From a virus: a DNA stretch of 64,000 bases. Positions 1-64,000 of this stretch are shown here, piece by piece; the first letter of the stretch is position 1, and every line of letters starts with the position of its first letter. The notes under the pieces are model-generated. The model did not search any database. It saw only the letters and a program-made list of their open reading frames with translations, and was not told the origin of the DNA. The stretch is taken from IMG/VR virus record IMGVR_UViG_3300046012_000505, positions 37,003 to 101,002 of that record, one strand, 5' to 3'. Made by a program: the position numbers and the translations under genes.

Positions 1-76
1 CGGACGGCCGGATGATCGGCGACGATGGCGCGTCGTTCGCGACGGCGGGAAGTTCGAATTCGGGTAGGTCGGCCAT
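1..76 (-). CDS. Partial gene downstream of the packaging genes, N-terminus only
   Basis: An ATG at 76 is preceded by a GAGGGG ribosome-binding site and opens a frame (MADLPEFELPAVAND...) that runs off the left edge after 25 codons. It continues the leftward transcript of the terminase genes. In many phages the portal gene follows the terminase, but the visible residues do not identify a family, so the function is not assigned. Confidence 0.5.
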   Translation of the reverse strand, partial: MADLPEFELPAVANDAPSSPIIRPS

Positions 77-93
77 CTATCCCCTCGTCTTCC

Positions 94-345
94 TCACGGC
101 ATAACCGCCATCAACCCCTCGCGGTGCACCGACAGAATGAAATCCCGCTGGCGCAGATCACTGTCCGACAACCCGGTCGCCGCTATCTCCGCCAGCTTCG
201 CCTTCGCCTCATCGACCAGCGCCGGGTTCAAAGCCGCCGCATCGGCAAATGCCGCCGTCACTTTGGCGACCGGTTCCTGAGAAAGCACCTTGGCGCGGTA
301 GTAGCGGCCGAGGAAGTCGTCGAGGGTGACGATAGGCGGAGTCAT
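94..345 (-). CDS. Small hypothetical protein (83 aa)
   Basis: The ATG at 345 overlaps the stop of the upstream gene in an ATGA, the usual junction in this genome. The product is an alanine-rich, mostly helical soluble protein (MTPPIVTLDDFLGRYYRAK...) without membrane segments. It lies between a 96-aa hypothetical gene and the partial gene at the left edge. No family is recognised. Confidence 0.6.
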   Translation of the reverse strand: MTPPIVTLDDFLGRYYRAKVLSQEPVAKVTAAFADAAALNPALVDEAKAKLAEIAATGLSDSDLRQRDFILSVHREGLMAVMP

Positions 346-632
346 GCAAACCACCATGCGAGCGCGCGCCTGATCGCCGATTTTCTCGGAACCTTTGTTC
401 TGTCGAGCGTTACCAGCGCAGCATCTCGCACAGCCAGTATCGGACGCCCTCTTGTGGCGACGAGAATGGCATCAAAATCCTCGCGAGGAATTATGACTAG
501 CTGCTGGGGATACTGCAGGTCCGGCCAATGACTGGATACGAGACCGGGAAGGCTGGTATCGAATGTCCTAACCTTGCCTCCGGACTCAGCCACGCCGGCC
601 GATATTTTCACGCTGAGATCGAAGGCGCTCAC
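342..632 (-). CDS. Small hypothetical protein (96 aa)
   Basis: A GTG start at 632 overlaps the stop of the HTH gene (GTGA), which implies translational coupling. The product begins VSAFDLSVKIS and contains IIPREDFDAILVATRGRP, with no cysteines or transmembrane segment. Function unknown. Coupling to an HTH regulator just downstream of the terminase suggests a co-expressed pair. Confidence 0.55.
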   Translation of the reverse strand: MSAFDLSVKISAGVAESGGKVRTFDTSLPGLVSSHWPDLQYPQQLVIIPREDFDAILVATRGRPILAVRDAALVTLDRTKVPRKSAIRRALAWWFA

Positions 633-862
633 CGCCTCGCCTCCACCCCAACCGCCTTCCCGCGATCATCGAACGTCGGCCGCACACCGCCCTTGGCGAG
701 CGCCGTCCTGATCGCCGACAGCGCACGCTCGCCGGGCATCCGGTTCCGTCGCTCGAAATTCACCACCGTCGCCGCGCTCAACCGCGAGCGAGTCGCCAAC
801 TCGACTTGCGTCCAGCCAAGCCAGCCACGAGCCGCGCGACACTGTTTGGAGGTGATTATCAT
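629..862 (-). CDS. XRE/Cro-CI-type helix-turn-helix regulator (77 aa)
   Basis: From MIITSKQCRAARGW the sequence matches the short lambda-repressor-like HTH family. Helix 2 and recognition helix 3 are in WTQVELATRSRLSAATVVNFERR, roughly residues 17-40. The ATG at 862 was chosen because homologues begin there and a TTGACG/TATTTA promoter places the transcript start at about this codon. A GTG at 943 overlapping the terminase stop (GTGA) is the alternative start. No ligand or cleavage domain is present. It probably regulates its own small operon. Confidence 0.75.
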   Translation of the reverse strand: MIITSKQCRAARGWLGWTQVELATRSRLSAATVVNFERRNRMPGERALSAIRTALAKGGVRPTFDDRGKAVGVEARR

Positions 863-868
863 ATTTTC

Positions 869-897
869 TAAATACGGCTGTCTCCACGCTACGTCAA
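869..897 (-). promoter_or_regulatory. Sigma-70-like promoter giving a possibly leaderless HTH transcript
   Basis: On the minus strand TTGACG (892-897) and TATTTA (869-874) are separated by exactly 17 bp. The expected start, about 7 bp past the -10, falls on or beside the ATG at 862, so the message would be leaderless. No Shine-Dalgarno sequence precedes that ATG. The promoter lies in the non-coding and 5' portion just after the terminase stop. Confidence 0.4.
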
Positions 898-939
898 TTA
901 TTTTCTGCCATGCCGCCCGGCCGACCGGCCAGTTCGCCC

Positions 940-2754
940 TCACGTCGGATAGAGCGGCCGCAACCTCTGCGGCACGCGGAACGACTCCTCGTATGCCGCG
1001 TCCTGCTCGTCGTTTCGCACGGCGAGCCCGCGGTCGCGTAGGTGCTGCAGCGCCTGAGTCGCAGTGTCGGTGATGTCACGGCCGCCGCGGGGGAAGATCG
1101 CCATGTCGGAAATCACAGTTTCCGCCCAGGCGGGGTACGCCCAACGATCTTCCTTTGCGATGAACAACTGCGGGGCAAATATAATGCCGTTCGAATACAG
1201 GTGCACGACCGAGTGCGCGCGCGCCACCTTGTCGCCCTTCGGCGTGATGAGCTCGACGCCCCAATCCTCGTTCGCGTACAGGCGCCGCAACTCAGACGCG
1301 ACGTCAAGCCCGTTCGCCTTCGCCTCGATCAGCAGCGTGTCGATCCGATAATTCCTGCACGCATGCACCGTCCACTCGACAATGCCCCAGAACTTCTGCT
1401 GCTCGCGCAACCACTCCCGGCAGGTGTCCGCGTGCTTCATCCCGGTCACCGCCTGGCAGAGGTGGCAGTAGGTCGTCGCGATCTGCGCTTCGTCCGGCAC
1501 CGGCGGCCCGTGCAGCTCGAGGTGCTTCTTCCAGCCATACACCAGCATGATCTTCGACCGCTGGTCATCGTCCAAGCGCACCAACTGGTTCCCGTCCGTG
1601 ATGAGCCGCGGCCCAAGCTTCTTCACGCCCGTGTCGCGCCACACTCCCCAGATCGTCAGCGCGCTCGGATCATTCTCCTGTTTCTCGGTCAGCGCGGTAT
1701 CGAGCGACGCCACCAGATATTCGAAGGGCGGATAGACGATCCGGCCGCCTGAGTCGCGTTCCGGATGATCGAGCGGCGGATAGAGGCCCCACCATTTACG
1801 CTTGAAGATGCCGCCGCCGCGAGGAGCGGGCAGCTGTTGCAGCTGCGCGGCCGCTGCATATTCTCCGATGTCGTTTTTAAGCTTGGCGACGACACTCGAC
1901 GTGAACCGCTCAGGGAACGCGAGATCGCCGTCCTCAGACCGGGGATCTTCCCATGTGCGGGTCGGCTCGCCGTCCTCGTCGACCGCCAGCACCGTCACAC
2001 AGCGGCGGGCGCTGTCGTACTCCATGGGGACCATGTAGTAGACGTAGTCCATTTCTTTCGAGAGAATGGTGCCGGTCACATCGCTTTCGTGCGTTCTCTG
2101 CTGGATGACTACGATCGCGCTTTCTTCCGGGTCGTTGATGCGAGTTGGCACCACCTCGGTGAACCAACGATTGGTCTCATTGCGAACCACATCGGACTCA
2201 ACGGACTTGATAGAATTTGGATCGTCCGCGATGACGCGATCTCCGCGCTCCCCAGTGCCGACACCCCCGACGCTTGATGCCAATTTCCAGCCAGATTTGT
2301 TGTTCTCCGGCTTGGTAACGGTGTCGCGCGTGACCTCGAAACGATCACCCCAGAGTTTCTGAAATTCCGGCGAGCGGATGACCTGCAAAAACTTGCCGTT
2401 GTCTCGGACAGTGAGTCCCTGCGAATACGACGCGGCGAGATACCGCATCGACGGCATGTTGCGCGGGCCCCATTCCCACGCCGGCCAGAACACGGATGAA
2501 CTCAAGCTCTTGAGAAAGCCTGGCGGCACCCCAAGGAGAAGCCGCTTTATGTGCCCATCCGTCACGGCGGTCAGGTGCTCGCACAACCCATCAATCGCCC
2601 AGCCGCGGACGAACTCGCGTTCCGGCTCGACGACATGCCATAGGTGCGCGATGAACTCGACAAGCGACGCCTCACACCGCGCCTTGATCTCCGCCCGCCG
2701 TTCGAGCTCGTCGCGGACAAGCTGGCGGAGTGACGCGCGGTCGGCCCGGATCAT
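940..2754 (-). CDS. terL: Phage terminase large subunit (604 aa)
   Basis: This is the packaging motor: an ATPase that translocates DNA into proheads, plus a nuclease that cuts concatemers. The P-loop region is RLLLGVPPGFLKS (residues 71-83), a deviant Walker A lacking the usual GK pair. Walker B is RVIADDPN. The RNase H-like nuclease part contains LVASLDTAL, then DTLLIEAKANG and GGRDITDTATQAL with acidic residues. The length is typical of the family. The ATG at 2754 overlaps the stop of the small-subunit gene by 4 nt. Confidence 0.93.
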   Translation of the reverse strand: MIRADRASLRQLVRDELERRAEIKARCEASLVEFIAHLWHVVEPEREFVRGWAIDGLCEHLTAVTDGHIKRLLLGVPPGFLKSLSSSVFWPAWEWGPRNMPSMRYLAASYSQGLTVRDNGKFLQVIRSPEFQKLWGDRFEVTRDTVTKPENNKSGWKLASSVGGVGTGERGDRVIADDPNSIKSVESDVVRNETNRWFTEVVPTRINDPEESAIVVIQQRTHESDVTGTILSKEMDYVYYMVPMEYDSARRCVTVLAVDEDGEPTRTWEDPRSEDGDLAFPERFTSSVVAKLKNDIGEYAAAAQLQQLPAPRGGGIFKRKWWGLYPPLDHPERDSGGRIVYPPFEYLVASLDTALTEKQENDPSALTIWGVWRDTGVKKLGPRLITDGNQLVRLDDDQRSKIMLVYGWKKHLELHGPPVPDEAQIATTYCHLCQAVTGMKHADTCREWLREQQKFWGIVEWTVHACRNYRIDTLLIEAKANGLDVASELRRLYANEDWGVELITPKGDKVARAHSVVHLYSNGIIFAPQLFIAKEDRWAYPAWAETVISDMAIFPRGGRDITDTATQALQHLRDRGLAVRNDEQDAAYEESFRVPQRLRPLYPT

Positions 2755-3251
2755 TTAGGCGAGAACCCAGCCGGCGGCGGGTCCGGTTGCTCGTCGACCT
2801 CGCTGTATTCCGTCTCGTCCAGCTCGAGCAGCATGTGCTCGAGTTGTTCCGTCGGCATCTGGTCGAGCGATGGAAAGGTGATTTCCTTCCGCTGGACGAA
2901 GTGGCCTTTGAACTTGCCGATTAGCTCGATGGCAGAGAGGGCGGGTTTGTGCATGCCGGCCTGCGCCGCGGCGACGTAGGTCTTCCACGCCTCCTTCATC
3001 AACCGGTTCGGCGTCATCTCCGTCGGGTCGAGATCGGCGTCGACAGGCGCCGCCGGCGCCGGCACGACGATCTGCCGCTCAGCGCGTATCTCGTCGACGC
3101 GGGCGATCACCTGGCCCCAATACGGGCCAGCCTTGATGCCGTCGAGCGCGCCGGCCGAGAAGCCGGACAGCCGCACAGCCTCCGTCTCGCTCTGCCCCTC
3201 AGCGAGAAGGGCGGCGAGATTTTCGTATTTTGGATAGGGAATCTCCGCCAT
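2751..3251 (-). CDS. terS: Probable terminase small subunit (166 aa)
   Basis: Assigned mainly from position: it directly precedes and is translationally coupled to the large subunit (ATGA at 2751-2754). The N-terminal half (YENLAALLAEGQSETEAVRLSGFSAGAL) looks like an HTH of the kind small terminases use to bind packaging sites. The middle is helical (NRLMKEAWKTYVAAAQAGMHKPALSAIELIGKFKG) and could be the oligomerisation region. An operator-like palindrome lies 20 bp upstream of its ATG. Confidence 0.65.
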   Translation of the reverse strand: MAEIPYPKYENLAALLAEGQSETEAVRLSGFSAGALDGIKAGPYWGQVIARVDEIRAERQIVVPAPAAPVDADLDPTEMTPNRLMKEAWKTYVAAAQAGMHKPALSAIELIGKFKGHFVQRKEITFPSLDQMPTEQLEHMLLELDETEYSEVDEQPDPPPAGFSPK

Positions 3252-3271
3252 GACAGCAGGATAGCGGAAAC

Positions 3272-3286
3272 TCCACGGACCGTGAA
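3272..3286. promoter_or_regulatory. Operator palindrome O1 upstream of the terminase genes
   Basis: TCCAC-GGACC-GTGAA is an inverted repeat of two 5-bp half-sites around a 5-bp spacer. It matches the genome-wide consensus T(T/C)CAC-N5-GTG(A/G)A found at eight sites. It lies between the 65-aa gene and the terS start, so it could control packaging genes separately from the upstream chain. Confidence 0.6.
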
Positions 3287-3297
3287 GTAGGCGCCGA

Positions 3298-3495
3298 TCA
3301 GCGGACTCGGACCATCACCTCGTTCACTACCCCGCCAGCAGCCCACACCGCGACCGGCTCACCCTGGAACAGCAGACGCCAGCCGCGTCGCCCACCCTCA
3401 TCGAAGGACCGTTGCTGGAGGATCGGGAGCTCGCGCTTGATGCGGTGGAAGTCCTCCACCGTGCGCCGGACCCAGTGAGGCGCTTGGTCGGTCAT
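3298..3495 (-). CDS. Small hypothetical protein (65 aa)
   Basis: The ATG at 3495 overlaps the stop of the J-domain gene (ATGA). The product MTDQAPHWVRRTVEDFHRIK... ends in a compact beta-rich region (WRLLFQGEPVAVWAAGGVV). No family is recognised. It is the last gene before operator O1 and the terminase genes. Confidence 0.55.
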   Translation of the reverse strand: MTDQAPHWVRRTVEDFHRIKRELPILQQRSFDEGGRRGWRLLFQGEPVAVWAAGGVVNEVMVRVR

Positions 3496-4145
3496 CGGGT
3501 GGCCGGCGAGGTGAACCGCGGCCATATCTGCATGGTGATCGGCTCGGGCGGCGGCGGAGGATCGACGCGGAAATCGTAGTCGCCGAGCGCGAGAATCGCG
3601 GCGTCCACGGTTTTCTCAGTGGCAGTCATGGCGGCAAGCTGGGTGTCGATCGCCACCATCCTCGACAGCACGATCTCGCCGAGGCGGTTCGGGCGGCCAG
3701 GCTTCGCGGTGATCCTCTCGGCGAGCGCGGCCCAATTCGGCCGCGAGTCGATCAGGCCGGCGCGGTGCTTATCGAGGTGTTCGCGTTGTGCGCGGATATG
3801 CTTGAACATGACCTTGATGAGGTCCGTCCGCGCCACGGCCTGCACGCCGCCTGTCTTGGCGATCTCCTGCAGCGCGGCGTCCAGCGCGTTCGACAGCATG
3901 CCCATCAGGGCGACGTGCGAGTTATCGACCGCCGTCGGATCGATGGCGCCAGTCGCGTCGTATTTCGCGCGGCGAGCCTCGTCCGTCAGCACGTCGTGCG
4001 CGAGCTTGATGCGATCGAATACCTCAGCGTCGCCACCGACGTCGGGATGCGCCTTCTTGGCGAGCCGGCGGTACGCCGTGCGGACCTGCGCGGTCGTGGC
4101 ATCGCGGGGCAGGCCGAGGAGCGCGTAGGGGTCGAGCGGACTCAC
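3492..4145 (-). CDS. J-domain (DnaJ-like) co-chaperone protein (217 aa)
   Basis: The first ~65 residues form a J domain: DPYALLGLPRDATTAQVRTAY, then RRLAKKAHPDVGGD with the invariant HPD that stimulates Hsp70/DnaK ATPase. Glycine/phenylalanine and zinc-finger regions of DnaJ are absent. The remainder (VAIDTQLAAMTATEKTVDAAI) is unassigned and helical. A phage J protein may recruit host DnaK to replication or head assembly; that role is inferred. The start at 4145 lies in the coupled chain. Confidence 0.85.
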   Translation of the reverse strand: MSPLDPYALLGLPRDATTAQVRTAYRRLAKKAHPDVGGDAEVFDRIKLAHDVLTDEARRAKYDATGAIDPTAVDNSHVALMGMLSNALDAALQEIAKTGGVQAVARTDLIKVMFKHIRAQREHLDKHRAGLIDSRPNWAALAERITAKPGRPNRLGEIVLSRMVAIDTQLAAMTATEKTVDAAILALGDYDFRVDPPPPPEPITMQIWPRFTSPATR

Positions 4146-4393
4146 TTCCCCGGCTGCTTCCTGCCGGCCGCGGCGTATGCGTAGTCGAGCACGCCGGGGT
4201 TTACGTAGCCCGCTATCCTGGCCACTTCCATGGCGCCCAGCAGCAGGTCCAGCGTCCTGCGAACATCGTCGCGCTCGCGTGCGAACTGAGCGGCCTTACC
4301 GACGTGATCCCGGCAAATCCGCTCGTGGCTCGACCGCGTCATCATCGCGACCGGTCGCTTGGTGCTGGCCTTCTTGGTCGGCTTCATGCTCAT
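4142..4393 (-). CDS. Small basic hypothetical protein (83 aa)
   Basis: The ATG at 4393 overlaps the upstream stop (ATGA). MSMKPTKKASTKRPVAMMTR is strongly basic, followed by a helical domain (RDDVRRTLDLLLGAMEVARIAGYV). It may bind nucleic acid, but no family is recognised. It is coupled to the J-domain gene. Confidence 0.55.
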   Translation of the reverse strand: MSMKPTKKASTKRPVAMMTRSSHERICRDHVGKAAQFARERDDVRRTLDLLLGAMEVARIAGYVNPGVLDYAYAAAGRKQPGK

Positions 4394-4875
4394 CCGGCAA
4401 AATCCGTGTCGAACACCGCCGCGCACCCCGCGCAGAGGAACAGATGCGTTGGACGCGGTCGGATCGCTGGAATGTCGCTGTCACTCGTGCCGTGACGCAA
4501 CTCCACGCCTTCCGGCACTGGACGCGTCTTCACGTTGTCGTAGCGAACCTGACCGCCGTGCATGTCGCAGAGAACGAAGGCGCGATACGAGGCGGGCTGC
4601 GGCTGCGGGGCGAGCCCCTTCCTCGCCAACTCGACGAGCGCCATGATCGTCGGCGGATCGGCGAGCCCGACGTGCAGCATGAGAGCGCGGCGGTCATCCG
4701 GGCTGAACGCGAAATGAGAGTTGAGCGTGTCGCACACCGGGCCGTCCGCGCAGACCACCTGCCGATCGTCAGGCCAGTCGGGCATGCTGTCATCCAGCCA
4801 TCCGCCCGGCGCGACCTTGTCGGCGGCAGTCGCCGCGGCGGCGAGCTTGTCGAGTAGTTCGGCGGTTATCGTCAT
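4390..4875 (-). CDS. Hypothetical protein with C-terminal cysteine pair (161 aa)
   Basis: The ATG at 4875 was chosen because it overlaps the stop of the Ntn-hydrolase gene (ATGA); the open frame extends farther upstream but inside that gene. The N-terminal ~90 residues (MTITAELLDKLAAAATAADK...) resemble short Phe/Trp-rich phage proteins with a DDRRALMLHVGLADPPTIMALVELA segment. The C-terminus has CAGCA, possibly half of a zinc site. Function unknown. Confidence 0.6.
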   Translation of the reverse strand: MTITAELLDKLAAAATAADKVAPGGWLDDSMPDWPDDRQVVCADGPVCDTLNSHFAFSPDDRRALMLHVGLADPPTIMALVELARKGLAPQPQPASYRAFVLCDMHGGQVRYDNVKTRPVPEGVELRHGTSDSDIPAIRPRPTHLFLCAGCAAVFDTDFAG

Positions 4876-5321
4876 GCCGGCGGCTCCAACTGCAGCACGT
4901 CCACCTCGCCACCGCAGTGGGCGCTGTACCTGATCGCGACGTCGACGGCTTGCACGGCGCTCGCGCCCATGGCCAGCGCGCCGTAGGCCACCTTCTCCCC
5001 GATGCCGATGGCGTAGAATGGCGCGACGGTGCGGAATGGATTCCCAAATTCGTCGACGAAGAAAACATCGCCGCACGGTCTCGCAATGATTGCCTCGAAG
5101 CTGATGTCGTTTTCTTCGATCTTGAACCGACTGCCGAGGTCGGCATACGGCGAACGAACCCATGCGAGATATCTCTCGCCAATCCCTGCTCTGCCGCATA
5201 CGCCAACGACAGAGCCATCGGCCGCCCGCGCGATCTTCGATGTCGATCCGACGAGGACGTCGCCGCCCCACAGCGCTGTGTCGGCTGCGAGCACGCCAGC
5301 CCGATAGCAGACTATCGTCAC
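4872..5321 (-). CDS. Proteasome/HslV-like Ntn hydrolase (149 aa)
   Basis: MTIVCYRAGVLAADTALWGG resembles proteasome beta-type and HslV subunits, in which a threonine exposed after the initiator Met is the nucleophile; here Thr2 is available. Further family-like features are the GSTSKI segment, the GVCGRAG strand and the late AIGIGEKVAYGALAMGASA motif. The protein is shorter than bacterial HslV (about 170-180 aa), and no ATPase partner (HslU) is seen nearby. Similar short Ntn-hydrolase genes occur in phages, but their substrate is unknown. Confidence 0.75.
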   Translation of the reverse strand: MTIVCYRAGVLAADTALWGGDVLVGSTSKIARAADGSVVGVCGRAGIGERYLAWVRSPYADLGSRFKIEENDISFEAIIARPCGDVFFVDEFGNPFRTVAPFYAIGIGEKVAYGALAMGASAVQAVDVAIRYSAHCGGEVDVLQLEPPA

Positions 5322-5494
5322 CGCCGCTCCTCCTTCGCCCTCATCCGCGCGTCATCCGCCATGTCGGCGAGTCGGTCGCGCATCGCCGGGTACGCCCGCT
5401 CGGATGCGATCTCCTCGGCAAGGTCATCGGGGCATCCGGCATCAACCAACTTGTTTCGGATGCGATCGTATTCGGCGATGTAGAGGTCTTTCAC
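5318..5494 (-). CDS. Small helical hypothetical protein (58 aa)
   Basis: The GTG at 5494 overlaps the stop of the zinc-finger gene (GTGA). The product VKDLYIAEYDRIRNKLVDAGCP... is charged, helical and soluble. The open frame extends upstream in another gene, so the coupled GTG was preferred. No family recognised. Confidence 0.5.
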   Translation of the reverse strand: MKDLYIAEYDRIRNKLVDAGCPDDLAEEIASERAYPAMRDRLADMADDARMRAKEERR

Positions 5495-5655
5495 TTCGCC
5501 GCCCTCCCCTTCGCCGCATCCGCCCGCAGCTTCCTCATGAAGGCGCGATACCGGCAGAGCGCGCAGCAGAACCGCTTGCTGGCGACGCGCTTGGGGAACT
5601 TGTCGCCGCACTCGGCGCATGTGCCGCTGGGGTATCGACGCGCCGGCACGCTCAT
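5491..5655 (-). CDS. Small zinc-finger-like protein (54 aa)
   Basis: The sequence holds CAECGDKFPKRVASKRFCCALC, a CxxC...CxxC treble-clef-like zinc ribbon followed by a basic tail. The start at 5655 overlaps the stop of the next gene (ATGA). Related basic cysteine mini-proteins occur at 10443-10652 and 25333-25608 in this window. Nucleic-acid binding is likely but inferred. Confidence 0.6.
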   Translation of the reverse strand: MSVPARRYPSGTCAECGDKFPKRVASKRFCCALCRYRAFMRKLRADAAKGRAAK

Positions 5656-5825
5656 AGGGTCAGCAGCCACAGGACGCCGATCGCAACGATCGCAATATCG
5701 GTGAAGATGCCAGCGGCCCACGCGTTCAGCCATCGGGCGCTGCGCTTTGCCAAGCATCCGGGCACGAATATAGGGAACGGGTAAAACGTCACCCCGGCGA
5801 GGAAGCCGCGCACTCGCTCGGTCAT
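5652..5825 (-). CDS. Small membrane protein (57 aa)
   Basis: The ATG at 5825 (MTERVRGFLAGVTFYPF...) overlaps the stop of the preceding mini-gene (ATGA). It has one hydrophobic stretch after residue 8 and a clear one near the C-terminus (GIFTDIAIVAIGVLWLL). It belongs to a run of very small membrane proteins. Function unknown. Confidence 0.5.
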   Translation of the reverse strand: MTERVRGFLAGVTFYPFPIFVPGCLAKRSARWLNAWAAGIFTDIAIVAIGVLWLLTL

Positions 5826-5947
5826 ATGAGTGCACAGAGAACGAATAACGGGAGTGCGAAGATCAACACTCCCCCGACCGGTGACCACGCGATCGCAGCG
5901 AAGGCGAGCGCGAGTCCCGCGATGGCAATACCCTTACCGACCGTCAC
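5822..5947 (-). CDS. Tiny membrane protein (41 aa)
   Basis: The GTG at 5947 overlaps the ACP stop (GTGA), and its TGA overlaps the next ATG (ATGA). The peptide VTVGKGIAIAGLALAFAAIA continues with a second hydrophobic half, VGGVLIFALPLFVLCALI. It is below normal ORF-length cut-offs and supported by exact double coupling and two hydrophobic helices. Confidence 0.5.
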   Translation of the reverse strand: MTVGKGIAIAGLALAFAAIAWSPVGGVLIFALPLFVLCALI

Positions 5948-6201
5948 GCCACCTTCTCCGCGACCTTCCGCTCGACCAGCGCAACCACATCGCTGACGAG
6001 CGCCTTCGCCGGCGGCACATCCGTGATGTCGTCCATCTCGATGCCGAACTCATCCTCGAGCGCCATGGCGAGGTCGACACCGTCGAGGCTGTCGGCGTTG
6101 AGGTCGTCGCGAAGTCGCGCGCTGGCTGTCACGCGCTCGACGTCGACGCCCAGCCGGTCGGCCAGCACGTCGCGCACCCGGTCGGCGATCGACGCGCTCA
6201 T
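5944..6201 (-). CDS. Acyl carrier protein 1 (85 aa)
   Basis: Typical ACP of four helices. The phosphopantetheine site is in LNADSLDGVDLAMALEDEF, with Ser38 in the DSL motif. The following acidic helix II (ALEDEFGIEMDD) is the usual partner-binding surface. Length and charge match bacterial AcpP. It needs a 4'-phosphopantetheinyl transferase, presumably from the host. No acyl-transfer enzyme is adjacent; a second ACP with an acyltransferase-like partner lies at 30292-31271. Confidence 0.88.
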   Translation of the reverse strand: MSASIADRVRDVLADRLGVDVERVTASARLRDDLNADSLDGVDLAMALEDEFGIEMDDITDVPPAKALVSDVVALVERKVAEKVA

Positions 6202-6887
6202 GCGATGGGCGTCCAGCCGAAGCCGAGCACCGCCGTCGGGAACGGCTTGTGGACGCGCCGCGGCTCCTCGTCGGGGATCGGGGGCTTGGCGGGGCGCATG
6301 GGGACGAGGACGTTGTCACGCTCCACTGCGTCGTCGGCGAGAGACTGGGTGACCGGCGGGGCCGGGCGCCATGCGGCGAGCTCGGCGTGTAGAGCGTCGA
6401 TGATATGGTCACGCTCCAGCACGGCAGCGCGCAGATCGCGGTTCGCGCCCTCCAACTGCTCGACGCGCTGGTCGGCCGCCCGCTCGCTGCGCACCAAGGC
6501 GTCGAGATCGCCGCGCGAGATGGTGACGGAGTCGGCGGCATGCCCGCCCAGCAGCTTCGCCGCCACCTCGGCGCGGAGCAATTCGGTCTGATAGGTCGCC
6601 GGCGAGCCGTTCTTGAAGCGCTCCCACTCGGCATCGCTGTACACGAACCGGCTCGCGGCATCCCGCATCGCCCGGGCGACAGCCTCCAAATTCGCCGACG
6701 CCGGCTCTCGCCACAACCCGGTATACCGACTTGGCATGGGATCCAGCTTCACCTGCGTCTCACGGTCGCCCCGCATATCGCCGGCATGCCCGCTAGCGCA
6801 CCGCTCCGCATGCACCCCGTACTGCCCGCAGAACACGCAGAACGGCCCCGCCTGCTTCTGGAACTGCGCACCATCGGTGGTCGTCAT
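6198..6887 (-). CDS. Hypothetical phage protein with Cys pair and coiled coil (229 aa)
   Basis: The N-terminus holds FCVFCGQYGVHAERC, a possible zinc knuckle. A middle region (ANLEAVARAMRDAASRFVYSDAEWERFKN) resembles phage-type helical segments, followed by a coiled coil (ERAADQRVEQLEGANRDLRAAVLERDHIIDALHAELAAW). The C-terminus is proline-rich. It is coupled by 4-nt overlaps to the ACP gene and to the upstream gene. Function not recognised. Confidence 0.6.
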   Translation of the reverse strand: MTTTDGAQFQKQAGPFCVFCGQYGVHAERCASGHAGDMRGDRETQVKLDPMPSRYTGLWREPASANLEAVARAMRDAASRFVYSDAEWERFKNGSPATYQTELLRAEVAAKLLGGHAADSVTISRGDLDALVRSERAADQRVEQLEGANRDLRAAVLERDHIIDALHAELAAWRPAPPVTQSLADDAVERDNVLVPMRPAKPPIPDEEPRRVHKPFPTAVLGFGWTPIA

Positions 6888-7165
6888 CCGCCTGCCTCCC
6901 TGTCCGCCGCTACCTCGCGCATATCGGCCGCCACCTCGATCGCCCGCGCGTCACGATCCAACCGATCGTAATCCGCAATCACCTTCGCGATCCGGCTGAT
7001 CGTTGCTAGCCGCGCCATCGGGTTTGGCGACCCGAGGCCGAGGTGTTCGATCACAGTTACCGCACGCTCCCAGGCATTATGCCGAGCGTGCGGCCGATGA
7101 CCCGTTGGGTAAGGCAGGGGGAAGTCTGGGATCGGCGAATCTGAGATGACGCTGTGCTTGTTCAT
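6884..7165 (-). CDS. Hypothetical protein (93 aa)
   Basis: The ATG at 7165 overlaps the stop of the next gene upstream (ATGA). MNKHSVISDSPIPDFPLPYP... leads into helical sequence (NAWERAVTVIEHLGL, IAKVIADYDRLDRDARAIEVAADMREVAADREAGG). No known domain. Member of the leftward coupled chain. Confidence 0.55.
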   Translation of the reverse strand: MNKHSVISDSPIPDFPLPYPTGHRPHARHNAWERAVTVIEHLGLGSPNPMARLATISRIAKVIADYDRLDRDARAIEVAADMREVAADREAGG

Positions 7166-7365
7166 GCGGCGGTCTTTCGCTTGCCGCGGCGCAGCCATGG
7201 CGGGATGCGCGAGGCAGCGAGGAAGTCGCGACGGCTCATCCCGCGATGCACGGTCATGGAATGCGTCGCGCCATCGATGCGGCCGATCGTCTTGATCTCC
7301 TTCGGATAGCCCTTCGCGCGGAGGATCACGTTGACGCTGTTTTTCTTTCCGGGTCCCGTTCTCAT
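7162..7365 (-). CDS. Small basic protein behind operator O2 (67 aa)
   Basis: MRTGPGKKNSVNVILRAKGYPKEIKTIG is basic and beta-rich, and the C-terminus ends in RRGKRKTAA. Operator O2 lies 16 bp upstream of the ATG, so this gene appears to head the leftward chain down to 5318. Function unknown; DNA binding is possible from the charge. Confidence 0.55.
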   Translation of the reverse strand: MRTGPGKKNSVNVILRAKGYPKEIKTIGRIDGATHSMTVHRGMSRRDFLAASRIPPWLRRGKRKTAA

Positions 7366-7380
7366 CTTCGCTTCACCGAC

Positions 7381-7395
7381 TCCACGTTACGTGGA
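7381..7395. promoter_or_regulatory. Operator palindrome O2 (perfect)
   Basis: TCCAC-GTTAC-GTGGA is a perfect 15-bp palindrome in the outer half-sites, in the gap between the genes at 7365 and 7453. It belongs to the repeated operator family. Repression here would silence the ACP and Ntn-hydrolase chain. Confidence 0.7.
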
Positions 7396-7452
7396 TTTCC
7401 TACCTACGCCCATCGCCATCCGTTTGCAACGGGCATTTTCTCACCCGCTCAA

Positions 7453-7680
7453 TTATTCGACGAACGGACCGCCGTATATGCAGCGACCGGCCGCGCTATC
7501 GTGCCAGCACACAGAGCACGCCGCGCACCTGACGGCTCGATACCGCGGCGGCCCATACGGCAGGACGGGACTCAGCAGCCGACCCACCCGCACCGGCCGC
7601 GATCCTGGCAGCCAGTATCGCACCTCGTCGATTGGCACGCCGATCAGCGGGACACCGCGAGAGTCGACGGGTGAGGTCAC
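7453..7680 (-). CDS. Small cysteine-containing hypothetical protein (75 aa)
   Basis: The GTG at 7680 overlaps the stop of the upstream gene (GTGA). The C-terminal half has RCAACSVCWHDSAAGRC, four cysteines and a histidine that could bind zinc. The N-terminal half is rich in proline, valine and arginine. No family recognised. Confidence 0.5.
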   Translation of the reverse strand: MTSPVDSRGVPLIGVPIDEVRYWLPGSRPVRVGRLLSPVLPYGPPRYRAVRCAACSVCWHDSAAGRCIYGGPFVE

Positions 7681-8063
7681 CCCCACAGAACCCGCCGTAT
7701 CTGCACATCGATCTCATATTTCGCGCGCAACCGCTCGAGCTGTTTTCGCGCCTTCCACGCCGGCGACGGCGACCGCAAGCATGCAATGTCGGGATCAAGT
7801 CCACCGACGCGCACCGCCGCCATTCGATAAGCCTCCGAATGCGCCTGCTCGCGCAGTCGGTCGAGTTGTTTTCCCAATGCCTGACCGATACCCCCGTAGT
7901 ACTGCTGGGGTATCGGCGCCGGCGGCTCACCGAGAGCGCCAGCCGCCGACACGGCCGTCGTCGCCCGCGCCAACACGGACGGCAGCGCCGACGCCACGCT
8001 TGGCAGCGTAACCGGAGCCGCGCCGAGCAGCTTCATGATCGACCGTCTCGTCAGCGCCATCAT
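7677..8063 (-). CDS. Secreted or membrane-anchored hypothetical protein (128 aa)
   Basis: The start at 8063 gives MMALTRRSIMKLLGAAPVTL, a signal with a TRRSIMK motif that resembles a twin-arginine-type export sequence followed by a hydrophobic core. The rest is a short helical domain (GKQLDRLREQAHSEAYRMAAVR, WKARKQLERLRAKYEIDVQIRR). It is coupled to two tiny membrane-protein genes upstream. Function unknown. Confidence 0.55.
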   Translation of the reverse strand: MMALTRRSIMKLLGAAPVTLPSVASALPSVLARATTAVSAAGALGEPPAPIPQQYYGGIGQALGKQLDRLREQAHSEAYRMAAVRVGGLDPDIACLRSPSPAWKARKQLERLRAKYEIDVQIRRVLWG

Positions 8064-8221
8064 CGGCAAATCTTCTCCGCTATGTGCCACACCGAAGCAC
8101 CGATCAACATGAGCAGAATCCCGCGCACAAGGCCAACGTGCTCGCCGCCCCAGTCCAGCGCGACCCAGAACGCCAACGCGCAGACCACCTGGACCGCTAC
8201 CCATCCGATGCGCGCCATCAT
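8060..8221 (-). CDS. Tiny two-helix membrane protein (53 aa)
   Basis: The frame MMARIGWVAVQVVCALAFWV contains one hydrophobic helix and LVRGILLMLIGASVWHIA a second. Both ends overlap neighbouring genes by 4 nt (ATGA at each side), which is the main support for such a short gene. The start may be either of two adjacent ATGs (8221 or 8218). Confidence 0.5.
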   Translation of the reverse strand: MMARIGWVAVQVVCALAFWVALDWGGEHVGLVRGILLMLIGASVWHIAEKICR

Positions 8222-8325
8222 CGCTTACCTCGCCACCAAGCGGCCAGCCAGGCGACACCGCCGGCCGCCAGCCACACAGCCCCGCTGACGCCAAGCACCC
8301 AGAGCAGGGACCAGAGCCAGATCAC
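8218..8325 (-). CDS. Tiny Trp-rich membrane peptide (35 aa)
   Basis: The GTG at 8325 overlaps the upstream stop (GTGA), and its TGA overlaps the next ATG (ATGA). The peptide VIWLWSLLWVLGVSGAVWLA with AWLAAWWRGKR is almost entirely hydrophobic with six tryptophans. Exact coupling on both sides makes chance less likely. Confidence 0.45.
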   Translation of the reverse strand: MIWLWSLLWVLGVSGAVWLAAGGVAWLAAWWRGKR

Positions 8326-8822
8326 GCCGACCACGCCCGGTTCACCCACACGTCGCTCATCACGTCATGAACCCAATCCGCCGACCGCTCGATGAACAGC
8401 CGCGTCGGTCCCGGCAATCTCAGCAGGTCGACCGCCGACACATTCGGCAGCCGGCTCACCGCATCGATGGTCAGCGTCTCGTACGGCACGGCGAGCTCGT
8501 CGGTAGCCGTGTCGACGGCCAGTGCGTCGCTCGGGTCGTCGACCCACGACAGGTTTCCGCGCTCGTCCAGCGCCAGCGCCCCAGACAGCGTCGCCCATGT
8601 CGTCAGATCGCCAACCCGCGACCAATCCACCATCTTCGGAACCGTCTCGCCGAACAGAACCATCGGCGCGTCGCTGAACCGCACGTCCACCCGCTCGGCC
8701 GCGATCTCAAGCGGCACGATCCGCGACCGGTGGGCCGGCTCAGGCACCGGGCCGTTCACCCGACGTCCAAACACGGTCGTCAACCACGCGCGTTCGCCAG
8801 CCGTCAGCCCTTCGTCCGCCAT
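8322..8822 (-). CDS. Hypothetical protein (166 aa)
   Basis: The ATG at 8822 (MADEGLTAGERAWLTTVFG) was chosen over upstream in-frame starts because it follows the stop of the HigA-like gene closely. The protein is acidic with beta-rich character (IVPLEIAAERVDVRFSDAPMVLFGE, LSWVDDPSDALAVDTATDELAVPYETL). No domain recognised. Confidence 0.6.
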   Translation of the reverse strand: MADEGLTAGERAWLTTVFGRRVNGPVPEPAHRSRIVPLEIAAERVDVRFSDAPMVLFGETVPKMVDWSRVGDLTTWATLSGALALDERGNLSWVDDPSDALAVDTATDELAVPYETLTIDAVSRLPNVSAVDLLRLPGPTRLFIERSADWVHDVMSDVWVNRAWSA

Positions 8823-8823
8823 A

Positions 8824-9009
8824 TCAGCCTCCCGCCTCATCACCCGGCCAGCGCGCTCGCTCGTACGCATCCACCGCCGTCATTAGCGCGTCGAGACGGT
8901 CGCCGTCCGGCGTGCCACGCGGCAAGCCCCACAGCCGCTCGATTTCCCGCAGAGCAAGCTGGTGCGATGCATCGTCGGTCACGGTCACGGGTAGCGCGGT
9001 GTCAGCCAT
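8824..9009 (-). CDS. Orphan HigA-type antitoxin N-terminal domain (61 aa)
   Basis: The core LALREIERLWGLPRGTPDGD followed by RLDALMTAVDAYE closely resembles the segment before the HTH in HigA-family antitoxins (COG5499), which reads like AEIERL...PGTPEGDRL..L..LVEAYE. The protein stops where the HTH should begin, and no HigB toxin gene is adjacent. It could be a truncated antitoxin or an anti-toxin decoy; both are inference. Confidence 0.6.
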   Translation of the reverse strand: MADTALPVTVTDDASHQLALREIERLWGLPRGTPDGDRLDALMTAVDAYERARWPGDEAGG

Positions 9010-9010
9010 C

Positions 9011-9910
9011 TCAGCCTCCCACGCTCGCCACCAGTCCGATGGTGGGCGCCTCCTCCGCTATCCGCGCAACCGCCTCTCCGCCATCCAATACCCTCGCCGC
9101 CTCGCGCAGCAGGGATCGAAGCCTTCGCACCTCGGCATCGACCTGGAGCGCTTGGGCCCGCCGCTTCACCTCACCGAGCACGGAGTATTCCGAGGCATCT
9201 GCCGGCATGCCGAACGCCGTGCGGATGCCAGCCAGCGCGGCCTTCGCCTGCTCAGCTTCGGCCGCGGCCTCGACGCGCGCGTTCTCCACGATCTGCTTTG
9301 CCTTAGCGGTCGCCTTGTCGAGAACCTCGCGCGCGCTCTTGGGAGCCGCTAGATATTCCGCGATATCCTTCCCGAGGCGCTCACCGATCTTCCGCCTGGC
9401 GCGCGCATCGACCAAGTTGTCGTGCTCTCGCCGGTAGTAGTCGCTGGCGTGATAGCGATCAGCCGTTTCTCCCGCGCCAGAGCGCGCACCCTGCGCCACA
9501 TTGATCAGCCGCAGCCACGCGCCAGTCGGCAACTCGATCCGCTGCAGCGTCGGCCGCCGGAGGTGACGCCACATCTTGGACCCGCGCACGATCAGGCCGC
9601 AGCCCGACGGAATGTCCTTCAGTGTGCACAGCCCCTGCGGCACCGCGAAGGTAACGCCGCCGGCTATCTTCAAATACTTCTGCCACTTCCCGCCGGTCAG
9701 ATCGGAGCGCAGATCGGCGACCGATATTTTTACCTCGTATGCGACGAGCTCCGGATGGTCGTAGCTCCACCGCTTGAGCGCGTAGACGTCGGGCCGCGAT
9801 TGCCCGCTGCCTAGCACCGCCATGTTCTGCCAGACCCATCGTTCGCCGCCACACCGCAGGTGCAGCGCCAGGTCATTCGCGAGATGATCGTGGCCCCAAT
9901 CGACGGTCAT
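9011..9910 (-). CDS. MmcB-like PD-(D/E)XK nuclease with coiled-coil tail (299 aa)
   Basis: Residues 1-110 match the MmcB/DUF1052-type DNA repair nuclease pattern. RPDVYAL (39-45) supplies the acidic residue and YEVKIS (58-63) the E-x-K pair, followed by DLRSD...KWQKYL. MmcB proteins are typical of alphaproteobacteria and act in DNA repair. The C-terminal half is a long coiled coil (DKATAKAKQIVENARVEAAAEAEQAK), absent from short MmcB. The ATG at 9910 was chosen as the first codon of the conserved region. Confidence 0.7.
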   Translation of the reverse strand: MTVDWGHDHLANDLALHLRCGGERWVWQNMAVLGSGQSRPDVYALKRWSYDHPELVAYEVKISVADLRSDLTGGKWQKYLKIAGGVTFAVPQGLCTLKDIPSGCGLIVRGSKMWRHLRRPTLQRIELPTGAWLRLINVAQGARSGAGETADRYHASDYYRREHDNLVDARARRKIGERLGKDIAEYLAAPKSAREVLDKATAKAKQIVENARVEAAAEAEQAKAALAGIRTAFGMPADASEYSVLGEVKRRAQALQVDAEVRRLRSLLREAARVLDGGEAVARIAEEAPTIGLVASVGG

Positions 9911-9920
9911 CGCAGGTACT

Positions 9921-10241
9921 TCATCGAGCGGCGGGCGTGGTCGGCACGCCGAGTTGCGCCAAGACGGCGGAACTGTGGCCATGCTCGCGGGCGTGACGCA
10001 TGAGGGCTATCATGAAGCCGTCGACATTGACGGCGCCACCTTCGCACCAGCATCGCCCGAGCGTGTCGGCGAGCCGAAGCATGAAGGGGACATTTTCCGG
10101 AAGCGTCACCGTTCGACCGACTGACCCCGCATCGTCATAGCCGACCATCGCGAGGAACCCGATCCCGCGCTCCTCGCACTTCCGCGCCAGATCACTCAGC
10201 GCCGGAGCGATTTCCTCGTCATAGAATTTTTCGTCGTTCAC
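9921..10241 (-). CDS. Hypothetical protein (106 aa)
   Basis: The GTG at 10241 is preceded at good distance by a GGAGGGAGGA ribosome-binding site; an ATG at 10259 is upstream. VNDEKFYDEEIAPALSDLARKCEERGIGFLAMVGYD... is a soluble helical protein with a region resembling phage proteins of unknown role (FMIALMRHAREHGHSSAVLAQLGV). No domain assigned. Confidence 0.6.
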   Translation of the reverse strand: MNDEKFYDEEIAPALSDLARKCEERGIGFLAMVGYDDAGSVGRTVTLPENVPFMLRLADTLGRCWCEGGAVNVDGFMIALMRHAREHGHSSAVLAQLGVPTTPAAR

Positions 10242-10264
10242 GGGCAGTCCTCCCTCCATCGGCG

Positions 10265-10453
10265 TCACCCCCGCACCCCCGCAGCAGGTGACGACGTCGT
10301 TCGAACCGCCTTCGCCAGCGTGGCTTCCGCCGAGCTCAATCGCGACACCGCAGCGGGCACCGCAGCCGTGTCCTTCCACGCATCGGCCTGACACAGCGCC
10401 AGGCGCGCGGCGGCCCACTCAATCGCCGCGGTCTCTACCTCGCTACTCGCCAT
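10265..10453 (-). CDS. Small helical hypothetical protein (62 aa)
   Basis: The ATG at 10453 follows a GGAGGGCGGG ribosome-binding site. MASSEVETAAIEWAAARLALCQ... is an alanine-rich helical hairpin, and the N-terminal ETAAIEWAAAR motif is common in short phage proteins of unknown function. It overlaps the end of the zinc-finger gene by 11 nt. Confidence 0.5.
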   Translation of the reverse strand: MASSEVETAAIEWAAARLALCQADAWKDTAAVPAAVSRLSSAEATLAKAVRTTSSPAAGVRG

Positions 10454-10652
10454 CCCGCCCTCCATGCTCGCCAGCGCGCGCCTCAATCCGCCGCAGCCGC
10501 TCCAACTCCGCCGACCGACGCTTCCGCCGAGCCCGCTCGTTACACGCCCGCCCGCAATACGCGTGCGACGCCCGCAACTTCGAGATCGGCTTCCCACACG
10601 TCGCGCAGGTCCGCAACCCCGTCACCGGCACATCAGCCAAGCCGCCCGTCAT
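10443..10652 (-). CDS. Small zinc-finger protein behind operator O3 (69 aa)
   Basis: CATCGKPISKLRASHAYCGRAC is a CxxC...CxxxC zinc-binding motif followed by an arginine-rich helix (NERARRKRRSAELERLRRIEAR). The ATG at 10652 is preferred because an upstream GTG at 10667 lies within operator O3. As first gene after O3 it probably heads the leftward unit that includes the MmcB-like gene. Confidence 0.55.
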   Translation of the reverse strand: MTGGLADVPVTGLRTCATCGKPISKLRASHAYCGRACNERARRKRRSAELERLRRIEARAGEHGGRDGE

Positions 10653-10662
10653 CTCGCAAAAC

Positions 10663-10677
10663 TCCACAATCCGTGGA
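10663..10677. promoter_or_regulatory. Operator palindrome O3 (perfect half-sites)
   Basis: TCCAC-AATCC-GTGGA lies immediately upstream of the leftward zinc-finger gene and carries the same outer half-sites as O2. Binding there would block transcription or translation initiation of the leftward chain. Confidence 0.65.
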
Positions 10678-10909
10678 TGATATACGCGTGTATGAAGATC
10701 ATGGGAAGGAAAAAATTATTACGGGCGAGGGGAGAACGTGAGAAAAGCCGGTGGGTTTTTCTGGCAGCGGTCCCCACCCCACCCCTCGAACACTCTGACG
10801 CGCGCTCGCCGATCCGCCTGGCAGGGTCGGCGCCGGCCGGGCAACCCGCCGACCGACGGCGCACCCAGGTCAGCGCGCCGTCGTCGTGGTTGGGCCGCCA
10901 GCGAGCGGA

Positions 10910-11545
10910 TCAGCGCCCACCGCGCCCGATCGATGGCGTCTGTGACGCTGTTCGTGGCGGCCGAGCCGTGTCACTGCCCACGAGCGAGGCGTCAGCGGCC
11001 TGCCTCAGCAACCGATAGAGCGTCGAGCGGTCTATACCGAACGTCGCGGCGACGCGTGAAGCCGATTCCTTCGGGTTGCTCATCAGCAGCCGCGCCTGCT
11101 CGATCTGGTGCGGGGCAAGCTTCGGCCGCCGGCCGCCGACCTTCCCGCGTGCTCGAGCGGCGACAAGCCCGGCATTGGTCCGCTCCCGGATCAGGTCGCG
11201 CTCCATCTCGGCGAGCGCGGCCATCATGTGGAAGAACATCCGACCCGCCGGCGTCGACGTGTCGATCGTGTCGGTGATCGAGCGGAAGGCGACGCCGCGA
11301 TCGGCCAAGGTGCGAACGAGGTCGACCAGCTGGTGCACGGTGCGGCCGAGCCGGTCGAGCTTCCAGACCATGAACGCGTCGCCATCGCGCAGATCGGCGA
11401 TCGCCTTGGCGAGCTCCGGGCGGTCCAGGCGGGATCCGCTGGCCGTCTCGGTGTAGACGCGCTCGCAGCCGGCCCGCTGCAGGGCGTCGAGTTGGAGGTC
11501 GAGGAGCTGGTCATCGGTCGAGACGCGAGCGTAGCCTATCAGCAT
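10910..11545 (-). CDS. Serine recombinase, resolvase/invertase family (211 aa)
   Basis: MLIGYARVST contains catalytic Ser9. The sequence continues with family motifs ERVYTETASGSRLDRPELAK, VWKLDRLGRT and the long E helix AALAEMERDLIRERTNAGL. A C-terminal HTH (KESASRVAATFGIDRSTLYRLLRQ) binds the recombination site. The size is that of Tn3-type resolvases and DNA invertases rather than large integrases. An inverted-repeat region directly upstream is a candidate res site. It could resolve genome multimers or be transposon-derived. Confidence 0.92.
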   Translation of the reverse strand: MLIGYARVSTDDQLLDLQLDALQRAGCERVYTETASGSRLDRPELAKAIADLRDGDAFMVWKLDRLGRTVHQLVDLVRTLADRGVAFRSITDTIDTSTPAGRMFFHMMAALAEMERDLIRERTNAGLVAARARGKVGGRRPKLAPHQIEQARLLMSNPKESASRVAATFGIDRSTLYRLLRQAADASLVGSDTARPPRTASQTPSIGRGGR

Positions 11546-11559
11546 GGCGGCGGTTCCCC

Positions 11560-11700
11560 TGAAAGTGTTGCACAAACGACAATAACTCTACCATCGCCAC
11601 TTTGATTATGCAACAGCATCAATGAGACTGAGGGGTGGCGCGGTCGCGTCGTCCGATCAACCTTCGCGCGACCGTCGCACAACCCACCGTTTGTGCAACG
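11560..11700. repeat. Dyad-rich region upstream of the recombinase, candidate res site
   Basis: A 12-bp sequence GTTGCACAAACG (11567-11578) recurs in inverted orientation as CGTTTGTGCAAC (11688-11699). The second copy forms an imperfect local dyad with GCACAAC just before it, and TATGCAACAG lies between. The length (about 130 bp) and location just upstream of the recombinase start fit resolvase res sites with several dyad subsites. No transposase is seen nearby. Confidence 0.5.
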
Positions 11701-11978
11701 CACTGGACCATCTACCAATCCGGTCATATGACCGCCGAGGCGTCCGGCGGCTGGTCGGCCGGCCAGTCGGGCACCGCGCCGCCGTGGTCGATGATGTTCG
11801 CTTCGAGGGCGCCGAGCGCCAAGGTCGCCGACCAACTGCCGACCGGCCACCAACCTCGCCCGCCTCACGGCGCTGACCCTAGCTCGCCCTAGCATCAGCC
11901 TTTCGATCAGCCTATCCACCGTCGCCGCCATCGTTCCCTCCATTGTTGAGTCAACCTCTCAACCACACCTATCGCGGG

Positions 11979-12340
11979 ACGTGACACGCTCCAAAATCCC
12001 GTGGCCCCCTTGTGTCACACCCCGTCACCCCCTCTCTGTCTCTCTTACCACTTTGAAAAGAAAGAAAGAAAGAAAGGGGGGCCACGGATTTCGCACATCT
12101 CCACCCATATACACACGCGCACATCACGCGCGCACCTGAAGGGGTGTCTCCCGAGCGTGTCACCTGTGGCCCCCCCCTAAAAGATTGCTATAAATCAAAC
12201 ACATGACAGAGACAGAGGGAGGGCAACAGCCTGTGACACAGGGGGGCGACAAGGCTCGATCTGGGGCGTGTCACGTAGACTGGGGCGATAGTCGAACGGT
12301 CGGCGTGCACGTTAATCGTGTGTGATGTAGGTGACACGCT
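11979..12340. other. Iteron-like repeat cluster, candidate replication origin
   Basis: Four copies match (A/G)GCGTGTCAC(C/G)T on either strand: 11979-11990 (inverted; ends ACGT), 12154-12165, 12265-12276 and 12329-12340 (inverted). Two more share only GTGTCAC/GTGACAC (12012-12018, 12233-12239). The region is non-coding, contains a purine/pyrimidine tract and an AT-rich patch (TAAAAGATTGCTATAAATCA near 12180), and abuts the replication ATPase gene. This fits an iteron origin but is not demonstrated. Confidence 0.5.
11994..12091. repeat. Long inverted repeat within the candidate origin
   Basis: AAATCCCGTGGCCCCCTT (11994-12011) is nearly repeated in reverse complement at 12074-12091, differing by shifted G/C counts. 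The loop contains a GAAA microsatellite (about 12054-12075). It could extrude as a cruciform or form an RNA hairpin near the origin candidate. Confidence 0.45.
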
Positions 12341-12346
12341 GGAGGG

Positions 12347-14131
12347 CTATTCGGTCGGATCGATGGCTTTGAAGGGGACGGCGACGGCACGGAAGGACGA
12401 CCCGTGGCCGAATTTCATCGAGGATTTGGACTTGATCGCACCCGGAGCGCGGGCGAGCGGCACGGCCCATTGGACGGCCCAGGAGGTGTCGCGGAGGACG
12501 CGCTCGAGGGCAGAGTGCGAGTTTGCGAACCACACGTAGTAGCCGTCTCCAGCGCCCGGGTAGGGTGCCTCGGCGGACGGCGTGGAGCCAAGCGGGTTGA
12601 GCCGCTCGACGCGTATCCCGTAACGCCGCAGATAGACCAAGGCGTTGTCCGGCGGGATCACCTCATCCTGATACTCCTTGGCCACGCTGGCTATGAGATC
12701 GCCAATCGTGCGCTCGTAGATCGAGCCGTTGCCGAGACGCAAAATGACGACCTGCTGGCAGATGAACGAGAGCAGCTTGGCGTGGTCCGGCGTCGAATTC
12801 GCCTCGATCGCAGCCTCGTTGATCCAGCCGAGCTTGATGATCGACTCGCGGGCCTGATCGATCGTCAGGGTCTTGGAGTGGTGCAGCGCCGCGGCGCCAG
12901 CGAGCAGCACCCCTAATTGGTCGCCATTGCGGCGGCTTGGCATGATCTCCGCAGCTGCCTTCGCATAGGTCTCGGCGTTGGCGCGGATCGCCGGCAGGAG
13001 GGCCAACGAGCGGCTTAGGAGACGGGTCGAGAAGTCCTTTGTCAGCGTCTTGGCCGTCATCGCGCTGATCGTCTCGAAATGTTCGGCGATCGCACGCTTC
13101 ATATCGCTGGTATTGCCTTCCGGACCCAGCAACTGGATCACCGTGAAGCGCGACTCGTCGGCCTGTTCGGTCAGCATGGGCTGGACCGACGAGAAGCACA
13201 TGGACGACCGCACGCGGTATTGCTGCCCCTTACCGGCATCGCCGCCCTTGACGATCGGCGCACCGCCTTCGGTCGACGCGGCCCGGGCGAATTCGATGAT
13301 GGTCTGGAGGCGCTCACGATCGCGCGGGTTTTTGGTGTCCGCCTCGTCGAAGATGACCGGGCGCGCATCGGATTTGAGCGCCTGGCGCAAGCCGGGCTCC
13401 GTCGTTCGAGACTGCACGGAGAGGGCGATGCCGGACAGAGACGCCTCTACGATGTGCTCCTGCACCCAGGACTTGCCGGAGCCGGGCGGCGCGCATATCC
13501 AGATGTGAGGGCGCCATGCCAGCGCACCGCAAAGAGGCGCCACGACGCACCAGCCGGCCAGGATGGTAGCCATCCAGGGCCGCTCCCATCGCAGCAGCTC
13601 GCACAACTCGAAGAACCGCCGCGCCTCGTCATTGTCGAGCCGAGGACCTGGGTTGATGCCGAACGATGTGGCTTCCTCGTAGATATTGGTGGTGTCAAAC
13701 GACGCGACGGGCTGCCGCTCGCCGTCGACGATGAGATGGTCGCCCAGGTGCAGGACGACGCGCTTGCGGTCCCACCACGCGCCACGGCCGCGCAGCCGGT
13801 CGATGTTGAACACGCCGGCGCGCAGGCACGCCTGGATGAGCGCGTTGATGGCTGCAGGACGGTCGTAACCACCCTTCTTCGGGTATTCCCGTTCCCAGTA
13901 ATGCAGCGGCGCCAGCCCGAGCAGCGTGCCGTCATTGCTCAACGCCCGGCCGTTCGCCTCAGTGATTTGGCCGGATCTGCGCGCGAGGAAGTAATAGACG
14001 CCGTGATTGTGCCCTAGCGCCCGGAATTCCGTCTCATCGAGCGAGACCTCAGCCGACTCGCCGCCGGGCTTGGCCCGCTTGGCGGCTTTGCGCGCATCGG
14101 CGAGCGGAACGACTCTCTCGTCGTCTGGCAC
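12347..14131 (-). CDS. Phage replication ATPase/helicase-like protein (594 aa)
   Basis: A central P-loop ATPase has Walker A CAPPGSGKSW (213-222) and Walker B PVIFDEAD (258-265), then a sensor-like segment SMCFSSVQP. The N-terminal 180 residues hold a beta-rich domain (GVYYFLARRSGQITEANGRAL, VLHLGDHLIVDGERQPV) of the type that precedes helicase domains in phage primase-helicase proteins. A primase catalytic motif is not visible. The GTG start at 14131 faces a divergent control region with two operators. A role in replication is inferred from architecture and the adjoining iterons. Confidence 0.7.
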   Translation of the reverse strand: MPDDERVVPLADARKAAKRAKPGGESAEVSLDETEFRALGHNHGVYYFLARRSGQITEANGRALSNDGTLLGLAPLHYWEREYPKKGGYDRPAAINALIQACLRAGVFNIDRLRGRGAWWDRKRVVLHLGDHLIVDGERQPVASFDTTNIYEEATSFGINPGPRLDNDEARRFFELCELLRWERPWMATILAGWCVVAPLCGALAWRPHIWICAPPGSGKSWVQEHIVEASLSGIALSVQSRTTEPGLRQALKSDARPVIFDEADTKNPRDRERLQTIIEFARAASTEGGAPIVKGGDAGKGQQYRVRSSMCFSSVQPMLTEQADESRFTVIQLLGPEGNTSDMKRAIAEHFETISAMTAKTLTKDFSTRLLSRSLALLPAIRANAETYAKAAAEIMPSRRNGDQLGVLLAGAAALHHSKTLTIDQARESIIKLGWINEAAIEANSTPDHAKLLSFICQQVVILRLGNGSIYERTIGDLIASVAKEYQDEVIPPDNALVYLRRYGIRVERLNPLGSTPSAEAPYPGAGDGYYVWFANSHSALERVLRDTSWAVQWAVPLARAPGAIKSKSSMKFGHGSSFRAVAVPFKAIDPTE

Positions 14132-14173
14132 GGATCAGACCGACACGCGGAGCGGCATGAAATCCCCCATAAA

Positions 14174-14225
14174 CCGCCGAGCATCGGCGGGGTTGGACCG
14201 GGCGCGCAGGCTGTGGGGGACAGCC
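14174..14225. repeat. Two hairpins in the leader of the replication gene
   Basis: CCGCCGA-GCA-TCGGCGG (14174-14190) is a perfect 7-bp stem with a 3-nt loop. GGCTGT-GGGGG-ACAGCC (14209-14225) is a perfect 6-bp stem. Both lie between the leftward start codon and operator O4, so they would be in the 5' leader of the helicase message. No terminal T-tract is present; an RNA regulatory role is only a suggestion. Confidence 0.35.
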
Positions 14226-14276
14226 CACGCACCCAGTCCTCACGTTGATTGCAGGTCAACGCGGCGCCACAGAATA

Positions 14277-14291
14277 CTCACAAAATGTGGA
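14277..14291. promoter_or_regulatory. Operator palindrome O4, leftward promoter of the replication gene
   Basis: CTCAC-AAAAT-GTGGA matches the operator consensus with one half-site mismatch. On the minus strand it would sit in the spacer directly before a possible -10 (TATTCT, 14271-14276), although the -35 is poor. This would repress the helicase gene. Confidence 0.55.
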
Positions 14292-14362
14292 TTGGTGGTA
14301 GCCCGAAATAGCGGGGAACACGGCTTGATTGTGGCTATCTACGCTGATCGCTGACTGAGATA

Positions 14363-14377
14363 TTCACATTTTGTGAA
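14363..14377. promoter_or_regulatory. Operator palindrome O5, rightward early promoter
   Basis: TTCAC-ATTTT-GTGAA is a perfect palindrome. It ends exactly 9 bp before a TTGACA box, the same spacing as O7 at 34238-34252. Together with O4 it makes the divergent region between helicase and rightward early genes doubly operated. Confidence 0.7.
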
Positions 14378-14386
14378 CTTTAGCGG

Positions 14387-14416
14387 TTGACAATGCGTGG
14401 AGTCGGTAGCAGAAAT
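14387..14416 (+). promoter_or_regulatory. Rightward early promoter
   Basis: TTGACA (14387-14392) is a perfect -35 element. The -10 is weak: AGAAAT at 14411-14416 with an 18-bp spacer. Transcription would enter the gene at 14458. The pairing of an upstream operator with a consensus -35 and poor -10 is repeated at 34262, which supports a shared control mode. Confidence 0.5.
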
Positions 14417-14457
14417 GAGGGACCGGAAGCTGGTTCCGGTCGCACGGAGAAAACGAC

Positions 14458-14745
14458 ATGACTCACGCCTTCATAATCACCAGGGATTGCCTCGAAAAAC
14501 GCGACATCACCGTCATCGGACCGCGCAACGCGAACGACGGTCTGGTTGCCCAACTGAAGGACGGCGGCGGTCGCGCCTTCCGCATGCTCGATGACGACGG
14601 CGAGGTCTACTACGAGGGCCGCATCCTCACGAGCGACGGCCCCGGCTCGCAAGACGACTTCGCCCCGCTCGATTGCTACGGCGAGCCGAATGCGGGCTGC
14701 ACGTCCATCCAATATCGCCAAGGCGCCGTCTGGAAATCCCTCTGA
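14458..14745 (+). CDS. Hypothetical early protein (95 aa)
   Basis: First gene behind operator O5, with a GGAGAAAACGAC ribosome-binding region. MTHAFIITRDCLEKRDITVIGP... continues with LLDDDGEVYYEGRI-like beta structure typical of small phage proteins of unknown function. No motif identifies a role; its position suggests an early host-interaction or control protein. Confidence 0.6.
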   Translation: MTHAFIITRDCLEKRDITVIGPRNANDGLVAQLKDGGGRAFRMLDDDGEVYYEGRILTSDGPGSQDDFAPLDCYGEPNAGCTSIQYRQGAVWKSL

Positions 14746-14815
14746 CCCATCGCAGCGCGGCGGGTCCGTCCAGCCGCGTCACGATGCGCCAGAGCATCCG
14801 ACCGAGAGGCACGCC

Positions 14816-15013
14816 ATGAGAGTCAAAATCTACGATATCGACAGCAACACGGGCGAGCAGACCCTGCGCGGCGAGGACGCTACCTTGGCCATGTTCGACG
14901 ACGACGACGACCGGCATTGGGTCGAGCACGAACTGCGGTCGCGCGGCCGCTCGTATGTCGGCGGCGGCGCTGCCCCGCTCGTCCTGCTGGTGCGCGCCGG
15001 AGACGCCCAGTGA
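14816..15013 (+). CDS. Hypothetical acidic protein (65 aa)
   Basis: The ATG at 14816 starts MRVKIYDIDSNTGEQTLRGE and includes a run of five aspartates (FDDDDDRHW). It is short, soluble and of unknown function. Its stop overlaps the GTG of the next gene (GTGA at 15010). Confidence 0.55.
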   Translation: MRVKIYDIDSNTGEQTLRGEDATLAMFDDDDDRHWVEHELRSRGRSYVGGGAAPLVLLVRAGDAQ

Positions 15014-15441
15014 CCCGCCGCGCCATCCGTCGCGGCCTCATCTACGCCGCCATCGTGATCGTGCCGTGGGCCGTCATAGGCGTGGGCTGCGCGATGCTGG
15101 CGGGCTGCGCTGGCGCGCCGCTGACAATCAGCGACGATCCGATGGCGCCGCCGCGTGCTGCCGTCTACCGGGCGATCGGTGAGCGCGACCCGTCGTTCGC
15201 GTTTCCTGCCTGTTACGATCTCGCGTTTGCCGCCTTCGATCGGATGCGCGCAGCGGGCGAGCATCCCATTCTCGTCGCCGCCCTCACCGAGACCGGCGAG
15301 GGTCATATGCTCGTCGAGGCTGACGGGCTGGCTTTTGACAACCGCTACTCGCGTCCGCAGCCGATCGACAGCCTACCCTACCGCTGGATCGAGGCGAGCG
15401 CCGACGGCGTGTCGTGGTTCAAGGCGGGAGTCGTGCAGTGA
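15010..15441 (+). CDS. Membrane-anchored transglutaminase-like cysteine peptidase candidate (143 aa)
   Basis: A GTG start gives a basic N-terminus and hydrophobic segment (IYAAIVIVPWAVIGVGCAMLAGCAG) that could be a signal anchor or lipobox (LAGC). The domain after it has ACYDLAFAAFDRM, GEGHMLVE and LAFDNRY, matching the Cys-His-Asp order of BTLCP (DUF920) transglutaminase-like peptidases, but the protein is shorter than typical. Target unknown; the cell envelope is likely from the anchor. The assignment is by motif only. Confidence 0.55.
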   Translation: MTRRAIRRGLIYAAIVIVPWAVIGVGCAMLAGCAGAPLTISDDPMAPPRAAVYRAIGERDPSFAFPACYDLAFAAFDRMRAAGEHPILVAALTETGEGHMLVEADGLAFDNRYSRPQPIDSLPYRWIEASADGVSWFKAGVVQ

Positions 15442-15566
15442 CCGCCGAGACCCGCGCGATCGTCCGAAACACCCTCGCCTACGTCGCGATCGTGGTTGGT
15501 TCCTGGAGCGCCGTGCTGGCGGTCATCGCGCTGCTTAGGGCGCTGATCGCCGGAGTCGTTCAGTGA
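15438..15566 (+). CDS. Tiny membrane protein (42 aa)
   Basis: The GTG at 15438 overlaps the preceding stop (GTGA), and the stop overlaps the next GTG. VTAETRAIVRNTLAYVAIVV is followed by a hydrophobic helix (WSAVLAVIALLRALIAGVV). Exact coupling on both sides is the main evidence. Confidence 0.5.
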   Translation: MTAETRAIVRNTLAYVAIVVGSWSAVLAVIALLRALIAGVVQ

Positions 15567-15823
15567 AGACCGGACCGCGCCTGTTCTGCGGCATCTACCC
15601 GTGCGGGCTGGTGTTCGCCGATCGCCACGTCGAGGTCGCGGGCGACTACAAGCGCCTCGCGTTCCTGCCCTACCGCACGCTGGTGGTGGAGTTCGAGAAG
15701 GACTGCCCTGCAGCGCTCCGCGCCGAGATCGCGGCCGACATCGCGCGGATGGCGCTGCGGGCCGGCGACGAATTCCAGATCAGCACCAGCGGCCAGACGA
15801 TCATCCTTGGAGGCGGGAAGTGA
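15563..15823 (+). CDS. Hypothetical protein (86 aa)
   Basis: GTG start coupled to the preceding mini-gene. Beta-rich N-terminus (LFCGIYPCGLVFADRHVEVAGD) and a helix (AALRAEIAADIARMAL) near the centre, ending ISTSGQTIILGG. A compact alpha/beta protein of unknown function, in the early operon. Confidence 0.55.
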   Translation: MKTGPRLFCGIYPCGLVFADRHVEVAGDYKRLAFLPYRTLVVEFEKDCPAALRAEIAADIARMALRAGDEFQISTSGQTIILGGGK

Positions 15824-16023
15824 TCGACAACGGCACCCCACCAGCGATCCAAGCCGCGATGGCGCGCCGGCCCAAACTCACCGTCACCGGACTGCCGGGC
15901 CGCAGCGACGACTTCACCGTCTACCCGCTCACGCTGGCCGACGCGGAGAAGATGGCCGAGCGGTACGCCGCGAAGCATCCCGGCTGCAGCGTCACGATCA
16001 CGTCAGCCGGAGCCGCACCATGA
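15820..16023 (+). CDS. Hypothetical protein (67 aa)
   Basis: The GTG at 15820 overlaps the previous stop (GTGA). The middle (KLTVTGLPGRSDDFTVYPLTLADAEKMAERYAAKHPGC) is a predicted strand-helix unit. Unknown function. It ends in an ATGA overlap with the zinc-binding gene. Confidence 0.5.
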   Translation: MIDNGTPPAIQAAMARRPKLTVTGLPGRSDDFTVYPLTLADAEKMAERYAAKHPGCSVTITSAGAAP

Positions 16024-16235
16024 CCGACTTCGCCATCGCGAACGAGCGTCCCGGCGACTGCGCGAAGTGCCACGGCACCGGGCGCTACCGTTGGGGCGGC
16101 CGCACGGTCAACGGGCAGTGGCGCGGCCACGAAGGCGACTGCCATTCGTGCCGGGGAACGGGCCGGCAGACCGAGCAGGATATCCGCCGGAACCGCGCCT
16201 ACAACCGCCGGAAAATTTCCACGATTTCACTCTGA
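16020..16235 (+). CDS. DnaJ-type zinc-ribbon protein (71 aa)
   Basis: Two CxxCxGxG units, CAKCHGTG and CHSCRGTG, are separated by a basic beta hairpin. This is a single zinc module as in the central domain of DnaJ, without a J domain. A second protein of this sort lies at 48718-48909. It probably binds a partner protein or nucleic acid; the function is not known. Confidence 0.7.
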   Translation: MTDFAIANERPGDCAKCHGTGRYRWGGRTVNGQWRGHEGDCHSCRGTGRQTEQDIRRNRAYNRRKISTISL

Positions 16236-16256
16236 CCAGCAGCAGGAGAAACGACC

Positions 16257-16802
16257 ATGCCGAAAATCTACATCGTCCAAGCCGAACACCCCGCTGTGCC
16301 GGGCCGGCCGATCAGCGCCCACGCGACGATGGTGGGTGCACTGGCGCGCGCGCTGGAGCTTGTGAACATCATCCGCGAGGCTGTCGAGTTACCACAAATC
16401 GCCAAGTTGGCAGATGAGGCGGCGCTTGATGCCGCGCTCGCCCAAGTGGCGACCGCTAGCGACTATGCGTTCGACCCCGAGGGTGATGAGGGCGATTTCG
16501 ACGTCTGGATTACCTCGCTCGATTTGCAGGGCGACGCGGAAGCCGTCGCGGTGCCGCGCACGGTATTAGCCGATCTTCTCAAACTTGCGGCCACGGCGCC
16601 GGCCTATGCCACGAGTGGCCAGCAATGGGCCGTTCGGGCGGTATGGGACGCGCGTGGGCTTGAGGGCGCCACGGCCGCGCCAGAGGCGTCCGCTCCGGCG
16701 ACGCGACATTTCGCGCATACCGAGGAATCCTGCCCGTCGAAGCACTGGAACGACGGCGACGACGTTTGCGCCGACTGCGGCGCCGACTTGCAGGGAGCCT
16801 GA
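16257..16802 (+). CDS. Hypothetical protein with C-terminal zinc ribbon (181 aa)
   Basis: Preceded by a GGAG ribosome-binding site. The N-terminal half (MPKIYIVQAEHPAVPGRPIS...) is an alpha/beta region with ALARALELVNIIREAVEL. The C-terminus CPSKHWNDGDDVCADCGADL holds cysteines able to form a ribbon. Unknown function. The C-terminal zinc ribbon in a phage early gene suggests nucleic acid or host protein binding. Confidence 0.55.
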   Translation: MPKIYIVQAEHPAVPGRPISAHATMVGALARALELVNIIREAVELPQIAKLADEAALDAALAQVATASDYAFDPEGDEGDFDVWITSLDLQGDAEAVAVPRTVLADLLKLAATAPAYATSGQQWAVRAVWDARGLEGATAAPEASAPATRHFAHTEESCPSKHWNDGDDVCADCGADLQGA

Positions 16803-16877
16803 CCCTCTCGCCAGCGCGCTCGCCCACCACCGGGCGCGCTGGAATGAAGGCCAGACGACCAGCAGAGGGAGAAGCAG

Positions 16878-17162
16878 ATGAAATCGTTCGCCGACGTGAA
16901 ACGCCGCCTGCAGATCGGCACCGTGCTCGAGTGCGTCGAGAACACCTATCGACCGGAACTGAACGGCACGCGCCGCATCGTCACGAAGGTGCAGGGCAAC
17001 GCGATCCGCTGGCGCAACACAGACGAAGCGCCCGACGCGCGCCCGAGCTGGACGCCGTTTCCGCCCGCCAGCAACACCGCGATCGTCGACGCCGACACTT
17101 TCCAACTCTCACTCAAGCGCGATGGCCACTACGTGCGCCTGCGCTTCATCGACGCCGCCTAA
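16878..17162 (+). CDS. Hypothetical protein (94 aa)
   Basis: MKSFADVKRRLQIGTVLECV... followed by RRIVTKVQGNAIRW and a C-terminal strand LKRDGHYVRLRFIDAA resembles small barrel proteins that occur widely in phages and prophages with no assigned role. A GGGAGAAGCAG ribosome-binding site precedes the ATG. Confidence 0.6.
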   Translation: MKSFADVKRRLQIGTVLECVENTYRPELNGTRRIVTKVQGNAIRWRNTDEAPDARPSWTPFPPASNTAIVDADTFQLSLKRDGHYVRLRFIDAA

Positions 17163-17189
17163 CCAGCAACCCCGAGAACGGAGAGACAG

Positions 17190-17624
17190 ATGAGCAAATT
17201 CCACGTCCACCTATACGCGACCGTTCGCGTCAAGATGTGCGACGTCGAAGCCGCCGACCAAGGCGCGGCCGTGCGCGAGGCTGTGCGCCTGTTCGATGGC
17301 GATGCGACCTTCAGCCGGTTCAACGAGAACGTCGCCTATGCCGACGAGATTACCGCCGCGCTAGTCGACACCGTCGGGGACGAACAATTCTCCGAGAGCC
17401 GCACCTACACGCCCGATGGCGAGCCGGACAGTGGAGCGGCACGTAGGATCGACGCCGCCACGGTCGCGGAGGCAATCACCGTCCTGCGCCGCCTGCACGC
17501 CACCCTTGAGGGAGAGTGGGCCGACCCCGCCGCCTACGGCATGCCGATCGAGAACCCCGACCACAACCACCACGACGACATGATGGCGCTGCGTGGCGTC
17601 ATAGCCAAGCTCCCCTCGCCCTGA
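17190..17624 (+). CDS. Hypothetical protein (144 aa)
   Basis: MSKFHVHLYATVRVKMCDVEAADQ continues with HVHLYATVRVKM-type strands often seen in a phage family with an ADQGAAVREAV helix (a DpnD/PcfM-like fold is possible). A second half (ATVAEAITVLRRLHATLEGEW) is helical. Preceded by a GGAGAGACAG ribosome-binding site. No firm function. Confidence 0.55.
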   Translation: MSKFHVHLYATVRVKMCDVEAADQGAAVREAVRLFDGDATFSRFNENVAYADEITAALVDTVGDEQFSESRTYTPDGEPDSGAARRIDAATVAEAITVLRRLHATLEGEWADPAAYGMPIENPDHNHHDDMMALRGVIAKLPSP

Positions 17625-17699
17625 TCGCAGCTAGAGCGCCGGCACCACGCGCCGACGCTCACTGCTGCAATCGGCAGCGTCATCAACCGGAGACCTACC

Positions 17700-18143
17700 A
17701 TGTCGAACGTGAAACTGAAGAACGAACTCACCCGCCAGATCAACAGCGCAATCGCCAGCGGCGTATTCGCCCGGCTGTGCGGCGGGCTGCCCGGCCTCGA
17801 GGTCTCCACCGCGCTGAAGGACGGCGCCATCGGCATCGACATCGAGCGGTCGCCGGTCGACCTCGTGAGCCATGACGTACTCGAGCCGAGCGATCACGGC
17901 TACGTCTACAAGATCACCTTTGCCGACGACAGCACGCCCGAGGGCGCCGCGATCAAGGCGGCACTCCGCGAAATCGCCGAGCGGGTCATCCAGCGGCACG
18001 CGCGCTACCGGATCCACGTCACCGGCCGCTGCATGGGGCAGCAAGTCGACAGGATGCGCGCAGGCCAGTCCGTCGAGACGGTCACGGTCCCGCCAGCCGC
18101 GATCGTCGCGGCGCCGGCAGCCGACCTGTTCGCCGCGCTCTGA
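17700..18143 (+). CDS. Hypothetical protein (147 aa)
   Basis: MSNVKLKNELTRQINSAIASGVFARL... is an alpha/beta protein (GAIGIDIERSPVDLVSHDVLEPSDHGYVYKITFADD). Well-spaced ribosome-binding site (GGAGACCTACC). No recognised family. Confidence 0.55.
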   Translation: MSNVKLKNELTRQINSAIASGVFARLCGGLPGLEVSTALKDGAIGIDIERSPVDLVSHDVLEPSDHGYVYKITFADDSTPEGAAIKAALREIAERVIQRHARYRIHVTGRCMGQQVDRMRAGQSVETVTVPPAAIVAAPAADLFAAL

Positions 18144-18213
18144 CGCACTGCGAGCGGCAGGGGTCGCACCCGGCCGCTCCGATGTGCACCAGACCAGAAG
18201 AAGGGGAGACACG

Positions 18214-18483
18214 ATGACCAAGCACACCGCCGAGCCGTGGACGGCAACCGATATCGGCACGCTTCACGGCAAGGATAGCCAATTCATAGCCGAGCTAGGT
18301 GGCATGCGGGCCGAGGCGGATCTGCGCCGCATCGCCGCTTGCGTCAACGCCTGCGCCGGCATTTCCACGCAACAACTGGAAGCGTTCGCCTTCGTCATGA
18401 GGCCCGGGAGTGACAGACCGTTCGATCGCCTGGCGACAAAAGAGGCGTGGCGCAAACTGCGCGTCGCCCAGGCCACCCCATGA
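18214..18483 (+). CDS. Hypothetical protein (89 aa)
   Basis: ATG at 18214 after GGGGAGAC. MTKHTAEPWTATDIGTLHGKDSQFIAELGG..RRIAACVNACAGI is the typical pattern of a common short phage family (TPEPW...DA.RIVACVNACAGI) of unknown function. The C-terminal part (FDRLATKEAWRKLRVAQATP) is less conserved. Coupled to the following ORF by ATGA. Confidence 0.6.
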   Translation: MTKHTAEPWTATDIGTLHGKDSQFIAELGGMRAEADLRRIAACVNACAGISTQQLEAFAFVMRPGSDRPFDRLATKEAWRKLRVAQATP

Positions 18484-18641
18484 CCCGCAAACCCGTCATC
18501 TACAACGGCCGGCCGATCGGCGAGGCGTCGACTTGGCGCGAGGTCGACGAGCTTATCGCCGAGCAGGGCCGCCCGATGTCCGGCGGCGATCGAGTGTCCG
18601 AGGGACCGGACGGATTTCACATCGAGACGAGGAGGAAATAG
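18480..18641 (+). CDS. Small hypothetical protein (53 aa)
   Basis: The ATG overlaps the preceding stop (ATGA). MTRKPVIYNGRPIGEASTWREVDELIAEQG is a short strand-helix protein; no family recognised. Ends 2 nt before the next ATG, which sits behind a GGAGGAA site inside this gene. Confidence 0.5.
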   Translation: MTRKPVIYNGRPIGEASTWREVDELIAEQGRPMSGGDRVSEGPDGFHIETRRK

Positions 18642-18643
18642 CC

Positions 18644-19174
18644 ATGTCAGACCGTAGCAGCGCCAGCATCGACATCGGCGGGAAACTTGCCGCCGACAAG
18701 ATCGACGAACTCGCCGACGCCATCGAGAGCGAGGGAGTCGGACTCGATTGGGGCGAGTATCTCGACGCCGCCGGCGCGCGTGCCGCAATCGTCGACGCGT
18801 TCACCAGCAAGGGACCGCTGCGCCTCATGGCGAACGAGGTACGCGGCGGCGCGTTCGAGTCGCTGGAATCCATCTGCCGCGAACTCGGCCTCACCTACTG
18901 CCGAGGCGACGACGGGCGCTACACATGGACGGCCAGCCTCGTCTACTGGGAGCCGGGATTTGCCGAGCCGCAGGAATGGAACGGCACCGTCGACAACCAC
19001 ACCCCGCAACTCGACGCCTGGAAAATCCGCAAACTACTCGGCCCGCAGTGCGACAACATCGCTGCCCTGCGCGCCGAACTCGACCTGATGGACAAAGCCG
19101 AGAAGTTCGCCATCCCGCTCGTGATTGAGGGCGATATCGTTGAGCCGGCCGACGACGAGGCGACGGCGCAATGA
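18644..19174 (+). CDS. Hypothetical protein (176 aa)
   Basis: A strong GAGGAGGAAA site precedes the ATG at 18644. The middle region (LMANEVRGGAFESLESICRELGLTYCRGDDGRYTWTASLVYWEPG) resembles a phage/plasmid protein family of unknown function. The C-terminus is helical and acidic. Coupled by ATGA to the HTH gene. Confidence 0.6.
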   Translation: MSDRSSASIDIGGKLAADKIDELADAIESEGVGLDWGEYLDAAGARAAIVDAFTSKGPLRLMANEVRGGAFESLESICRELGLTYCRGDDGRYTWTASLVYWEPGFAEPQEWNGTVDNHTPQLDAWKIRKLLGPQCDNIAALRAELDLMDKAEKFAIPLVIEGDIVEPADDEATAQ

Positions 19175-19365
19175 CCGGCGCCGACATGTGCGCGTGGAGA
19201 ACCCGTCTCGCGCTGCGCCAGGAGGACGCCGCGTCGCTCATCGGCTGCTCCAGCCGCCGGCTACGCAGCTACGAGCACGACGACGCGATTATCCCGAGGA
19301 AGATCGAACTCGCGTGTGAGGCGATCGAGGCACGTTTAACGAGGGGGAATGAAAATGCAGCGTGA
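19171..19365 (+). CDS. Short HTH protein preceding the methyltransferase (64 aa)
   Basis: WRTRLALRQEDAASLIGCSSRRLRSYEHDDAIIPRKIELAC is an XRE-like helix-turn-helix with little else. It overlaps the methyltransferase start by 17 nt, so the two are co-translated. Such a small HTH next to a methylase is reminiscent of controller proteins of restriction-modification loci, although no restriction endonuclease is seen. Confidence 0.7.
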   Translation: MTGADMCAWRTRLALRQEDAASLIGCSSRRLRSYEHDDAIIPRKIELACEAIEARLTRGNENAA

Positions 19366-22036
19366 GATCGAGGTCGACAACTTCGCGGGCGGCGGCGGCG
19401 CGTCCACTGGCATCGAGATGGCGACAGGGCGCCCGATCGCCATCGCGGTGAACCACGACGAAGAAGCCATCGCGATGCACGCCGCCAATCATCCCGACAC
19501 GGAACATATGTGCCAGTCCGTGTGGCGCGCTGATCCCCGCGACGTGGCGCGCGGGCGCCCCGTCGGCCTCGCGTGGTTCTCGCCCGATTGCTTTCCAGCC
19601 GGCACAATGGTTCTGACGCGCGACGGCTACCGCGCGATCGAGGAGATTCAAGCCGGCGACGAAGTGCTCACGCACAGGCTGCGCTGGAAAAAAGTCACCG
19701 AGACGCACCAAACCACCAAGCCTGTGCTGACGCTACGCGGGCACGGCCATCCAGGCTTGACCGTGAGCCATGAGCATCCGTTCTATGCGCGCCAGCGACC
19801 GGCGCCGGTTTGGAACAATGATCGCCGGTCTTACGAGTGGAATTTGAACGAGCCGAGATGGGCGCCAGCATCGATGCTGGATCGCGGATGGTACTGGGGC
19901 ACGCCGCGCCAGTTTCCCCCGTCAGAAGCTCCCGCCGTTGGCGGCCGCGGAATGATGGTCGACGAAAGCCTGATGTGGCTCGCCGGCCGCTATCTCGGCG
20001 ATGGCTGGTCTCGCATCACAGAAACGCGCGCCGAACTTGTCATAATCTGCGGCAAGCATGAGCATCAAACCCTCCGCGCGACGCTGGAGGCATGGCCGCG
20101 CCAGGGTTACCGTGCGGGACACAACGAACTTGCATGGCATTGGCGCGAGGTCGAGACCGCCTATCAGGGATCAACCAATCATCGCGGCCTTGTCGAGTGG
20201 CTACGCTCGCACTTCGGTCACGGGGCCGGCACGAAGACCGTGCCAGCATGGGCCTTGGGTCTATCCGACCACCTGCGCCGCGCTCTGCTGCAAGGCTACC
20301 TCAGCGCCGACGGCAACCGCGATCACGCCAAGGCTTTCGTCGAGTGCAACACAATCTCTAAAGCTCTCGCCTTCGGCATCAAGGCGCTGGCTAATAGCCT
20401 GGGTCACACCGCAGGAATCTATCTCAACAGCAATAACACCACTACCATCGAGGGCCGCATTGTCTCGGCGCAACCGATTTACAAGCTGCGCTGGCGGGAT
20501 GAAGTCTCGGCACTTCACGAGCAGACGCGCACCGAGAACGGCATCGAATGGTGTCCCATCCGTGAGCAGTCTGACACGGGGCAATCAGCCACGGTCTATA
20601 ACATCGGCGTTGAGGACGACGAGAGCTATATCGTCGAGGGGATCATCGTCCACAACTGCAAGCACTTCTCCAAGGCGAAGGGCAGTCAGCCCGTCAAGCG
20701 CAACATCCGCGACCTCGCCTGGGTGGTGATCCATTGGGCGAAGCTCGTGCAGCCGCGCATCATCATGCTGGAGAACGTCGAGGAATTCCGCGATTGGGGT
20801 CCGCTGATCGAGGGCGTCGACGGTAAGATGGTTCCCTGCCCGCTCCGCAAGGGGCTGACCTATCGCCGCTGGAAACGGGAGTTGGTGAAGCTCGGATACC
20901 GCGTCGAGGACCGCGAGCTACGCGCCTGCGACTACGGTGCGCCGACCATCCGCAAGCGCCTGTTCGTCATCGCGCGGCGCGACGGCCTGCCGATCATTTG
21001 GCCGGCGCCTACGCACGCCCCTCTTCGGCTAAGCCAGGATGGCATCGTTACGGAGTGGGCACGCGGACATGGCCTGACACTTAAGGACATCCAAAACCTC
21101 AAGCCGTACCGCACCGCGGCAGACTGCATCGACTGGTCTATTCCTTGCCCGTCGATCTTCGAGCGCGATCGCCCGCTGGCCGAGAACACCATGCGGCGTA
21201 TCGCGGCAGGCATCAAACGCTACGTGATCGACGCGGCCACGCCATTCATCGTGCCGGTGACGCACCACGGCGACAGCCGAGTCCACGGCATCGACGAGCC
21301 GCTCCGTACCGTGACCACGGCACCCCGAGGCGAACACGCCCTGGTGACGCCGTTCATCGCCCCGCGCTACGGCGAGCGCCCGGGCCAGGAGCCGCGCACC
21401 CACGCCGCCGACAAGCCGATCCCGACCATCGTTCCGACCGCGAACGGCGCCCGGCTAGTCGCGGCGTTCATGGCGCAGCACAATACCGGGATGGTAGGCC
21501 ACCCGATGACCAAGCCTCTCTCCACCATCATCCAACGCGGAACGACGCAGGGTCTCGTGACGTCCAACCTCGTCAAGCTGCGCGGCACCTGCAAGGACGG
21601 CCAGCCAGTCGACGAGCCGGCGCCGACGATCACCGCCGGCGGATGGCACATCGGCGAAGTCCGCGCCTTCCTCATCAAGTATTTCGGCACCGACCAGGAT
21701 CCGCGCCTGGAGGAGCCGATGCACACCGTCACGACGCGCGACCGCTTCGGCCTCGTCACCGTGGCCGGCGAGGAATACCAGATTGTCGACATTGGGATGC
21801 GGATGCTGACCCCGCGCGAGCTTTTCCGGGCGCAGGGCTTCCCGGAATCGTACATCATCGATCCGATGTTCAACGGAAAGCCCCTGACGAAGACATCCCA
21901 GGTCCGCTGCTGCGGCAACTCTGTCTGTCCGCCGCTGTCCGAGGCGCTTGTCCGGGCGAATTACGTGCCCGATCAGGTCGCGCCGACGCGGCGCCGTCCA
22001 GCCGCCGTCCAGCCTGTCGTCGCGGCGCTGTTCTGA
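19349..22036 (+). CDS. Cytosine-C5 DNA methyltransferase interrupted by an intein (895 aa)
   Basis: Motif I is EVDNFAGGGGASTGIEMA (8-25). Motif IV is WFSPDC, split by the intein and continued after it by KHFSKAKG. Motif VI is ENVEEF (475-480), motif VIII APTIRKRLFVIARR, and motif X GNSVCPPLSEALVRA. The host protein without intein is 539 aa. The target-recognition part has five related ~35-residue units with an EPLRTVTT-type motif. It likely modifies phage DNA to evade restriction. Start at 19349, or the ATG at 19355, which is better spaced from GAGGGGG. Confidence 0.93.
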   Translation: MKMQREIEVDNFAGGGGASTGIEMATGRPIAIAVNHDEEAIAMHAANHPDTEHMCQSVWRADPRDVARGRPVGLAWFSPDCFPAGTMVLTRDGYRAIEEIQAGDEVLTHRLRWKKVTETHQTTKPVLTLRGHGHPGLTVSHEHPFYARQRPAPVWNNDRRSYEWNLNEPRWAPASMLDRGWYWGTPRQFPPSEAPAVGGRGMMVDESLMWLAGRYLGDGWSRITETRAELVIICGKHEHQTLRATLEAWPRQGYRAGHNELAWHWREVETAYQGSTNHRGLVEWLRSHFGHGAGTKTVPAWALGLSDHLRRALLQGYLSADGNRDHAKAFVECNTISKALAFGIKALANSLGHTAGIYLNSNNTTTIEGRIVSAQPIYKLRWRDEVSALHEQTRTENGIEWCPIREQSDTGQSATVYNIGVEDDESYIVEGIIVHNCKHFSKAKGSQPVKRNIRDLAWVVIHWAKLVQPRIIMLENVEEFRDWGPLIEGVDGKMVPCPLRKGLTYRRWKRELVKLGYRVEDRELRACDYGAPTIRKRLFVIARRDGLPIIWPAPTHAPLRLSQDGIVTEWARGHGLTLKDIQNLKPYRTAADCIDWSIPCPSIFERDRPLAENTMRRIAAGIKRYVIDAATPFIVPVTHHGDSRVHGIDEPLRTVTTAPRGEHALVTPFIAPRYGERPGQEPRTHAADKPIPTIVPTANGARLVAAFMAQHNTGMVGHPMTKPLSTIIQRGTTQGLVTSNLVKLRGTCKDGQPVDEPAPTITAGGWHIGEVRAFLIKYFGTDQDPRLEEPMHTVTTRDRFGLVTVAGEEYQIVDIGMRMLTPRELFRAQGFPESYIIDPMFNGKPLTKTSQVRCCGNSVCPPLSEALVRANYVPDQVAPTRRRPAAVQPVVAALF
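19589..20656 (+). mobile_element. LAGLIDADG-type intein at the catalytic cysteine (356 aa)
   Basis: The insert runs from Cys81 (CFPAGTMVLTRDGYRAIEEI, block A) to the C-terminal VEGIIVHN (block G, His-Asn), with the next residue Cys437 as the +1 nucleophile. It carries two endonuclease dodecapeptides, LAGRYLGDGW (211-220) and LLQGYLSADG (313-322). Block B (LTVSHEHPFYA) is present. Intein splicing joins SPD to CKHFS, recreating the methylase catalytic cysteine. The reading frame is intact throughout, so homing and splicing activity look preserved. Confidence 0.92.
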
Positions 22037-22089
22037 GTATCGAGAGAAACCGCACCAAGCACTTTTTTCAATTATTTTTCGCTAATGAA

Positions 22090-22120
22090 ATCAAGGGGCA
22101 CGATTCAAAAAACCCTTGAT
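22090..22120. repeat. Inverted repeat after the methyltransferase
   Basis: ATCAAGGG (22090-22097) and CCCTTGAT (22113-22120) form a perfect 8-bp inverted repeat with a 15-nt A-rich loop. It lies in the gap between the methylase stop and the next promoter. It may act as a protein-binding site or weak terminator; no T-tract follows. Confidence 0.4.
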
Positions 22121-22155
22121 ATTGGCCTGTTTCTGCAATTTCCGAAAACTCGATA

Positions 22156-22196
22156 TGCTACAATAGCACTGTCAGCCGGTGGAACGGCTGGCAGTG
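22156..22196 (+). promoter_or_regulatory. Extended -10 promoter with hairpin at the transcript 5' end
   Basis: TGC-TACAAT (22156-22164) is an extended -10 element; the -35 is poor. The expected start falls at about 22171, inside a 12-bp stem CACTGTCAGCCG / CGGCTGGCAGTG (22167-22196, one G-T pair, 6-nt loop GTGGAA). The message for the Cys-rich gene would begin with a stable 5' hairpin, which typically stabilises RNA. Confidence 0.45.
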
Positions 22197-22219
22197 TCGA
22201 AAGCAAGATGGAGATGAAA

Positions 22220-22504
22220 ATGGGTTGGATTATGTTGCCGAAACCCGGAGCGAAAGATGGACCTTGCAAGGGGAATTGTAAACACCTCGATTGCAAGGCG
22301 ACGAAGCAGGAGGCCGAATGCCTCTGCACGCATTGTCAGAAGCCGATCGGCTTCGAGACGAAGTTCTATATCGACCGCCCGGAGTCGGGCATCAGCGTCG
22401 TCGGCCAGCGCATCTACTCGCACTTCCTCTGCGCGATCAAAGCCGCCGACGAGAGGCGCAAGAAACTTCCGCCGCTCGACCTCGGCCATCTAGGCGCTAT
22501 GTAA
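22220..22504 (+). CDS. Cys-rich small protein (94 aa)
   Basis: The third ATG (22220) is best spaced from GGAG; ATGs at 22208 and 22214 are in frame. KGNCKHLDCKATKQEAEC-L-CTHCQKPIG contains at least six cysteines in CxxC/CxxxxC patterns, then YSHFLCAIKAADERRKK. Probably a zinc-binding protein. Ends convergently with the leftward operon at a GC-rich hairpin. Confidence 0.7.
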   Translation: MGWIMLPKPGAKDGPCKGNCKHLDCKATKQEAECLCTHCQKPIGFETKFYIDRPESGISVVGQRIYSHFLCAIKAADERRKKLPPLDLGHLGAM

Positions 22505-22510
22505 TCGGCT

Positions 22511-22536
22511 GGCCGCGCTCCTAACCGGGCGCGGCC
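22511..22536. terminator. GC-rich hairpin between convergent genes
   Basis: GGCCGCGC (22511-22518) and GCGCGGCC (22529-22536) form a perfect 8-bp stem over a 10-nt loop at the convergent ends of a rightward and a leftward gene. There is no following T-run on either side, so it may be a weak or factor-assisted bidirectional terminator. Confidence 0.4.
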
Positions 22537-23501
22537 GCCGCCACAAATATCCGCGGTATCGCCCGGTAAGCCAACTTCTGCAGCGCTTCCCCGTGCTCTG
22601 TGCTATCGCCGGTCAGCCCCGTCGCCTCAATTAGCAGCCGGCGAGCGCGGCCAGATTTCCAGTTGAGTACGCAGCAGCCCGGCGCTCCGGCCGCGCCCGC
22701 CTCGTTCCACGCGGCCGGCGTCGCATACACCCTTACCGCTTTACCATCCTCGAGACGCTGTTCCGCATGAGCCCATCCGACGATGTCGAGTCCGCCTTCT
22801 CTGACCCACCACTTCGCTGGCTCTTTCGGATCCCAGGCGACGATATCGGCGACGTCCAGCCAGCGCGGCCGCGTGGCGACCGTGGTGCCGCACCACTCAT
22901 CGAGTACCGGCTGCATCGCCTCGCGAATGATCTCTACCGGGCAGTCCTCACAATCGGCCGCCAGCAGCGCCGGCTCGACGTGCTCGATATAGCAGAAATC
23001 CATGAGCCACCGGGCGCGCCCTTCCTTGTCCGTTGGTGCTAAATTCAGCCACGCTAGGCGGTCCGCATACGACCACAACGACGGCTCCCGAGCTTCGTAC
23101 AGCGGCAAAGTCGCCAGCCAGCGCCCTTCCGGGTCCGGCTCCCAATACTTGCTTCCCACGGACGCGCGGACGGCTCCAAGCGGCATCGGCGCCGGCTCAG
23201 ACGGCCACCAGGACGGCACGCCAGCCTCAAAACCCAAGTCGGAATCGACGATATCCGCGTGCGGTGGCAACAGCACGCCAGGCGCCATCGTCAGCGCCGC
23301 ATCGAGCAGCTGTGGAAACGATTCAGCGAACCGCTTTCGGTTCCGTCGCGCCCATGCCTCCCACGCCTCGACGGCAATGGACGACCGCAGATTGCCGCTT
23401 CGTTCGCGTATCTGACCGTCGACGAGCCCGCGAATCGCGCGCCGAACCGCCAGGGCGCGCGACTGCTCGACCGTCAGCCCGCTACCCAAACAGCCCGCCA
23501 T
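22521..23501 (-). CDS. Hypothetical protein (326 aa)
   Basis: Last gene of the leftward replication/regulation operon. No clear domain: the middle is rich in Trp and Pro (WWPSEPAPMPLGAVRASVGSKYWEPDPEG), followed by LWSYADRLAWLNLAPTDKEG and acidic-cysteine sequence ADCEDCPVEII. The C-terminus is Gly/Ala-rich with CCVLNWKSGRARRLLIEATGL. Overlaps the VRR-NUC gene by 20 nt, so co-translated. Function unknown. Confidence 0.6.
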   Translation of the reverse strand: MAGCLGSGLTVEQSRALAVRRAIRGLVDGQIRERSGNLRSSIAVEAWEAWARRNRKRFAESFPQLLDAALTMAPGVLLPPHADIVDSDLGFEAGVPSWWPSEPAPMPLGAVRASVGSKYWEPDPEGRWLATLPLYEAREPSLWSYADRLAWLNLAPTDKEGRARWLMDFCYIEHVEPALLAADCEDCPVEIIREAMQPVLDEWCGTTVATRPRWLDVADIVAWDPKEPAKWWVREGGLDIVGWAHAEQRLEDGKAVRVYATPAAWNEAGAAGAPGCCVLNWKSGRARRLLIEATGLTGDSTEHGEALQKLAYRAIPRIFVAAAAPG

Positions 23502-23880
23502 CGAGCGCCGCCTGCGCGTCCGCGACCGAGCGGGCGACGACCGCGACGCCGCCGAAATCCGTCACCATCGCGAGGAACCGCTTCTGCGCGTCAGACGCTC
23601 GCCCGGTATCTCCCTTGGTCTCGACCGCAACGAACCGCGCGATCGACCGCCCGACCATTGCCGGCGTAATCAGCACGCGCTGCAGCCCGATGATATCCGA
23701 GCCGCCCTCGACCATACCGGCCCGCAGCGGTCGCGGATTGCGGATCAACACCGAACCGTCCTGCAGCCGCGTGACATCGCCCGCCCAGCCCATGCCCGTG
23801 TTGACCCGGAACGCCCGCACGTCCGGCCGGCTGCCGACGGCCAGCAGGACAGATTTCAGGACCGGTGACTCGCGCGTCAT
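23482..23880 (-). CDS. VRR-NUC nuclease domain protein (132 aa)
   Basis: The family hallmarks are GGSDIIGL (59-66) with the catalytic acidic residue, FVAVETKGDTGRASDAQKRF (83-102) with E-x-K and the glutamine, then FGGVAVVARS. Standalone VRR-NUC proteins of this size occur in phages, often next to helicases, and act as structure-specific nucleases. The ATG at 23880 overlaps the helicase stop (ATGA). Confidence 0.88.
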   Translation of the reverse strand: MTRESPVLKSVLLAVGSRPDVRAFRVNTGMGWAGDVTRLQDGSVLIRNPRPLRAGMVEGGSDIIGLQRVLITPAMVGRSIARFVAVETKGDTGRASDAQKRFLAMVTDFGGVAVVARSVADAQAALDGGLFG

Positions 23881-25328
23881 CCCGCGCGCCTTTGCCCGCG
23901 CAGGACGTGCATCGCCCAAGTGCGCCGGTACTTCTTCGCCTTCGCGATTTTGTAGAGCTTTTCGATGTCGGTCCCGGCCCAGGCGAGCGACTCCTTGTAG
24001 GTCATCGCCTTCAGCCGATCGGCTTCCGGGTCGCGCCGGAACTCGACGAGCTCGCCGTCGACCTGCTCGGGACCAGGGCGCCCGACGACCTTGAAGGGTT
24101 TGCCGCATGCCGGGCAGGCGGTCAGCGTGGCGGCGCAAACGGCGAAACACTGGTCGCACTGACGGATGGCCGGACCGTCCTCGCTCGCCTCAGACTTCCG
24201 CCGCTTCTTCCGCCCTTCCAGACTCCACTCGCGCACGTCGTCAGGCAGCCCGTGCATGTGGCAGCAGCCGGCGTGATCGAGCAGGATGGCATAGGGTTTC
24301 GGACCCGCCGCGATCGCCGCGCGCCGCCCCCCCACCGTGGTCAGATCAAATCCAGGCGCGTAGACCGGGCGCAGCACGCGGCCACACTGCTGCAGGAACA
24401 GCCCGAGCGACTGGGTAGGTCGCAGCAGGATAGCCACCTCCGCGCCCGGCACGTCGTAGCCTTCGCCGAACAGATCGACGTTCGATAGACCCTGGACCTG
24501 CTCCTTCGCAAAGGCCCGCGTGCCGGCCATGCGCGTGCCAGGATCGGTATTGCCATCGATATGGAGAAACGAAAACCCGGCGCCCCCGAATTGCGCCGCG
24601 ACGTGCTCGCTGTGCTTGATCGAGACGCAGAACACCAGGGCGCGCTTGCCGGCGGCGAGTCGGCGGTAATGGTCGACGGCATCGCCCGTAATTGTCGGTT
24701 TATCCATCGCCGCGACAAGCTCGGCCGCAACGTAGTCGCCCATCCGGGTTTGCACCTCGGCGAGGTCAGGGCGCGTCGGCGCGTACAGCCGATATGGCGA
24801 GAGATAGCCTTGCTCAATCAATTCCGCGACCGTCGGCCCGACGATGATTTCGCTGAAATGGTTGCCGAGCCCGCGACCATCGAGACGCTCCGGCGTGGCG
24901 GTCACGCCCAGCACAAAGGCGTTCGGGTACGCGGCCATGATCTTTTCCCAGGAGCCGGCCGCAGCATGGTGCGCCTCGTCGACCACGATCATGTCGAAGC
25001 CCGGGTACTGATCCAGCCGGCGCACCAGCGTTTGCACGGACGCTACCTGCACCGCTCCCTTTCGGCCAGTCCGACCGCCGGCTATGACGCCGTGTTCGAC
25101 GCCCATCTCGTCGAGCGCGCGGCTGGTTTGGTCGAGCAGTTCCTGACGATGGACGAGTATACAGATACGCTTGCCACGCGCCGCCGCACCACGGGCGATG
25201 TAGACGAACATCACCGTCTTGCCGGATCCGGTAGGGCTCACGGCCAGCACGCGCCGCTTGCCGGCAGAGAAGGCTGCTCGGATCGACGTAACGAACGAAG
25301 TCTGGTAGTCGCGGAGGTCGAAACTCAC
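23877..25328 (-). CDS. SF2 DEAD/DEAH-box helicase (483 aa)
   Basis: Motif I SPTGSGKT (31-38), motif II DEAH (117-120), motif III VTATPE, motif VI QQCGRVLRP. N-terminal Q-like LRDYQTS. Near the C-terminus a zinc ribbon CDQCFAVCAATLTACPACGK. Typical phage DEAD-like helicase for replication or recombination, paired here with a VRR-NUC nuclease, a known combination. Length is usual. Confidence 0.92.
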   Translation of the reverse strand: MSFDLRDYQTSFVTSIRAAFSAGKRRVLAVSPTGSGKTVMFVYIARGAAARGKRICILVHRQELLDQTSRALDEMGVEHGVIAGGRTGRKGAVQVASVQTLVRRLDQYPGFDMIVVDEAHHAAAGSWEKIMAAYPNAFVLGVTATPERLDGRGLGNHFSEIIVGPTVAELIEQGYLSPYRLYAPTRPDLAEVQTRMGDYVAAELVAAMDKPTITGDAVDHYRRLAAGKRALVFCVSIKHSEHVAAQFGGAGFSFLHIDGNTDPGTRMAGTRAFAKEQVQGLSNVDLFGEGYDVPGAEVAILLRPTQSLGLFLQQCGRVLRPVYAPGFDLTTVGGRRAAIAAGPKPYAILLDHAGCCHMHGLPDDVREWSLEGRKKRRKSEASEDGPAIRQCDQCFAVCAATLTACPACGKPFKVVGRPGPEQVDGELVEFRRDPEADRLKAMTYKESLAWAGTDIEKLYKIAKAKKYRRTWAMHVLRGQRRAG

Positions 25329-25332
25329 CGAC

Positions 25333-25608
25333 TCACCCGCCCCTCAGCCGGACATTCTCATACCGAAGCCCGCGATACAGTTCCGCCTCTCTCCCCAGAT
25401 CCGCCGGCGTCAGCGTCTCCGGCGCGCTGTACGGATTTCCCGCCGCCCGCTCATGCACCCGGAAATGCGCCGGCGAGCAGAATCGCCGGGTCTTGTATTT
25501 GCTCGCCGGCTCGTTCGGCCGCCGGGGAATCGCCTCGCCGCAGTGCTGGCAGAACCGCACGGCGTAGGGTACGGCGCGCGGCGACGCGGCGATCGGGTCG
25601 GAGGTCAC
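25333..25608 (-). CDS. Small zinc-finger protein (91 aa)
   Basis: FCQHCGEAI and KTRRFCSPAHFRVHERAAGN give a CxxC...C..H zinc site, similar to treble-clef HNH-like fingers but without an HNH catalytic motif. The GTG at 25608 overlaps the TSCPD gene stop (GTGA). Nucleic-acid binding is likely. Confidence 0.6.
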   Translation of the reverse strand: MTSDPIAASPRAVPYAVRFCQHCGEAIPRRPNEPASKYKTRRFCSPAHFRVHERAAGNPYSAPETLTPADLGREAELYRGLRYENVRLRGG

Positions 25609-25931
25609 GGGATTTCTGTCTCGACGCGACGGAGGCAGTCCACGGCGGCGCCGATGACGGAGGCCGGCGCGCCCGATGGTTCGCGACCTACGCCAGCGGC
25701 GATATCGGCGAGCGAGTCGCCGTGCTGCAGGCAACGAGAGACGAGAACGGCCACGTCGTCGAGGAGGTGATCCCGCTCGCTGCCGACCTGGCCGCCGCCA
25801 CGCAGGAATGTTTCGACGATTCTGCCGTCGCGCGCGAAGCCAGCTGTGACATGGATGCGCTTGCCGCCATCGAGCGGCCACCGAATGTTGTCAGTTGCGT
25901 TGTTGCGCCGATCCGGCGGACGCTCTCTCAT
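25605..25931 (-). CDS. TSCPD domain protein (108 aa)
   Basis: IHVTAGFARDGRIVETFLRG, GSERDHLLDDVAVLVSRCLQHGDSLADIA and GREPSGAPASVIGAAVD match the TSCPD domain, found at the C-terminus of B12-dependent ribonucleotide reductases and as standalone phage proteins. No reductase gene is in the window, so the role, if metabolic, would be with the host enzyme. The defining TSCPD cysteine tetrapeptide is not obvious. Confidence 0.75.
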   Translation of the reverse strand: MRERPPDRRNNATDNIRWPLDGGKRIHVTAGFARDGRIVETFLRGGGQVGSERDHLLDDVAVLVSRCLQHGDSLADIAAGVGREPSGAPASVIGAAVDCLRRVETEIP

Positions 25932-26146
25932 CTCGCTTTCCTCGAATAATTCGGGTGAGGAATGCCCTTCATCGCCCGCGCGCCGCCGCGCGACCGCAGC
26001 GGGATGCCGGACGCCGCGAGATAGGCCCGAACGGGCGATTTTGTGTATCCGAGGATCTTCGCGACCTCGCGCATCGTCTTGCCCTCGCCGTAAAGGCGGA
26101 TGGCTGCCGCGAGAGGGAATACACGGCCGAGGCGGGCGCGGGTCAT
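25928..26146 (-). CDS. Small HTH protein (72 aa)
   Basis: FPLAAAIRLYGEGKTMREVAKILGYTKSPVRAYLAASGIPLRSRGGARAM is a resolvase-like/homeodomain-like HTH of the sort seen in short phage DNA-binding proteins. ATG at 26146, overlapping the methyltransferase stop (ATGA). Basic C-terminus. May bind DNA as a co-regulator. Confidence 0.65.
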   Translation of the reverse strand: MTRARLGRVFPLAAAIRLYGEGKTMREVAKILGYTKSPVRAYLAASGIPLRSRGGARAMKGIPHPNYSRKAR

Positions 26147-27357
26147 GCCACCACCCCGGTGAACAGCGGAGCGTCGAGCCCGCTGAGTTTCGCGATGCGA
26201 TGCCGGATGTCGGCCGCGTATTGGTCCTCGCGTTCGATCAGGATGCACTCGAACCCCTCGCGAAGGCAGGCGACGCCGGTAGTGCCGCTGCCGGAGAACG
26301 GGTCGAGAACTAGGCCGCCTGGCGGTGTGACGAGGCGCGCGAGCCAGCGCATGAGCGCCACGGGCTTGACTGTGGGGTGCTTGCTGTCGCAGCGATCATC
26401 GGCGTCGGCCTTGGCGGAGAAGAAGAAGCGGGCGGCGGAACTGCTACCGCAACCCGGGAAAGCCGCCAGCACATCATCGCTGCCATCAAGCAGCAAATTT
26501 GCCGGCCAGCGCCCTGTCGGGTCGTAATTCTCTCGATCCTTCGAGAACTTGCCATAGACCCGATTTGTCATCGGCCCAGTGCCAAAATCGCCGTGCTGGT
26601 TTTTGCCCTTGCTCTCGACTTCGTCCCCGTCGCCGGCAAACTCGACCCTGCACCCGTCGATGTTCAGCGCGCCCGTCCCCCACTTGAGAACATTAGCCGC
26701 GACGGTCGATTCCGAGAGAGGCTTGCGCGCAAGGCAGATCGGCTCCCAAGCCGGTTTAATGGCAGTGCCCCACCCTTCCCAGATGGCGGCGTCCGCCGTG
26801 GCCGGCGCCGTCACCGCATGGGTATAGGTCCGGTCGCCCAACTTCTCCCAGGTGCCATCCTTGCCCTGGTCGGCGCCGGGCCGGATGCGACGCACGGTAG
26901 GACCTTCTTCGATGACCTCGCGCGTCGCACCAGCCGCCTTGTCGATTCCTTTGCTGACATCGTGAGACTTTGGGAATCCTGTTGCGAAGGCCCAGCCCAG
27001 CTGGTCCCTGATCTCAAACCCGGCATCCTCGATCGCGCACGCCATCCGGTGATAGGTCCGCGTCCCTGAGAAGGCGACGAGATGCGCGCCGGGCTTGAGG
27101 ACGCGGTAGACTTCCGACCACCATGCCGGATCGAAAGCCGTCTCGCCGGTATCCCATTTCTGATTCATGAAACCGCGCGCGGTGCGCTGGTGCGGCCCGG
27201 ATTTCGACCACGTTTTATCGTTGCGCCCGACCTTGGCGAACCGCTTGTTGATCGTCTGGAGGCTGTACGGCGGGTCCGTCACGCACGAATCGACGCTGCA
27301 ATCGGCCATCGTCTTGATGACCTCGCGGCAGTCGCCGTGTTCGAGGCGAACACTCAC
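26143..27357 (-). CDS. N4/N6-type DNA methyltransferase (404 aa)
   Basis: A site-specific amino-methyltransferase. Motif IV is DPPY (28-31) near the N-terminus and motif I is VLDPFSGSGTTG near the C-terminus (beta-class circular order). The GTG at 27357 overlaps the stop of the GcrA-like gene (GTGA). The middle region with GWAFATGFPKSHDVSKGID is typical of phage DNA methylases. Target sequence is unknown. The layout next to GcrA suggests functional coupling as with host CcrM-GcrA, though CcrM-like C-terminal sequence is not present. Confidence 0.9.
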   Translation of the reverse strand: MSVRLEHGDCREVIKTMADCSVDSCVTDPPYSLQTINKRFAKVGRNDKTWSKSGPHQRTARGFMNQKWDTGETAFDPAWWSEVYRVLKPGAHLVAFSGTRTYHRMACAIEDAGFEIRDQLGWAFATGFPKSHDVSKGIDKAAGATREVIEEGPTVRRIRPGADQGKDGTWEKLGDRTYTHAVTAPATADAAIWEGWGTAIKPAWEPICLARKPLSESTVAANVLKWGTGALNIDGCRVEFAGDGDEVESKGKNQHGDFGTGPMTNRVYGKFSKDRENYDPTGRWPANLLLDGSDDVLAAFPGCGSSSAARFFFSAKADADDRCDSKHPTVKPVALMRWLARLVTPPGGLVLDPFSGSGTTGVACLREGFECILIEREDQYAADIRHRIAKLSGLDAPLFTGVVA

Positions 27358-27743
27358 CCCATCGCCCTCATCTGCGCCCGGTCCTGCACGACCGGCGGCG
27401 ACGCCTTCTCCGCCGGCCGCCAGCACCGCGCATGATGCTCCTCGCAGTACTGCGAGCCGTGCCGCAGTTCGGCGCCGCAGTAGATGGCATCGCCGAGGGC
27501 GAGCCAGTTCGGCGACCCCGCGATGAACTGGCAGCCGCGCTTGCCAGGCCGCGCAACAGCAACTGGGGTGGCGGTCGGCTTGATCGGGCTGACGCGTGCC
27601 GGCAGGTCCAGCCGATGAGCGCGGCCTACGACGGAGTTCTTGGTGACGCCCAGGCGCCGACCTATCTCGGCGGTCGAATAACCAGCCGCCCACAGGGTCC
27701 GCAACGCGCCGTCGAGCTCCGGCGTCCAGCTCGATGGGATCAT
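27354..27743 (-). CDS. GcrA-family regulator (129 aa)
   Basis: WTPELDGALRTLWAAGYSTAEIGRRLGVTKNSVVGRAHRLDLPAR matches the N-terminal HTH of GcrA, an alphaproteobacterial transcription regulator that binds sigma-70 RNA polymerase and CcrM-methylated DNA. The C-terminal CQFIAGSPNWLALGDAIYCGAE...YCEEHHARCW resembles the Cys-containing tail of GcrA. It is shorter than host GcrA (about 170 aa). A phage copy could reprogramme host promoters; this is inference. Confidence 0.88.
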   Translation of the reverse strand: MIPSSWTPELDGALRTLWAAGYSTAEIGRRLGVTKNSVVGRAHRLDLPARVSPIKPTATPVAVARPGKRGCQFIAGSPNWLALGDAIYCGAELRHGSQYCEEHHARCWRPAEKASPPVVQDRAQMRAMG

Positions 27744-28015
27744 GCCGGCACCTCGCCCTCGAAGCTCGGCAGCATCCCGATCGCGCGTTTGTACACGTCG
27801 AGGAGCGATTCCTGTTCGTCGAGATCGTCCTTGTCGAGCTTCCGGATGGCGATGAGTTGACGCATGATCTTCGTGTCGAACCCCGTCCCCTTCGCCTCGG
27901 CGAAAACTTCCTTGATGTCGTCGCCGATGGCGGCCTTCTCAGTTTCGAGCCGTTCGATGCGCTCGATAAATGACTTCAGCCGATCGCCGGCCACCCCAGC
28001 CACATCCGTCATCAC
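27740..28015 (-). CDS. GapR-family (DUF2312) nucleoid-associated protein (91 aa)
   Basis: GVAGDRLKSFIERIERLETE, then KAAIGDDIKEVFAEAKGTGFDTKIMRQLIAIRKLDKDDL and EQESLLDVYKRAIGML, matches GapR nearly from end to end. GapR recognises overtwisted DNA ahead of replication and transcription in Caulobacter. The phage gene is coupled to GcrA (ATGA). It probably packages or supports replicating phage DNA. Confidence 0.92.
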   Translation of the reverse strand: MMTDVAGVAGDRLKSFIERIERLETEKAAIGDDIKEVFAEAKGTGFDTKIMRQLIAIRKLDKDDLDEQESLLDVYKRAIGMLPSFEGEVPA

Positions 28016-28027
28016 CTTCCCCTCAAG

Positions 28028-28090
28028 TTACCCGTTGAATTCCCAGTGCAGCCACACGGCGAGCAGGATTGCGACGCAGATAGTCGTCAT
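28028..28090 (-). CDS. Tiny membrane peptide (20 aa)
   Basis: ATGACGACTATCTGC gives MTTICVAILLAVWLHWEFNG, a single hydrophobic helix. The ATG overlaps the stop of the NUMOD-like gene (ATGA), and the stop lies 12 nt before the GapR start. Extremely short; coupling and hydrophobicity are the only support. Confidence 0.35.
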   Translation of the reverse strand: MTTICVAILLAVWLHWEFNG

Positions 28091-28905
28091 GCGAACCGCG
28101 CCTTTCCGTGCTCGTCCAAGAGAATGGCGAGCGTCGCGTCGGCGACGTCCTCGGCGCTGATGATGCCGAGCGGTGCGGCTTTGCTCCTTGCGGCGGCGGT
28201 GCGGCGCCTTGCGGCGGTGCGGCGCGCGTCGGCGAGTTTCGCAGCGAACGCCGCCCGAAATTCCGGGTCGGCCCAAAGCCGCTTCAGTCGTTTCCTCGAC
28301 ACAACGAGAGACGCATCCATTTTTTCGCGATACGCTGGATCGGCCCACCGCTCACGCATCATCTTCGATTGCCGAGCGCGGACGGCCGGCCTGTCTTTGC
28401 CCCGCCTTACCGCTGCAATGTATTTCTCTCGCCAGACCGGGTCTTGCCAGCGAGCCTTCAGTATCTCGGAAAAGTGGTCACGGTAGGCTTGCACCTTCTT
28501 GCTCGCCGACACGGCCGCGAGCGTTTTCTCCCGGTACTCCGGATCTTGCCATTGGGCCTTTTTTATCTCCGACGCGCGCCTGCGGGCCTCCGGCGTTTTC
28601 CTCGATGCCACCAGGGCCGCCTCTAACTTAGGCCCCGTTTCCGGGTCGGCCCACCGGCGTCTATTCCACTCGCTCAGACGCTCGCGCGCTGACGGATCGG
28701 CCCACCTCTTGCGGCTCGATGCCGATTGCTGGGCCCTCGCCTCCGGTGTTTGCTTCACCGCCTTGATGCTCGCCCTGCGGGATTTGGCGGTATTTGGGTT
28801 TGTCCACGATAGCGCGGTCGAGCACGAGCGCGAGCAGGCACGCCGCTTTGATCTCGCCGGCCGCTCAAACTCGGCGCCGCATTTCGGATTGGCGCAGATC
28901 ATCAT
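28087..28905 (-). CDS. NUMOD-like repeat protein with N-terminal zinc site (272 aa)
   Basis: MMICANPKCGAEFERPARSK supplies CxxxxC plus CSRSC. Then at least seven ~25-residue basic repeats carry a W-x-D-P-x-x-R core (KRWADPSARERL, RRWADPETGPKL, AQWQDPEYREKT, ARWQDPVWREKY, ERWADPAYREKM, RLWADPEFRAAF). These resemble NUMOD modules that flank homing-nuclease domains, but no nuclease motif is visible. Probably DNA-binding. Starts at 28905, with a 4-nt overlap with the ParB-like gene. Confidence 0.7.
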   Translation of the reverse strand: MMICANPKCGAEFERPARSKRRACSRSCSTALSWTNPNTAKSRRASIKAVKQTPEARAQQSASSRKRWADPSARERLSEWNRRRWADPETGPKLEAALVASRKTPEARRRASEIKKAQWQDPEYREKTLAAVSASKKVQAYRDHFSEILKARWQDPVWREKYIAAVRRGKDRPAVRARQSKMMRERWADPAYREKMDASLVVSRKRLKRLWADPEFRAAFAAKLADARRTAARRRTAAARSKAAPLGIISAEDVADATLAILLDEHGKARFA

Positions 28906-29930
28906 CGCCCCTCGACCACAGCGGCGCGCGCCGTTGCCTCGGCCTCGCTGATCTTGAACACCGCTGCGAGCCGGGCGATCGGCGCGCCGTCCCGCACCGC
29001 CTTGGCGAAGCGGGCATCCTCCGACATCGCACCGAGGAATTCCGGTGCCGCAAGGGTGGCGCCATCTCTGGGCGCCCCCGCTGGCTGCGCAGGCCTCGTC
29101 ACGAGCGCAGGTGCCGGCTTCATCACACTCCATGACGGCGCTGCGCCGGCGACGCCCTGCCGCAGCAGACGCTCGATCGCCATCTGGACGGTGATCTTCA
29201 TCTCGGCCGAGATGGCGACCGCCCGCGGGAAGAGCCAGTCGCCGTCTGTGCGGCCCAGGAAGGCGGCGAGCCGGTTGGCATAGGGCCCGGGCTCGTCGGC
29301 ATTGTGGGTAACGGCGACGGCGGCGAGAAAGAGCGCGGCGCGCAGGAAATGCGGCTTTTCGCGATAGGCTTTGACGACCGCGCCCAGGCCGAGTCGGACA
29401 TCGTCCGGCGGATAGTCCGCGATCACCCTGCCGAGCGCGCCGATCGCCATCGTCTCGCCGGACTTCAACTGCTTCGCCCCCGAGGGATGGCGCGGGATGG
29501 AAAGGCCGAGCTCGTCGCAAAGCGACTTGATTGCCAGCGCCCGCTCATCGCCGGCCGCGAGTTTGGCGTGGTGGATCGCCATGGTGGTCATGGCGACGCG
29601 GTTCTGGTTGGTGTCGACGAAGATTGCCGCCTGTTCGGCGAACGAGCTGGCCCTGACGATGACAGCCGGCACATGCGTCTCGCCGCGCCGGCGCGCCGCC
29701 TCGACCCGGTGGCCGCCGTCGATCACGAGCCAGCCATCGCCGTTTTCAGTGGCAATAATCGTCTGGAAGGCTGACCAATTGAACCGCTCTACGAGCCTTG
29801 CGATCAACGCTTGGCTACGCCGGCTTTCGAGATTCCGCTGGTACCGCTCGTCGACCGAAAGTCGCGCGACGGGCAGCCACCCCATCTCCGGCTTCGGTCC
29901 GGGGTCCGCATGTGGGGCGGCCTCGCTCAC
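28902..29930 (-). CDS. ParB/Srx-fold N-terminal domain protein (342 aa)
   Basis: LPVARLSVDERYQRNLESRR then IDGGHRVEAARRRG matches the ParB nuclease-like domain (a phosphatase/NTPase-like fold), which in ParB proteins binds CTP. The C-terminal two-thirds is helical. A DNA-binding HTH is not visible. Phage proteins of this type occur often, with partition or recombination roles suggested. Coupled to the winged-helix gene (ATGA). Confidence 0.75.
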   Translation of the reverse strand: MSEAAPHADPGPKPEMGWLPVARLSVDERYQRNLESRRSQALIARLVERFNWSAFQTIIATENGDGWLVIDGGHRVEAARRRGETHVPAVIVRASSFAEQAAIFVDTNQNRVAMTTMAIHHAKLAAGDERALAIKSLCDELGLSIPRHPSGAKQLKSGETMAIGALGRVIADYPPDDVRLGLGAVVKAYREKPHFLRAALFLAAVAVTHNADEPGPYANRLAAFLGRTDGDWLFPRAVAISAEMKITVQMAIERLLRQGVAGAAPSWSVMKPAPALVTRPAQPAGAPRDGATLAAPEFLGAMSEDARFAKAVRDGAPIARLAAVFKISEAEATARAAVVEGR

Positions 29931-30295
29931 ACCCTCTGCTCCAAGCAGTACCCAAACCCGTACCGCGTCTCGATCTTGTGCGACGCGCCAGCGAGTTTCT
30001 TCCGCAGCCGCTTGACATGCGACCGCACGCTGTCGCCGTTGCCAGCGTCGCCGTATGGGGTCAGCGCGTCGGCGATGTTCTCGTAGGTGAAGATGCGGCC
30101 CGGCCGGCTGGCGAGCAGAGAGAGCAGCGCGTATTCTGTCCGGGTCAGCGGCCGGCGACCGTCGCCGACGATGACCGAATAGTTATCATGATCGAGAAAG
30201 GTGCCGGCGCCTTCGCGAGCGCCGGCAGTCTGGTCCGCCACAGGGGGGAGGGCGGCGGACGGTCGGCATTTCGGGTGCGCGGCGAGGGAGATCAC
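29927..30295 (-). CDS. OmpR/PhoB-type winged-helix DNA-binding protein without receiver (122 aa)
   Basis: RRPLTRTEYALLSLLASRPGRIFTYENIADALTPYG...SVRSHVKRLRKKLAG followed by RYGFGYCL is the effector domain of response regulators: helices and wing are intact, and the N-terminal receiver is absent. Small standalone winged helices act as phosphorylation-independent regulators. Coupled to ACP 2 on one side and the ParB-like gene on the other. Confidence 0.82.
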   Translation of the reverse strand: MISLAAHPKCRPSAALPPVADQTAGAREGAGTFLDHDNYSVIVGDGRRPLTRTEYALLSLLASRPGRIFTYENIADALTPYGDAGNGDSVRSHVKRLRKKLAGASHKIETRYGFGYCLEQRV

Positions 30296-30525
30296 GCGAG
30301 CTTCCCCTCGACCGTCTTGACGACATCGCCGACCGTGACCCAGGACGACTGCTCTTCCGGCGTGATGCGGCCGATGGCGAATTCCTGCTCCAGCGCCAGC
30401 CCGATCTCTTCGAATGTCAGGCTGTCGGCGCCGAGGTCTTCGATCAGGCGCGCAGCGTCCTCGACGGCCGGCGTCACGACGGCAGCGATGATCGTGCGGA
30501 CGCGCGCGCCAATGTCCTGCGTCAT
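30292..30525 (-). CDS. Acyl carrier protein 2 (77 aa)
   Basis: DLGADSLTFEEIGLALEQEF has the DSL motif with Ser35 as phosphopantetheine site. ACP 2 is only distantly similar to ACP 1 (5944-6201). The start at 30525 overlaps the acyltransferase-like gene stop (ATGA), so carrier and enzyme are translated together. The ACP may carry an acyl group transferred by that neighbour. Confidence 0.85.
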   Translation of the reverse strand: MTQDIGARVRTIIAAVVTPAVEDAARLIEDLGADSLTFEEIGLALEQEFAIGRITPEEQSSWVTVGDVVKTVEGKLA

Positions 30526-31271
30526 TGCCCTTCCTCCGATGGATCCCTGATCGCGTCCGGGCTCGGCAGGTACAGCCCCCTCGCCTTCCGCCGCGTGCTG
30601 GCGAGCAGGAACGTGTCGACGTTGATGCCGAGCGCCGGGAAGTCCATCGCCACCCGGCGATGCGCCTGGTCGTAGCCGTAGGCGTCGAAGCCGAGCAGCC
30701 GCGTGACCCGCTCCTCGGCGAACCCGATCAGCCAGGTGACGTACCAGGTCGAGATCGCCCAGGTATGCGCGATCCTCATCATCGGCTCGACGAGGCGGTG
30801 CTGCATCACGCTGGCGTCGACCCAGACGCACCCGCTCAGCGCGATCGGGCAGTCCTCGATCTGATGGGCAAGCTCTGCCGTGACGATGCAGCGGCCCTCT
30901 CTGCCGGCGACGTGCGGGTTCGCGTAGAACAGCCGGCGGGTGACGAGATTGTCGTAGAGCGAATTTTCGAGCTCGATGCGCCGGGTCGCGCAGCAGGCGA
31001 CGACCTTGCCGTCCCGCTCGACCATGACGACGACAACCTCATGCGGGCCGCCGACGTTCGGCCAGAAATCGGGATTGAACGGCTGAAAGAGGATTTGCCC
31101 GGTGTCCCGCTTGATCCGCGCGATGGTGTCGAGATCGTGGGCGAGGTAGACGCGCAGCCCGGCGGCGTCCAATGCGTCGGTGATGGCGATGAGGCGCTTG
31201 CCGACCTCGATGCGGACGAGCTGCGGCAGCAGGGGCGCGGCGATGCCTTCGGCGAGCAGGATGCGGGTCAT
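30522..31271 (-). CDS. Putative acyltransferase partner of ACP 2 (249 aa)
   Basis: MTRILLAEGIAAPLLPQLVR... with VVVVMVERDGKVVACCATRRIEL, ALSGCVWVDASVMQHRL, and MRIAHTWAISTWYVTWLIGFAEERV resembles a GNAT-like acyltransferase fold: central strands plus an alpha helix that would bind the acyl donor. No canonical Q/RxxGxG/A motif is evident, so the assignment is weak. Exact translational coupling to an ACP is the main functional clue. Confidence 0.45.
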   Translation of the reverse strand: MTRILLAEGIAAPLLPQLVRIEVGKRLIAITDALDAAGLRVYLAHDLDTIARIKRDTGQILFQPFNPDFWPNVGGPHEVVVVMVERDGKVVACCATRRIELENSLYDNLVTRRLFYANPHVAGREGRCIVTAELAHQIEDCPIALSGCVWVDASVMQHRLVEPMMRIAHTWAISTWYVTWLIGFAEERVTRLLGFDAYGYDQAHRRVAMDFPALGINVDTFLLASTRRKARGLYLPSPDAIRDPSEEGQ

Positions 31272-32350
31272 GCCGCAATCCTCTCGCGCTTCAGCACCTT
31301 CGTCGCCGACACGACGCCGCCGTTCTTTCCGCGCGGCCCGTCCGGCATGGCGAGGCTGAGATAGTCGACCTGATCGTTGCCGATCGGCGCCTGGACGCGG
31401 CGCAGGACCGGGCCGCTCCGGGCGACCTGCATCCAATGGCGCGTCATGTCGGCGAAGCGCAGCGTCGGAATTGCCATGATGTTCTTGCCGGCCCAGTCGT
31501 CGGGGAGGCCGAGCTGTCCCGCGAGGATCGGCAGCGTCACGTCCTCGCCGACGACGTTCAGATAGGACGCGCGCCCCGGCATGTTGCGGAGCGATGCCGC
31601 CCATGCCGAGCCGGGGTCGTCGGTGCTCTCGGCGAGGATCGCGCGGAACTCGGGGACATTATTGGCGACCTCGAGGCCGAGCTGATGCACCACCAGATAG
31701 GGCGTCGGAAGCTTTGCCGAGAGCGCCAGGGCGTTGGCGGCTTCCCCGGGCGAGGCAGGGACCGCCGCGACCCATTCCCCCGCGCAGTCGACGACGCGGC
31801 GCACGGTGCGGAGCGTCTTGCGGCCCTCATCGATGAGGAAGGCGCAGGCGCGCGACACGGCGGCTTGGTTGGCCTGCCCTTCGGTATAGCGCAGCTCGGC
31901 GGTGAAATCGGGGCGCAGGGTGAGAGATACCCAGCCCAGCATGCGATGAGCGAAACGCTCGGTTGCCGTCTCGCCGACGGCGCGGCGGATGAACTCGAGG
32001 CTCCCGTGCGCGGCGTGGTGGAGATTGCCGGCATCGTCGCACCAGAAAATTTGATCGGCGTGCGGGCGAAGCTGGGTGACGTTGGAATTGACGGCCGGCA
32101 GCTGACCGCAGACGCCGGGTGCCTCGACCCCGTAGACCTCGCCGACAAACCCATGATCACCTGACTTGGCAAAGAATGCCGCGAGGTTGAACACCGCCTC
32201 CGCCGTGATCCGCGTCGAGCCGGCGACGTAGCGGTCGAAGGTGTCGATCGAGACGCCGGCCGCGTGCGCCAGGGTCTTTGCCCGGACGCCGGTATTGGGA
32301 TAGGTGCGGCGGCGGAGCGCGGCAGCGAAGCGGGAGGCGAGTACGGTCAT
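31268..32350 (-). CDS. HTH-N-terminal hypothetical regulator (360 aa)
   Basis: N-terminal TGVRAKTLAHAAGVSIDTFDRYVAGSTRITAEAVFNLAAFF is an XRE-like HTH. The remaining 300 residues are not recognised; FADMTRHWMQVARSGPVLRRVQAPIGNDQVDYLSLAMPDGP is notable near the end. It is coupled to the acyltransferase-like gene. Possibly a regulator with a sensory domain. Confidence 0.6.
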   Translation of the reverse strand: MTVLASRFAAALRRRTYPNTGVRAKTLAHAAGVSIDTFDRYVAGSTRITAEAVFNLAAFFAKSGDHGFVGEVYGVEAPGVCGQLPAVNSNVTQLRPHADQIFWCDDAGNLHHAAHGSLEFIRRAVGETATERFAHRMLGWVSLTLRPDFTAELRYTEGQANQAAVSRACAFLIDEGRKTLRTVRRVVDCAGEWVAAVPASPGEAANALALSAKLPTPYLVVHQLGLEVANNVPEFRAILAESTDDPGSAWAASLRNMPGRASYLNVVGEDVTLPILAGQLGLPDDWAGKNIMAIPTLRFADMTRHWMQVARSGPVLRRVQAPIGNDQVDYLSLAMPDGPRGKNGGVVSATKVLKRERIAA

Positions 32351-32739
32351 GCCCGCACCCCACTCGCCTTCGCCGCTTCCTCATGCTGGCACAGGAAGGC
32401 ATCGGCCTCCTGCATCATGGTTAGCGTCGCCCGGTAGCAACTTTCGTCTTTGCATGGCGAGAAACCGATGCGGCGATAACGGTCGAGCAGCGCAAAGGCT
32501 TCGTTTCGCTGCTCCTCCGCGTCTTGCAATTGAGCAGTCCGAACGGCGACCGTTGCTTCCGCGCCACGAAGGCCGTCGTCGGTCTCTTGCACCAGCTGAC
32601 AGAAATCCGCGACCGTTTCGTTCAGCTCGTCATTGAGAGCAAGCGCCTTTCGCAGCACGTAGCTTTGAGCACCGGCAAGGGCACAGATCAGGATCACGGC
32701 CAACCAGCCGCCGATGGCCATCAACTCCGCGGCGCTCAC
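32347..32739 (-). CDS. Membrane-anchored coiled-coil protein (130 aa)
   Basis: GGWLAVILICALAGAQSYVL (10-29) is an N-terminal transmembrane helix, followed by a coiled coil (LNDELNETVADFCQLV, AVRTAQLQDAEEQRNEAFALLDRY) and two cysteines. First gene of the 10-kb leftward operon; its promoter should lie between 32740 and 32807, but no clear elements are seen. Confidence 0.6.
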   Translation of the reverse strand: MSAAELMAIGGWLAVILICALAGAQSYVLRKALALNDELNETVADFCQLVQETDDGLRGAEATVAVRTAQLQDAEEQRNEAFALLDRYRRIGFSPCKDESCYRATLTMMQEADAFLCQHEEAAKASGVRA

Positions 32740-32807
32740 CCGGCCCTCCGCAATTCTGCCCTACCGGCGCCGCAGCAATGCCCCGCGCGCCCTGCGATGG
32801 TCGCGGC

Positions 32808-33293
32808 ATGGAAACGCTGACCAGCCGAGAACTCGACGTGCTGCGATTGCTCGCCAAACACGGCGGAGGCAACAAGACGATCGCCCGCGAGCTCGGCATC
32901 GAACCCGCCACCGTGAAGGCCCGGCTGCGCGAGGCGCTGCGCAAGATCGGGCTGCGCACCAGGACGCAGGCCGCGCTGTGGTATCGAGATCATGGACCCG
33001 GCTGGCAGCGCATAGGCGACATCGCCGGCGAGATCGTGCGAGAGCTTGGCCGCCCCGCTATGACGAGCGACGACCGCGCGCTCTACCGAGACGCCGACGG
33101 GGCGGCCGCTTTTCATGATCGCGGCCACCTACCGAGCCACCAGCGCGACGAAGGCGCCGAACGCAAAGGTGACGAACGCGGCGAGGATGGCGACGCCGAA
33201 CGGTGTGAGATCGCGGCGGCGATGATGCGAACGGAGTATCCCCCTATCCCGTTTGCACACCTCCGGATTGACCGGGCGCGTGATAGGGCTTGA
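32808..33293 (+). CDS. LuxR/GerE-type HTH protein (161 aa)
   Basis: METLTSRELDVLRLLAKHGG...NKTIARELGIEPATVKARLREALRKIGLRTRTQAALWY is a LuxR C-terminal HTH at the very N-terminus, with no upstream sensor domain. The C-terminal half after ~residue 100 is low-complexity and charged, and overlaps a leftward small gene (33129-33308), so the true end may be shorter. Divergent from the leftward operon, which it may regulate. Confidence 0.65.
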   Translation: METLTSRELDVLRLLAKHGGGNKTIARELGIEPATVKARLREALRKIGLRTRTQAALWYRDHGPGWQRIGDIAGEIVRELGRPAMTSDDRALYRDADGAAAFHDRGHLPSHQRDEGAERKGDERGEDGDAERCEIAAAMMRTEYPPIPFAHLRIDRARDRA

Positions 33294-33308
33294 CGATGGG
33301 GAATTCAC
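33129..33308 (-). CDS. Possible small membrane protein (59 aa)
   Basis: The GTG at 33308 overlaps the Cro-like stop (GTGA). A C-terminal hydrophobic helix (FGVAILAAFVTFAFGAFVALVAR) follows a basic stretch. It is antisense to the 3' end of the LuxR-like gene. Both could be real; coupling supports this one. Confidence 0.4.
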   Translation of the reverse strand: MNSPSSSPITRPVNPEVCKRDRGILRSHHRRRDLTPFGVAILAAFVTFAFGAFVALVAR

Positions 33309-33502
33309 GCAGCCGCCTCTTGACCGAGAAAGCCGTCCGGCAGGGTGACGCGCTTTTTCTTGGCGAGGGCGGCCACGGCACGGCGGTAGGGCCACGAGAC
33401 CCCGCGAACGCGCCAGTTGCCCACCGTGCTGAGGTTTCGGACGCCGCAATGCTCAGCGACGATTGCGATGCCACCGAGGGCGTCTATGAGTTCCGCGTGC
33501 AT
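33305..33502 (-). CDS. Cro-like HTH protein (65 aa)
   Basis: MHAELIDALGGIAIVAEHCGVRNLSTVGNWRVRGVSWPYRRAVAALAKKKRV resembles short phage Cro/YdaS-like regulators (HTH with a Trp-Arg in the recognition helix). It is divergent from the CI-like gene across 84 bp holding operator O6, which is the classic switch arrangement. Confidence 0.75.
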   Translation of the reverse strand: MHAELIDALGGIAIVAEHCGVRNLSTVGNWRVRGVSWPYRRAVAALAKKKRVTLPDGFLGQEAAA

Positions 33503-33513
33503 CGCGCAGCATA

Positions 33514-33528
33514 TTCACATTCCGTGGA
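33514..33528. promoter_or_regulatory. Operator palindrome O6 in the Cro/CI switch
   Basis: TTCAC-ATTCC-GTGGA lies between the divergent Cro-like and CI-like genes, 11 bp upstream of the Cro start. A related half-site TCCACATTCTGACAA (33573-33587) overlaps the CI-like start codon. This places the operator family under switch control. Confidence 0.7.
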
Positions 33529-33586
33529 TGCTGTCCAGCGCGAAACGTTGATTTTGTTTTAGGCGAAATTAATCCACATTCTGACA

Positions 33587-33868
33587 ATGAGAAACGGTAG
33601 CACGGCCAAGCAATTGAAGGACACCGGCGACCGGCTCGCCCGGGCGCGCGAAGCGCTCGAACTCAGCCAGGTCGAGATATGCCGCAACATCGGCATAGGC
33701 GAAACGACGTGGAATAATTGGGAAAAGGCGAAGCGACGCCCCGACCCGTTGGCGCTGGTGCGATTCGCCAACGCCTACGGCATTTCCCTCGACTACATCT
33801 ACCGCGGCGACACCCAAGCCCTGAGCAGCCGCATCCTCTCTAAGATACTAGGCCGCAGAGCAGGGTAG
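33587..33868 (+). CDS. CI-like XRE repressor candidate (93 aa)
   Basis: GDRLARAREALELSQVEICRNIGIGETTWNNWEKAKRRPDPLALVRFANAYGISLDYIYRG is a complete XRE HTH domain. At 93 aa there is no LexA-like cleavage domain, so induction would need an antirepressor or another signal. It is the likely binder of the O1-O8 palindromes, but this is inferred from position only. The start codon overlaps an operator half-site, suggesting autoregulation. Confidence 0.75.
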   Translation: MRNGSTAKQLKDTGDRLARAREALELSQVEICRNIGIGETTWNNWEKAKRRPDPLALVRFANAYGISLDYIYRGDTQALSSRILSKILGRRAG

Positions 33869-34106
33869 GTTTACCGACATCCCATACCCGCTCGTCGGCG
33901 AGTCGCATCATGATGCAGGCCGCCACGTAGAGATCGTGTGCCGCATCGGCGGAAAACCCCATCTTTGCCGCTGTCCAGGCCGTCATCGCGACCGCCTCTA
34001 AGCGCGGCACCGGGATGCCGTTCACATATTCCCGGATGAACTCCAGGTCGACAGTCGGAAGAAATTGCGTGTCGTCGGCCACCTCAAGGTTCACAAGCTC
34101 TGCCAT
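33840..34106 (-). CDS. Hypothetical protein (88 aa)
   Basis: MAELVNLEVADDTQFLPTVDL..., a small acidic protein with a helical central segment (AVAMTAWTAAKMGFSADAAHDLYVAACIMMRLA). It overlaps the CI-like gene's end by 29 nt convergently. A GGGGGAA ribosome-binding site precedes the ATG at 34106. Unknown role. Confidence 0.55.
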   Translation of the reverse strand: MAELVNLEVADDTQFLPTVDLEFIREYVNGIPVPRLEAVAMTAWTAAKMGFSADAAHDLYVAACIMMRLADERVWDVGKPTLLCGLVS

Positions 34107-34133
34107 TTCCCCCGCTCCATAAGGAACGTCTAT

Positions 34134-34168
34134 TTACCCATAAGTGGCATTGTTGTGACAATGGGTAA
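34134..34168. promoter_or_regulatory. Nested inverted repeats upstream of the leftward gene
   Basis: TTACCCAT (34134-34141) and ATGGGTAA (34161-34168) form an outer inverted repeat, and CATTGT-TGTG-ACAATG overlaps it as an inner one. The pattern differs from the T(T/C)CAC operators, so another regulator is likely. It lies 28 bp upstream of the leftward 88-aa gene. Confidence 0.5.
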
Positions 34169-34237
34169 CGTGGGGTGCATACATCGCAATAAAATGACGC
34201 GCCGTGCATGCTCGGTGATGATTGCTTAATTGCTAAC

Positions 34238-34252
34238 TCCACGATTTGTGAA
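34238..34252. promoter_or_regulatory. Operator palindrome O7
   Basis: TCCAC-GATTT-GTGAA lies upstream of the -35 of the rightward promoter, ending 9 bp before TTGACA, exactly as O5 does at 14363. Together with O8 it brackets the -35 element. Confidence 0.65.
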
Positions 34253-34261
34253 TTTCAACCA

Positions 34262-34289
34262 TTGACATGCTTCACGCAATGTGAAGAAT
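34262..34289 (+). promoter_or_regulatory. Rightward early promoter with operator O8 in its spacer
   Basis: TTGACA (34262-34267), then AAGAAT (34284-34289) as a poor -10 after 16 bp. Operator O8, TTCAC-GCAAT-GTGAA (34271-34285), sits in the spacer and overlaps the -10, so a bound repressor would directly block RNA polymerase. Drives the operon starting at 34316. Confidence 0.6.
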
Positions 34290-34315
34290 GACGGTTCCAC
34301 TCGTTGGAGCCGAAC

Positions 34316-34510
34316 ATGCCGAAGCCCCCAACGCCCGAACCTCTCGCCACGCTCAAGACCACTTACAATTGGCTGCGTAAGCCGCTGCGGGTCGACCCGG
34401 CGCAGAACATCGCCGTATTCAACCTGAAGGGACACCGCAGTCTGACTGCGAGGCTGCGGAACCTGATCGCGGAGATGCAGGCCAGCGGTGGAAACGGCGC
34501 ACAGCCATGA
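34316..34510 (+). CDS. Small hypothetical protein (64 aa)
   Basis: ATG at 34316, first gene behind operators O7/O8. MPKPPTPEPLATLKTTYNWLRKPLRVDPAQNIAVFNLKGHRSLTARLRNL is basic with no recognised family. Coupled by ATGA to the next gene. Confidence 0.6.
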   Translation: MPKPPTPEPLATLKTTYNWLRKPLRVDPAQNIAVFNLKGHRSLTARLRNLIAEMQASGGNGAQP

Positions 34511-34824
34511 CCGCCATCCCGCTCACCATCCCGCGCGCCACCGACTCGCGCAGCAGCGCCGTCACCGGCTCGACGATGACGAGAGCCGAACTCGAGCGCT
34601 TTCACGACGGACCTATTCCGGCCCGCGCGGGTCGCACGATCGATCGCCAGCGGGCCAGCGCGGAAATCCGCTTCCTCGCGCGCCAGGTCGAGTTCCACCG
34701 ACTCGCCGCGCTGGAATGGGATGCGCGCGGTGACGTCGCCAGCGCGCAGCGGAACCGGAAAGACGCGGCGTTGTTCGAGAAACAGCGCGGCGAGTGGGTC
34801 GCGTATCTGGCGAGGTTGGGATGA
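34507..34824 (+). CDS. Hypothetical protein (105 aa)
   Basis: MTAIPLTIPRATDSRSSAVTGSTMTR...; the C-terminal half is one long charged helix (RQRASAEIRFLARQVEFHRLAALEWDARGDVASAQRNRKDAALFEKQRGEW). Possible oligomerisation helix. Coupled on both sides. Function unknown. Confidence 0.55.
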   Translation: MTAIPLTIPRATDSRSSAVTGSTMTRAELERFHDGPIPARAGRTIDRQRASAEIRFLARQVEFHRLAALEWDARGDVASAQRNRKDAALFEKQRGEWVAYLARLG

Positions 34825-35138
34825 GTGCGCCTCAGACATTGGCGGACATGGAAGCGGCCGGGCGGCGCGCGGGACATATCAAGGCTGCGCTCGCGGAATT
34901 GACGGACGCCGAGAACCGCCTTGCTCTTCTGCACCAGCAACGTAAAGCGCTCGGCTGGAAAGACGGTCAATGCTGGCGCCCTCGACTCACATTGCGCGAG
35001 CAACGCGATCAATATCGAGACCCGCCGCGGATCGACATCGAGGTCGAGATCCCCTTCGGCGTCGTCCAGCAGCAACTCGTGTACGCCGTCGAGCGCGCAC
35101 GCCGGAAAGTCATTCAGCTCGGCGGGTCGCTGCCATGA
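34821..35138 (+). CDS. Hypothetical protein (105 aa)
   Basis: ATG at 34821 overlapping the previous stop (ATGA). N-terminal helix (ADMEAAGRRAGHIKAALAELTDAENRLALLHQQRKAL) and C-terminal strands (IDIEVEIPFGVVQQQLVYAVERARRKVIQL). No family recognised. Confidence 0.55.
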   Translation: MSAPQTLADMEAAGRRAGHIKAALAELTDAENRLALLHQQRKALGWKDGQCWRPRLTLREQRDQYRDPPRIDIEVEIPFGVVQQQLVYAVERARRKVIQLGGSLP

Positions 35139-35341
35139 CCCGCCGCGACATTCCAGACCCGTGCACCGCCGAAGCCCGCGAGCAGGACTGCACCTGCACG
35201 ATGGAGTCCGTGAACTCGGCCAGCATCGACCCGCCCGAGCCAGTCACCGACCCGTTCTGCCCGCTGCACGGCTACCGCGATGCCGACCGCGAGCGCGACG
35301 CTCAACGCGACGACCCCGATGATCGCCCTTGGGAGGATTAA
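35135..35341 (+). CDS. Small Cys-rich acidic protein (68 aa)
   Basis: MTRRDIPDPCTAEAREQDCTCTMES and later CPLHGYRDADRERDAQRDDPDD contain a CxxxxxxxxCxC...CxxH pattern that might bind a metal. Acidic C-terminus. Coupled upstream by ATGA. Unknown function. Confidence 0.5.
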   Translation: MTRRDIPDPCTAEAREQDCTCTMESVNSASIDPPEPVTDPFCPLHGYRDADRERDAQRDDPDDRPWED

Positions 35342-35344
35342 GCC

Positions 35345-35461
35345 ATGAAGACCTTCACATCCTGGCTCGGCCGTCTGTTCAGCCGCCCGCAGCCGACGAC
35401 GTTCCAGCGCTGCCTCGCTGTGCACATGCACTTCGCTAAAAACCCCGGCGCGCTCCGGTGA
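35345..35461 (+). CDS. Mini-gene (38 aa)
   Basis: MKTFTSWLGRLFSRPQPTTF... starts 3 nt after the previous stop and ends overlapping the next GTG (GTGA). Amphipathic and basic. Only context supports it. Confidence 0.4.
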   Translation: MKTFTSWLGRLFSRPQPTTFQRCLAVHMHFAKNPGALR

Positions 35462-35532
35462 TCGTCCAATGGCGGATCGTCCGTCCGGCGCTCCTTGCGC
35501 TGCTCGCCGCGATCGCCGCCGGCATCGTGTAA
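35458..35532 (+). CDS. Tiny membrane peptide (24 aa)
   Basis: VIVQWRIVRPALLALLAAIA plus AGIV: one hydrophobic helix. GTG start coupled to the previous stop. Part of a recurrent class of mini membrane proteins in this genome. Confidence 0.4.
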   Translation: MIVQWRIVRPALLALLAAIAAGIV

Positions 35533-35563
35533 CGCACACCGCCCCGTCCAATTAGGAACTCCC

Positions 35564-37030
35564 ATGCGCATCGTCCAACTCACCGCCGAGAATTTCAAAC
35601 GTCTCCGCGTCGTCAGCATCACGCCGGACGGCAACCTCGTCCAGATCACCGGCCGCAATGGTCAAGGCAAGAGCAGCGTCCTGGATTCGATCTGGGCCGC
35701 ACTCGGCGGCAAGGACGCCATCCAGAGCGTGCCGATCCGCAAGGGCGCCGAGACTGCCGCCATCACGCTCGACCTCGGCGACATCAAGGTGACGCGCAAA
35801 TTCACCGCCGCCGGCGGCACCACGCTGACCGTCGAGAACGCCGACGGCGCGCGCTACCCGTCGCCTCAGAAGATGCTCGACGGGCTGATCGGCGCGATCG
35901 CCTTCGACCCGCTCGAGTTCTCGCGCATGCAGCCGGCGCAGCAGTTCGCGCAGCTGCGGTCCCTGGTGAAACTCGACGTCGACATCGACGACCTGGACGC
36001 CAAGAACGCGACCGACTTCGCCAAACGCACGGAGATCAACCGGGAGAGCAAGCGCCTCCGCGCCGTGCTGGCCGGCATGCCCGCCGTGCCAGACGATTTG
36101 CCCCCCGATCCGATCGACACTGCGGCGCTGGTCGACGAGATCGCCAGGGCCGGCGAGCATAACGCCGACATCGAACGGCGCCGCGGCAACCGGAAGACCG
36201 CCGCCGACTCGGTCGAGCGCCTGACCGCCGAAATCAAGGAGATCAACGACAGCCTGCCCGGCAAGCTCGCCGCCAGCGAACGCCGCTATGCGGCCATCGT
36301 CGCCGATCTGCAGGCCCAGATCGAGGCGCTGCAGGCCCGCATCGTCAAGGTCAACGCCGACGCCGACGAGGAGCGGACCACCTTCAGCGACGAGGCCGCC
36401 AACGAGACTCGCGAGCGGGCCGAGCAGTTGACCGCCCTGCAGGCGAAGATCGACGCCGCCCAACCCCTTCCCGACCCGATCGACGCCGCCGAGGTCCGCG
36501 CCAGGTTGACCGCCGCCACGGCGACCAACGAGCAGATCGCCCAGCGCACCGCCCGTGCCAAGGCGGAAGCCGACGCCGTAGCCAGCGAGGCGGCCGCCGA
36601 CACGCTCACCCAGGCGATGGCCGACCGCGGCGCTACCAAGGCCAAAGCCATCGCGGCCGCCGCCATGCCCGTCCCCGATCTCGGCTTCGGCGACGGCATC
36701 GTGACGCTCAGCGACCTGCCGTTCGATCAAGCGAGCTCCGCCGAGCAGCTGCGCGTCTCCTGCGCGATCGCCATGGCGATGAACCCGAAACTCCGCGTGC
36801 TGCGGATCAAGGACGGTTCGCTGCTCGACGAGGACGGACTCGCGCTGCTGGCGACGATGGCCGACGAGCACGACACGCAGATATGGATCGAGAGGGTGGC
36901 AAGCGGCGACAAGGTCGGGATCGTGCTCGAGGACGGGCATATCCAGGGTGTCGAGCAACCGCCAGAGCCAGAGCCGGTTGCCGAACTGCACGACCTGTCC
37001 ATCGGCGTGCCAGCCGGACAACTCATCTAG
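35564..37030 (+). CDS. RecF/SMC-like P-loop ATPase with coiled coil (488 aa)
   Basis: MRIVQLTAENFKRLRVVSIT is the typical first strand of AAA/SMC-type proteins, followed by Walker A GRNGQGKSS (30-38). Two long coiled coils flank the centre (ADSVERLTAEIKEINDSL, YAAIVADLQAQIEALQARIVKVNADADEE). The C-terminal half has the signature-like DLPFDQASSAEQLRVSCAIAMAMNPKLRVLRIKDGSLLDEDGLALLATMADEHDTQIWIE with Walker B/D-loop features. Phage version of RecF/SbcC-like proteins that act in recombination with the nuclease encoded just downstream. Confidence 0.85.
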   Translation: MRIVQLTAENFKRLRVVSITPDGNLVQITGRNGQGKSSVLDSIWAALGGKDAIQSVPIRKGAETAAITLDLGDIKVTRKFTAAGGTTLTVENADGARYPSPQKMLDGLIGAIAFDPLEFSRMQPAQQFAQLRSLVKLDVDIDDLDAKNATDFAKRTEINRESKRLRAVLAGMPAVPDDLPPDPIDTAALVDEIARAGEHNADIERRRGNRKTAADSVERLTAEIKEINDSLPGKLAASERRYAAIVADLQAQIEALQARIVKVNADADEERTTFSDEAANETRERAEQLTALQAKIDAAQPLPDPIDAAEVRARLTAATATNEQIAQRTARAKAEADAVASEAAADTLTQAMADRGATKAKAIAAAAMPVPDLGFGDGIVTLSDLPFDQASSAEQLRVSCAIAMAMNPKLRVLRIKDGSLLDEDGLALLATMADEHDTQIWIERVASGDKVGIVLEDGHIQGVEQPPEPEPVAELHDLSIGVPAGQLI

Positions 37031-37032
37031 CC

Positions 37033-37539
37033 ATGCGCGTCCGGTTCTCAGCCGACGATGCCGGCCGCGCCTACGACGAATGGGGCGCGAACTGCGGCCC
37101 AGGCGCGCTCGCCGGGGTCATGGGGATGACGCTGGCTGAAGTGCGGCCGCACATGGGTGATTTCGAGCGGAAGCGCTACACGAACCCGACGCTGATGTTC
37201 GACTGTCTCGCCAGGGCGGGCGCGCGCTGGACTTTTGAGAAAGGGTCCCGTGACTGGCCGCGCTACGGCTTGGCGCGCATCCAATGGGAAGGGCCGTGGA
37301 CGAAGCCCGGCGTTCCTCCGCGCGTTGCCTACCGGCACACGCACTGGGTCGGATCATGCGTCCGCTCGGCAGCGAATATCGGAATTTTCGACATCAACTG
37401 CATGGAAAGCGGCGGCTGGGTTTCTCTCAGTGACTGGGAAACCTTGGTCGTGCCGTGGCTCCTCAAAGAGACCGAGCCGAAGGCGGACGGCCGCTGGCAC
37501 ATCACGCACGCTATCGAAGTCACTCAGCCGCCAATTTAA
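37033..37539 (+). CDS. Papain-like/C39-like cysteine-protease-fold protein (168 aa)
   Basis: EWGANCGPGALAGVMGMTLAEVR followed by HTHWVGS...IGIFDINCM is a Cys-His-Asp/Asn order like C39-like/BtrH folds. It is highly conserved around WPRYGLARIQWEGPWTKPG. It lacks an obvious secretion signal, so it would act inside the cell. A hydrolase role is inferred. Confidence 0.55.
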   Translation: MRVRFSADDAGRAYDEWGANCGPGALAGVMGMTLAEVRPHMGDFERKRYTNPTLMFDCLARAGARWTFEKGSRDWPRYGLARIQWEGPWTKPGVPPRVAYRHTHWVGSCVRSAANIGIFDINCMESGGWVSLSDWETLVVPWLLKETEPKADGRWHITHAIEVTQPPI

Positions 37540-37554
37540 CCCGAGGGAGACCCC

Positions 37555-37998
37555 ATGACCAAGCCGACACCATTGGAAGCCGCGATCCAGCGGACCCGCG
37601 CAAGCCTCGCCGAGGCGACGACCAAAGTGCAGGATCTGACCGATCAGATTCTCACCCTGGACCGCGAACGTTACGTCGCCCGGGCGCATGTCGCCGCCTA
37701 CACCGACGCGCTCACCCTCATGGGTGCCGGCGATGCCGTCGAGGCGCCGCCCGAGTCGGGCGCGCCGCGCGCCAAGCCCGGCGCCGTCGAGGAGGCGATC
37801 GCCGCTCACCTCGCCAACTACCCCGACGGCATCAAGCTCGACGGGCTGGTCGAGCGCACCGGCCAGAAGCGCGCGTCGGTCCAGGCCGCGCTGCGCCGCA
37901 TGACCGACGCCGGCAAGGTCGCGCTGGACGGCGAGATGTACCGCATCCCAGCCAGCGACGTCGGCACCGAAGCGCCCCACCAGGAGGCCGCAGAATGA
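37555..37998 (+). CDS. Coiled-coil plus winged-helix protein (147 aa)
   Basis: N-terminal coiled coil (LEAAIQRTRASLAEATTKVQDLTDQILTL) and a C-terminal winged-helix (IAAHLANYPDGIKLDGLVERTGQKRASVQAALRRMTDAGKVALDGEMYRI). A DNA-binding protein in the recombination operon, coupled to the RecE-like gene (ATGA). Confidence 0.65.
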   Translation: MTKPTPLEAAIQRTRASLAEATTKVQDLTDQILTLDRERYVARAHVAAYTDALTLMGAGDAVEAPPESGAPRAKPGAVEEAIAAHLANYPDGIKLDGLVERTGQKRASVQAALRRMTDAGKVALDGEMYRIPASDVGTEAPHQEAAE

Positions 37999-38942
37999 AA
38001 ATATCGGCCCCCTGCTTCCTCGACGGGTTTCCGAACGAGACCTACCACGGCGACTGCTGCGACGGGCCCAGCCTGTCGCATGGCGGCGCGCACGACATCA
38101 TCAAGACATGCCCGGCGCTCTATTTCGAGGACAGTCCGTACAATCCGAACCGGCCCGAGGACGAGAGCAAGAAGGCTTTCAATCTCGGCTCGGCGGCGCA
38201 CACGCTCGTGCTCGAGCCCGACCAATGGGCGTCGCGCGTCGTCATCGTGCGCGGCGTCACCAAAGACGGCAAGCCATCCGCCGGCTACAGCAGCCAGAGC
38301 GCCAAGGACCAGCGCGACGCCGCCCTCGCCGCCAACAAAATCCCGGTTCTTGCCGAGGAGCACAGCGAGGTCATGGCGATGCACGCCGCCCTGCTGCGCC
38401 ACCCGATCGCCGGCAACGCATTCGAGGGCGGCGTTGCCGAACGGTCGTTCTTCTGGCGCGATCCCGAGTTCGGCATCTGGCTCAAATGCCGGCCGGACTA
38501 TCTCTACGCCGACAACGACACTATCGTGCACTACAAGACCACCGGCCGCGGCGCGGCACCACCGGACCTGTCCAAGACGCTTTGGGACATGGGCTGGCAT
38601 TCGACGGTGCCCTGGTACTGTGACGGAGTGGAGGCCGTCACAGGCCACCGCCCGCGCAATTCCCTGTTCGTCGTGCAGGAGGTCGAGCCGCCCTATCTGG
38701 TATCGGTCACGCGCGTCAACCAGCGTGCCGTCAACTGGGGCCGCAAGGCGAACCGCAAGGCAATCAGCCTGTTCGCCAACTGCATGCGTACCGGCCAGTG
38801 GCACGGCTATCGCGAGCCGAACTCCCTCGACAAGGATACCGTGTTCACCATCGACGTGCCGGGCTGGGCCGAGTTCCAGCTTGCCGACGCCGACGAGGCC
38901 GGCGCGTTCGACATCGCGCCCGCCGCCCAGGCCGCGGAGTAG
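37995..38942 (+). CDS. RecE-like PD-(D/E)XK exonuclease (315 aa)
   Basis: Resembles the phage/prophage exonuclease VIII family: FPNETYHGDCCDGPSLSHGGAHDIIKTCPALY at the N-terminus, FNLGSAAHTLVLEP, then GIWLKCRPDYLYADNDTIVHYKTT with Asp of RPD and the Lys of the motif. The acidic residue that normally precedes x-K is His here (HYK), an unusual change. It generates 3' single strands for annealing. Neighbour of the RecF-like ATPase and RecA-like protein. Confidence 0.85.
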   Translation: MKISAPCFLDGFPNETYHGDCCDGPSLSHGGAHDIIKTCPALYFEDSPYNPNRPEDESKKAFNLGSAAHTLVLEPDQWASRVVIVRGVTKDGKPSAGYSSQSAKDQRDAALAANKIPVLAEEHSEVMAMHAALLRHPIAGNAFEGGVAERSFFWRDPEFGIWLKCRPDYLYADNDTIVHYKTTGRGAAPPDLSKTLWDMGWHSTVPWYCDGVEAVTGHRPRNSLFVVQEVEPPYLVSVTRVNQRAVNWGRKANRKAISLFANCMRTGQWHGYREPNSLDKDTVFTIDVPGWAEFQLADADEAGAFDIAPAAQAAE

Positions 38943-38944
38943 GT

Positions 38945-39214
38945 ATGAACAATATCGTCTACAAATACGAACTGCACCCCGGCGGCATGCCGACGCAAAT
39001 GCCGAAGGGCGCGACGCTTCTCTCCGTAGGCTTCCAGGAGACCGCGCTTCAGGTGTGGGCACTGGTCGCGCCGCATGGCGAGAACGTGGCGCGACGCATT
39101 GCGGCAGTGCCAACCGGCCGTTCCTGCGATCTCGAAGGCGCGGTGTTCGTTGGCACCGCCCACCATCCTGCCGGTCTTGTGTTTCATGTCTTCGACTTCG
39201 GCGAGGCACCCTAA
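38945..39214 (+). CDS. Small conserved phage protein (89 aa)
   Basis: MNNIVYKYELHPGGMPTQMPKGATLLSVGFQETALQVWALV matches a widespread small phage beta-barrel family (DUF7352-like) of unknown function, often located near recombination genes. Two nucleotides after the RecE-like stop. Confidence 0.65.
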   Translation: MNNIVYKYELHPGGMPTQMPKGATLLSVGFQETALQVWALVAPHGENVARRIAAVPTGRSCDLEGAVFVGTAHHPAGLVFHVFDFGEAP

Positions 39215-39217
39215 TCC

Positions 39218-40441
39218 ATGTCCATCATCAGCATCGCTCCCATCCAGCGTGCCGGCAGCCACGTCATCATCTCGCTGACCGGACCATCGGGCAGTGGCAA
39301 GACCTACACCGGCATCCTGATCGCGCGCGGTCTCGTCGGCCCGAATGAGCCGATCGGCTTCCTCGACACGGAGACCGGTCGCGGGCGCCTCTATTCCGAC
39401 ATCGCCGGCGCGTGCAAATACGGCGAGTTGACAGCGCCGTTCTCGCCCGATCGCTACATCGAGGCCATCGAGGAATTCGAGCGCACCGGCATCAAGGCGC
39501 TGATCATCGACAGCATTTCACACGAATGGGAGGGCACCGGCGGGGTGGTCGAGATGGCCGAAGCGACCAACCGCAAGGACTACGGTAAATGGGCGATGCC
39601 GAAGGCCAAGCACAAGAAATTCATGGGTCGCCTGCTGTCGTCCCGCATGCACCTGATCCTGTGCTGCCGAGCTCGCCAGCCGATTCGTGAGGAGATCACC
39701 GAATCCGGCAAGAAGGAAATCATCGTCGGGGACTGGAAGGAAATCCAGGAGAAGGGCTTTATCTACGAGGTCACCGTGTCCGTCCTGCTACGCCCCGACG
39801 GCACCCGCAAGATCACGAAATGCCCCGCCGCTCTGCTCCCCGCCTTCGCCGGCGACGGCTACATCACCCCCGCTACCGGAGAATTCATCGCCACATGGGT
39901 CGGCGGCGGCTCGCCTGTCAACCACGCGCTCGAGGAGCTTCGCCGCGCCGGCCAAGTAGCCGCGGAGAATGGCAGCAAGGAATTCGGCAAGTGGTGGAAC
40001 CTGACGGACGTCAAACAGCAACGCGACGCGCTGCGTCCCTTCCTCGACAACTTCGCCTCGATCGCCAAGACGGCCGACGACGAAGCCACCCGGCTCCGCG
40101 CCGAGCAGGACACCAAACAGGACGACGATCCGTTCGCCGGCCGCGACGCTGACTCGGTCACCACCCGGCAACCCGAGCCGCCCCCCACCCCGGCCGCCGA
40201 CTTCTGGACCCGCGACGATCTCGCCATCGCGCCGCAGCAGAAGGACGGCAAGACCGCCTGGCAGGGATGGGAGACTGAGATGCGCGCCCACGCGTCCAAC
40301 GCACGCGACGAGGACGACCTGCGCCGGCTCGACGTCGACAACTCGTCGCACTGGGACGCCTTCACCGAGGCAAACCAGAAAGCCGCCAAGCTGCTGCGGC
40401 TGTTCTTCTCCGAACGGCGCGACAAGCTGCGGGCTTTGTGA
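39218..40441 (+). CDS. RecA/AAA_24-like phage nucleotide-binding protein (407 aa)
   Basis: Walker A GPSGSGKT (22-29) and ALIIDSISHEWEG as Walker B with the SIS motif (about 94-106). Mid-region HLILCCRARQPIREEI with KGFIYEVTVSVLL is typical of phage AAA_24/Sak4-like proteins that act with an exonuclease in strand annealing. The acidic C-terminal third may bind a partner. Third member of the recombination module. Confidence 0.85.
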   Translation: MSIISIAPIQRAGSHVIISLTGPSGSGKTYTGILIARGLVGPNEPIGFLDTETGRGRLYSDIAGACKYGELTAPFSPDRYIEAIEEFERTGIKALIIDSISHEWEGTGGVVEMAEATNRKDYGKWAMPKAKHKKFMGRLLSSRMHLILCCRARQPIREEITESGKKEIIVGDWKEIQEKGFIYEVTVSVLLRPDGTRKITKCPAALLPAFAGDGYITPATGEFIATWVGGGSPVNHALEELRRAGQVAAENGSKEFGKWWNLTDVKQQRDALRPFLDNFASIAKTADDEATRLRAEQDTKQDDDPFAGRDADSVTTRQPEPPPTPAADFWTRDDLAIAPQQKDGKTAWQGWETEMRAHASNARDEDDLRRLDVDNSSHWDAFTEANQKAAKLLRLFFSERRDKLRAL

Positions 40442-40551
40442 TGACCACTCCCGAGGATAAGGCACGCGCGACCTATTCGGGGCGTCAAAACGTGCGTGCC
40501 GGACGAATTTTATCATCCCGTGCGCTGACGCGCTCGGCAGCCGTCCCTTAG
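40441..40551 (+). CDS. Mini-ORF (36 aa), tentative
   Basis: ATG overlaps the preceding TGA by one base (TGATG). MTTPEDKARATYSGRQNVRAGRILSSRALTRSAAVP is basic. It spans an inverted repeat (40461-40500), so the region may instead be non-coding. Only coupling supports it. Confidence 0.3.
   Translation: MTTPEDKARATYSGRQNVRAGRILSSRALTRSAAVP
40461..40500. repeat. Inverted repeat between the recombination module and ligase gene
   Basis: GGCACGCGCG (40461-40470) pairs with CGTGCGTGCC (40491-40500), 9 of 10 bases, over a 20-nt loop. ATTTTATC follows nearby, so a terminator or regulatory stem is possible. Confidence 0.4.
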
Positions 40552-40564
40552 ATTGAGGATTGAG

Positions 40565-41206
40565 ATGAAAGAGTACCACAAAATCCAGACCGTTTTTAAA
40601 CGCGACCCGGCGACGAACCATAAGACTTTGTTGGACGGCGATTATTCGGAAGATGCCTTCGCCTATCTTGCCGGCAATCTATGGGTCTTTACCGAGAAAG
40701 TGGACGGCACGAACATTCGCGTGATGGTCTCGCCAAATCTCGACGGCCCAGTATTCGGCGGCAAGACCGACGCTGCGCAAATTCCGGCATTCCTCGTCCA
40801 ACGCCTTCAAGAGCGGTTCCTTTCTCAGGCGGCGAAGCTCCGCGAGATTTTCCCCGATGGCGGCTGCCTCTACGGCGAAGGCTACGGCGCGAAGATTCAG
40901 AAGGGCGGCGGCAACTATCGCACCGACCAGGACTTCGTGCTGTTCGATGTCAAGGTCGGCGACTGGTGGCTGCAGCGCGAGGCAGTGGAGGAGGTGGCCG
41001 GCAAGCTCGGCGTGGACGTGGTTCCGATCATCGGCGCCGGCACGCTCGCCGAGATGGTCGGCATGGTCCGCGCCGGATTCATCTCGACCTGGGGCGACTT
41101 CGCTGCCGAGGGCGTCGTTGCGCGCCCCGCAGTCGAGATGAAAACCCGCAACGGTCAGCGCATCATCACGAAGATCAAACACCGCGACTTTGCGGTCTCA
41201 ATCTAA
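40565..41206 (+). CDS. ATP-dependent RNA/DNA ligase family protein (213 aa)
   Basis: FTEKVDGTNIRV holds the KxDG motif with Lys45 as the AMP-accepting residue. Later motifs are GCLYGEGYG (III), AAEGVVARP (IV) and TKIKH (V). It is a minimal RNA ligase/mRNA capping-like nucleotidyltransferase without an oligonucleotide-binding C-terminal domain. Could repair RNA or DNA nicks during infection. ATG at 40565. Confidence 0.88.
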   Translation: MKEYHKIQTVFKRDPATNHKTLLDGDYSEDAFAYLAGNLWVFTEKVDGTNIRVMVSPNLDGPVFGGKTDAAQIPAFLVQRLQERFLSQAAKLREIFPDGGCLYGEGYGAKIQKGGGNYRTDQDFVLFDVKVGDWWLQREAVEEVAGKLGVDVVPIIGAGTLAEMVGMVRAGFISTWGDFAAEGVVARPAVEMKTRNGQRIITKIKHRDFAVSI

Positions 41207-41284
41207 GGGACGGATGCGCCGCGAAGCGGGCCTGACACAGATGGCCCGGCACGCAACGAGTGACAACACCAAAGGGACCCCGTC

Positions 41285-41620
41285 ATGACCGAGCAATCTA
41301 TCCCCCTGTCCCCCGCCAGCGCACAAGCACTCCACCATTTTGGCGATCCCTGCATTCACTGCGCTATCCCGCACGATGATGTGCCGGTCGGGCCGTGCCG
41401 TGGTGATCCGGCGAAGGCGATCCCGATCGCCTATAAATCGCTCGGCGTCCGATGGGATCATGTCGAGCGGTTCCTGGTCTGCTTCAGCAATGGGCGCGTG
41501 GAGCAACGCTATTCGCACATCAGCGAGCACGCGCCCTACTGGCATTTTGGCTACGCTCGGGACTTCCAGTCGCCACCCCGCTACGACCAAAAGCTAACGC
41601 CAGCGGATATCACGCCATGA
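41285..41620 (+). CDS. Hypothetical protein (111 aa)
   Basis: MTEQSIPLSPASAQALHHFGD then CIHCAIPHDDVPVGPCRGD, a possible Cys/His site, and RYSHISEHAPYWHFGYAR near the end. No family recognised. Preceded by an AAAGGGACC ribosome-binding site. Coupled to the next gene (ATGA). Confidence 0.55.
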   Translation: MTEQSIPLSPASAQALHHFGDPCIHCAIPHDDVPVGPCRGDPAKAIPIAYKSLGVRWDHVERFLVCFSNGRVEQRYSHISEHAPYWHFGYARDFQSPPRYDQKLTPADITP

Positions 41621-42549
41621 GCGAGGACCGGAAGCGCGAGGACGAGATACGCGCCAACATCATCCAGAACGGCGCGACGTGGCGCGGGGATGTTGACTGC
41701 CTCCTGCGAATCATCGACGCCACGCGGGGGACGTTGAGCGACTTTATCGCGCTCGTGGCCGAAGGGGACGCCCGGTCAGCGGGGCTCAGAGAGGCGCTGG
41801 AGGAGGCCGATACATACTTTCACACTATCAGCCGTAACATTGTTGACGATGTCGACTCAGGGCAATGGACGCCTTTCTTCGACGAGATATCTAGCGCCGC
41901 TATTCTTGGACGCGCAAAGATCAAATCAGCGCTCTCGGTCGCGAAGTCCGAAGCGGAGTGGTGGGCGCACCAAGAAATTCTTGCTCTGCGCGCCCGGAAC
42001 GCGGCGCTCACGAGTGCGCCGCCGCAGTTGCGGGAGTTGCGCGAGGTCGCTCACGCAGCTTGGCACGCTCTCGACGAGGGTGAAGATTGCGGCGATGGAC
42101 GGCACATCATCGACGATGTGTCCGACCTCAACGCGGCGCTCAAAGCCCTGTGCGGCGACGAAGACGACATCCATTACGCGCTGGAGCCGATCGACGCCAT
42201 GATCGCCGCCCTCGCCTCCTCGGGTTCACCAGCGAGCGGGATGGAGGAGGCGGTGCTGGAGGTTGTCGCCGAACGCCGCCGTCAGGTCGAGGCCGAGGGC
42301 TGGGCGCTGGAGCATGACGATAAGCATACGGACGGCGCCTTGGCAAAGGCGGCCACCTGTTACGCTTCGGTCTATCCGTTGGGAGCGTGTTACTGGCCTT
42401 GGGACCTTAAGTGGTGGAAGCCAAAAGACCGGCGGCGCAACCTCGTGAAGGCCGGCGCGCTGATCCTCGCCGAGATCGAACGCATCGACCGCGCCGCCTC
42501 CCGGTCAAACACCCCGCCAGCACCGAGCGATGCACAGGAGACGATATGA
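41617..42549 (+). CDS. Hypothetical protein with a conserved phage C-terminal domain (310 aa)
   Basis: N-terminal half helical and unassigned (ADTYFHTISRNIVDDVDSGQW, ALRARNAALTSAPPQLRELREVAHAAWHALDEGEDCGDGR). The C-terminus AERRRQVEAEGWALEHDDKH...WPWDLKWWKPKDRRRNLVKAGALILAEIERIDR is the hallmark of a very common small phage domain of unknown role, here fused to another region. Confidence 0.65.
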   Translation: MSEDRKREDEIRANIIQNGATWRGDVDCLLRIIDATRGTLSDFIALVAEGDARSAGLREALEEADTYFHTISRNIVDDVDSGQWTPFFDEISSAAILGRAKIKSALSVAKSEAEWWAHQEILALRARNAALTSAPPQLRELREVAHAAWHALDEGEDCGDGRHIIDDVSDLNAALKALCGDEDDIHYALEPIDAMIAALASSGSPASGMEEAVLEVVAERRRQVEAEGWALEHDDKHTDGALAKAATCYASVYPLGACYWPWDLKWWKPKDRRRNLVKAGALILAEIERIDRAASRSNTPPAPSDAQETI

Positions 42550-42929
42550 GCGAGCGCAAGGCGATCCCCGAAGATATCGAGTTCGATCCGACCTATCGAC
42601 GGCAGCGACTCCTCGCAAGGTACGCGCTTGGCTTGGCGATCAACGCATTGCGTGGAGCGCGGCCTTGTTGGGCGGACGCGCCGGACCAGAAGAAGGTCGC
42701 CGACATGTTGCAGGCGGCCGCGGTCGAGAACGGCATCATTGTTTTCGACGACTTCCATCATGCGCCGATGTGCCGCGCCAACCACTGGCATTTCGCATCC
42801 ATGCCGACGGGGCCTTGCACATGCGGGGCCGCGAGCTCGGTGCCGCGAGCAACGCGGGTCGAAACGAAAAGCGGTGCGCCAAAGATCGACACAAAAGAAT
42901 CTGCCGCGAGCGATGGAGGGGACCGGTGA
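42546..42929 (+). CDS. Hypothetical protein (127 aa)
   Basis: ATG overlaps the previous stop (ATGA). YALGLAINALRGARPCWADAPDQKKVADMLQAAAVENGIIVFDDFHHAPMCRANHWHFASMPTGPCTCG contains HH and several Cys near CxC. No recognised family. Coupled on both sides. Confidence 0.55.
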   Translation: MSERKAIPEDIEFDPTYRRQRLLARYALGLAINALRGARPCWADAPDQKKVADMLQAAAVENGIIVFDDFHHAPMCRANHWHFASMPTGPCTCGAASSVPRATRVETKSGAPKIDTKESAASDGGDR

Positions 42930-43612
42930 GCGTGACAATGGACGCATTCGCCGAGGACGCTGCGGAGATCACGCGCCTCCGCGCCGAGATAACCCGTCTT
43001 ACCGACCTCTGCGCCGCCTACAAGGGACAGGTGGAGGCAGGTGCGGCGGAGATCGGGCGCCTGACCGCCGACCTCAGCTCCATGTCGTTCGCTCACACGC
43101 TGGCAGAGGAACAGCGGGACACCGCCACCCGCGCCCTCTCCGACCTCCGATCACGGATAGAGAACCCGGATGAGGCGATGGTGGAGGCTATCGCGCGGGA
43201 AATGTGTCGCCGCCGGATGACTTCTATCGACGAGGGGGACACTAGGCCGAACTGGCACTATGCCGCCGAAAGCCTGCAAGGGGCCATCGCGCATAATTGG
43301 GGCGGTGAGATTACGACTGTCCGCACCGTTCTCTTCGCCCTCGCCAAGGATCTGACCCCGCCATCCGAGAAGGCGCAGGAGATCGATTTGACCAAGAGCG
43401 CGCCGGGAGCGTTGCCGTGCCCGTTCTGCGGATCGCGGGACGTGGTTAACTGGCTTTCGCACGATGCCGCGCCGAACGTCTGGACGGTGTTTTGCCAAGC
43501 GTGCGAGACCGAGGGTCCGCATTCCAGCAGCGAAGCGGATTCATTAGATAAATGGAATCGCCGCGCCGCCCTCGCCCTCGATCCCCTCCCCACAGGAGAC
43601 ACCAATGTCTGA
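42926..43612 (+). CDS. Lar-like restriction-alleviation domain protein (228 aa)
   Basis: The C-terminal ~60 residues are LPCPFCGSRDVVNWLS...WTVFCQACETEGPHSSSEADSLDKWNRR, a two-CxxC zinc ribbon as in Lar restriction-alleviation proteins. The N-terminal half is a coiled coil (ITRLRAEITRLTDLCAAYKGQVEAG). In the lambdoid Rac prophage, Lar counters type I restriction. Family-level match only. GTG start coupled to previous stop. Confidence 0.7.
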   Translation: MSVTMDAFAEDAAEITRLRAEITRLTDLCAAYKGQVEAGAAEIGRLTADLSSMSFAHTLAEEQRDTATRALSDLRSRIENPDEAMVEAIAREMCRRRMTSIDEGDTRPNWHYAAESLQGAIAHNWGGEITTVRTVLFALAKDLTPPSEKAQEIDLTKSAPGALPCPFCGSRDVVNWLSHDAAPNVWTVFCQACETEGPHSSSEADSLDKWNRRAALALDPLPTGDTNV

Positions 43613-44429
43613 CGATGCAGAGGTAGAGCGCGGCCCCGAGATTACGCATGAGAAAGCCCGCGAGAGCGCCCGTCGCCTCATCAACAGCGCATTCCAGCAA
43701 GAGCCGCGCGCTCGTCTCGGGATACCGGCGCGTCCCGGCTACGACGACGATTTGGTGATCGTCGAGTACATCAAGCAGCAGGCCGCCCTACGCCCCGCCC
43801 CTCCCGCTCAGGATGCGCTCGTAGAGGCGATCAGGGAGAGGGATGAGGCGCGGGCGACCTCAGCAGAGCGCAAGACGACTATCGAGATGATCGAGCAATC
43901 TCTGATCGATGCCTCTTTCCAATCTCGCGTGCAGCCTTGGTTGCTGGCGTGCTTCGGCGCGGAGATCGCCGGCGACAAGGTAGAGCGCAACCATCGCTTT
44001 TTTGAGGAGGCGACGGAGACGGTTCAGGCCGGCGGCATGACACGCAGCGAGGCGCATCAGCTCGTCGACTACACCTACGATCGCCCGACTGGTGATCTGC
44101 GCCAGGAAGTCGGCGGCGCGATGAACACGCTCGCCGCGCTATGTCTCGCGCATGGGCTGGATATGCACGCGGCCGGCGAGCTCGAACTGGCGAGGGTGTG
44201 GACGAAGGTCGACGTCATCCGCGCCAAGCAAGCTGCCAAGCCGAGGCATTCGCCATTGCCGGAAGCGCCGTCCTCATCGGTCGAGAAGGCGCGGGAGGCG
44301 GTGATAGAGGCGTATCGGCGGCTCGCGAGCGCGAAAGATGCGGATGAATATTACGACCTACTCGGCGCCCTCAATCACATGATCGCCAATCTCGACTCCC
44401 TCACCCCAGGGGAGAAGGCCGGTGGTTGA
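43605..44429 (+). CDS. MazG-like nucleotide pyrophosphohydrolase candidate (274 aa)
   Basis: HRFFEEATETVQAGGMTRSEAHQLVDYTYDRPTGDLRQEVGGAMNTLAALCLAHGLDM resembles a phage MazG-like family: an EExxE helix, then a helix with QEVGGAMNTL; the KPRHSPLP end is typical. It would hydrolyse non-canonical or specific NTPs. The N-terminal 100 residues and C-terminal helices are extra. ATG at 43605 overlaps the previous stop. Confidence 0.65.
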   Translation: MSDDAEVERGPEITHEKARESARRLINSAFQQEPRARLGIPARPGYDDDLVIVEYIKQQAALRPAPPAQDALVEAIRERDEARATSAERKTTIEMIEQSLIDASFQSRVQPWLLACFGAEIAGDKVERNHRFFEEATETVQAGGMTRSEAHQLVDYTYDRPTGDLRQEVGGAMNTLAALCLAHGLDMHAAGELELARVWTKVDVIRAKQAAKPRHSPLPEAPSSSVEKAREAVIEAYRRLASAKDADEYYDLLGALNHMIANLDSLTPGEKAGG

Positions 44430-44886
44430 GCGCATCCAGCTTCGCCGCACGAAGGGCTGGCGTATCCCCGAAAACACCGTCGTCGTGTCGCGGCCGAGCA
44501 AGTGGGGAAACCCGTTCGACTTTCGGAAATCCGAGTTCTGCTGGGCCGCGCTGTCGTTCGGATGCAGAGGCGATCGAATCGGGCGGCAGGAAGCATCGGT
44601 CCGGGCATTCCGCGATTGGATTGATCCTCGATGGGGCCGACGAACGCTCGGCATGGAAGAGCAGCCGCATTTGTGCGGCCCGGAGGGCGAGCGTCTGAAT
44701 CTTGGTCCGGCGGTCAAAGCTGGCGCGGCGCCATCTAAAGCCGACATCGTGAAGGAACTTCGCGGCAAAAACCTCGCTTGCTGGTGCAAGCTCGGCGAAC
44801 CGTGCCATGCGGACGTGCTGCTCGAGATCGCCAATCGACCGCACCCGATCGAGCGCCGCAACATCGATGCCAAGGATGCCGCATGA
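44422..44886 (+). CDS. DUF4326 protein (154 aa)
   Basis: IQLRRTKGWRIPENTVVVSRPSKWGNPFDF at the N-terminus and GKNLACWCKLGEPCHADVLLEIAN near the C-terminus match DUF4326, a phage and plasmid family of unknown function with conserved Cys and His. Insertion between the two parts (EEQPHLCGPEGERLNLGP). GTG start inside the previous gene. Confidence 0.85.
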   Translation: MVERIQLRRTKGWRIPENTVVVSRPSKWGNPFDFRKSEFCWAALSFGCRGDRIGRQEASVRAFRDWIDPRWGRRTLGMEEQPHLCGPEGERLNLGPAVKAGAAPSKADIVKELRGKNLACWCKLGEPCHADVLLEIANRPHPIERRNIDAKDAA

Positions 44887-46655
44887 CGGAAGCCATCACC
44901 ATAGGCGCCGTCACCATGGACGCGCGGGACTATGCCAGCCAGGGCAGCGCGCTTCTCGGCATCCGGGACAGCGGCAAGTCCTATTCCGCGACGTGGCTCG
45001 CCGAGCGATTGCTTGACGCCGGCATACCCTTCATCGCCTTCGATCCGATCGGCTTGTGGCGCTGGCTCAAGGTCGGCGTCGGCGAGCATCCCGGCTATCC
45101 CGTCATCGTCGCCGGCGGCGAGCATGGCGATCTGCCGCTGACCGTCGCATCGGCTCCCGAGATCGTGCGCGCCGCGATGCGCGAGGGTGTCTCGCTGGTC
45201 ATCGACCTCTATTCGATGGATCTGAGCAAGGCCGATTGGAAACGCATCGTTCAGAGCTGCGTCCGCGTCCTGCTCTACGAGAACAAGCGGTACGGCCTGC
45301 GCCACGTCTTCATCGAGGAGGCCGCCGAGTTCTGCCCGCAGCGGGTCGCGCCGGATCAGGGCGTCGTCTTCGCCGAGATCGAAAAACTTGCCCGCATGGG
45401 CGGCAACGCGCTCCTCGGCTACACGCTCATCAACCAGCGGGCCGAGGAGGTCAACAAGGCCGTCCTCGAGTTGTGCGACAATCTCTTCCTACACCGCCAG
45501 AAGGGCAAGAACTCGCTCAACTCGCTGACCAAGTGGCTCGACGTGGCCGACGCCAAGGGCGCCGGCGGGATCATCAAGAGCCTGCCGACCCTGCCGCAGG
45601 GCGACTGTTGGGCATGGGCATCGGGCAGTGACGAGCCGGTGCGCGTCCATGTGCCGGCGAAGAACACGTTTCATCCCGACCGCCGAGCGATGCGCGAGCA
45701 TGGCGAGCCGACGCACGCGAGGGCGATCGATGTCTCGGCGTTCGTCGCGCAGATGACGGCGGCTTTGGCTGAGGCGGAAAAGCCCGTGTTAATTTCCTCG
45801 ACCACCAAGGAGGGCGCAAAAATTAACACGGCCGCTATCTCGGCGGCGCGCGAGGAAGGCTATCAGGCCGGGCTCGCCGATGGGCGCCGGGCTGCGGAGG
45901 CCGATGCCGCGGAACGGCTGCGCACGATGCAGGCGGCGATCGATGCCGCGCTCGGCTACCTCGTCCCGTTCGTCAAGCGCGAAGGCGGCGACGTTCCGGT
46001 GATCGATGTTCGCCGGCCGGCGGCGCCGCCGGTGATCGATGTTCGCCGGCCGGCGGCGCCGCCGGTGATCGATGTTCGCCGGCCGGCGGCGCCGCCGATG
46101 ATCGAGCATGCGCCGCCGGCAATCTCGCACACTACGCGCGCCACCGCCGCGCCACCGGCGCAGTCGGACGATCGCCGCGGCTCCGGCGCCGAGTTGCGCA
46201 TTCTCAAGGTGCTGGCGCAGCGTCATCCGGCTCGGCTATCCGACGCGCAATGGGCGACCTTGGCCGGCATGAAGCGCACCGGCGGCACCTGGAGCACCTA
46301 TAAGAGCCGGCTGCGCACGGCGGGGCATATCGAGCAAGGCGGCGATAAACTCTTTGCCGTGACGCGCGCCGGGCTTCGTGCGGCCGATCATGTCCCGGCG
46401 GCGCCAGCGAGTGCGGCCGACGTCATCGCCATGTGGAAGCGCGCACTCGGCGACGGACCGAGCCGGATGCTCGATGCGCTGATCGCCTCGCATCCGCAGC
46501 CGATGGACCGGGCCAATCTCGCTGATCGCGTTCGGATGACAGCGACGGGAGGGACATTCTCGACGTACCTGTCGAGGCTCAAGACGAATGGGCTTGTCGA
46601 CGTGATCGGGCGCAGGGTCAAGGTCAGCCCGACGCTGATGGATGGCGGCCCATGA
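44883..46655 (+). CDS. HerA/FtsK-like ATPase with tandem-repeat linker and winged-helix domains (590 aa)
   Basis: Walker A GIRDSGKS (26-33), Walker B HVFIEEAAEFCP (about 139-150), and QRAEEVNKAVLELCDNLFLH later: HerA-family DNA-translocase features. A linker has three perfect copies of VIDVRRPAAPP. Two similar winged-helix units follow (LAQRHPARLSDAQWATLAGMKRTGGTWSTYKSRLRTAGHI and LIASHPQPMDRANLADRVRMTATGGTFSTYLSRLKTNGLV). It may translocate DNA with nuclease partners. ATG at 44883 coupled to DUF4326. Confidence 0.85.
   Translation: MTEAITIGAVTMDARDYASQGSALLGIRDSGKSYSATWLAERLLDAGIPFIAFDPIGLWRWLKVGVGEHPGYPVIVAGGEHGDLPLTVASAPEIVRAAMREGVSLVIDLYSMDLSKADWKRIVQSCVRVLLYENKRYGLRHVFIEEAAEFCPQRVAPDQGVVFAEIEKLARMGGNALLGYTLINQRAEEVNKAVLELCDNLFLHRQKGKNSLNSLTKWLDVADAKGAGGIIKSLPTLPQGDCWAWASGSDEPVRVHVPAKNTFHPDRRAMREHGEPTHARAIDVSAFVAQMTAALAEAEKPVLISSTTKEGAKINTAAISAAREEGYQAGLADGRRAAEADAAERLRTMQAAIDAALGYLVPFVKREGGDVPVIDVRRPAAPPVIDVRRPAAPPVIDVRRPAAPPMIEHAPPAISHTTRATAAPPAQSDDRRGSGAELRILKVLAQRHPARLSDAQWATLAGMKRTGGTWSTYKSRLRTAGHIEQGGDKLFAVTRAGLRAADHVPAAPASAADVIAMWKRALGDGPSRMLDALIASHPQPMDRANLADRVRMTATGGTFSTYLSRLKTNGLVDVIGRRVKVSPTLMDGGP
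45999..46097 (+). repeat. Three perfect 33-bp tandem repeats in the HerA-like gene
   Basis: Units at 45999-46031, 46032-46064 and 46065-46097 are identical and in frame, each encoding VIDVRRPAAPP. Identical copies at DNA level suggest recent expansion; copy number may vary between isolates. Confidence 0.9.
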
Positions 46656-47194
46656 GCACGCCAGAATATCGCGGCGTCTTGGTCCGCGAGCTCGGCGGCA
46701 CGCGCACCCTCTGCGTCGGCATGCAGAACCCGAGCAAGGCGGCGGCGCACGATCCTTCCGTCAACGATCCGACCGTCCTGCGCCTGATCGGCTTCACCGG
46801 CCGGCTCGAGTTCGGCCGGCTGATCGTCGTCAATACCTACGACAGGACGGCGACCGATCCTGCCGACCTCTACCGGTGGCTGTGGTCGCTTTCGGCAAGC
46901 GAGCGGGAGGAACATCGCCGGCGCGCGCTCGACATCGCCATCCGCGAAGCACTCTCCGCCGACCTCTTCATCGCAGCATGGGGCAACGGCAGCCCGGATG
47001 ATCGCTGGCCGCTCAGCTTCGCCGACGGGCTCGTAGCGGCCGGCATCGATCTCTACCACCTCGGTCTCAATCAGAACGGCACGCCAAAGCACCCGCTCGC
47101 CCGCGGCAAGAACCGGATCCCGGATGATCAGGTTCCGGCACTGTGGCGGCGCGGGCAGGCCATCGCCGACGCGCGGAAGGAGATGGGTGGCTAA
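46652..47194 (+). CDS. DUF1643 protein (180 aa)
   Basis: TLCVGMQNPSKAAAHDPSVNDPTVLRLIGFTGRLEFGRLIVVNTYDRTATDP and AAWGNGSPDDRW match DUF1643, a phage family (N-P-S-x-A...D-P-T motif) of unknown biochemical function, perhaps nucleotide related. Coupled to the HerA-like gene (ATGA). Confidence 0.88.
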   Translation: MSTPEYRGVLVRELGGTRTLCVGMQNPSKAAAHDPSVNDPTVLRLIGFTGRLEFGRLIVVNTYDRTATDPADLYRWLWSLSASEREEHRRRALDIAIREALSADLFIAAWGNGSPDDRWPLSFADGLVAAGIDLYHLGLNQNGTPKHPLARGKNRIPDDQVPALWRRGQAIADARKEMGG

Positions 47195-47514
47195 TGGCCG
47201 CTCCGCGCCAGCGCCCGGCATCCGAGCCTCGCGGCTATACGCTCGACGAGGTCGCGAATTATCTCGGCCACGCGCGCAATTGGCTGACCGCCGAACGGCT
47301 CGCCGAGCTGCGCAAGAGCGGCTTCCCGCCCATCGACCCCCTGCTCGAGCGCGTCGACAAGCGCGCCCTTGATGCCTGGTGGGACGCGCGGAGCGGAATC
47401 CTGCCGCCGCTTGACGGCGACCGGCCGAACGATCCAGCATCCTCGCGGCCCAATCCCTGGCGAGGAGCGTTGCGCGATGGAGATCAAAATTCCCCACGTC
47501 ATCGCCATCCGTAA
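47194..47514 (+). CDS. Excisionase-like small DNA-binding protein (106 aa)
   Basis: GYTLDEVANYLGHARNWLTAERLAELRKSGFPPIDPLLERVDKRALDAWWDAR is a MerR/excisionase-type winged helix: helix-turn-helix with a wing and a W-D tail. It overlaps the integrase start by 38 nt, the usual position of an excisionase or a Cox-type accessory protein. DNA bending at attP is inferred. Confidence 0.65.
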   Translation: MAAPRQRPASEPRGYTLDEVANYLGHARNWLTAERLAELRKSGFPPIDPLLERVDKRALDAWWDARSGILPPLDGDRPNDPASSRPNPWRGALRDGDQNSPRHRHP

Positions 47515-48529
47515 GCGCGGCGGCCGGAAAGGCGATCGCGTCCTCTACTACTGGCGCCGCAAGGGTCACAAGCTGCGTCGCCTGCCGAACGACCCACGGG
47601 CGCCGGCGTTCCTCGCGAAGCTCAATCAGTTCGAGCGCGAGGCGGCGGCAGAGGCCGGGCCGGCCGCCCCGGATCCCGAAACCATCGCCTGGCTGATAGA
47701 AAAATACCTCGCCAGTCCCGACACCGCCGCGCTGGCGCCGCGCACCGTGGTCAATTATCGCTTCTTTCTCAACCGCCTCCTGCCAAAGTTCGGCCATCTC
47801 CCCTATGCCGCCCTCGACCGCGAGGCGGTCTATGATCTGCGGGACCATTTCGCGGCCAAGCCAAACACCGCGAACGAGATCGTCTCGGCGCTGCGCGGCA
47901 TGCTGACATGGGCCGTCGACCGCGGCATCCTCGCGGTCAACGTGGCGCAGCGCCCGAAGCGCATCTATGTCGCCCGCCGCCACGCAATGTGGTCCCACGC
48001 CGACGAGAAGGCCTTCCTCGATGCGGCCGACCCGACGATGGCGCTCGCCTTCATGCTCGGCGCCTACACGGCGCAGCGCCTCGCCGATATCTGCGGGATG
48101 ACCTGGGGCCAGTACAACGGCAAGACGATCAAGCTCGTCCAGATGAAGACCGAGCGTCGCGCCCATCGCCTTATCGAGGTGCCGTGCCATGCCGACCTCA
48201 AGACCGTTCTCGACGCCGCCAAGCGATCCTCGATCATGATCCTGACGACGCCGACCGGGAAGGCGTTCAAGCCGTCGAATTTCAACCTGCGCTGGAAGAT
48301 GGTCTCGCGCGCCGCCGGGATCAGAGGGCTGCAGTTCCGCGATCTCCGGCGCACCGCCATCGTCCGGCTCGGCGAGGCCGGTGCAAATGCCATCCAGATC
48401 GCCGCGGTCAGCGGCCACGACATCAACACCAGCCAGAAGATTTTGGAGACCTATTTGCCGCGCAATTTCCGCATGGCGGAAGCGGCGATCTTGGCGCTCG
48501 AGCGAGACAGGCCGGGAACAAAAGTGTAA
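47477..48529 (+). CDS. int: Tyrosine integrase (350 aa)
   Basis: The catalytic set is Arg201 (TAQRLADICGMTW), Lys224, box II as R-D-L-R (288-291) with Arg in place of the usual His, His314 (SGHDINTSQKILETYL) and Tyr326. The N-terminal core-binding domain (PETIAWLIEKYLASP...RTVVNYRFFLNRLLPKFG) is present. It would integrate at attB using the attP just downstream. ATG at 47477; the stop TAA lies in the first GTGTAAACGG arm site. Confidence 0.93.
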   Translation: MEIKIPHVIAIRKRGGRKGDRVLYYWRRKGHKLRRLPNDPRAPAFLAKLNQFEREAAAEAGPAAPDPETIAWLIEKYLASPDTAALAPRTVVNYRFFLNRLLPKFGHLPYAALDREAVYDLRDHFAAKPNTANEIVSALRGMLTWAVDRGILAVNVAQRPKRIYVARRHAMWSHADEKAFLDAADPTMALAFMLGAYTAQRLADICGMTWGQYNGKTIKLVQMKTERRAHRLIEVPCHADLKTVLDAAKRSSIMILTTPTGKAFKPSNFNLRWKMVSRAAGIRGLQFRDLRRTAIVRLGEAGANAIQIAAVSGHDINTSQKILETYLPRNFRMAEAAILALERDRPGTKV

Positions 48530-48706
48530 ACGGTTCTCGTTACGGTGTAAACGAATGGCGGATTTCTGCGGGTGAGAATAGGGATCGATCTCGGAGGGAC
48601 AGTTATCGAATCGCTGAAAAACGGCGGATTCCAGCCAATCGTTTACACCTGGACTACCCACCGACGACCAAGGATATCCGCCAGATTTTCGGCGTGGTGT
48701 AAACGG
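48524..48706. other. Putative attP with four GTGTAAACG arm sites
   Basis: GTGTAAACGG (48524-48533), GTGTAAACGA (48545-48554), TCGTTTACAC inverted (48639-48648) and GTGTAAACGG (48697-48706). The first two are 21 bp apart and overlap the integrase stop; the third is inverted. This fits integrase arm-type binding sites around a core within ~48560-48635. The core itself is not identified. Confidence 0.6.
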
Positions 48707-48717
48707 TTTTTGCTCCC

Positions 48718-48909
48718 ATGATCGCCTATCTCGGCTTCTCCCGGACCACTGAGGTAGATGTCGATCCGCGCGATCTCGGCTGCGGCGCCGGGGAGGTTCC
48801 GTGCTTCGAATGCGAGGGATCTGGAATCTGGGCCTTCATGGAGCCGGAGATTCCGGCCGAGCCGTGCGTCAATTGCAAGGGGACCGGGATCGTGTTGATC
48901 TCGATTTGA
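48718..48909 (+). CDS. DnaJ-type zinc-module protein (63 aa)
   Basis: CFECEGSGIWAFMEPEIPAEPCVNCKGTGI contains two CxxCxGxG motifs like the DnaJ central domain, a close analogue of the 71-aa protein at 16020-16235. First gene past attP. Role unknown. Confidence 0.65.
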   Translation: MIAYLGFSRTTEVDVDPRDLGCGAGEVPCFECEGSGIWAFMEPEIPAEPCVNCKGTGIVLISI

Positions 48910-48925
48910 GAGAAGGAAGCGAGAA

Positions 48926-49204
48926 ATGACGCCTCGGATATATCGAGCCCTGCAATTGTTGAGCGCCGGCCCACGCCCCATCGACAGCTTCGCCGGCAAT
49001 CTACGCGAGGGCTTGATCGACGCCGGCATGGCAGAGCCGCCGCTAGTCGATACGAACGGCCCGCGCGCCGCGCTCACTGAGGCCGGGCGCGCCGCGCTAG
49101 CGAAAGAGACATACGGACGCGATATGCTGAGTCTCAACGCCAAGATCGCAATGGGCAAGCCGGGCGCGTACCCGAGTGAGGATGTCGAGGAGATCAAGTT
49201 TTGA
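48926..49204 (+). CDS. Hypothetical protein (92 aa)
   Basis: MTPRIYRALQLLSAGPRPIDSFAGNLREGLIDAGMAEPPLV... begins like a winged-helix domain, with a helix (LTEAGRAALAKETYGRDML) near the middle. Good ribosome-binding site (GAAGGAAGCGAG). Function unknown. Confidence 0.55.
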   Translation: MTPRIYRALQLLSAGPRPIDSFAGNLREGLIDAGMAEPPLVDTNGPRAALTEAGRAALAKETYGRDMLSLNAKIAMGKPGAYPSEDVEEIKF

Positions 49205-49476
49205 GCCCCCTTGAAGTGACCGAATGGCTCCTGCGCAAGCCCAAGCCGTTCTCGGCTGGGCTAGTCGTCAACCGACCGGCCGGCGGTATGTCGCATGCAG
49301 CGAGGCTTTTCCAGGCGCGCATCTGGCGCGGGTACGCGATGACGTGGCATGGGCGTTCGACCCGCACTGGCGTCGACCGACGTTGGCGCGAAGAAATCGG
49401 ACGAATGACCTATGACGGGTGCTTGCGCCGCGTCCGGGCGAATCTCTACCTCGCTCGGCGAGCGCGGCGAGTATGA
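49201..49476 (+). CDS. Basic hypothetical protein (91 aa)
   Basis: TTG start overlapping the previous stop (TTGA). Arg/Trp-rich (RIWRGYAMTWHGRSTRTGVDRRWREEIGRMTYDGCLRRVRANLYLARRARRV). No recognised family; it may bind nucleic acid. Confidence 0.4.
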   Translation: MSPLEVTEWLLRKPKPFSAGLVVNRPAGGMSHAARLFQARIWRGYAMTWHGRSTRTGVDRRWREEIGRMTYDGCLRRVRANLYLARRARRV

Positions 49477-49515
49477 ACAGACTCCCGCCGACGCTCAGAT
49501 CGACACCTAAAATCG

Positions 49516-49752
49516 ATGTGCGACCCCCGCACCCCTGAAATCCTCGCCTGGCTGGAATCCCTCCCCTTGCGCAAGCGCCTCGCCGCCATGCACGGGATGA
49601 CGATAGCCTTCCCGGCATTGCAGCGATCGGCGGACTGGAAGGCGCAGATGGGGAAGGTGCGGGATGAGTTGAAGCCGACCGCTCGGCAGCTTGGCGACAT
49701 CATGAGAGAGGCCGGGGAGATCGGCGGGCGGTTGAGGCGCGCGCTGGCGTGA
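49516..49752 (+). CDS. Small hypothetical protein (78 aa)
   Basis: MCDPRTPEILAWLESLPLRKRLAAMHGMTIAFPALQR..., a small helical protein. Antisense open frames exist here, but this one has a separate start and normal codon use. Unknown function. Confidence 0.5.
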   Translation: MCDPRTPEILAWLESLPLRKRLAAMHGMTIAFPALQRSADWKAQMGKVRDELKPTARQLGDIMREAGEIGGRLRRALA

Positions 49753-49759
49753 GGCGGCG

Positions 49760-49951
49760 GTGACCCTGACCCGCAATCAAATCCTCGCCCTCTTCACCGC
49801 GCACCCGGACACCTGGGAGCTTGCCGGCGTGCCGGACTGGCTCGCGGAGGAATGTGTCGACCTTGGCTTGGTCGTGAAGACGCCGCGGGGGAAGTGGCGG
49901 CTGACACTGGCGGGGTCTCGGGAGAGGAAGAAGAGGCTCGGCGAGGCGTGA
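49760..49951 (+). CDS. Small winged-helix-like protein (63 aa)
   Basis: GTG start. MTLTRNQILALFTAHPDTWELAGVPDWLAEECVDLGLVVKTPRGKWRLTLAG is consistent with a winged-helix fold. Convergent with, and overlapping, the leftward open frame ending at 49794. Confidence 0.5.
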   Translation: MTLTRNQILALFTAHPDTWELAGVPDWLAEECVDLGLVVKTPRGKWRLTLAGSRERKKRLGEA

Positions 49952-50396
49952 AGCGTGCTTCCGGCGGAGGCGAGAATCTGATAGGATGATTTTGCTGCGG
50001 CGGCGTTGATGGAAACGCTCGCTCGCCACAGAGCAGGACAGGAAGCGGCGGCCGGCGCCTGGACGGCAAGGTCATCCTGAGCCGGTTTCGAGTCCGGCCC
50101 GCAGCTTTAAGACCCCACCAGGGGCCGTCCGGGTTGATCGCCGGGCGTAGATTGTGGAGTGCTGCGGCGAAACACGGTGATAACCTCGTGGCGCAGTGAT
50201 CCGTCTCGTAGAGCGGCCAGCGCATCGCCAGCCAATCGACCGCCCTTGCATACGGGACCGCTCGCGTGTTGCCCTGCCGTACAGCCTCGCCGAGACGGGC
50301 GCTGATCGTCTGGCCGGCCGCACCACCCGACAGCGCCGAGACGAGGCAATCGAAGGCCCACGCGACAGAGCCGGGCATGCGGCGGAGGACGTTCAC
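49794..50396 (-). CDS. Phage protein with conserved N-terminal segment, long unusual C-terminus (200 aa)
   Basis: The GTG at 50396 overlaps the stop of the next gene (GTGA). MPGSVAWAFDCLVSALSGGAAGQTISARLGEAVRQGN...WLAMRWPLYETDHC resembles a frequent ~70-aa phage family located near lysis genes (LLGG.P.ETLSARIGR...DHC). After residue ~75 the frame continues as Pro/Arg/Ser-rich sequence that overlaps rightward genes and a structured-RNA-like region, so the natural end may be shorter or frameshifted. Confidence 0.45.
   Translation of the reverse strand: MNVLRRMPGSVAWAFDCLVSALSGGAAGQTISARLGEAVRQGNTRAVPYARAVDWLAMRWPLYETDHCATRLSPCFAAALHNLRPAINPDGPWWGLKAAGRTRNRLRMTLPSRRRPPLPVLLCGERAFPSTPPQQNHPIRFSPPPEARFTPRRASSSSPETPPVSAATSPAASSRPSQGRHIPPRASPARRQAPRCPGAR
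49994..50105 (+). other. Structured element with tRNA-like ends, not a standard tRNA
   Basis: A 7-bp closing stem GCTGCGG (49994-50000) / CCGCAGC (50099-50105) bounds 112 nt with a D-arm-like hairpin (GCGT-TGATGGAA-ACGC) and a T-arm-like one (GCCGG-TTTCGAGT-CCGGC). An internal hairpin GCTC-GCCACA-GAGC has a 6-nt loop. Length and loop sizes do not fit a tRNA. It could be a degenerate or structured RNA, or chance in GC-rich sequence. Confidence 0.3.
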
Positions 50397-50689
50397 GCGA
50401 TAGCACCGTTCGTGATGAAGCCGTGCCAGTGGCCGAACTTGCTGGCATCGACGCTCGGCGTGAGCGAAAGCGTGTTCCAGTCCTCGCCGCCGGTCATGTT
50501 CCAGACGTGACCGGGAGGCCAACAACGGGGGTTATCGGGTTCTGGATCGATTAAGCCGTCCTGGTGCACCGCGACCCCGAGCCGATGCCTGTCGCCGGCG
50601 GGACAATGCGGGCAGTCGAAGGTGAAGCCGACGCGCGGACCACCCTCTTTGAAGACGTACCAGCGTGGATCGAGATCAGTGAGTCTCAC
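50393..50689 (-). CDS. Conserved phage protein with Cys and WHG motif (98 aa)
   Basis: GTG at 50689 coupled to the lipoprotein stop. YVFKEGGPRVGFTFDCPHCPAGDRHRL and HVWNMTGGEDWNTLSLTPSVDASKFGHWHGFITNGAIA show a CxxC and a terminal GHWHGFIT motif found in a conserved phage family of unknown function near lysis genes. Confidence 0.65.
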   Translation of the reverse strand: MRLTDLDPRWYVFKEGGPRVGFTFDCPHCPAGDRHRLGVAVHQDGLIDPEPDNPRCWPPGHVWNMTGGEDWNTLSLTPSVDASKFGHWHGFITNGAIA

Positions 50690-50892
50690 GGCGTCACCAC
50701 CACCTTCGCCGGCGCCGCCTCGCAGCCCCAGTTGCGATCTAGCATCGATGATCCCCATGGGGTCGAGAGCTTCACGCACACGGCGTTGGGATCGCTCGCC
50801 AGCGCCTTTGCCAGGTCAGCGGTTCCGCTGCACCCGGCGAGGCCCGCGACGACCCCCATGACGAGGACGACGCGGGCCAGCGCAGCAGGCAT
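50686..50892 (-). CDS. Small lipoprotein (68 aa)
   Basis: ARVVLVMGVVAGLAGC gives a signal peptide with lipobox LAGC (Cys21) and a short acidic mature part (KALASDPNAVCVKLSTPWG). Start overlaps the stop of the next lipoprotein gene (TGATG). One of two successive lipoproteins after the endolysin; possibly the outer-membrane half of a spanin. Confidence 0.6.
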   Translation of the reverse strand: MPAALARVVLVMGVVAGLAGCSGTADLAKALASDPNAVCVKLSTPWGSSMLDRNWGCEAAPAKVVVTP

Positions 50893-51194
50893 CACGCCGC
50901 CGGGGCTGCGGCTGCAACGGGCGCGGCAAGCTGCCCCTGGAGCGTGCCAAGCCATTGCAGCGTAGCCGAGGTCTGCACCAGCCCCGCAACCGCCGTCGCC
51001 GTGCCGCACGAGCTTGTGGCCCACGGGCTGACAGCCGACGCCGGATTGAGCTTCTGCGCCGCCATGACATCGGTGCAGGCCGCCTGGATGCCGGCGGCGA
51101 TATCGGTTTGCGCGGTCTGGAGCTGCGAGGCGGTGCAGGCAGAGAGGGCGAGGAACGCCGCGCCGACGAGGATGGTCAAGCGATACTGTTTCAT
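50892..51194 (-). CDS. Lipoprotein (100 aa)
   Basis: MKQYRLTILVGAAFLALSAC shows a classic lipobox LSAC with Cys20 as the modified residue, followed by TASQLQTAQTDIAAGIQAAC. The mature part is alanine-rich and helical. Gene order in the lysis cassette suggests a spanin or cell-surface role; unproven. Confidence 0.65.
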   Translation of the reverse strand: MKQYRLTILVGAAFLALSACTASQLQTAQTDIAAGIQAACTDVMAAQKLNPASAVSPWATSSCGTATAVAGLVQTSATLQWLGTLQGQLAAPVAAAAPAA

Positions 51195-51415
51195 TGGTTG
51201 CCTCCATGAGGGACGAAATAGACGACGACGGTCGTCAGGATGGTCTGGATCGCCTGCCCGATCTCGGACGGCAACGGCGGCTGGATGTAGCGGTTGAGCA
51301 GGTAGACGACGATGGTCGTCAGGGCGCCGGCGAGAACGGCGCCAACGGCCTTGTTGACGCCGATCACGGGAGCGGGAGGAAGTGCGGTCACTGGTGGGGT
51401 GCTCCTTTCGAGCAT
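51191..51415 (-). CDS. Holin-like small membrane protein (74 aa)
   Basis: Two hydrophobic helices: VGAVLAGALTTIVVYLLNRY (24-43) and IQTILTTVVVYFV (56-68), separated by a proline-rich turn. Located next to the endolysin, as expected for a holin. ATG at 51415. Coupled (ATGA at 51191) to the lipoprotein gene. Confidence 0.6.
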   Translation of the reverse strand: MLERSTPPVTALPPAPVIGVNKAVGAVLAGALTTIVVYLLNRYIQPPLPSEIGQAIQTILTTVVVYFVPHGGNQ

Positions 51416-51453
51416 GGAAGGGGCCGCCCCACGACGGAGCGGCCGCGTTGAAA

Positions 51454-51948
51454 TCACTGATACGCGCGATTGAGCCAGCCGGGCAGATTCGGCGCTTCCG
51501 CCGGCTTGCTCTGCGCGACGAGCCGGTAATGCGCGGCGATCTCGCTCCGCAACGCGGCCCGCAGGCCGCCGCCGAGCGCCGCAGAGCACGCCTTCGCCGT
51601 GGCGGGGCCGATCACCCCATCCTCGTCTGCAGGCACGCCGGCGGCCCTGAGCGCCCGTTGCAGGCAGCGGATGGCAGAGGGACCGCCCATCGGCACCGCG
51701 GCGTCGAGCAGTTTCACCGGGATTGAGGCGCCGGGAAGCTGGCTGATGCGGAAGCGGAGCCAGAAATCGGTGAAGTAGATGGCGCGCGCCCGTTCGGCGG
51801 TGAGGTTCGGAATGTCCTCGTTCGGGTAGGACCGTTTCGAGATGCCGAATTTCGTCTCGCCTCCGGGATCGTCCGCGCTCGCCGGCTTGTAGCCGCCTTC
51901 GTTGGCGAGCAGCGCCGTCACGGCGGCGTCGAAAATGGCGTCGCTCAC
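51454..51948 (-). CDS. Endolysin, GH108-type N-acetylmuramidase (164 aa)
   Basis: ANEGGYKPASADDPGGETKFGISKRSYPNEDIPNLT gives the catalytic Glu17 in the EGGY motif and the GGETKFGIS signature. A C-terminal peptidoglycan-binding type 3 domain (AVPMGGPSAIRCLQRALRAAGVPADEDGVIGPATAKACSAALGG) follows. There is no signal sequence, so release needs a holin. Overlaps the next gene by 4 nt. Confidence 0.93.
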   Translation of the reverse strand: MSDAIFDAAVTALLANEGGYKPASADDPGGETKFGISKRSYPNEDIPNLTAERARAIYFTDFWLRFRISQLPGASIPVKLLDAAVPMGGPSAIRCLQRALRAAGVPADEDGVIGPATAKACSAALGGGLRAALRSEIAAHYRLVAQSKPAEAPNLPGWLNRAYQ

Positions 51949-52340
51949 GGCGACCCCGGCATCGGATAGGGCTTGCCGCCCGGCCCAAGCACCTTATCCC
52001 GGTAATAGAAGCTCTGCGTCTCCAGCGCCCCGATGCGCTTCTCATGATCCGCCATCACTCGAGCCTCGTCACGGTCGGCGAGCTCCAGCGTGTCGAGCCG
52101 GCCATCGCGCGTCTTGTCCCGGTACTCGCCGACCGCCAGCGATGTTTCGATCCTCGCGACGGAGATTTGCAGATTGTCGAAAGCGTCGGACGCTCGGTGA
52201 AAGGCCCAGCTCGCGGCGCCGATGATGACCGGCGCGAGGAGCGAGACGACGACAGTCATCAGCCGCGCCCACCCGGCCGCCTTGTCGCTCTTGCCGATCT
52301 TCTCGACGAGGCTTGGCGGGCTGCCGTTGTGATCGAACAT
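51945..52340 (-). CDS. Membrane protein with coiled coil, i-spanin or pinholin candidate (131 aa)
   Basis: Transmembrane helix AGWARLMTVVVSLLAPVIIGAASWAF (22-47) and a soluble coiled coil after it (ARIETSLAVGEYRDKTRDGRLDTLELADRDEARVMADHEKRIGAL). Such a topology fits an inner-membrane spanin or accessory lysis protein. Coupled to the endolysin gene. Confidence 0.6.
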   Translation of the reverse strand: MFDHNGSPPSLVEKIGKSDKAAGWARLMTVVVSLLAPVIIGAASWAFHRASDAFDNLQISVARIETSLAVGEYRDKTRDGRLDTLELADRDEARVMADHEKRIGALETQSFYYRDKVLGPGGKPYPMPGSP

Positions 52341-52515
52341 CGTCAGGCACCCGATCGGGCAAGACTCGTTGAGGAATTTGTGGCTAGCATGAACCGCCCT
52401 GTGGGCCGGCGGTGGTGACTGCGCGTGGTCATGTCAGAGTGTTCTCCTCTGTCGCTGTCGGGCGGTGAGACGCCCGGTGGCCCCGCCGATAGGGGCGCCT
52501 TGTGGCGATCCTCGA

Positions 52516-53691
52516 TCACGGCGTCGTCACGCAATGCTCGAAGATGATCTGCCCGCTCGCATCGGCCGGCCCGTTATCGACCGCCAGAAGCTGCGGATCG
52601 ACCGGGAACCCTTGCAAGACGCAGCCGCGGAAGATGAATTTCGCCCCAGGCTGGCTAGAATTGTTCGTCCGCAGATTGAGCGTTTCGGTCTTGTTGTCGG
52701 CCGCGATCATGCAGGATTGCAGCGTGACGATGCCGCCCCAGGGTCCAGCGGAGTCGACGAAATTGGCCTTGGTCAGGTTGGCATCGCTCTGGAGCGCATC
52801 GCAGCCGAACTGCATACCGGTGACGAGCACGGTGCTTTTCGCGTTCGAGCCGGCGAGCGCGTTCCCGTAGACCTGCGAGAGGTGCTCGACCCGGCCACCG
52901 AAGAAATTGGCGATCGATGTGTTTCCGTTGTCGCGGAAGAGCGTCGTGTCGGAGACGGTCGAGCCGGCATACTTGCTGGCCGTGCCGTTGAAATCCGTGA
53001 CGTGCAAACCCCCGCCACCGTTGGTGTGGTTGAGGTAGAACCACGTCCCGCCGGCGTTGAGGAGACCGGCGCAATGATCGAAGGACTGGACATAAGCCTG
53101 CCCGGCATCCGAATAGAACCAGGTATCGCAGCCGGCGCCGTAGCAGCCCTCAAAGCGGATGTTCTCGCCGTTGGCCCCGGTGCCCACCAGGATGGCGAAG
53201 GAGATCGCGGCACCCGAGACATGGACACGCTCGACGGCATGGTTCGAGAACTCCGTCGAGTTGAAGAGAAGACCGTAGGCGGCGCTCTTCGCCGTCGAGC
53301 AGTTGAGCCCGAAATTGTCGAACTTGCAGTTGCGCCACAGCGAGCTGCCGACCTGCATGATCGCGTTGAACGGGCCGGCGCCGTCGAGGCGGATGAGCGT
53401 GCCGCCGGGGCCGCCGCCGTCATCGATCTTGCAGCCGTCGCCGTAGAGCCGCCAGCCGGCGCGGTTGTTGCCGCCACCCATCGTCGAGCCGATGACGAGC
53501 GGCGCCGTGATGCGGTAGGTGCCCTTGGGGATGTAGCAGTTGATCCCGGCGTCGCGCGCCTGGGTGATGATGCTCTGGAGCGCCGCCGTGTCGTCGGTCG
53601 CGCCGTCGCCCTTGACGCCGTATTCCTTGACGTTGATGACGGCCGGCGATATCAGCCGTCCATTGGCGTTCTCGGTCAGCACATCCGACAT
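52516..53691 (-). CDS. Tail-spike-type right-handed beta-helix protein (391 aa)
   Basis: [24 protein letters not shown] is the start of pectate-lyase-like beta-helix tail spikes, with DTAALQSI marking the helix cap. The rest is rich in Asn/Gly/Ser rungs. No active-site motif is visible, so depolymerase activity is only inferred. ATG at 53691; a coupled GTG at 53700 is the alternative. Confidence 0.82.
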
Positions 53692-53696
53692 CGCGG

Positions 53697-54677
53697 TCAC
53701 GGGATGACGGCGCGCACCAGCCGGGACCACAGGCTGGCATGGGCCTCGTCCCGCAGCGCGGCGATCTCGGCCTGCTGTTCCTGCATGCCCTTGACGAGGA
53801 GCGCGATGATCGCCTCTGGGCGGTAGGATTTCGGCGTCGCCATGTCGTCCTCGTAGAGCGCGGCGCGCGGCTCGACCGCGGCGACGTTCTCGGCGTTGAG
53901 GCCGATCTGCAGGGCGGCGCCGTTGGGGTCGGCGTTGCTGCCGCCGAGCGCCATGTGGAAGCTGCCGGGGGCGAGGCGCATCACCTCGGCGAGGGCGCCC
54001 GCCTCGAGCGGCTTCCAGTCGGGCTTGAAGCGCAGCGATGAAATCGTGCAGCTGCCGGCCGCCTGGATGAGGATCTGGCCGCTCGCGGAGAGACACACCA
54101 CGTCGGCGTTGGTGCCGGTCGTCGTGTTGGTCAGAAACACATGCTGGCTCGTGTCGATGGTGAGCGCGTTCGTCGCGTTGGTCTGGACGAACAGACCGCC
54201 AGTAGTGTTCAGCGTCAGCGAGTTCGCGCCGTTTCCGGTGGAATTGCCGCTGCCATTGAGCAGAAGCGACGAATAGCCGTCCGCGGTGTTGTTGCCTATG
54301 TAGTAGCCGGCCTGAGCCGCAATTCCAGTGCTCTTGTTGACCACGCTAAGCGAGTTGTTCTGGTTGGTGCTTCCATCCAGGGTGAAATAGCTGCCGTTTC
54401 GTGTGGAGGCGCCGCCGGCACCCTGGCCCGTTAGGATCGCAGCGTTCCTAACACTGAACTGCGAGCTGTTGTTGATCGCGATGTCGATCGCGCCGCCGGC
54501 GCTCGTCACCCCATTGCCGCGAACACCATAACCCGCCGTGTTGGTGGTCGGAAAGAAGCTCCCGGCCACGCACGGCGCGCCCGGCGAGCAGTCCGGGTTG
54601 TTGATGCTCGATTGCTGCGCCCGCGCCGGCAGCGCGGCGAGGACGAAAGCGGCGAGGAGAAGCGCAAGACGGCGCAT
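53697..54677 (-). CDS. Signal-bearing tail fibre-like protein with S74-type C-terminus (326 aa)
   Basis: [21 protein letters not shown] is a Sec signal peptide. The middle has repeated Asn/Thr-rich strands ([31 protein letters not shown]). The C-terminal domain [13 protein letters not shown]...[13 protein letters not shown]...IGLNAENV is an intramolecular chaperone (peptidase S74) of tail fibres and spikes. A secretion signal on an S74 fibre is unusual. ATG at 54677 is well spaced from AAGGAG. Confidence 0.78.
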
Positions 54678-54679
54678 GC

Positions 54680-55189
54680 TCACATCTCCTTCGCGACGTA
54701 TTGGTGGCCGCTCGTCGTCGCGTTGACCGTGATCGCCTCGGTCGAGACCGGCCCCCCGCCGCTGTCATAGGAGCCGCAGGGCAAGAGCTCGATCGAGGTG
54801 CCGCCCGCGATCGACGCCGCCGAGGTGAAGTTGATGACGAGGTTTTCCGCCGCGGCGATGTTCTGGCTCGTCGCCGAGCAGGGGTTCTGGATGAGGATGC
54901 GCTTGCGCGAGGCATTGACGGCGGCGAGGGCCTGCGAGGTGCCCCCGGTCGCGATCGTGCCCGACCGGTTGGTGAAGGTGCCGTTCAGCGGAGCAACGCC
55001 GCCGCTGTTCGACGTGACCAGCGGCGTCGTGGCGTTGCCGCATGGCGTGCCGGGCGCATTCGTGGCGCCGCACTCGATGACCGCGCCAGGCGATTGCTGG
55101 CCAGTGGTGCTGTTGGTATAGGTGGTCGCCCAGGTGATCGCCGCCGAGAGCAGCAGGATCACTAGCGAGGGGGCAATAAGGCGCCGCAT
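54680..55189 (-). CDS. Secreted or virion-surface hypothetical protein (169 aa)
   Basis: MRRLIAPSLVILLLSAAITWA is a signal peptide. The mature part has Thr/Asn-rich strands with paired cysteines (CGATNAPGTPCGNAT), ending in GHQYVAKEM. Beta-sandwich-like. Coupled to the S74 protein by GTGA. Unknown function; its position suggests a virion accessory protein. Confidence 0.6.
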   Translation of the reverse strand: MRRLIAPSLVILLLSAAITWATTYTNSTTGQQSPGAVIECGATNAPGTPCGNATTPLVTSNSGGVAPLNGTFTNRSGTIATGGTSQALAAVNASRKRILIQNPCSATSQNIAAAENLVINFTSAASIAGGTSIELLPCGSYDSGGGPVSTEAITVNATTSGHQYVAKEM

Positions 55190-55199
55190 CGGTCACTCC

Positions 55200-55249
55200 G
55201 ACCGGCCGGTCTCGCGGCGTGCGGGATGGCAGGAAATCGGTGAGACCGG
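55200..55249. repeat. Palindromes between the polyvalent and tail genes
   Basis: GACCGGCCGGTC (55200-55211) is a perfect 12-bp palindrome. CCGGTCTC (55206-55213) and GAGACCGG (55242-55249) form an inverted repeat with a 28-nt loop. The 170-bp gap contains no gene. This could be a terminator for the giant gene or a regulatory site. Confidence 0.4.
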
Positions 55250-55359
55250 CGGCGCGCCGGGCTGAATGGCGCGCAGTTTACTCGGTTAGGGGCGCGCGGG
55301 CAAGACTGGGACGTCGGACGCGCGGCGGCAGGCTCGCACGCCCCGGCCCGCAGCAACCC

Positions 55360-58300
55360 TTACGGCGCCGCAAACGGCGAGTTCATCTTTGCCTCGCGCT
55401 GCCCTCGCGGTCCGCGTTTCATGGCGGTCGTGTCCGGGCTGATCCGCTGCGCCAGCCGCTGTTTGATCGCCTTCGCCGTCACCGCGACATCCGGATTCTT
55501 GGCGAGCAGATCATGCAACTCGTCCTGCAGCCGGCCGGCTTCTGCCGCGTCGCCGCGGGCAGACGCCGCCATGGCCTGTTCCTCGATCGCGGTCGCCTGG
55601 CCGAGCTTCTCCGCCTGCAATTCCTGTTTGGCGTGATCCGTCCGGTATTCGTAGTCGCGGTATTCGTAGTCGCGCGCCAGCCTGGCGCCGGTGAAACCGA
55701 GCCCCGCCGCCACCTGATCGGCGGTCGTGACGTCCTTCGCCGGAACGATCACATCGCCCTTCTGCGTCCGGACGCCTTCCGTCGGGAACGCCTCGGCGCC
55801 GCGCACGAGGTTCCGCGCCGCCGACGGCAGCAGTTCTGCTGCCGCGGCGATCGGCTGACCGCCGTGCGTGTACCTTGTGTGCGCCGCCGACAACCGCTGG
55901 TAAAGCATCGATGGCACCACGCCGAGCGCGGAGGTCGGCGTCAGGTTCTTCGACCCGGCATCGCCGAACCCCAGCCGGCTCGAGAGGTCGATCCCCAGCA
56001 CGGACCGCGCCGGACCGCGCAGCATCATCTCGGCGGCGAGCTTCGAGAACCCGACGTCCTCCATGAGCTGGTAAATCCGCGCCTCTGCCTGTGGGTCTAT
56101 GCCGGTCAGCATCTTGTGCATCTCGTCGTAGGCCTTCTCGGCATCGCCGGCGAACGGCAGCCCCAGCGCGCCGCCGAGCATACCGAGACCAGCCATCATG
56201 AACAGGGCCGCGCCCTTACCCTCCGGTCCCATGCGGTGCATCATCTTCCACACGGACGAGAGGTAGTTCATCTCAAAGTTCCGGAACTGGAACAGCATCG
56301 TGCCGGCGGCGCCGCGTGCCATCGGCGCCCGGTTCGTCTTGCCCCAGACGAACAGCCCCTCGTCGACCAGGAATTTCGCCATCGAGGCCGGCGTCAGGCC
56401 GTCCCGGGCGGCCATGCGCTGGAACACCTGATTATTGCCCCACGCCTTGGCGCCCTTCTCCAGCATGCCGGGCTGGCTGTAGAGCCGGTATCCGGCCAGC
56501 AGGGCGCCGACGCGGTTCACCTGATCGGCCGTGCTGATATTCGATGCCGCGATGTCGAGCATGCGGCCCCACATCTTGGCGTGCGGCCGCAATGCCTCGC
56601 TGTGCCCCTGGCCGAGCCCGCGGATGTCGTCGGCGGCCACGGCGTGGATGAGGCCGGTCCGCAGAGCCTCGGCGATCAACGCCTTCTCCGCCGGCGTCCG
56701 CCCCATGCGGTCCATATCGACGTGCAGGCCACGCTCGCCGTTGACGCGGATCGCGCGCACCGCCTCGCCGAGCGCGCCGTAGAGGTGGCGACCGGCCGCA
56801 CCGTATCCGACGCCGGCGCCGAGCGTCGCGTGGGCGACCATCGGACCGTGGGTCGCGATCAGCGCCGTGCTCGAGGGATTGGCAGCCAGCGCCCAATAGA
56901 ACCCGAACTGCCGCAGCGCCTGCATCTCGGTCTTCGGGCTGTTCTGATACTCGGACCATTTCTGCCAGTATTGGCGAACGCCCGGGTCGGGGTGCGTGTC
57001 GATATAGGCTTCCTGCGCCTGCCGGATCGCGTCGCGGTGCAGCATGTCGGCCGCGTGGCCGGACGTCCAGCCGAGGTATGAGCCAGTCGCGCGTTCGAAG
57101 TCCGGGCTGTAGCCTGGCACGGTCCTCGACCGCCGTTTAAATCCAGCCTTCATCTCCTCATACATCTGGTCGCGCATCTTCTCGACCATCGGGCCGTACA
57201 ACTCGCTGTCCTTCTGCTGCAGCGCCATGAACAGCTTCTCGACCGCCGGGATGTCGAGTTTCCGCAGCGCCTCGGCGTTGCGCGCCAGATAGCCATCCTC
57301 AATCCGGTGCGTATCGGATTCCCATCCCTGTTCTCCGCGGCGCCAATTCCCCGGGTATTTCGCCCGCAACTCTTTGATGCGCGCGTCCGCCGTCTTCGGA
57401 ACGCGACCGTTATCGGCCTTGCCGAAAAGCTTGTCGAACGCCCCCTTGCTGTCGACGAGTTCGAAGCGAACAACGTCGGGATGGCCGCCCAACGAATCGG
57501 GCGCCTTCCCTGCTTTTTCCTTCACGGCGATGTAATAGTCGCCGAACCGCATCAGCGGCACGTATCCCGACCGCGCCTGCCCCTGCATGTTCTCGACGAG
57601 GTCGGCGATGCCGCGCAGCCGCTTCGCCTCGCCGGCCGCCAGCATCGGCCGATCGGCGGCCGCGCGAATTGCCGCCGGATCGACCGCGCCATCCCATCCG
57701 AGTTTCCGAGCAGCCGACTCGGTCAGCGTGTTCCACACGTCGCGGAACAGCGCGCGCCGCTCGTGGTAGACAGCCGACGTGGCCGGGTCGAGCGCGATCG
57801 CCTGACCGGGCTTGCTGTGCTCGGCTTCTTCCTGTCCCTCGTTCCGGGCGACGATCTGCCGGCCATCGTTCGGCCGCACCCTGCCGTTGAGCCGGTCCAA
57901 CTCCTCGACCGCGTGCAGCCGCGTCCGCTGCGCCGGCGACAGGTCGACATAGCCCTTCGACTTCTCCGCCCAATCGTGATGCAGCCCGTTCGCCGTCGCA
58001 TCCTTCCGCCGCCACTCGTCCCAGACGCGCGACGAGCGCCAGTCCATGGTTGCCAGCGAGCGCGGCAGGATGACAAACTTCTCGAGCGCGCCGAGGAACT
58101 TGGTCGGGGCGCCCTTCGCCGACGGCAGCATCCTCGCCAGCGTGCGCGCGTAGGTGCCGGCACCCTTGCCGCCGTTCGCCTCTGCCATGGCATCCGCCAC
58201 GTTATCCATTGGATCGTGGCCGCCTGGCGCGATCTCCGGCACCTCTGGGTTGGCCGGACGCTGGAACAACGCACCCTGCTTCGGTTGCTGGTCGCCGAAC

Positions 58301-61300
58301 AGGCCGCCCGGCTCCTCCTGGGGTTTCCCGCTGCGTAGTTTGCTCTGCCGTTGGAGCAGTTTCGCCTCCTGCTGCGCGCGGCGATCGTCCTCGACGCGCG
58401 CGGCCTCCCGCGGCGTCACCCGCTCGGCGCCGGGGATGACCCGCTGCGGGCCTTGATCGGTCTGGTCGATGGTCGGCCGCTGGGCGGCTCGCTTGACACT
58501 CGCGCCGGGCGCGTGGTTATCTTGCTCGCCGCCCTTGGTTAGCGACTCCTGGCGCGGGGATATAGTTGAGGGCTGCGGCCCCCGACCTGAAATTTCCCCC
58601 GAGCGAGAGCTGCCATTGGCGGCGCCTTCATTATCATCCTGCCATTCTCTGAACGAGTAACCTCCGCCAAACCCGTCGCCGGCATGTCGGTAGTCCTCGT
58701 TTTCTATCGCCGCGATGTGATCGCCGAGAGATAGCCCCGGCTCGATCGCGACATTGGTTTTCCAGGAGCCGCCTTGCCGTTCCCCGTTCTTCATCCCAAG
58801 CGCGTGATCGGAGATCCGGATTTGCTCGCCGTTGAGTTCGCCGGAGCGGCTTAGGTAGTAGGAGGACGCGCTGTCGCCTTTCTTTGAAACGTGATCGATG
58901 CGCCAGCCGCGCGCCAAGAGAGCATCTTTCAGGTCCGCTAGTATAGACGCTCGCTGCGCAGACCCGCGCTGGGCGGCCGCAGCCATCTCCGGCACGCCGG
59001 TTGACTCGCCAGCGCGCCGACCCACAGCGCCGCTCTCGATGCGGGTGAACACGTCGTCTGGCGTCACGTTCTTGCCCAGCACGGAGCGCGCCGCCGCAGC
59101 AACCCGGCGCCGGAACAGGTCAAGCTTGTAGAAAATCGGCTGCAGCCACTCGGGGAGCCGAGAGATCAACCCGCCGTCGCGCCGCCAGTCGGAGAACCGC
59201 TCGGCGATCGCCTCCTCGAGGTGCCCGTCTGCCGACAGGCCCGGCCAGCGGTTCGCCACGTCGTATTTCTGCGACCAACCATCATCGGCCGCACCCTTCG
59301 TCAGCGCGGCCCACTCGTCAGCACCCAGCAGGCCGGACCGGCGGAGTTGATGGATAACCTCATGGCGCATGGTCTGCTCGGCATCGGGCGACTTGAGCGA
59401 CCACGAGACGATATGCGCGAGGCTTTCCGGGTCGACATGCGTGGCGCCGAACGTGCCGAACCGCTGGCCGCCCGCGTCCTCGCCGCGCAACGAGGTCGCC
59501 GCCTGAGTCTTGGTCCCCGGCGCCATTTTACGCGCGATTTCATTTACACGGTCGGACAGCGCCCGCTCGGCCGGCGTGAACTCGGACTCGGGCTTGAACG
59601 TGCCGGTCAGGTTGCTGGCGAGGCGGCGGCGCTGGCCTTCGCCGACGTTGCCGGGCAGCGCCTCGACAGCGCCGTGCTGTTGCGCCGCCTCATCTTCCGG
59701 CGCCGCCTCACCAACAGGCAACTCCTTCGGCTTCTCGACCGGCTTCAACTCGGTCTCGAGATCGCTCACCGCACGGCGCAGTCGTTCGATCTCGTCATAG
59801 CCCTCGAATGGCTTCCCGATCTGCGGGCGCAGCGAATCAAGATACCGCTGCGCTTCCGCTCGCTGCTCCTGGCTATAGCGCAGGTCGCCTTCCATGTTCC
59901 GGATGCGGTGTTCTGCCGATCCGATGACGCTCGACGCGCTGTGCCCCTCGCCCTTCAACTGGTCGAGCTCGTCACCGTTCCGGCGCAGGTAATATTCCGG
60001 GTTGTCGCGGCCGTCCTTGGCGACGATCAGCGGGAATCCGCCGATCGAGCCAATCTCGGCCTCGCCGCCGCGCGGCAGTCCCGGGAACACCTTAGCGTGC
60101 GCGTCCGACAGCGCGATCGCCGCATCCTTCCTGACCGCGAACGGCTTGCTGCCTACCCGCATATTGAACAACTCGCCGCGCGTGTCCTTGCGCTGGGCGA
60201 GGTCCTGCTGCACCGCCGGAATGCGCTTGTCGAAATGCGCGATCCTGCTCTGCGCATCGCGTGCCCGCGCCTTCATGCCGTACTGCTCGCGGTCGTAAGC
60301 CTGCAACCGGCGCTGCGCCTTGTCCAACTGCTGGCGCAGGTCGGTCAGCGTGATAAGCCGCTCGTCGGACGTCGCCATGGCCGACGCCTGCTCGTACATG
60401 CTGGCCTCGCCCAGGTCTTCCATATCGCGGAGTTCCGGGTCACCGCGGAAGAACTGCTCGATGAACCGCCCCTTGCGGCCCATCATCTGCCACATCGTCG
60501 AGTCGTATGTGCCCTTGGTCGAATAATCGTGAATCTGCACTTCCGGGTTGAGGTTGCCCTGCCGGATCGCTCGGCCGACGCGCTGCTCGTCATCCGCCGG
60601 GAACCACAGCGGGTCTTGATTGTGCAGCGCGACGAGCCGGCGCTGCGCGTTGACGCCGGTGCCCATCTTCTGCGTCGAGCCGATCAGGATGCGGACCTTG
60701 CCCTCGTTCACGTCATTGAAAAGCTTCTGCCGGGCGACGTGCGACTTGTAGTCCTTGATGAACGCGATCTCGTTCGCCGGCACGCCGCGGCGGATCAAGT
60801 CGCTTTTCATCCACTGGTAGCCCGAGAAATCGCGCGTGCCGCCCTCGCCGATGCCAAGATTGGCAAAGACCATCTGCGCTGCCGGCCCCTTGAACAGCGG
60901 CTTTTCGTAGTTGGTCTTCGGGTCATAGAATTGCTGGTTCTTCGTGTCCTTCCAGATGCGGTGGACGTTGTCGATCATCGCGTTGAGTTTCGACGACGGA
61001 TCGTTCGGCGATGCTGCGCCTGCCACGAACCGTGGGTCGATCGCCGCGTGTCGCCCGTCGTTGATGACGGACAGCAGGATGTCGTCGCCCTTCTGCGGCG
61101 GCCCCTTGCGCTCCCTGATCGCTTTGATGCGGTCCGCCAGAACCTGCTGGTAATCCCTCAGCGTGTCGGTCAGCGGCGCAAGGTGGAACTGGCGCTGTCC
61201 GCCGGCCATCTTCGGCCGCACGACGTACTGCTCAAGCTGGCTCGGCGTGACGACGTCCATGACGCCGCCGACCATCTTGTAGAGCTCCGGGATATTCACG

Positions 61301-64000
61301 AACCGCGAGAACCGCGTGACCGGCGCGTAACTGCCGTCGGCGGTCTGCTCGAGTTCGTTCTTCACATCGCCGAACGTCGACGCCCAGGAGTCGAAATGCG
61401 ACAGCCCGCGCCTCTCCAACTCCTCCGGCTGGAGATACCGGCTGATCGTGTAGAGCTCGCCCATCGTGTTCGTGACCGGCGTACCAGACGCCAGCACCGC
61501 CGAGCGGCCCGGGCTCTTGCTGTCGAGGTAGCGCAGCTTCGTGTAGAGGTCCCACGCCGCGTTCGAGCCTTCCGGCGTGATGCCCTTCAAGCCGCTCTGC
61601 TTTGTCCCGAAAGAAAGTTTGCGGAATCCGTGCGCCTCATCGACAAAGGCGAAGTCGACTCCCATCTCCTCGAACGTGTTGACCGCATCCTGCTTGCCGG
61701 CACCGCGGCCGGACAGCTTCTGCTCAAGCTTCTCCTTCTGCTTTTCCAGCCGCTTGACCGTGATCCGATCGTCCTTCGCGTCCAACTCGCTCAGCGCGGC
61801 GTCGATCATGTCGATCTGCTCGCTGATGAGATGCGCCTGGAACTCGTCGCTGATCGGGATTTTCCCGAACCCGGAATGCGTGATGATGATGGCGTCGAGG
61901 TCGTTCTGAGACACATCGGCGACGAACTGCTTGCGGCGGTCGGTGTGAAACCGCCGCTCGTCGGCCACGGCGATGCGCGCGGTCGGATACTGCTCGTAGA
62001 ACTCCTTCGCGAACTGGCCCAGCATGTGGTTTGGCACCACGTACATAGGCTTGCGGACAAGCCCAAGACGGCGCATTTCCATTCCCGCCCCGATCATCGC
62101 CGAGGTCTTGCCGGCGCCGACCGCGTGCGCCATGTAGGTGCTGCCGTCCTGGATGATGCGCGCCACCACGCGCTTCTGGTGCGGGCGCCATGACCAGTCC
62201 GTCGAGACGCCGGGCGTCGTCAGATACGAGCCATCGAACTGCCGCAGGACCACGCGGTTGAGCTTGTCGTTGTAGAGCGTGGCAAGGCTGTCCGCTCGCG
62301 CCGGATCGCCGCCGGCCCAGTCGTCGAACGCCTGGCGCATCGCATCGTACTTGTCCTGCGCTGCCTGCGTGGCGACCGCATCGAACGTGCGCGTCGTGCT
62401 CCCGTTGACCTTCTCGGTCCGGTAAATCCTCGGCGGCGTCCGGTTGAGCGAGTCCGCCAGCAGGTCGAATGCGCCGCGGTCCTGCGTGCCCCACTCCGCT
62501 CGGCCAGGCCCGTCTCCAGCACGCGAGCCGTCGACAATCCAGCCGCCCGTCACGTCGGAGTGCCGCACGCGCGGCTCGCCAATGCCCAGGCGGTCGCGGG
62601 CGAACTCCGCGATCGTCTCCGGCGGGATCCACGGCATGCCGAGCGTCATGGTGATCTCGGATGGCGCCAGCGGCGCTGGCTGTGCCGCATCGAGCGCCGA
62701 GACGTTCCGGCGCACGTCAGGGTCGCTGGCCGCGTGAGCGCGCGCTACAGCCAGCTTGTCGACGACGTCGCCGGACAGATACTCGTCCTTGGTCTGGTAG
62801 GTGTCGTCCGTGCCCGGCACCTTGAAAATGCTGTCGCCGAGCTCGTTGATGACGCCCTGACGGTCCGTACCCATCTTCGCGGCGATCGCATCGAGGTCGA
62901 GGCGGCCGTGCTTGTTGAGAGACCACAGCACGCCATCGTTGGCGCTCTTGATCTCCGGCTCCTGCTCCTTCGTCAGGATGTTCTCGTCGAAGATGCGGCG
63001 CTTGGTCGCTTTCCCCGTTGCGTCGTCGTAATACTCGACCGACCGGAGCCGATAGCTCTCCTGGTCGTCCATGAACGGATCGATGTTCGGCCGCTTCTCG
63101 ATCACGATGTCCGGCATGTCGTCGGGATCGAACGAGCCGTGATCGAACTTCCGACCCTCGCGCTCGGCGCGGTCCATGGCATCTTTGCGGGCGCGTGCGA
63201 TTTCCTGCGTCTTCGCCTTACGCTCGATCATCGGCGTCGGGTCGAATTCGCCCTCGTCGAAATACTCGCCGCGGTCGCGCGCCATCTCGCGCGCCTCGGC
63301 GCGCGCGTTCTCGGCCTGGATGATGTTCGGGCGCCGGTACTGGTAGTCTGTCTTGTTGATGGGCCCGTACTTCCGCACGAACCGGTCATAGTGGCGGTTG
63401 AGGTCTTCCCGCGCCTTTGCCGCCGCCTCGGTATCCTCCGCCAGGTCGGCGCGGAACACCTCGCGCAACGCGTCGCGGACCGGGATCATGGTCTGCACGC
63501 GCTCCATCTCGGCGGCAGTCATGCCGCCGGTGACCCCGGCGCCGCGCTGCTCCACCGGGCGACCAACGCCGTTCCGGTACTGCATCAGGCGGCCGTTCTG
63601 CGTGTAGAAACTGCCGTCCTTCTTCTGCCCCGACGCGAAGTCCAGCGCCGCCCGGTCTTCCGGGGTCGGCAGGTGATCCATGACGTCCTTCGGCAGGCGA
63701 TCGACCGCCGCGCGCAGGTCCGCCTCTAGGTCTTGGCCCTCGATCGGCCGAACCCCGTACCGGCCCTCGTAGAGCTTGTCGAAAAACCCTTCCTGCCCCA
63801 GCACCTGTTCCGGATGGTCGGAGAAATAACGGCTGACGTTGCCCTCGGTCGTGCCGCCCTTCGCATCCGGCAGCGTCCGCTTGACCACGCCAGTCCATTC
63901 GAGCGACCCAGGCTCCGCACCCTCGGCGCGCTTCTTGAAGAACAGGATGTCCGTCGTCACTTCCGTGCCGGCGTTCTTCTTGAACGCCGACGATGGCACT
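55360..64000 (-). CDS. Polyvalent DarB-like helicase/peptidase protein, 5' end missing (at least 2,879 aa)
   Basis: The frame runs off the right edge. Residue numbers count from the window edge. An SF2 helicase has motif I GAGKT (about 628), motif II DEAH (about 787) and a C-terminal part GSTQKMGTGVNAQRR (about 1105) with QRVGRAIRQGN. A zincin HEVIH (about 1546) in MRHEVIHQLR is followed by LEEAIAERFSDW. The rest is long linker and helical domains typical of phage polyvalent proteins. In P1, DarB-like proteins are injected and protect DNA. The methylase is probably upstream, outside the window. Confidence 0.9.
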   Translation of the reverse strand, partial: VPSSAFKKNAGTEVTTDILFFKKRAEGAEPGSLEWTGVVKRTLPDAKGGTTEGNVSRYFSDHPEQVLGQEGFFDKLYEGRYGVRPIEGQDLEADLRAAVDRLPKDVMDHLPTPEDRAALDFASGQKKDGSFYTQNGRLMQYRNGVGRPVEQRGAGVTGGMTAAEMERVQTMIPVRDALREVFRADLAEDTEAAAKAREDLNRHYDRFVRKYGPINKTDYQYRRPNIIQAENARAEAREMARDRGEYFDEGEFDPTPMIERKAKTQEIARARKDAMDRAEREGRKFDHGSFDPDDMPDIVIEKRPNIDPFMDDQESYRLRSVEYYDDATGKATKRRIFDENILTKEQEPEIKSANDGVLWSLNKHGRLDLDAIAAKMGTDRQGVINELGDSIFKVPGTDDTYQTKDEYLSGDVVDKLAVARAHAASDPDVRRNVSALDAAQPAPLAPSEITMTLGMPWIPPETIAEFARDRLGIGEPRVRHSDVTGGWIVDGSRAGDGPGRAEWGTQDRGAFDLLADSLNRTPPRIYRTEKVNGSTTRTFDAVATQAAQDKYDAMRQAFDDWAGGDPARADSLATLYNDKLNRVVLRQFDGSYLTTPGVSTDWSWRPHQKRVVARIIQDGSTYMAHAVGAGKTSAMIGAGMEMRRLGLVRKPMYVVPNHMLGQFAKEFYEQYPTARIAVADERRFHTDRRKQFVADVSQNDLDAIIITHSGFGKIPISDEFQAHLISEQIDMIDAALSELDAKDDRITVKRLEKQKEKLEQKLSGRGAGKQDAVNTFEEMGVDFAFVDEAHGFRKLSFGTKQSGLKGITPEGSNAAWDLYTKLRYLDSKSPGRSAVLASGTPVTNTMGELYTISRYLQPEELERRGLSHFDSWASTFGDVKNELEQTADGSYAPVTRFSRFVNIPELYKMVGGVMDVVTPSQLEQYVVRPKMAGGQRQFHLAPLTDTLRDYQQVLADRIKAIRERKGPPQKGDDILLSVINDGRHAAIDPRFVAGAASPNDPSSKLNAMIDNVHRIWKDTKNQQFYDPKTNYEKPLFKGPAAQMVFANLGIGEGGTRDFSGYQWMKSDLIRRGVPANEIAFIKDYKSHVARQKLFNDVNEGKVRILIGSTQKMGTGVNAQRRLVALHNQDPLWFPADDEQRVGRAIRQGNLNPEVQIHDYSTKGTYDSTMWQMMGRKGRFIEQFFRGDPELRDMEDLGEASMYEQASAMATSDERLITLTDLRQQLDKAQRRLQAYDREQYGMKARARDAQSRIAHFDKRIPAVQQDLAQRKDTRGELFNMRVGSKPFAVRKDAAIALSDAHAKVFPGLPRGGEAEIGSIGGFPLIVAKDGRDNPEYYLRRNGDELDQLKGEGHSASSVIGSAEHRIRNMEGDLRYSQEQRAEAQRYLDSLRPQIGKPFEGYDEIERLRRAVSDLETELKPVEKPKELPVGEAAPEDEAAQQHGAVEALPGNVGEGQRRRLASNLTGTFKPESEFTPAERALSDRVNEIARKMAPGTKTQAATSLRGEDAGGQRFGTFGATHVDPESLAHIVSWSLKSPDAEQTMRHEVIHQLRRSGLLGADEWAALTKGAADDGWSQKYDVANRWPGLSADGHLEEAIAERFSDWRRDGGLISRLPEWLQPIFYKLDLFRRRVAAAARSVLGKNVTPDDVFTRIESGAVGRRAGESTGVPEMAAAAQRGSAQRASILADLKDALLARGWRIDHVSKKGDSASSYYLSRSGELNGEQIRISDHALGMKNGERQGGSWKTNVAIEPGLSLGDHIAAIENEDYRHAGDGFGGGYSFREWQDDNEGAANGSSRSGEISGRGPQPSTISPRQESLTKGGEQDNHAPGASVKRAAQRPTIDQTDQGPQRVIPGAERVTPREAARVEDDRRAQQEAKLLQRQSKLRSGKPQEEPGGLFGDQQPKQGALFQRPANPEVPEIAPGGHDPMDNVADAMAEANGGKGAGTYARTLARMLPSAKGAPTKFLGALEKFVILPRSLATMDWRSSRVWDEWRRKDATANGLHHDWAEKSKGYVDLSPAQRTRLHAVEELDRLNGRVRPNDGRQIVARNEGQEEAEHSKPGQAIALDPATSAVYHERRALFRDVWNTLTESAARKLGWDGAVDPAAIRAAADRPMLAAGEAKRLRGIADLVENMQGQARSGYVPLMRFGDYYIAVKEKAGKAPDSLGGHPDVVRFELVDSKGAFDKLFGKADNGRVPKTADARIKELRAKYPGNWRRGEQGWESDTHRIEDGYLARNAEALRKLDIPAVEKLFMALQQKDSELYGPMVEKMRDQMYEEMKAGFKRRSRTVPGYSPDFERATGSYLGWTSGHAADMLHRDAIRQAQEAYIDTHPDPGVRQYWQKWSEYQNSPKTEMQALRQFGFYWALAANPSSTALIATHGPMVAHATLGAGVGYGAAGRHLYGALGEAVRAIRVNGERGLHVDMDRMGRTPAEKALIAEALRTGLIHAVAADDIRGLGQGHSEALRPHAKMWGRMLDIAASNISTADQVNRVGALLAGYRLYSQPGMLEKGAKAWGNNQVFQRMAARDGLTPASMAKFLVDEGLFVWGKTNRAPMARGAAGTMLFQFRNFEMNYLSSVWKMMHRMGPEGKGAALFMMAGLGMLGGALGLPFAGDAEKAYDEMHKMLTGIDPQAEARIYQLMEDVGFSKLAAEMMLRGPARSVLGIDLSSRLGFGDAGSKNLTPTSALGVVPSMLYQRLSAAHTRYTHGGQPIAAAAELLPSAARNLVRGAEAFPTEGVRTQKGDVIVPAKDVTTADQVAAGLGFTGARLARDYEYRDYEYRTDHAKQELQAEKLGQATAIEEQAMAASARGDAAEAGRLQDELHDLLAKNPDVAVTAKAIKQRLAQRISPDTTAMKRGPRGQREAKMNSPFAAP

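What the first reader, a model, noticed from the sequence alone, without database searches (positions are those of the whole stretch)
48524..48706. attP candidate with arm-type repeats GTGTAAACG within the phage map
Four copies in mixed orientation flank and overlap the integrase stop. The integrase lies inside the map, not at an edge, so the sequence is a circularly permuted or free phage form. The core and host attB remain open, and arm sites narrow the search.
Basis: seen in the sequence. Interest (0 to 1): 0.5.

Follow-up and report, generated by a model that had tools for sequence, protein, structure and literature searches.

The report
Phage attachment site aimed at sugar-kinase gene
A large phage carries, right behind its integrase gene, the docking site it uses to enter a bacterial chromosome; unlike its closest integrase relatives, which sit in tRNA genes, it seems to dock in the first codons of a sugar-kinase gene and to bring a replacement start for that gene.

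Summary
In detail: four exact GTGTAAACG copies at 48524+, 48545+, 48640-, 48697+ (0.06 expected per window), the first holding the integrase stop codon. The attP reading is well supported. Beside relatives of this integrase, direct TGNAAAC pairs are tied for the most frequent 7-mer pair (30 of 115 loci, 0.02 in shuffles), and stand 53-55 bp from the tRNA target in 15 of 23 loci. Rhizobium phage RHph_N28_2 has the same +,+,-,+ order around a tRNA remnant. The integrase model matches full-length lambda Int. The record is a circular assembly (126-bp end overlap).

The core was open. It is not a tRNA remnant. Window 48572-48610, between the arm sites and in the integrase's frame, reads GTG + RIGIDLGGT(V)IE, the N-terminus of ROK sugar kinases; DNA matches to ROK gene starts came up in three separate genome searches. 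My reading: attB is the 5' end of a host ROK gene and attP supplies a new start, as SXT does at prfC and islands do at dusA. This is inferred: no host or integrated copy was found, DNA similarity alone is not significant, and one spacing ruler disagrees. The rest is ordinary lambda-type biology.

The parts
47194..47514 (+). 106-aa HTH_17-like small protein overlapping the integrase start; candidate excisionase/RDF
   Evidence: PF12728 E 0.025, below cut-off; 32% identity to the HTH protein at the same position in RHph_TM3_3_14B; no PHROG hit at 0.001
47477..48529 (+). tyrosine integrase, 350 aa
   Evidence: PF00589 E 8.4e-11; phrog_1 integrase E 1.5e-38; model mean pLDDT 87.2, best PDB match full-length lambda integrase
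48524..48532 (+). arm-type site P1, contains the integrase stop codon
48545..48553 (+). arm-type site P2, 21 bp from P1
   Evidence: same place as the arm pairs of relatives
48572..48610 (+). candidate core block: GTG start plus 12 codons reading RIGIDLGGTVIE, the ROK-kinase N-terminus; in frame with the integrase, 42 bases after its stop
48595..48603 (.). crossover zone expected from the distance to P'1 in RHph_N28_2 and L148; the crossover itself is inferred
48585..48609 (.). weak inverted repeat TCGAT-N15-ATCGA, also in the ROK genes L323 and L324; possible core-type sites
   Evidence: sequence
48640..48648 (-). arm-type site P'1, inverted
   Evidence: first P' site also inverted in RHph_N28_2
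48697..48705 (+). arm-type site P'2

Best explanation
48524-48705 is the attP of a lambda-type tyrosine integrase. The integrase's N-terminal domain binds the arm sites GTGTAAACG (P1, P2 on the integrase side; inverted P'1 and direct P'2 on the far side) and its catalytic part crosses over in the core between them. The core (about 48572-48610) copies the first 13 codons of a host ROK-family sugar-kinase gene. Integration there would cut the host gene after its first codons and put the phage's own GTG start and first codons, lying 42 bases behind the integrase stop and in the same orientation, in front of the rest of the gene. The kinase stays whole but is read from phage-side sequence. Shown: the repeats, their conservation and placement in the family, the integrase type, the absence of a recognisable tRNA remnant, the in-frame ROK N-terminus. 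Inferred: that this block is the crossover core, that attB is a ROK gene, and the effect on its expression.
For: Repeats above chance. TGNAAAC tied for first among one-gap 7-mers that form direct pairs at integrase 3' ends: 30 of 115 dereplicated loci (window included), shuffled mean 0.02, reversed motif 0. Arm 2 to tRNA 3' end 53-55 bp in 15 of 23 loci, range 34-77. The trait clusters on a FastTree integrase tree: 15 changes against 26.0 shuffled, 0 of 500 as low. Same site order in RHph_N28_2. Full-length lambda Int is the best structural match. No tRNA remnant in the window's attP, while the same test finds 47 bp in L148 and 20 bp in RHph_N28_2. DNA matches at 48573-48601 are starts of ROK-type genes in each of three genome searches: L300, L323, L324 (of 25 fetched), L331 (of 13), L420 (of 16). 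Over codons R to E these five differ from the window by 23 synonymous and 8 non-synonymous codons, 5 of the 8 being the single K/V codon; L420 begins ATG AGA ATA GGG where the window has GTG AGA ATA GGG. The degenerate pattern for IGIDLGGT occurs in 24 of 190 alphaproteobacterial genomes, reversed control 0, and all 24 frames match Pfam ROK. Outside the pattern, R precedes it in 27 of 27 rows and E is kept in 24 of 27; ATG stands where the window has GTG in 11 of 24. P'1 spacing in relatives puts the crossover at 48595-48603, inside the block.
Against: No integrated copy: the ROK motif appears near the integrase stop in 0 of 166 family loci, 111 of which hold 200 bp or more behind the stop, and 0 of 27 ROK loci (26 places) show an integrase in the 3 kb or less held. 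The best DNA match (24 bp, E 9.1e-4 per genome) is unremarkable over 385 genomes, and other conserved genes recur as chance matches in the same list. For the 24 pattern-found loci agreement at IGIDLGGT is by construction. Blind searches with the peptide found no ROK protein in Pfam, the PDB or phages, and in plasmids two hits at E = 4. The P-side ruler (arm 2 to anticodon, median 95 bp) would put the crossover at 48641, on P'1 itself. P1-P2 spacing is 21 bp where 27 of 29 relatives have 11-13. The conserved K is V in the window. G001, the genome holding the closest integrase relative, shows no ROK gene. No clear ribosome site before the GTG.
Confidence: 0.7

Rival explanations
1. It is the attP with these arm sites, but the core and attB are something other than a ROK gene; the RIGIDLGGT reading is a coincidence.
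For: DNA similarity alone is not significant; no integrated copy; the P-side ruler disagrees with the ROK block; blind peptide searches missed ROK.
Against: Nine consecutive residues of a conserved N-terminus with a start codon in register, between the arm sites; mostly synonymous differences to five ROK starts found by DNA search; the DNA pattern is specific to ROK genes in 24 of 24 genomic hits; 0 of 200,000 shuffles of the inter-arm DNA encode IGIDLGGT.
Confidence: 0.22
2. The repeats are iterons or operator boxes (replication origin, partition site or repressor sites), not integrase arm sites.
For: Short repeats in a gap with slightly lower G+C (0.607 at 48000-48999, neighbours 0.62-0.69); CGTTTACAC loosely resembles a DnaA box (recalled consensus); local GC skew is mixed before and mostly positive after about 48 kb of the window.
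Against: The same kind of site sits at the same place beside relatives of this integrase in other prophages and islands that end in tRNA genes; it clusters on the integrase tree; record-wide cumulative GC skew has no extremum at the site.
Confidence: 0.04
3. attB is a host tRNA-Val(UAC) gene, whose anticodon loop reads TTTACAC like the repeats.
For: 10-12 bp identity between three repeat copies and the phage's own tRNA-Val anticodon loop; the inverted copy sits at the P-side ruler position.
Against: The identity stops at the repeat and its score equals the shuffled maximum (24.3 bits); the inverted copy would put the tRNA in the opposite orientation to the relatives' tRNA genes; the relatives' arm sites are mostly TGCAAAC or TGGAAAC (18 of 30 pairs), so the likeness is not shared.
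Confidence: 0.03

Closest known systems
Rhizobium phage RHph_N28_2 (MN988516) attP
   Same: Integrase of the same broad family, two direct (G)TGTAAACG-type sites 21 bp apart at the integrase end (the first imperfect), core, one inverted and one direct site beyond.
   Different: Core is a tRNA-Arg(TCT) remnant as I read the sequence (20 bp matched, weak Rfam tRNA hit); integrase 29% identical; longer distance between arm 2 and P'1.
Integrase modules L013 and L014 (Alphaproteobacteria MAGs J153 and nJC1bin3)
   Same: Closest integrases found (51% and 48% identity), with paired GTGGAAACGG or GTGGGAAACA sites behind the integrase.
   Different: L013 abuts a tRNA-Lys gene, L014 a tRNA-Lys remnant as I read it.
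Bacteriophage lambda Int/attP
   Same: Integrase fold, best PDB match over the full length; arm sites on both sides of a core.
   Different: Other arm sequence and target; IHF sites not searched, Xis not established here.
ICE SXT at prfC and dusA-specific islands (PMC8409611, passages read)
   Different: Other elements and genes; shown by experiment there, only inferred here.

Membership tests
lambda-type tyrosine integrase with heterobivalent attP | Phage_integrase catalytic domain | tested here: met
   PF00589 E 8.4e-11, cut-off passed
lambda-type tyrosine integrase with heterobivalent attP | Catalytic residues R, K, HxxR, H/W, Y | tested here: met
   R201, K224, R291, H314, Y326 invariant in 24 sequences; the His of HxxR is Arg (FRDLRR), shared with L013 and L014; assignment of roles is recalled
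lambda-type tyrosine integrase with heterobivalent attP | N-terminal arm-binding domain | tested here: met
   Model begins with two strands and a helix and aligns to full-length lambda Int chains over about 355 columns; no Pfam arm-binding model was hit
lambda-type tyrosine integrase with heterobivalent attP | Arm-type repeats on both sides of the core | tested here: met
   binding itself not testable here
lambda-type tyrosine integrase with heterobivalent attP | Core with inverted core-type sites and a short overlap identical to attB | tested here: inconclusive
   ROK-like block, weak inverted repeat; no host attB
lambda-type tyrosine integrase with heterobivalent attP | Xis | tested here: inconclusive
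   HTH_17-like protein below cut-off
lambda-type tyrosine integrase with heterobivalent attP | IHF sites | not tested
   not searched
tRNA-targeting integrases of this family | attP carries the 3' part of a tRNA gene between the arms | tested here: not met
   No Rfam match there at E up to 5; best tRNA match 12 bp, equal to the best of 60 shuffles, against 47 bp in L148 and 20 bp in RHph_N28_2
elements that target the 5' end of a protein gene and restore it | attP carries start codon and first codons in frame, on the side that stays with the gene | tested here: met
   GTG 48572 plus RIGIDLGGTVIE on the integrase side
elements that target the 5' end of a protein gene and restore it | Integrated copy with reconstituted gene | tested here: inconclusive
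   None found; the record is a free form
elements that target the 5' end of a protein gene and restore it | New promoter supplied by the element | not testable with these tools
   A consensus scan shows no plus-strand promoter-like site at 48300-49000

The most novel reading that the evidence does not exclude
Within one integrase lineage whose two nearest known relatives sit at tRNA-Lys genes, this phage switched target from a tRNA to the conserved first codons of a ROK sugar-kinase gene while keeping the layout in which the integrase side of attP carries the gene piece that must be restored. Lysogeny would swap the promoter and start of a sugar kinase and place it directly behind the integrase gene, so that kinase expression follows prophage state.
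Probability: 0.55. Interest if true: 0.45.

Novelty: new variant of a known kind. Interest (0 to 1): 0.36.

Why it matters
It gives a concrete, testable attB for a phage known only from sequence, and a case of target switching from tRNA to protein-gene 5' end inside one arm-site family. It also yields a spacing rule (paired TGNAAAC, most often about 54 bp to the tRNA 3' end) for locating attP and attB in part of this mainly alphaproteobacterial integrase family.

Tried and rejected
tRNA, tmRNA or other RNA gene as core: ARAGORN finds none in the window; Rfam at E up to 5 gives four weak miRNA- and CRISPR-type matches, none within 48524-48705; tRNA comparison with controls. The Rfam control was only partly good: of six relatives, tRNA remnants showed in L009, L008 and L011 at E 0.08-0.57, not in L148, L014 or L104; one search is the stronger test.

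DNA search for the attP region: no match in phages; 17 plasmid records with 21-bp matches at E 3. Paired 9-mers alone as a probe of IMG/VR: 119 stretches before the scan stopped at its limit, 80 listed and tested, 0 with this integrase, so the DNA repeat alone is not specific. Exact AGAATAGGGATCGATCTC in IMG/VR: 0. Degenerate IGIDLGGT pattern in IMG/VR: 6 stretches (two of them the same sequence); one, L450, is a ROK-like start at the edge of what I take for a transposable-phage contig; the others do not read like ROK starts. Phylum-wide search: 13 of 398 genomes; one (L331) is a ROK start, three others that overlap the block and were read (L326, L328, L337) are not, the rest were only screened for the motif. 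Order of G002: 16 of 297 genomes; one (L420) is a ROK start, 7 of the 16 fall on the GGCGGATTTCTGCGG motif. Family and order of the best-match genome, 5 genomes: only that genome again.

GGCGGATTTCTGCGG as an attP accessory site: of 9 BLAST-found loci scanned with Pfam, 4 lie by integrase genes and a tenth (L431) lies behind tRNA-Arg, but of 12 exact 17-mer places in 367 genomes (reversed control 0) only one shows an integrase in the stretch held, by tblastn with nine queries. Kept as noticed only. Portal relatives of the phage: 16 records searched for this integrase, 0 found, no positive control. Closer relatives of the integrase in IMG/VR: 5 loci, best 46%; the three whose 3' flank I read show no arm pair or tRNA, one of them having no flank at all.

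Rows dropped before counts: one search used 115 of 167 loci (42 lacked flank, 10 were near-duplicates; the window is one of the 115 and of the 30). One search used 113 (L058 and L081 left out for an in-frame stop). One search used the 23 loci with both an arm pair and an ARAGORN tRNA. One search has 27 rows for 26 places (L323 and L473 are one); 24 rows were selected by the pattern itself.

Literature: PMC8409611, PMC8074189, PMC12504390, PMC4344509 and PMC12884075 were seen as passages; the other papers only as listings. I saw no paper that reports a ROK gene as phage attB, (open-licence PMC library only; the five listed papers were not opened). PMC8074189 names glucokinase among genes next to Oenococcus oeni prophages, a possible neighbour case that I did not pursue.

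Full report
Observation. The first spans the integrase stop codon. The window is bases 37,003-101,002 of a 101,002-base virus record; its ends overlap by 126 bp, apart from two final bases, so it is a circular assembly and the inner position of the integrase is natural. A fifth copy in the record falls in the anticodon loop of a tRNA-Val in an array of 31 tRNA genes by ARAGORN.

The integrase. 47477-48529 encodes a 350-aa tyrosine integrase (PF00589). The best phage relatives are about 34-36% identical. The AlphaFold model (24 sequences, mean pLDDT 87.2, pTM 0.59) is closest to full-length lambda integrase in the PDB (1z1g_A E 2.4e-13, 355 alignment columns, rmsd 14.4). I read the high rmsd as different domain placement.

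The repeats are arm-type sites. I collected 80 bacterial and 80 IMG/VR loci with relatives of the integrase, both lists capped. At integrase 3' ends, in 115 dereplicated loci with enough flank, TGNAAAC was tied first among one-gap 7-mers for direct pairs 9-26 bp apart (30 loci; CCCAAC also 30, perhaps the arm sites of another subgroup), against 0.02 in shuffles; the reversed motif gave 0 and the reverse complement 1. In the 23 loci with both a pair and a detected tRNA, the second site stands a median 54 bp from the tRNA 3' end (15 of 23 at 53-55, range 34-77) and 95 bp from the anticodon. The trait clusters on a FastTree integrase tree (15 changes, shuffled 26.0, 0 of 500 as low). Complete attPs show further copies beyond the tRNA remnant: RHph_N28_2 (L011), L148, L104, and L119 and L009 with palindromic copies. 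RHph_N28_2 has the window's orientation pattern. In Paracoccus phage Psul1 the record itself annotates the attachment site in tRNA-Trp.

The core is not a tRNA. Compared with 98 unique tRNAs from the family loci and the phage, the window's attP (48530-48720) gives at best 12 bp, at the repeat itself, equal to the best of 60 shuffles; L148 gives 47 bp and RHph_N28_2 20 bp.

The core looks like a ROK-kinase gene start. A DNA search of 385 alphaproteobacterial genomes listed 28 matches; of the 25 fetched, three (L300, L323, L324) are starts of ROK-type frames aligned to 48573-48601. Two further searches gave one each at the same place: L331 (13 of 398 genomes matched) and L420 (16 of 297), seen on re-checking. 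The window reads GTG AGA ATA GGG ATC GAT CTC GGA GGG ACA GTT ATC GAA: V-RIGIDLGGT-V-IE. L420 reads ATG AGA ATA GGG GTC GAC CTC GGA GGA ACG AAG ATA GAA. Over R to E these five starts differ from the window by 23 synonymous and 8 non-synonymous codons, 5 of the 8 being the K/V codon. A degenerate pattern for IGIDLGGT occurs once each in 24 of 190 genomes, with no hit of the reversed pattern. All 24 frames match Pfam ROK with the motif at or near the N-terminus; ATG precedes R in 11, GTG in 1, TTG in 1. Agreement at IGIDLGGT is by construction there; outside the pattern R is present in 27 of 27 rows, I in 20 and E in 24, the window's V stands against K in all 27, and beyond E agreement ends.

How strong is that? 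DNA similarity alone is weak: E 9.1e-4 per genome over 385 genomes, and other conserved genes recur in the same list. Blind peptide searches found no ROK protein in Pfam, the PDB or phages and two plasmid hits at E = 4. I rely on the conjunction: nine consecutive conserved residues, a start codon in register, synonymous differences, the place between the arm sites, recurrence in three searches, and the P'-side spacing. That spacing (P'1 about 38-46 bp past the anticodon centre in L148 and RHph_N28_2, measured on the sequences) predicts a crossover at 48595-48603; P'2 gives 48607-48618. The P-side spacing predicts 48641 and disagrees. A P arm shorter by about four helical turns would reconcile them, which is a guess.

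Mechanism. In the relatives the integrase side of attP carries the tRNA 3' part, and the junction beside the integrase holds the whole tRNA. By the same logic the window's attP would keep the ROK gene whole: phage start and first codons, in the integrase's frame and 42 bases behind its stop, join the host's remaining codons. If the crossover lies before GTT, the host supplies the conserved K. Elements at dusA and SXT at prfC do this (PMC8409611, passages read). The promoter scan found no plus-strand candidate, so expression would come from the integrase transcript or an unrecognised promoter; untested.

What is missing. No integrated copy: the ROK motif lies near the integrase stop in 0 of 166 family loci, of which 111 hold at least 200 bp behind it, and 0 of 27 ROK loci show an integrase in the stretch held. 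The host is unknown. The excisionase role of the 106-aa protein is weakly supported.

Verdict. The arm-site finding is real and explained. I put about 0.93 on attP with these arm sites and 0.7 on the joint reading with the ROK core. It is a new variant of a known kind.

Noticed in passing
Record bases 28,930-32,211 (L006:10930-14211, outside the window): A phage with an integrase carries an array of 31 tRNA genes by ARAGORN, for 18 amino acids; Rfam's cut-off passes 23. Such arrays are better known from virulent phages (recalled).
   Followed up: partly
48557-48566 (+), 48623-48632 (+), 48672-48682 (-): Three GGCGGATWYC copies lie between the arm sites. ATGGCGGATTTCTGCGG recurs in Alphaproteobacteria (12 exact places in 367 genomes, reversed control 0), sometimes beside integrases or a tRNA; role unknown.
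   Followed up: partly
48335-48352, integrase motif FRDLRR: The His of the HxxR box is Arg in this integrase and in its two closest relatives L013 and L014.
   Followed up: no
L426, L424, L432: Another group of integrase loci with paired TTGCCACAA-type sites near tRNA-like stretches; CCCAAC pairs mark 30 loci of the present family.
   Followed up: no
55360-63999 (-): Open frame of 2879 aa that reaches the record's end. Elsewhere in the record lie a DNA-ejection-like protein and one related to phage stabilization proteins.
   Followed up: no
19349-22036 (+), 26143-27693 (-): Two large DNA methyltransferase genes by PHROGs.
   Followed up: no
IMG/VR records G748-G763: Sixteen records with related portal proteins gave no match to this integrase, which may mean that the integration module is not ancestral to the phage group; no positive control, some records are fragments.
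   Followed up: partly
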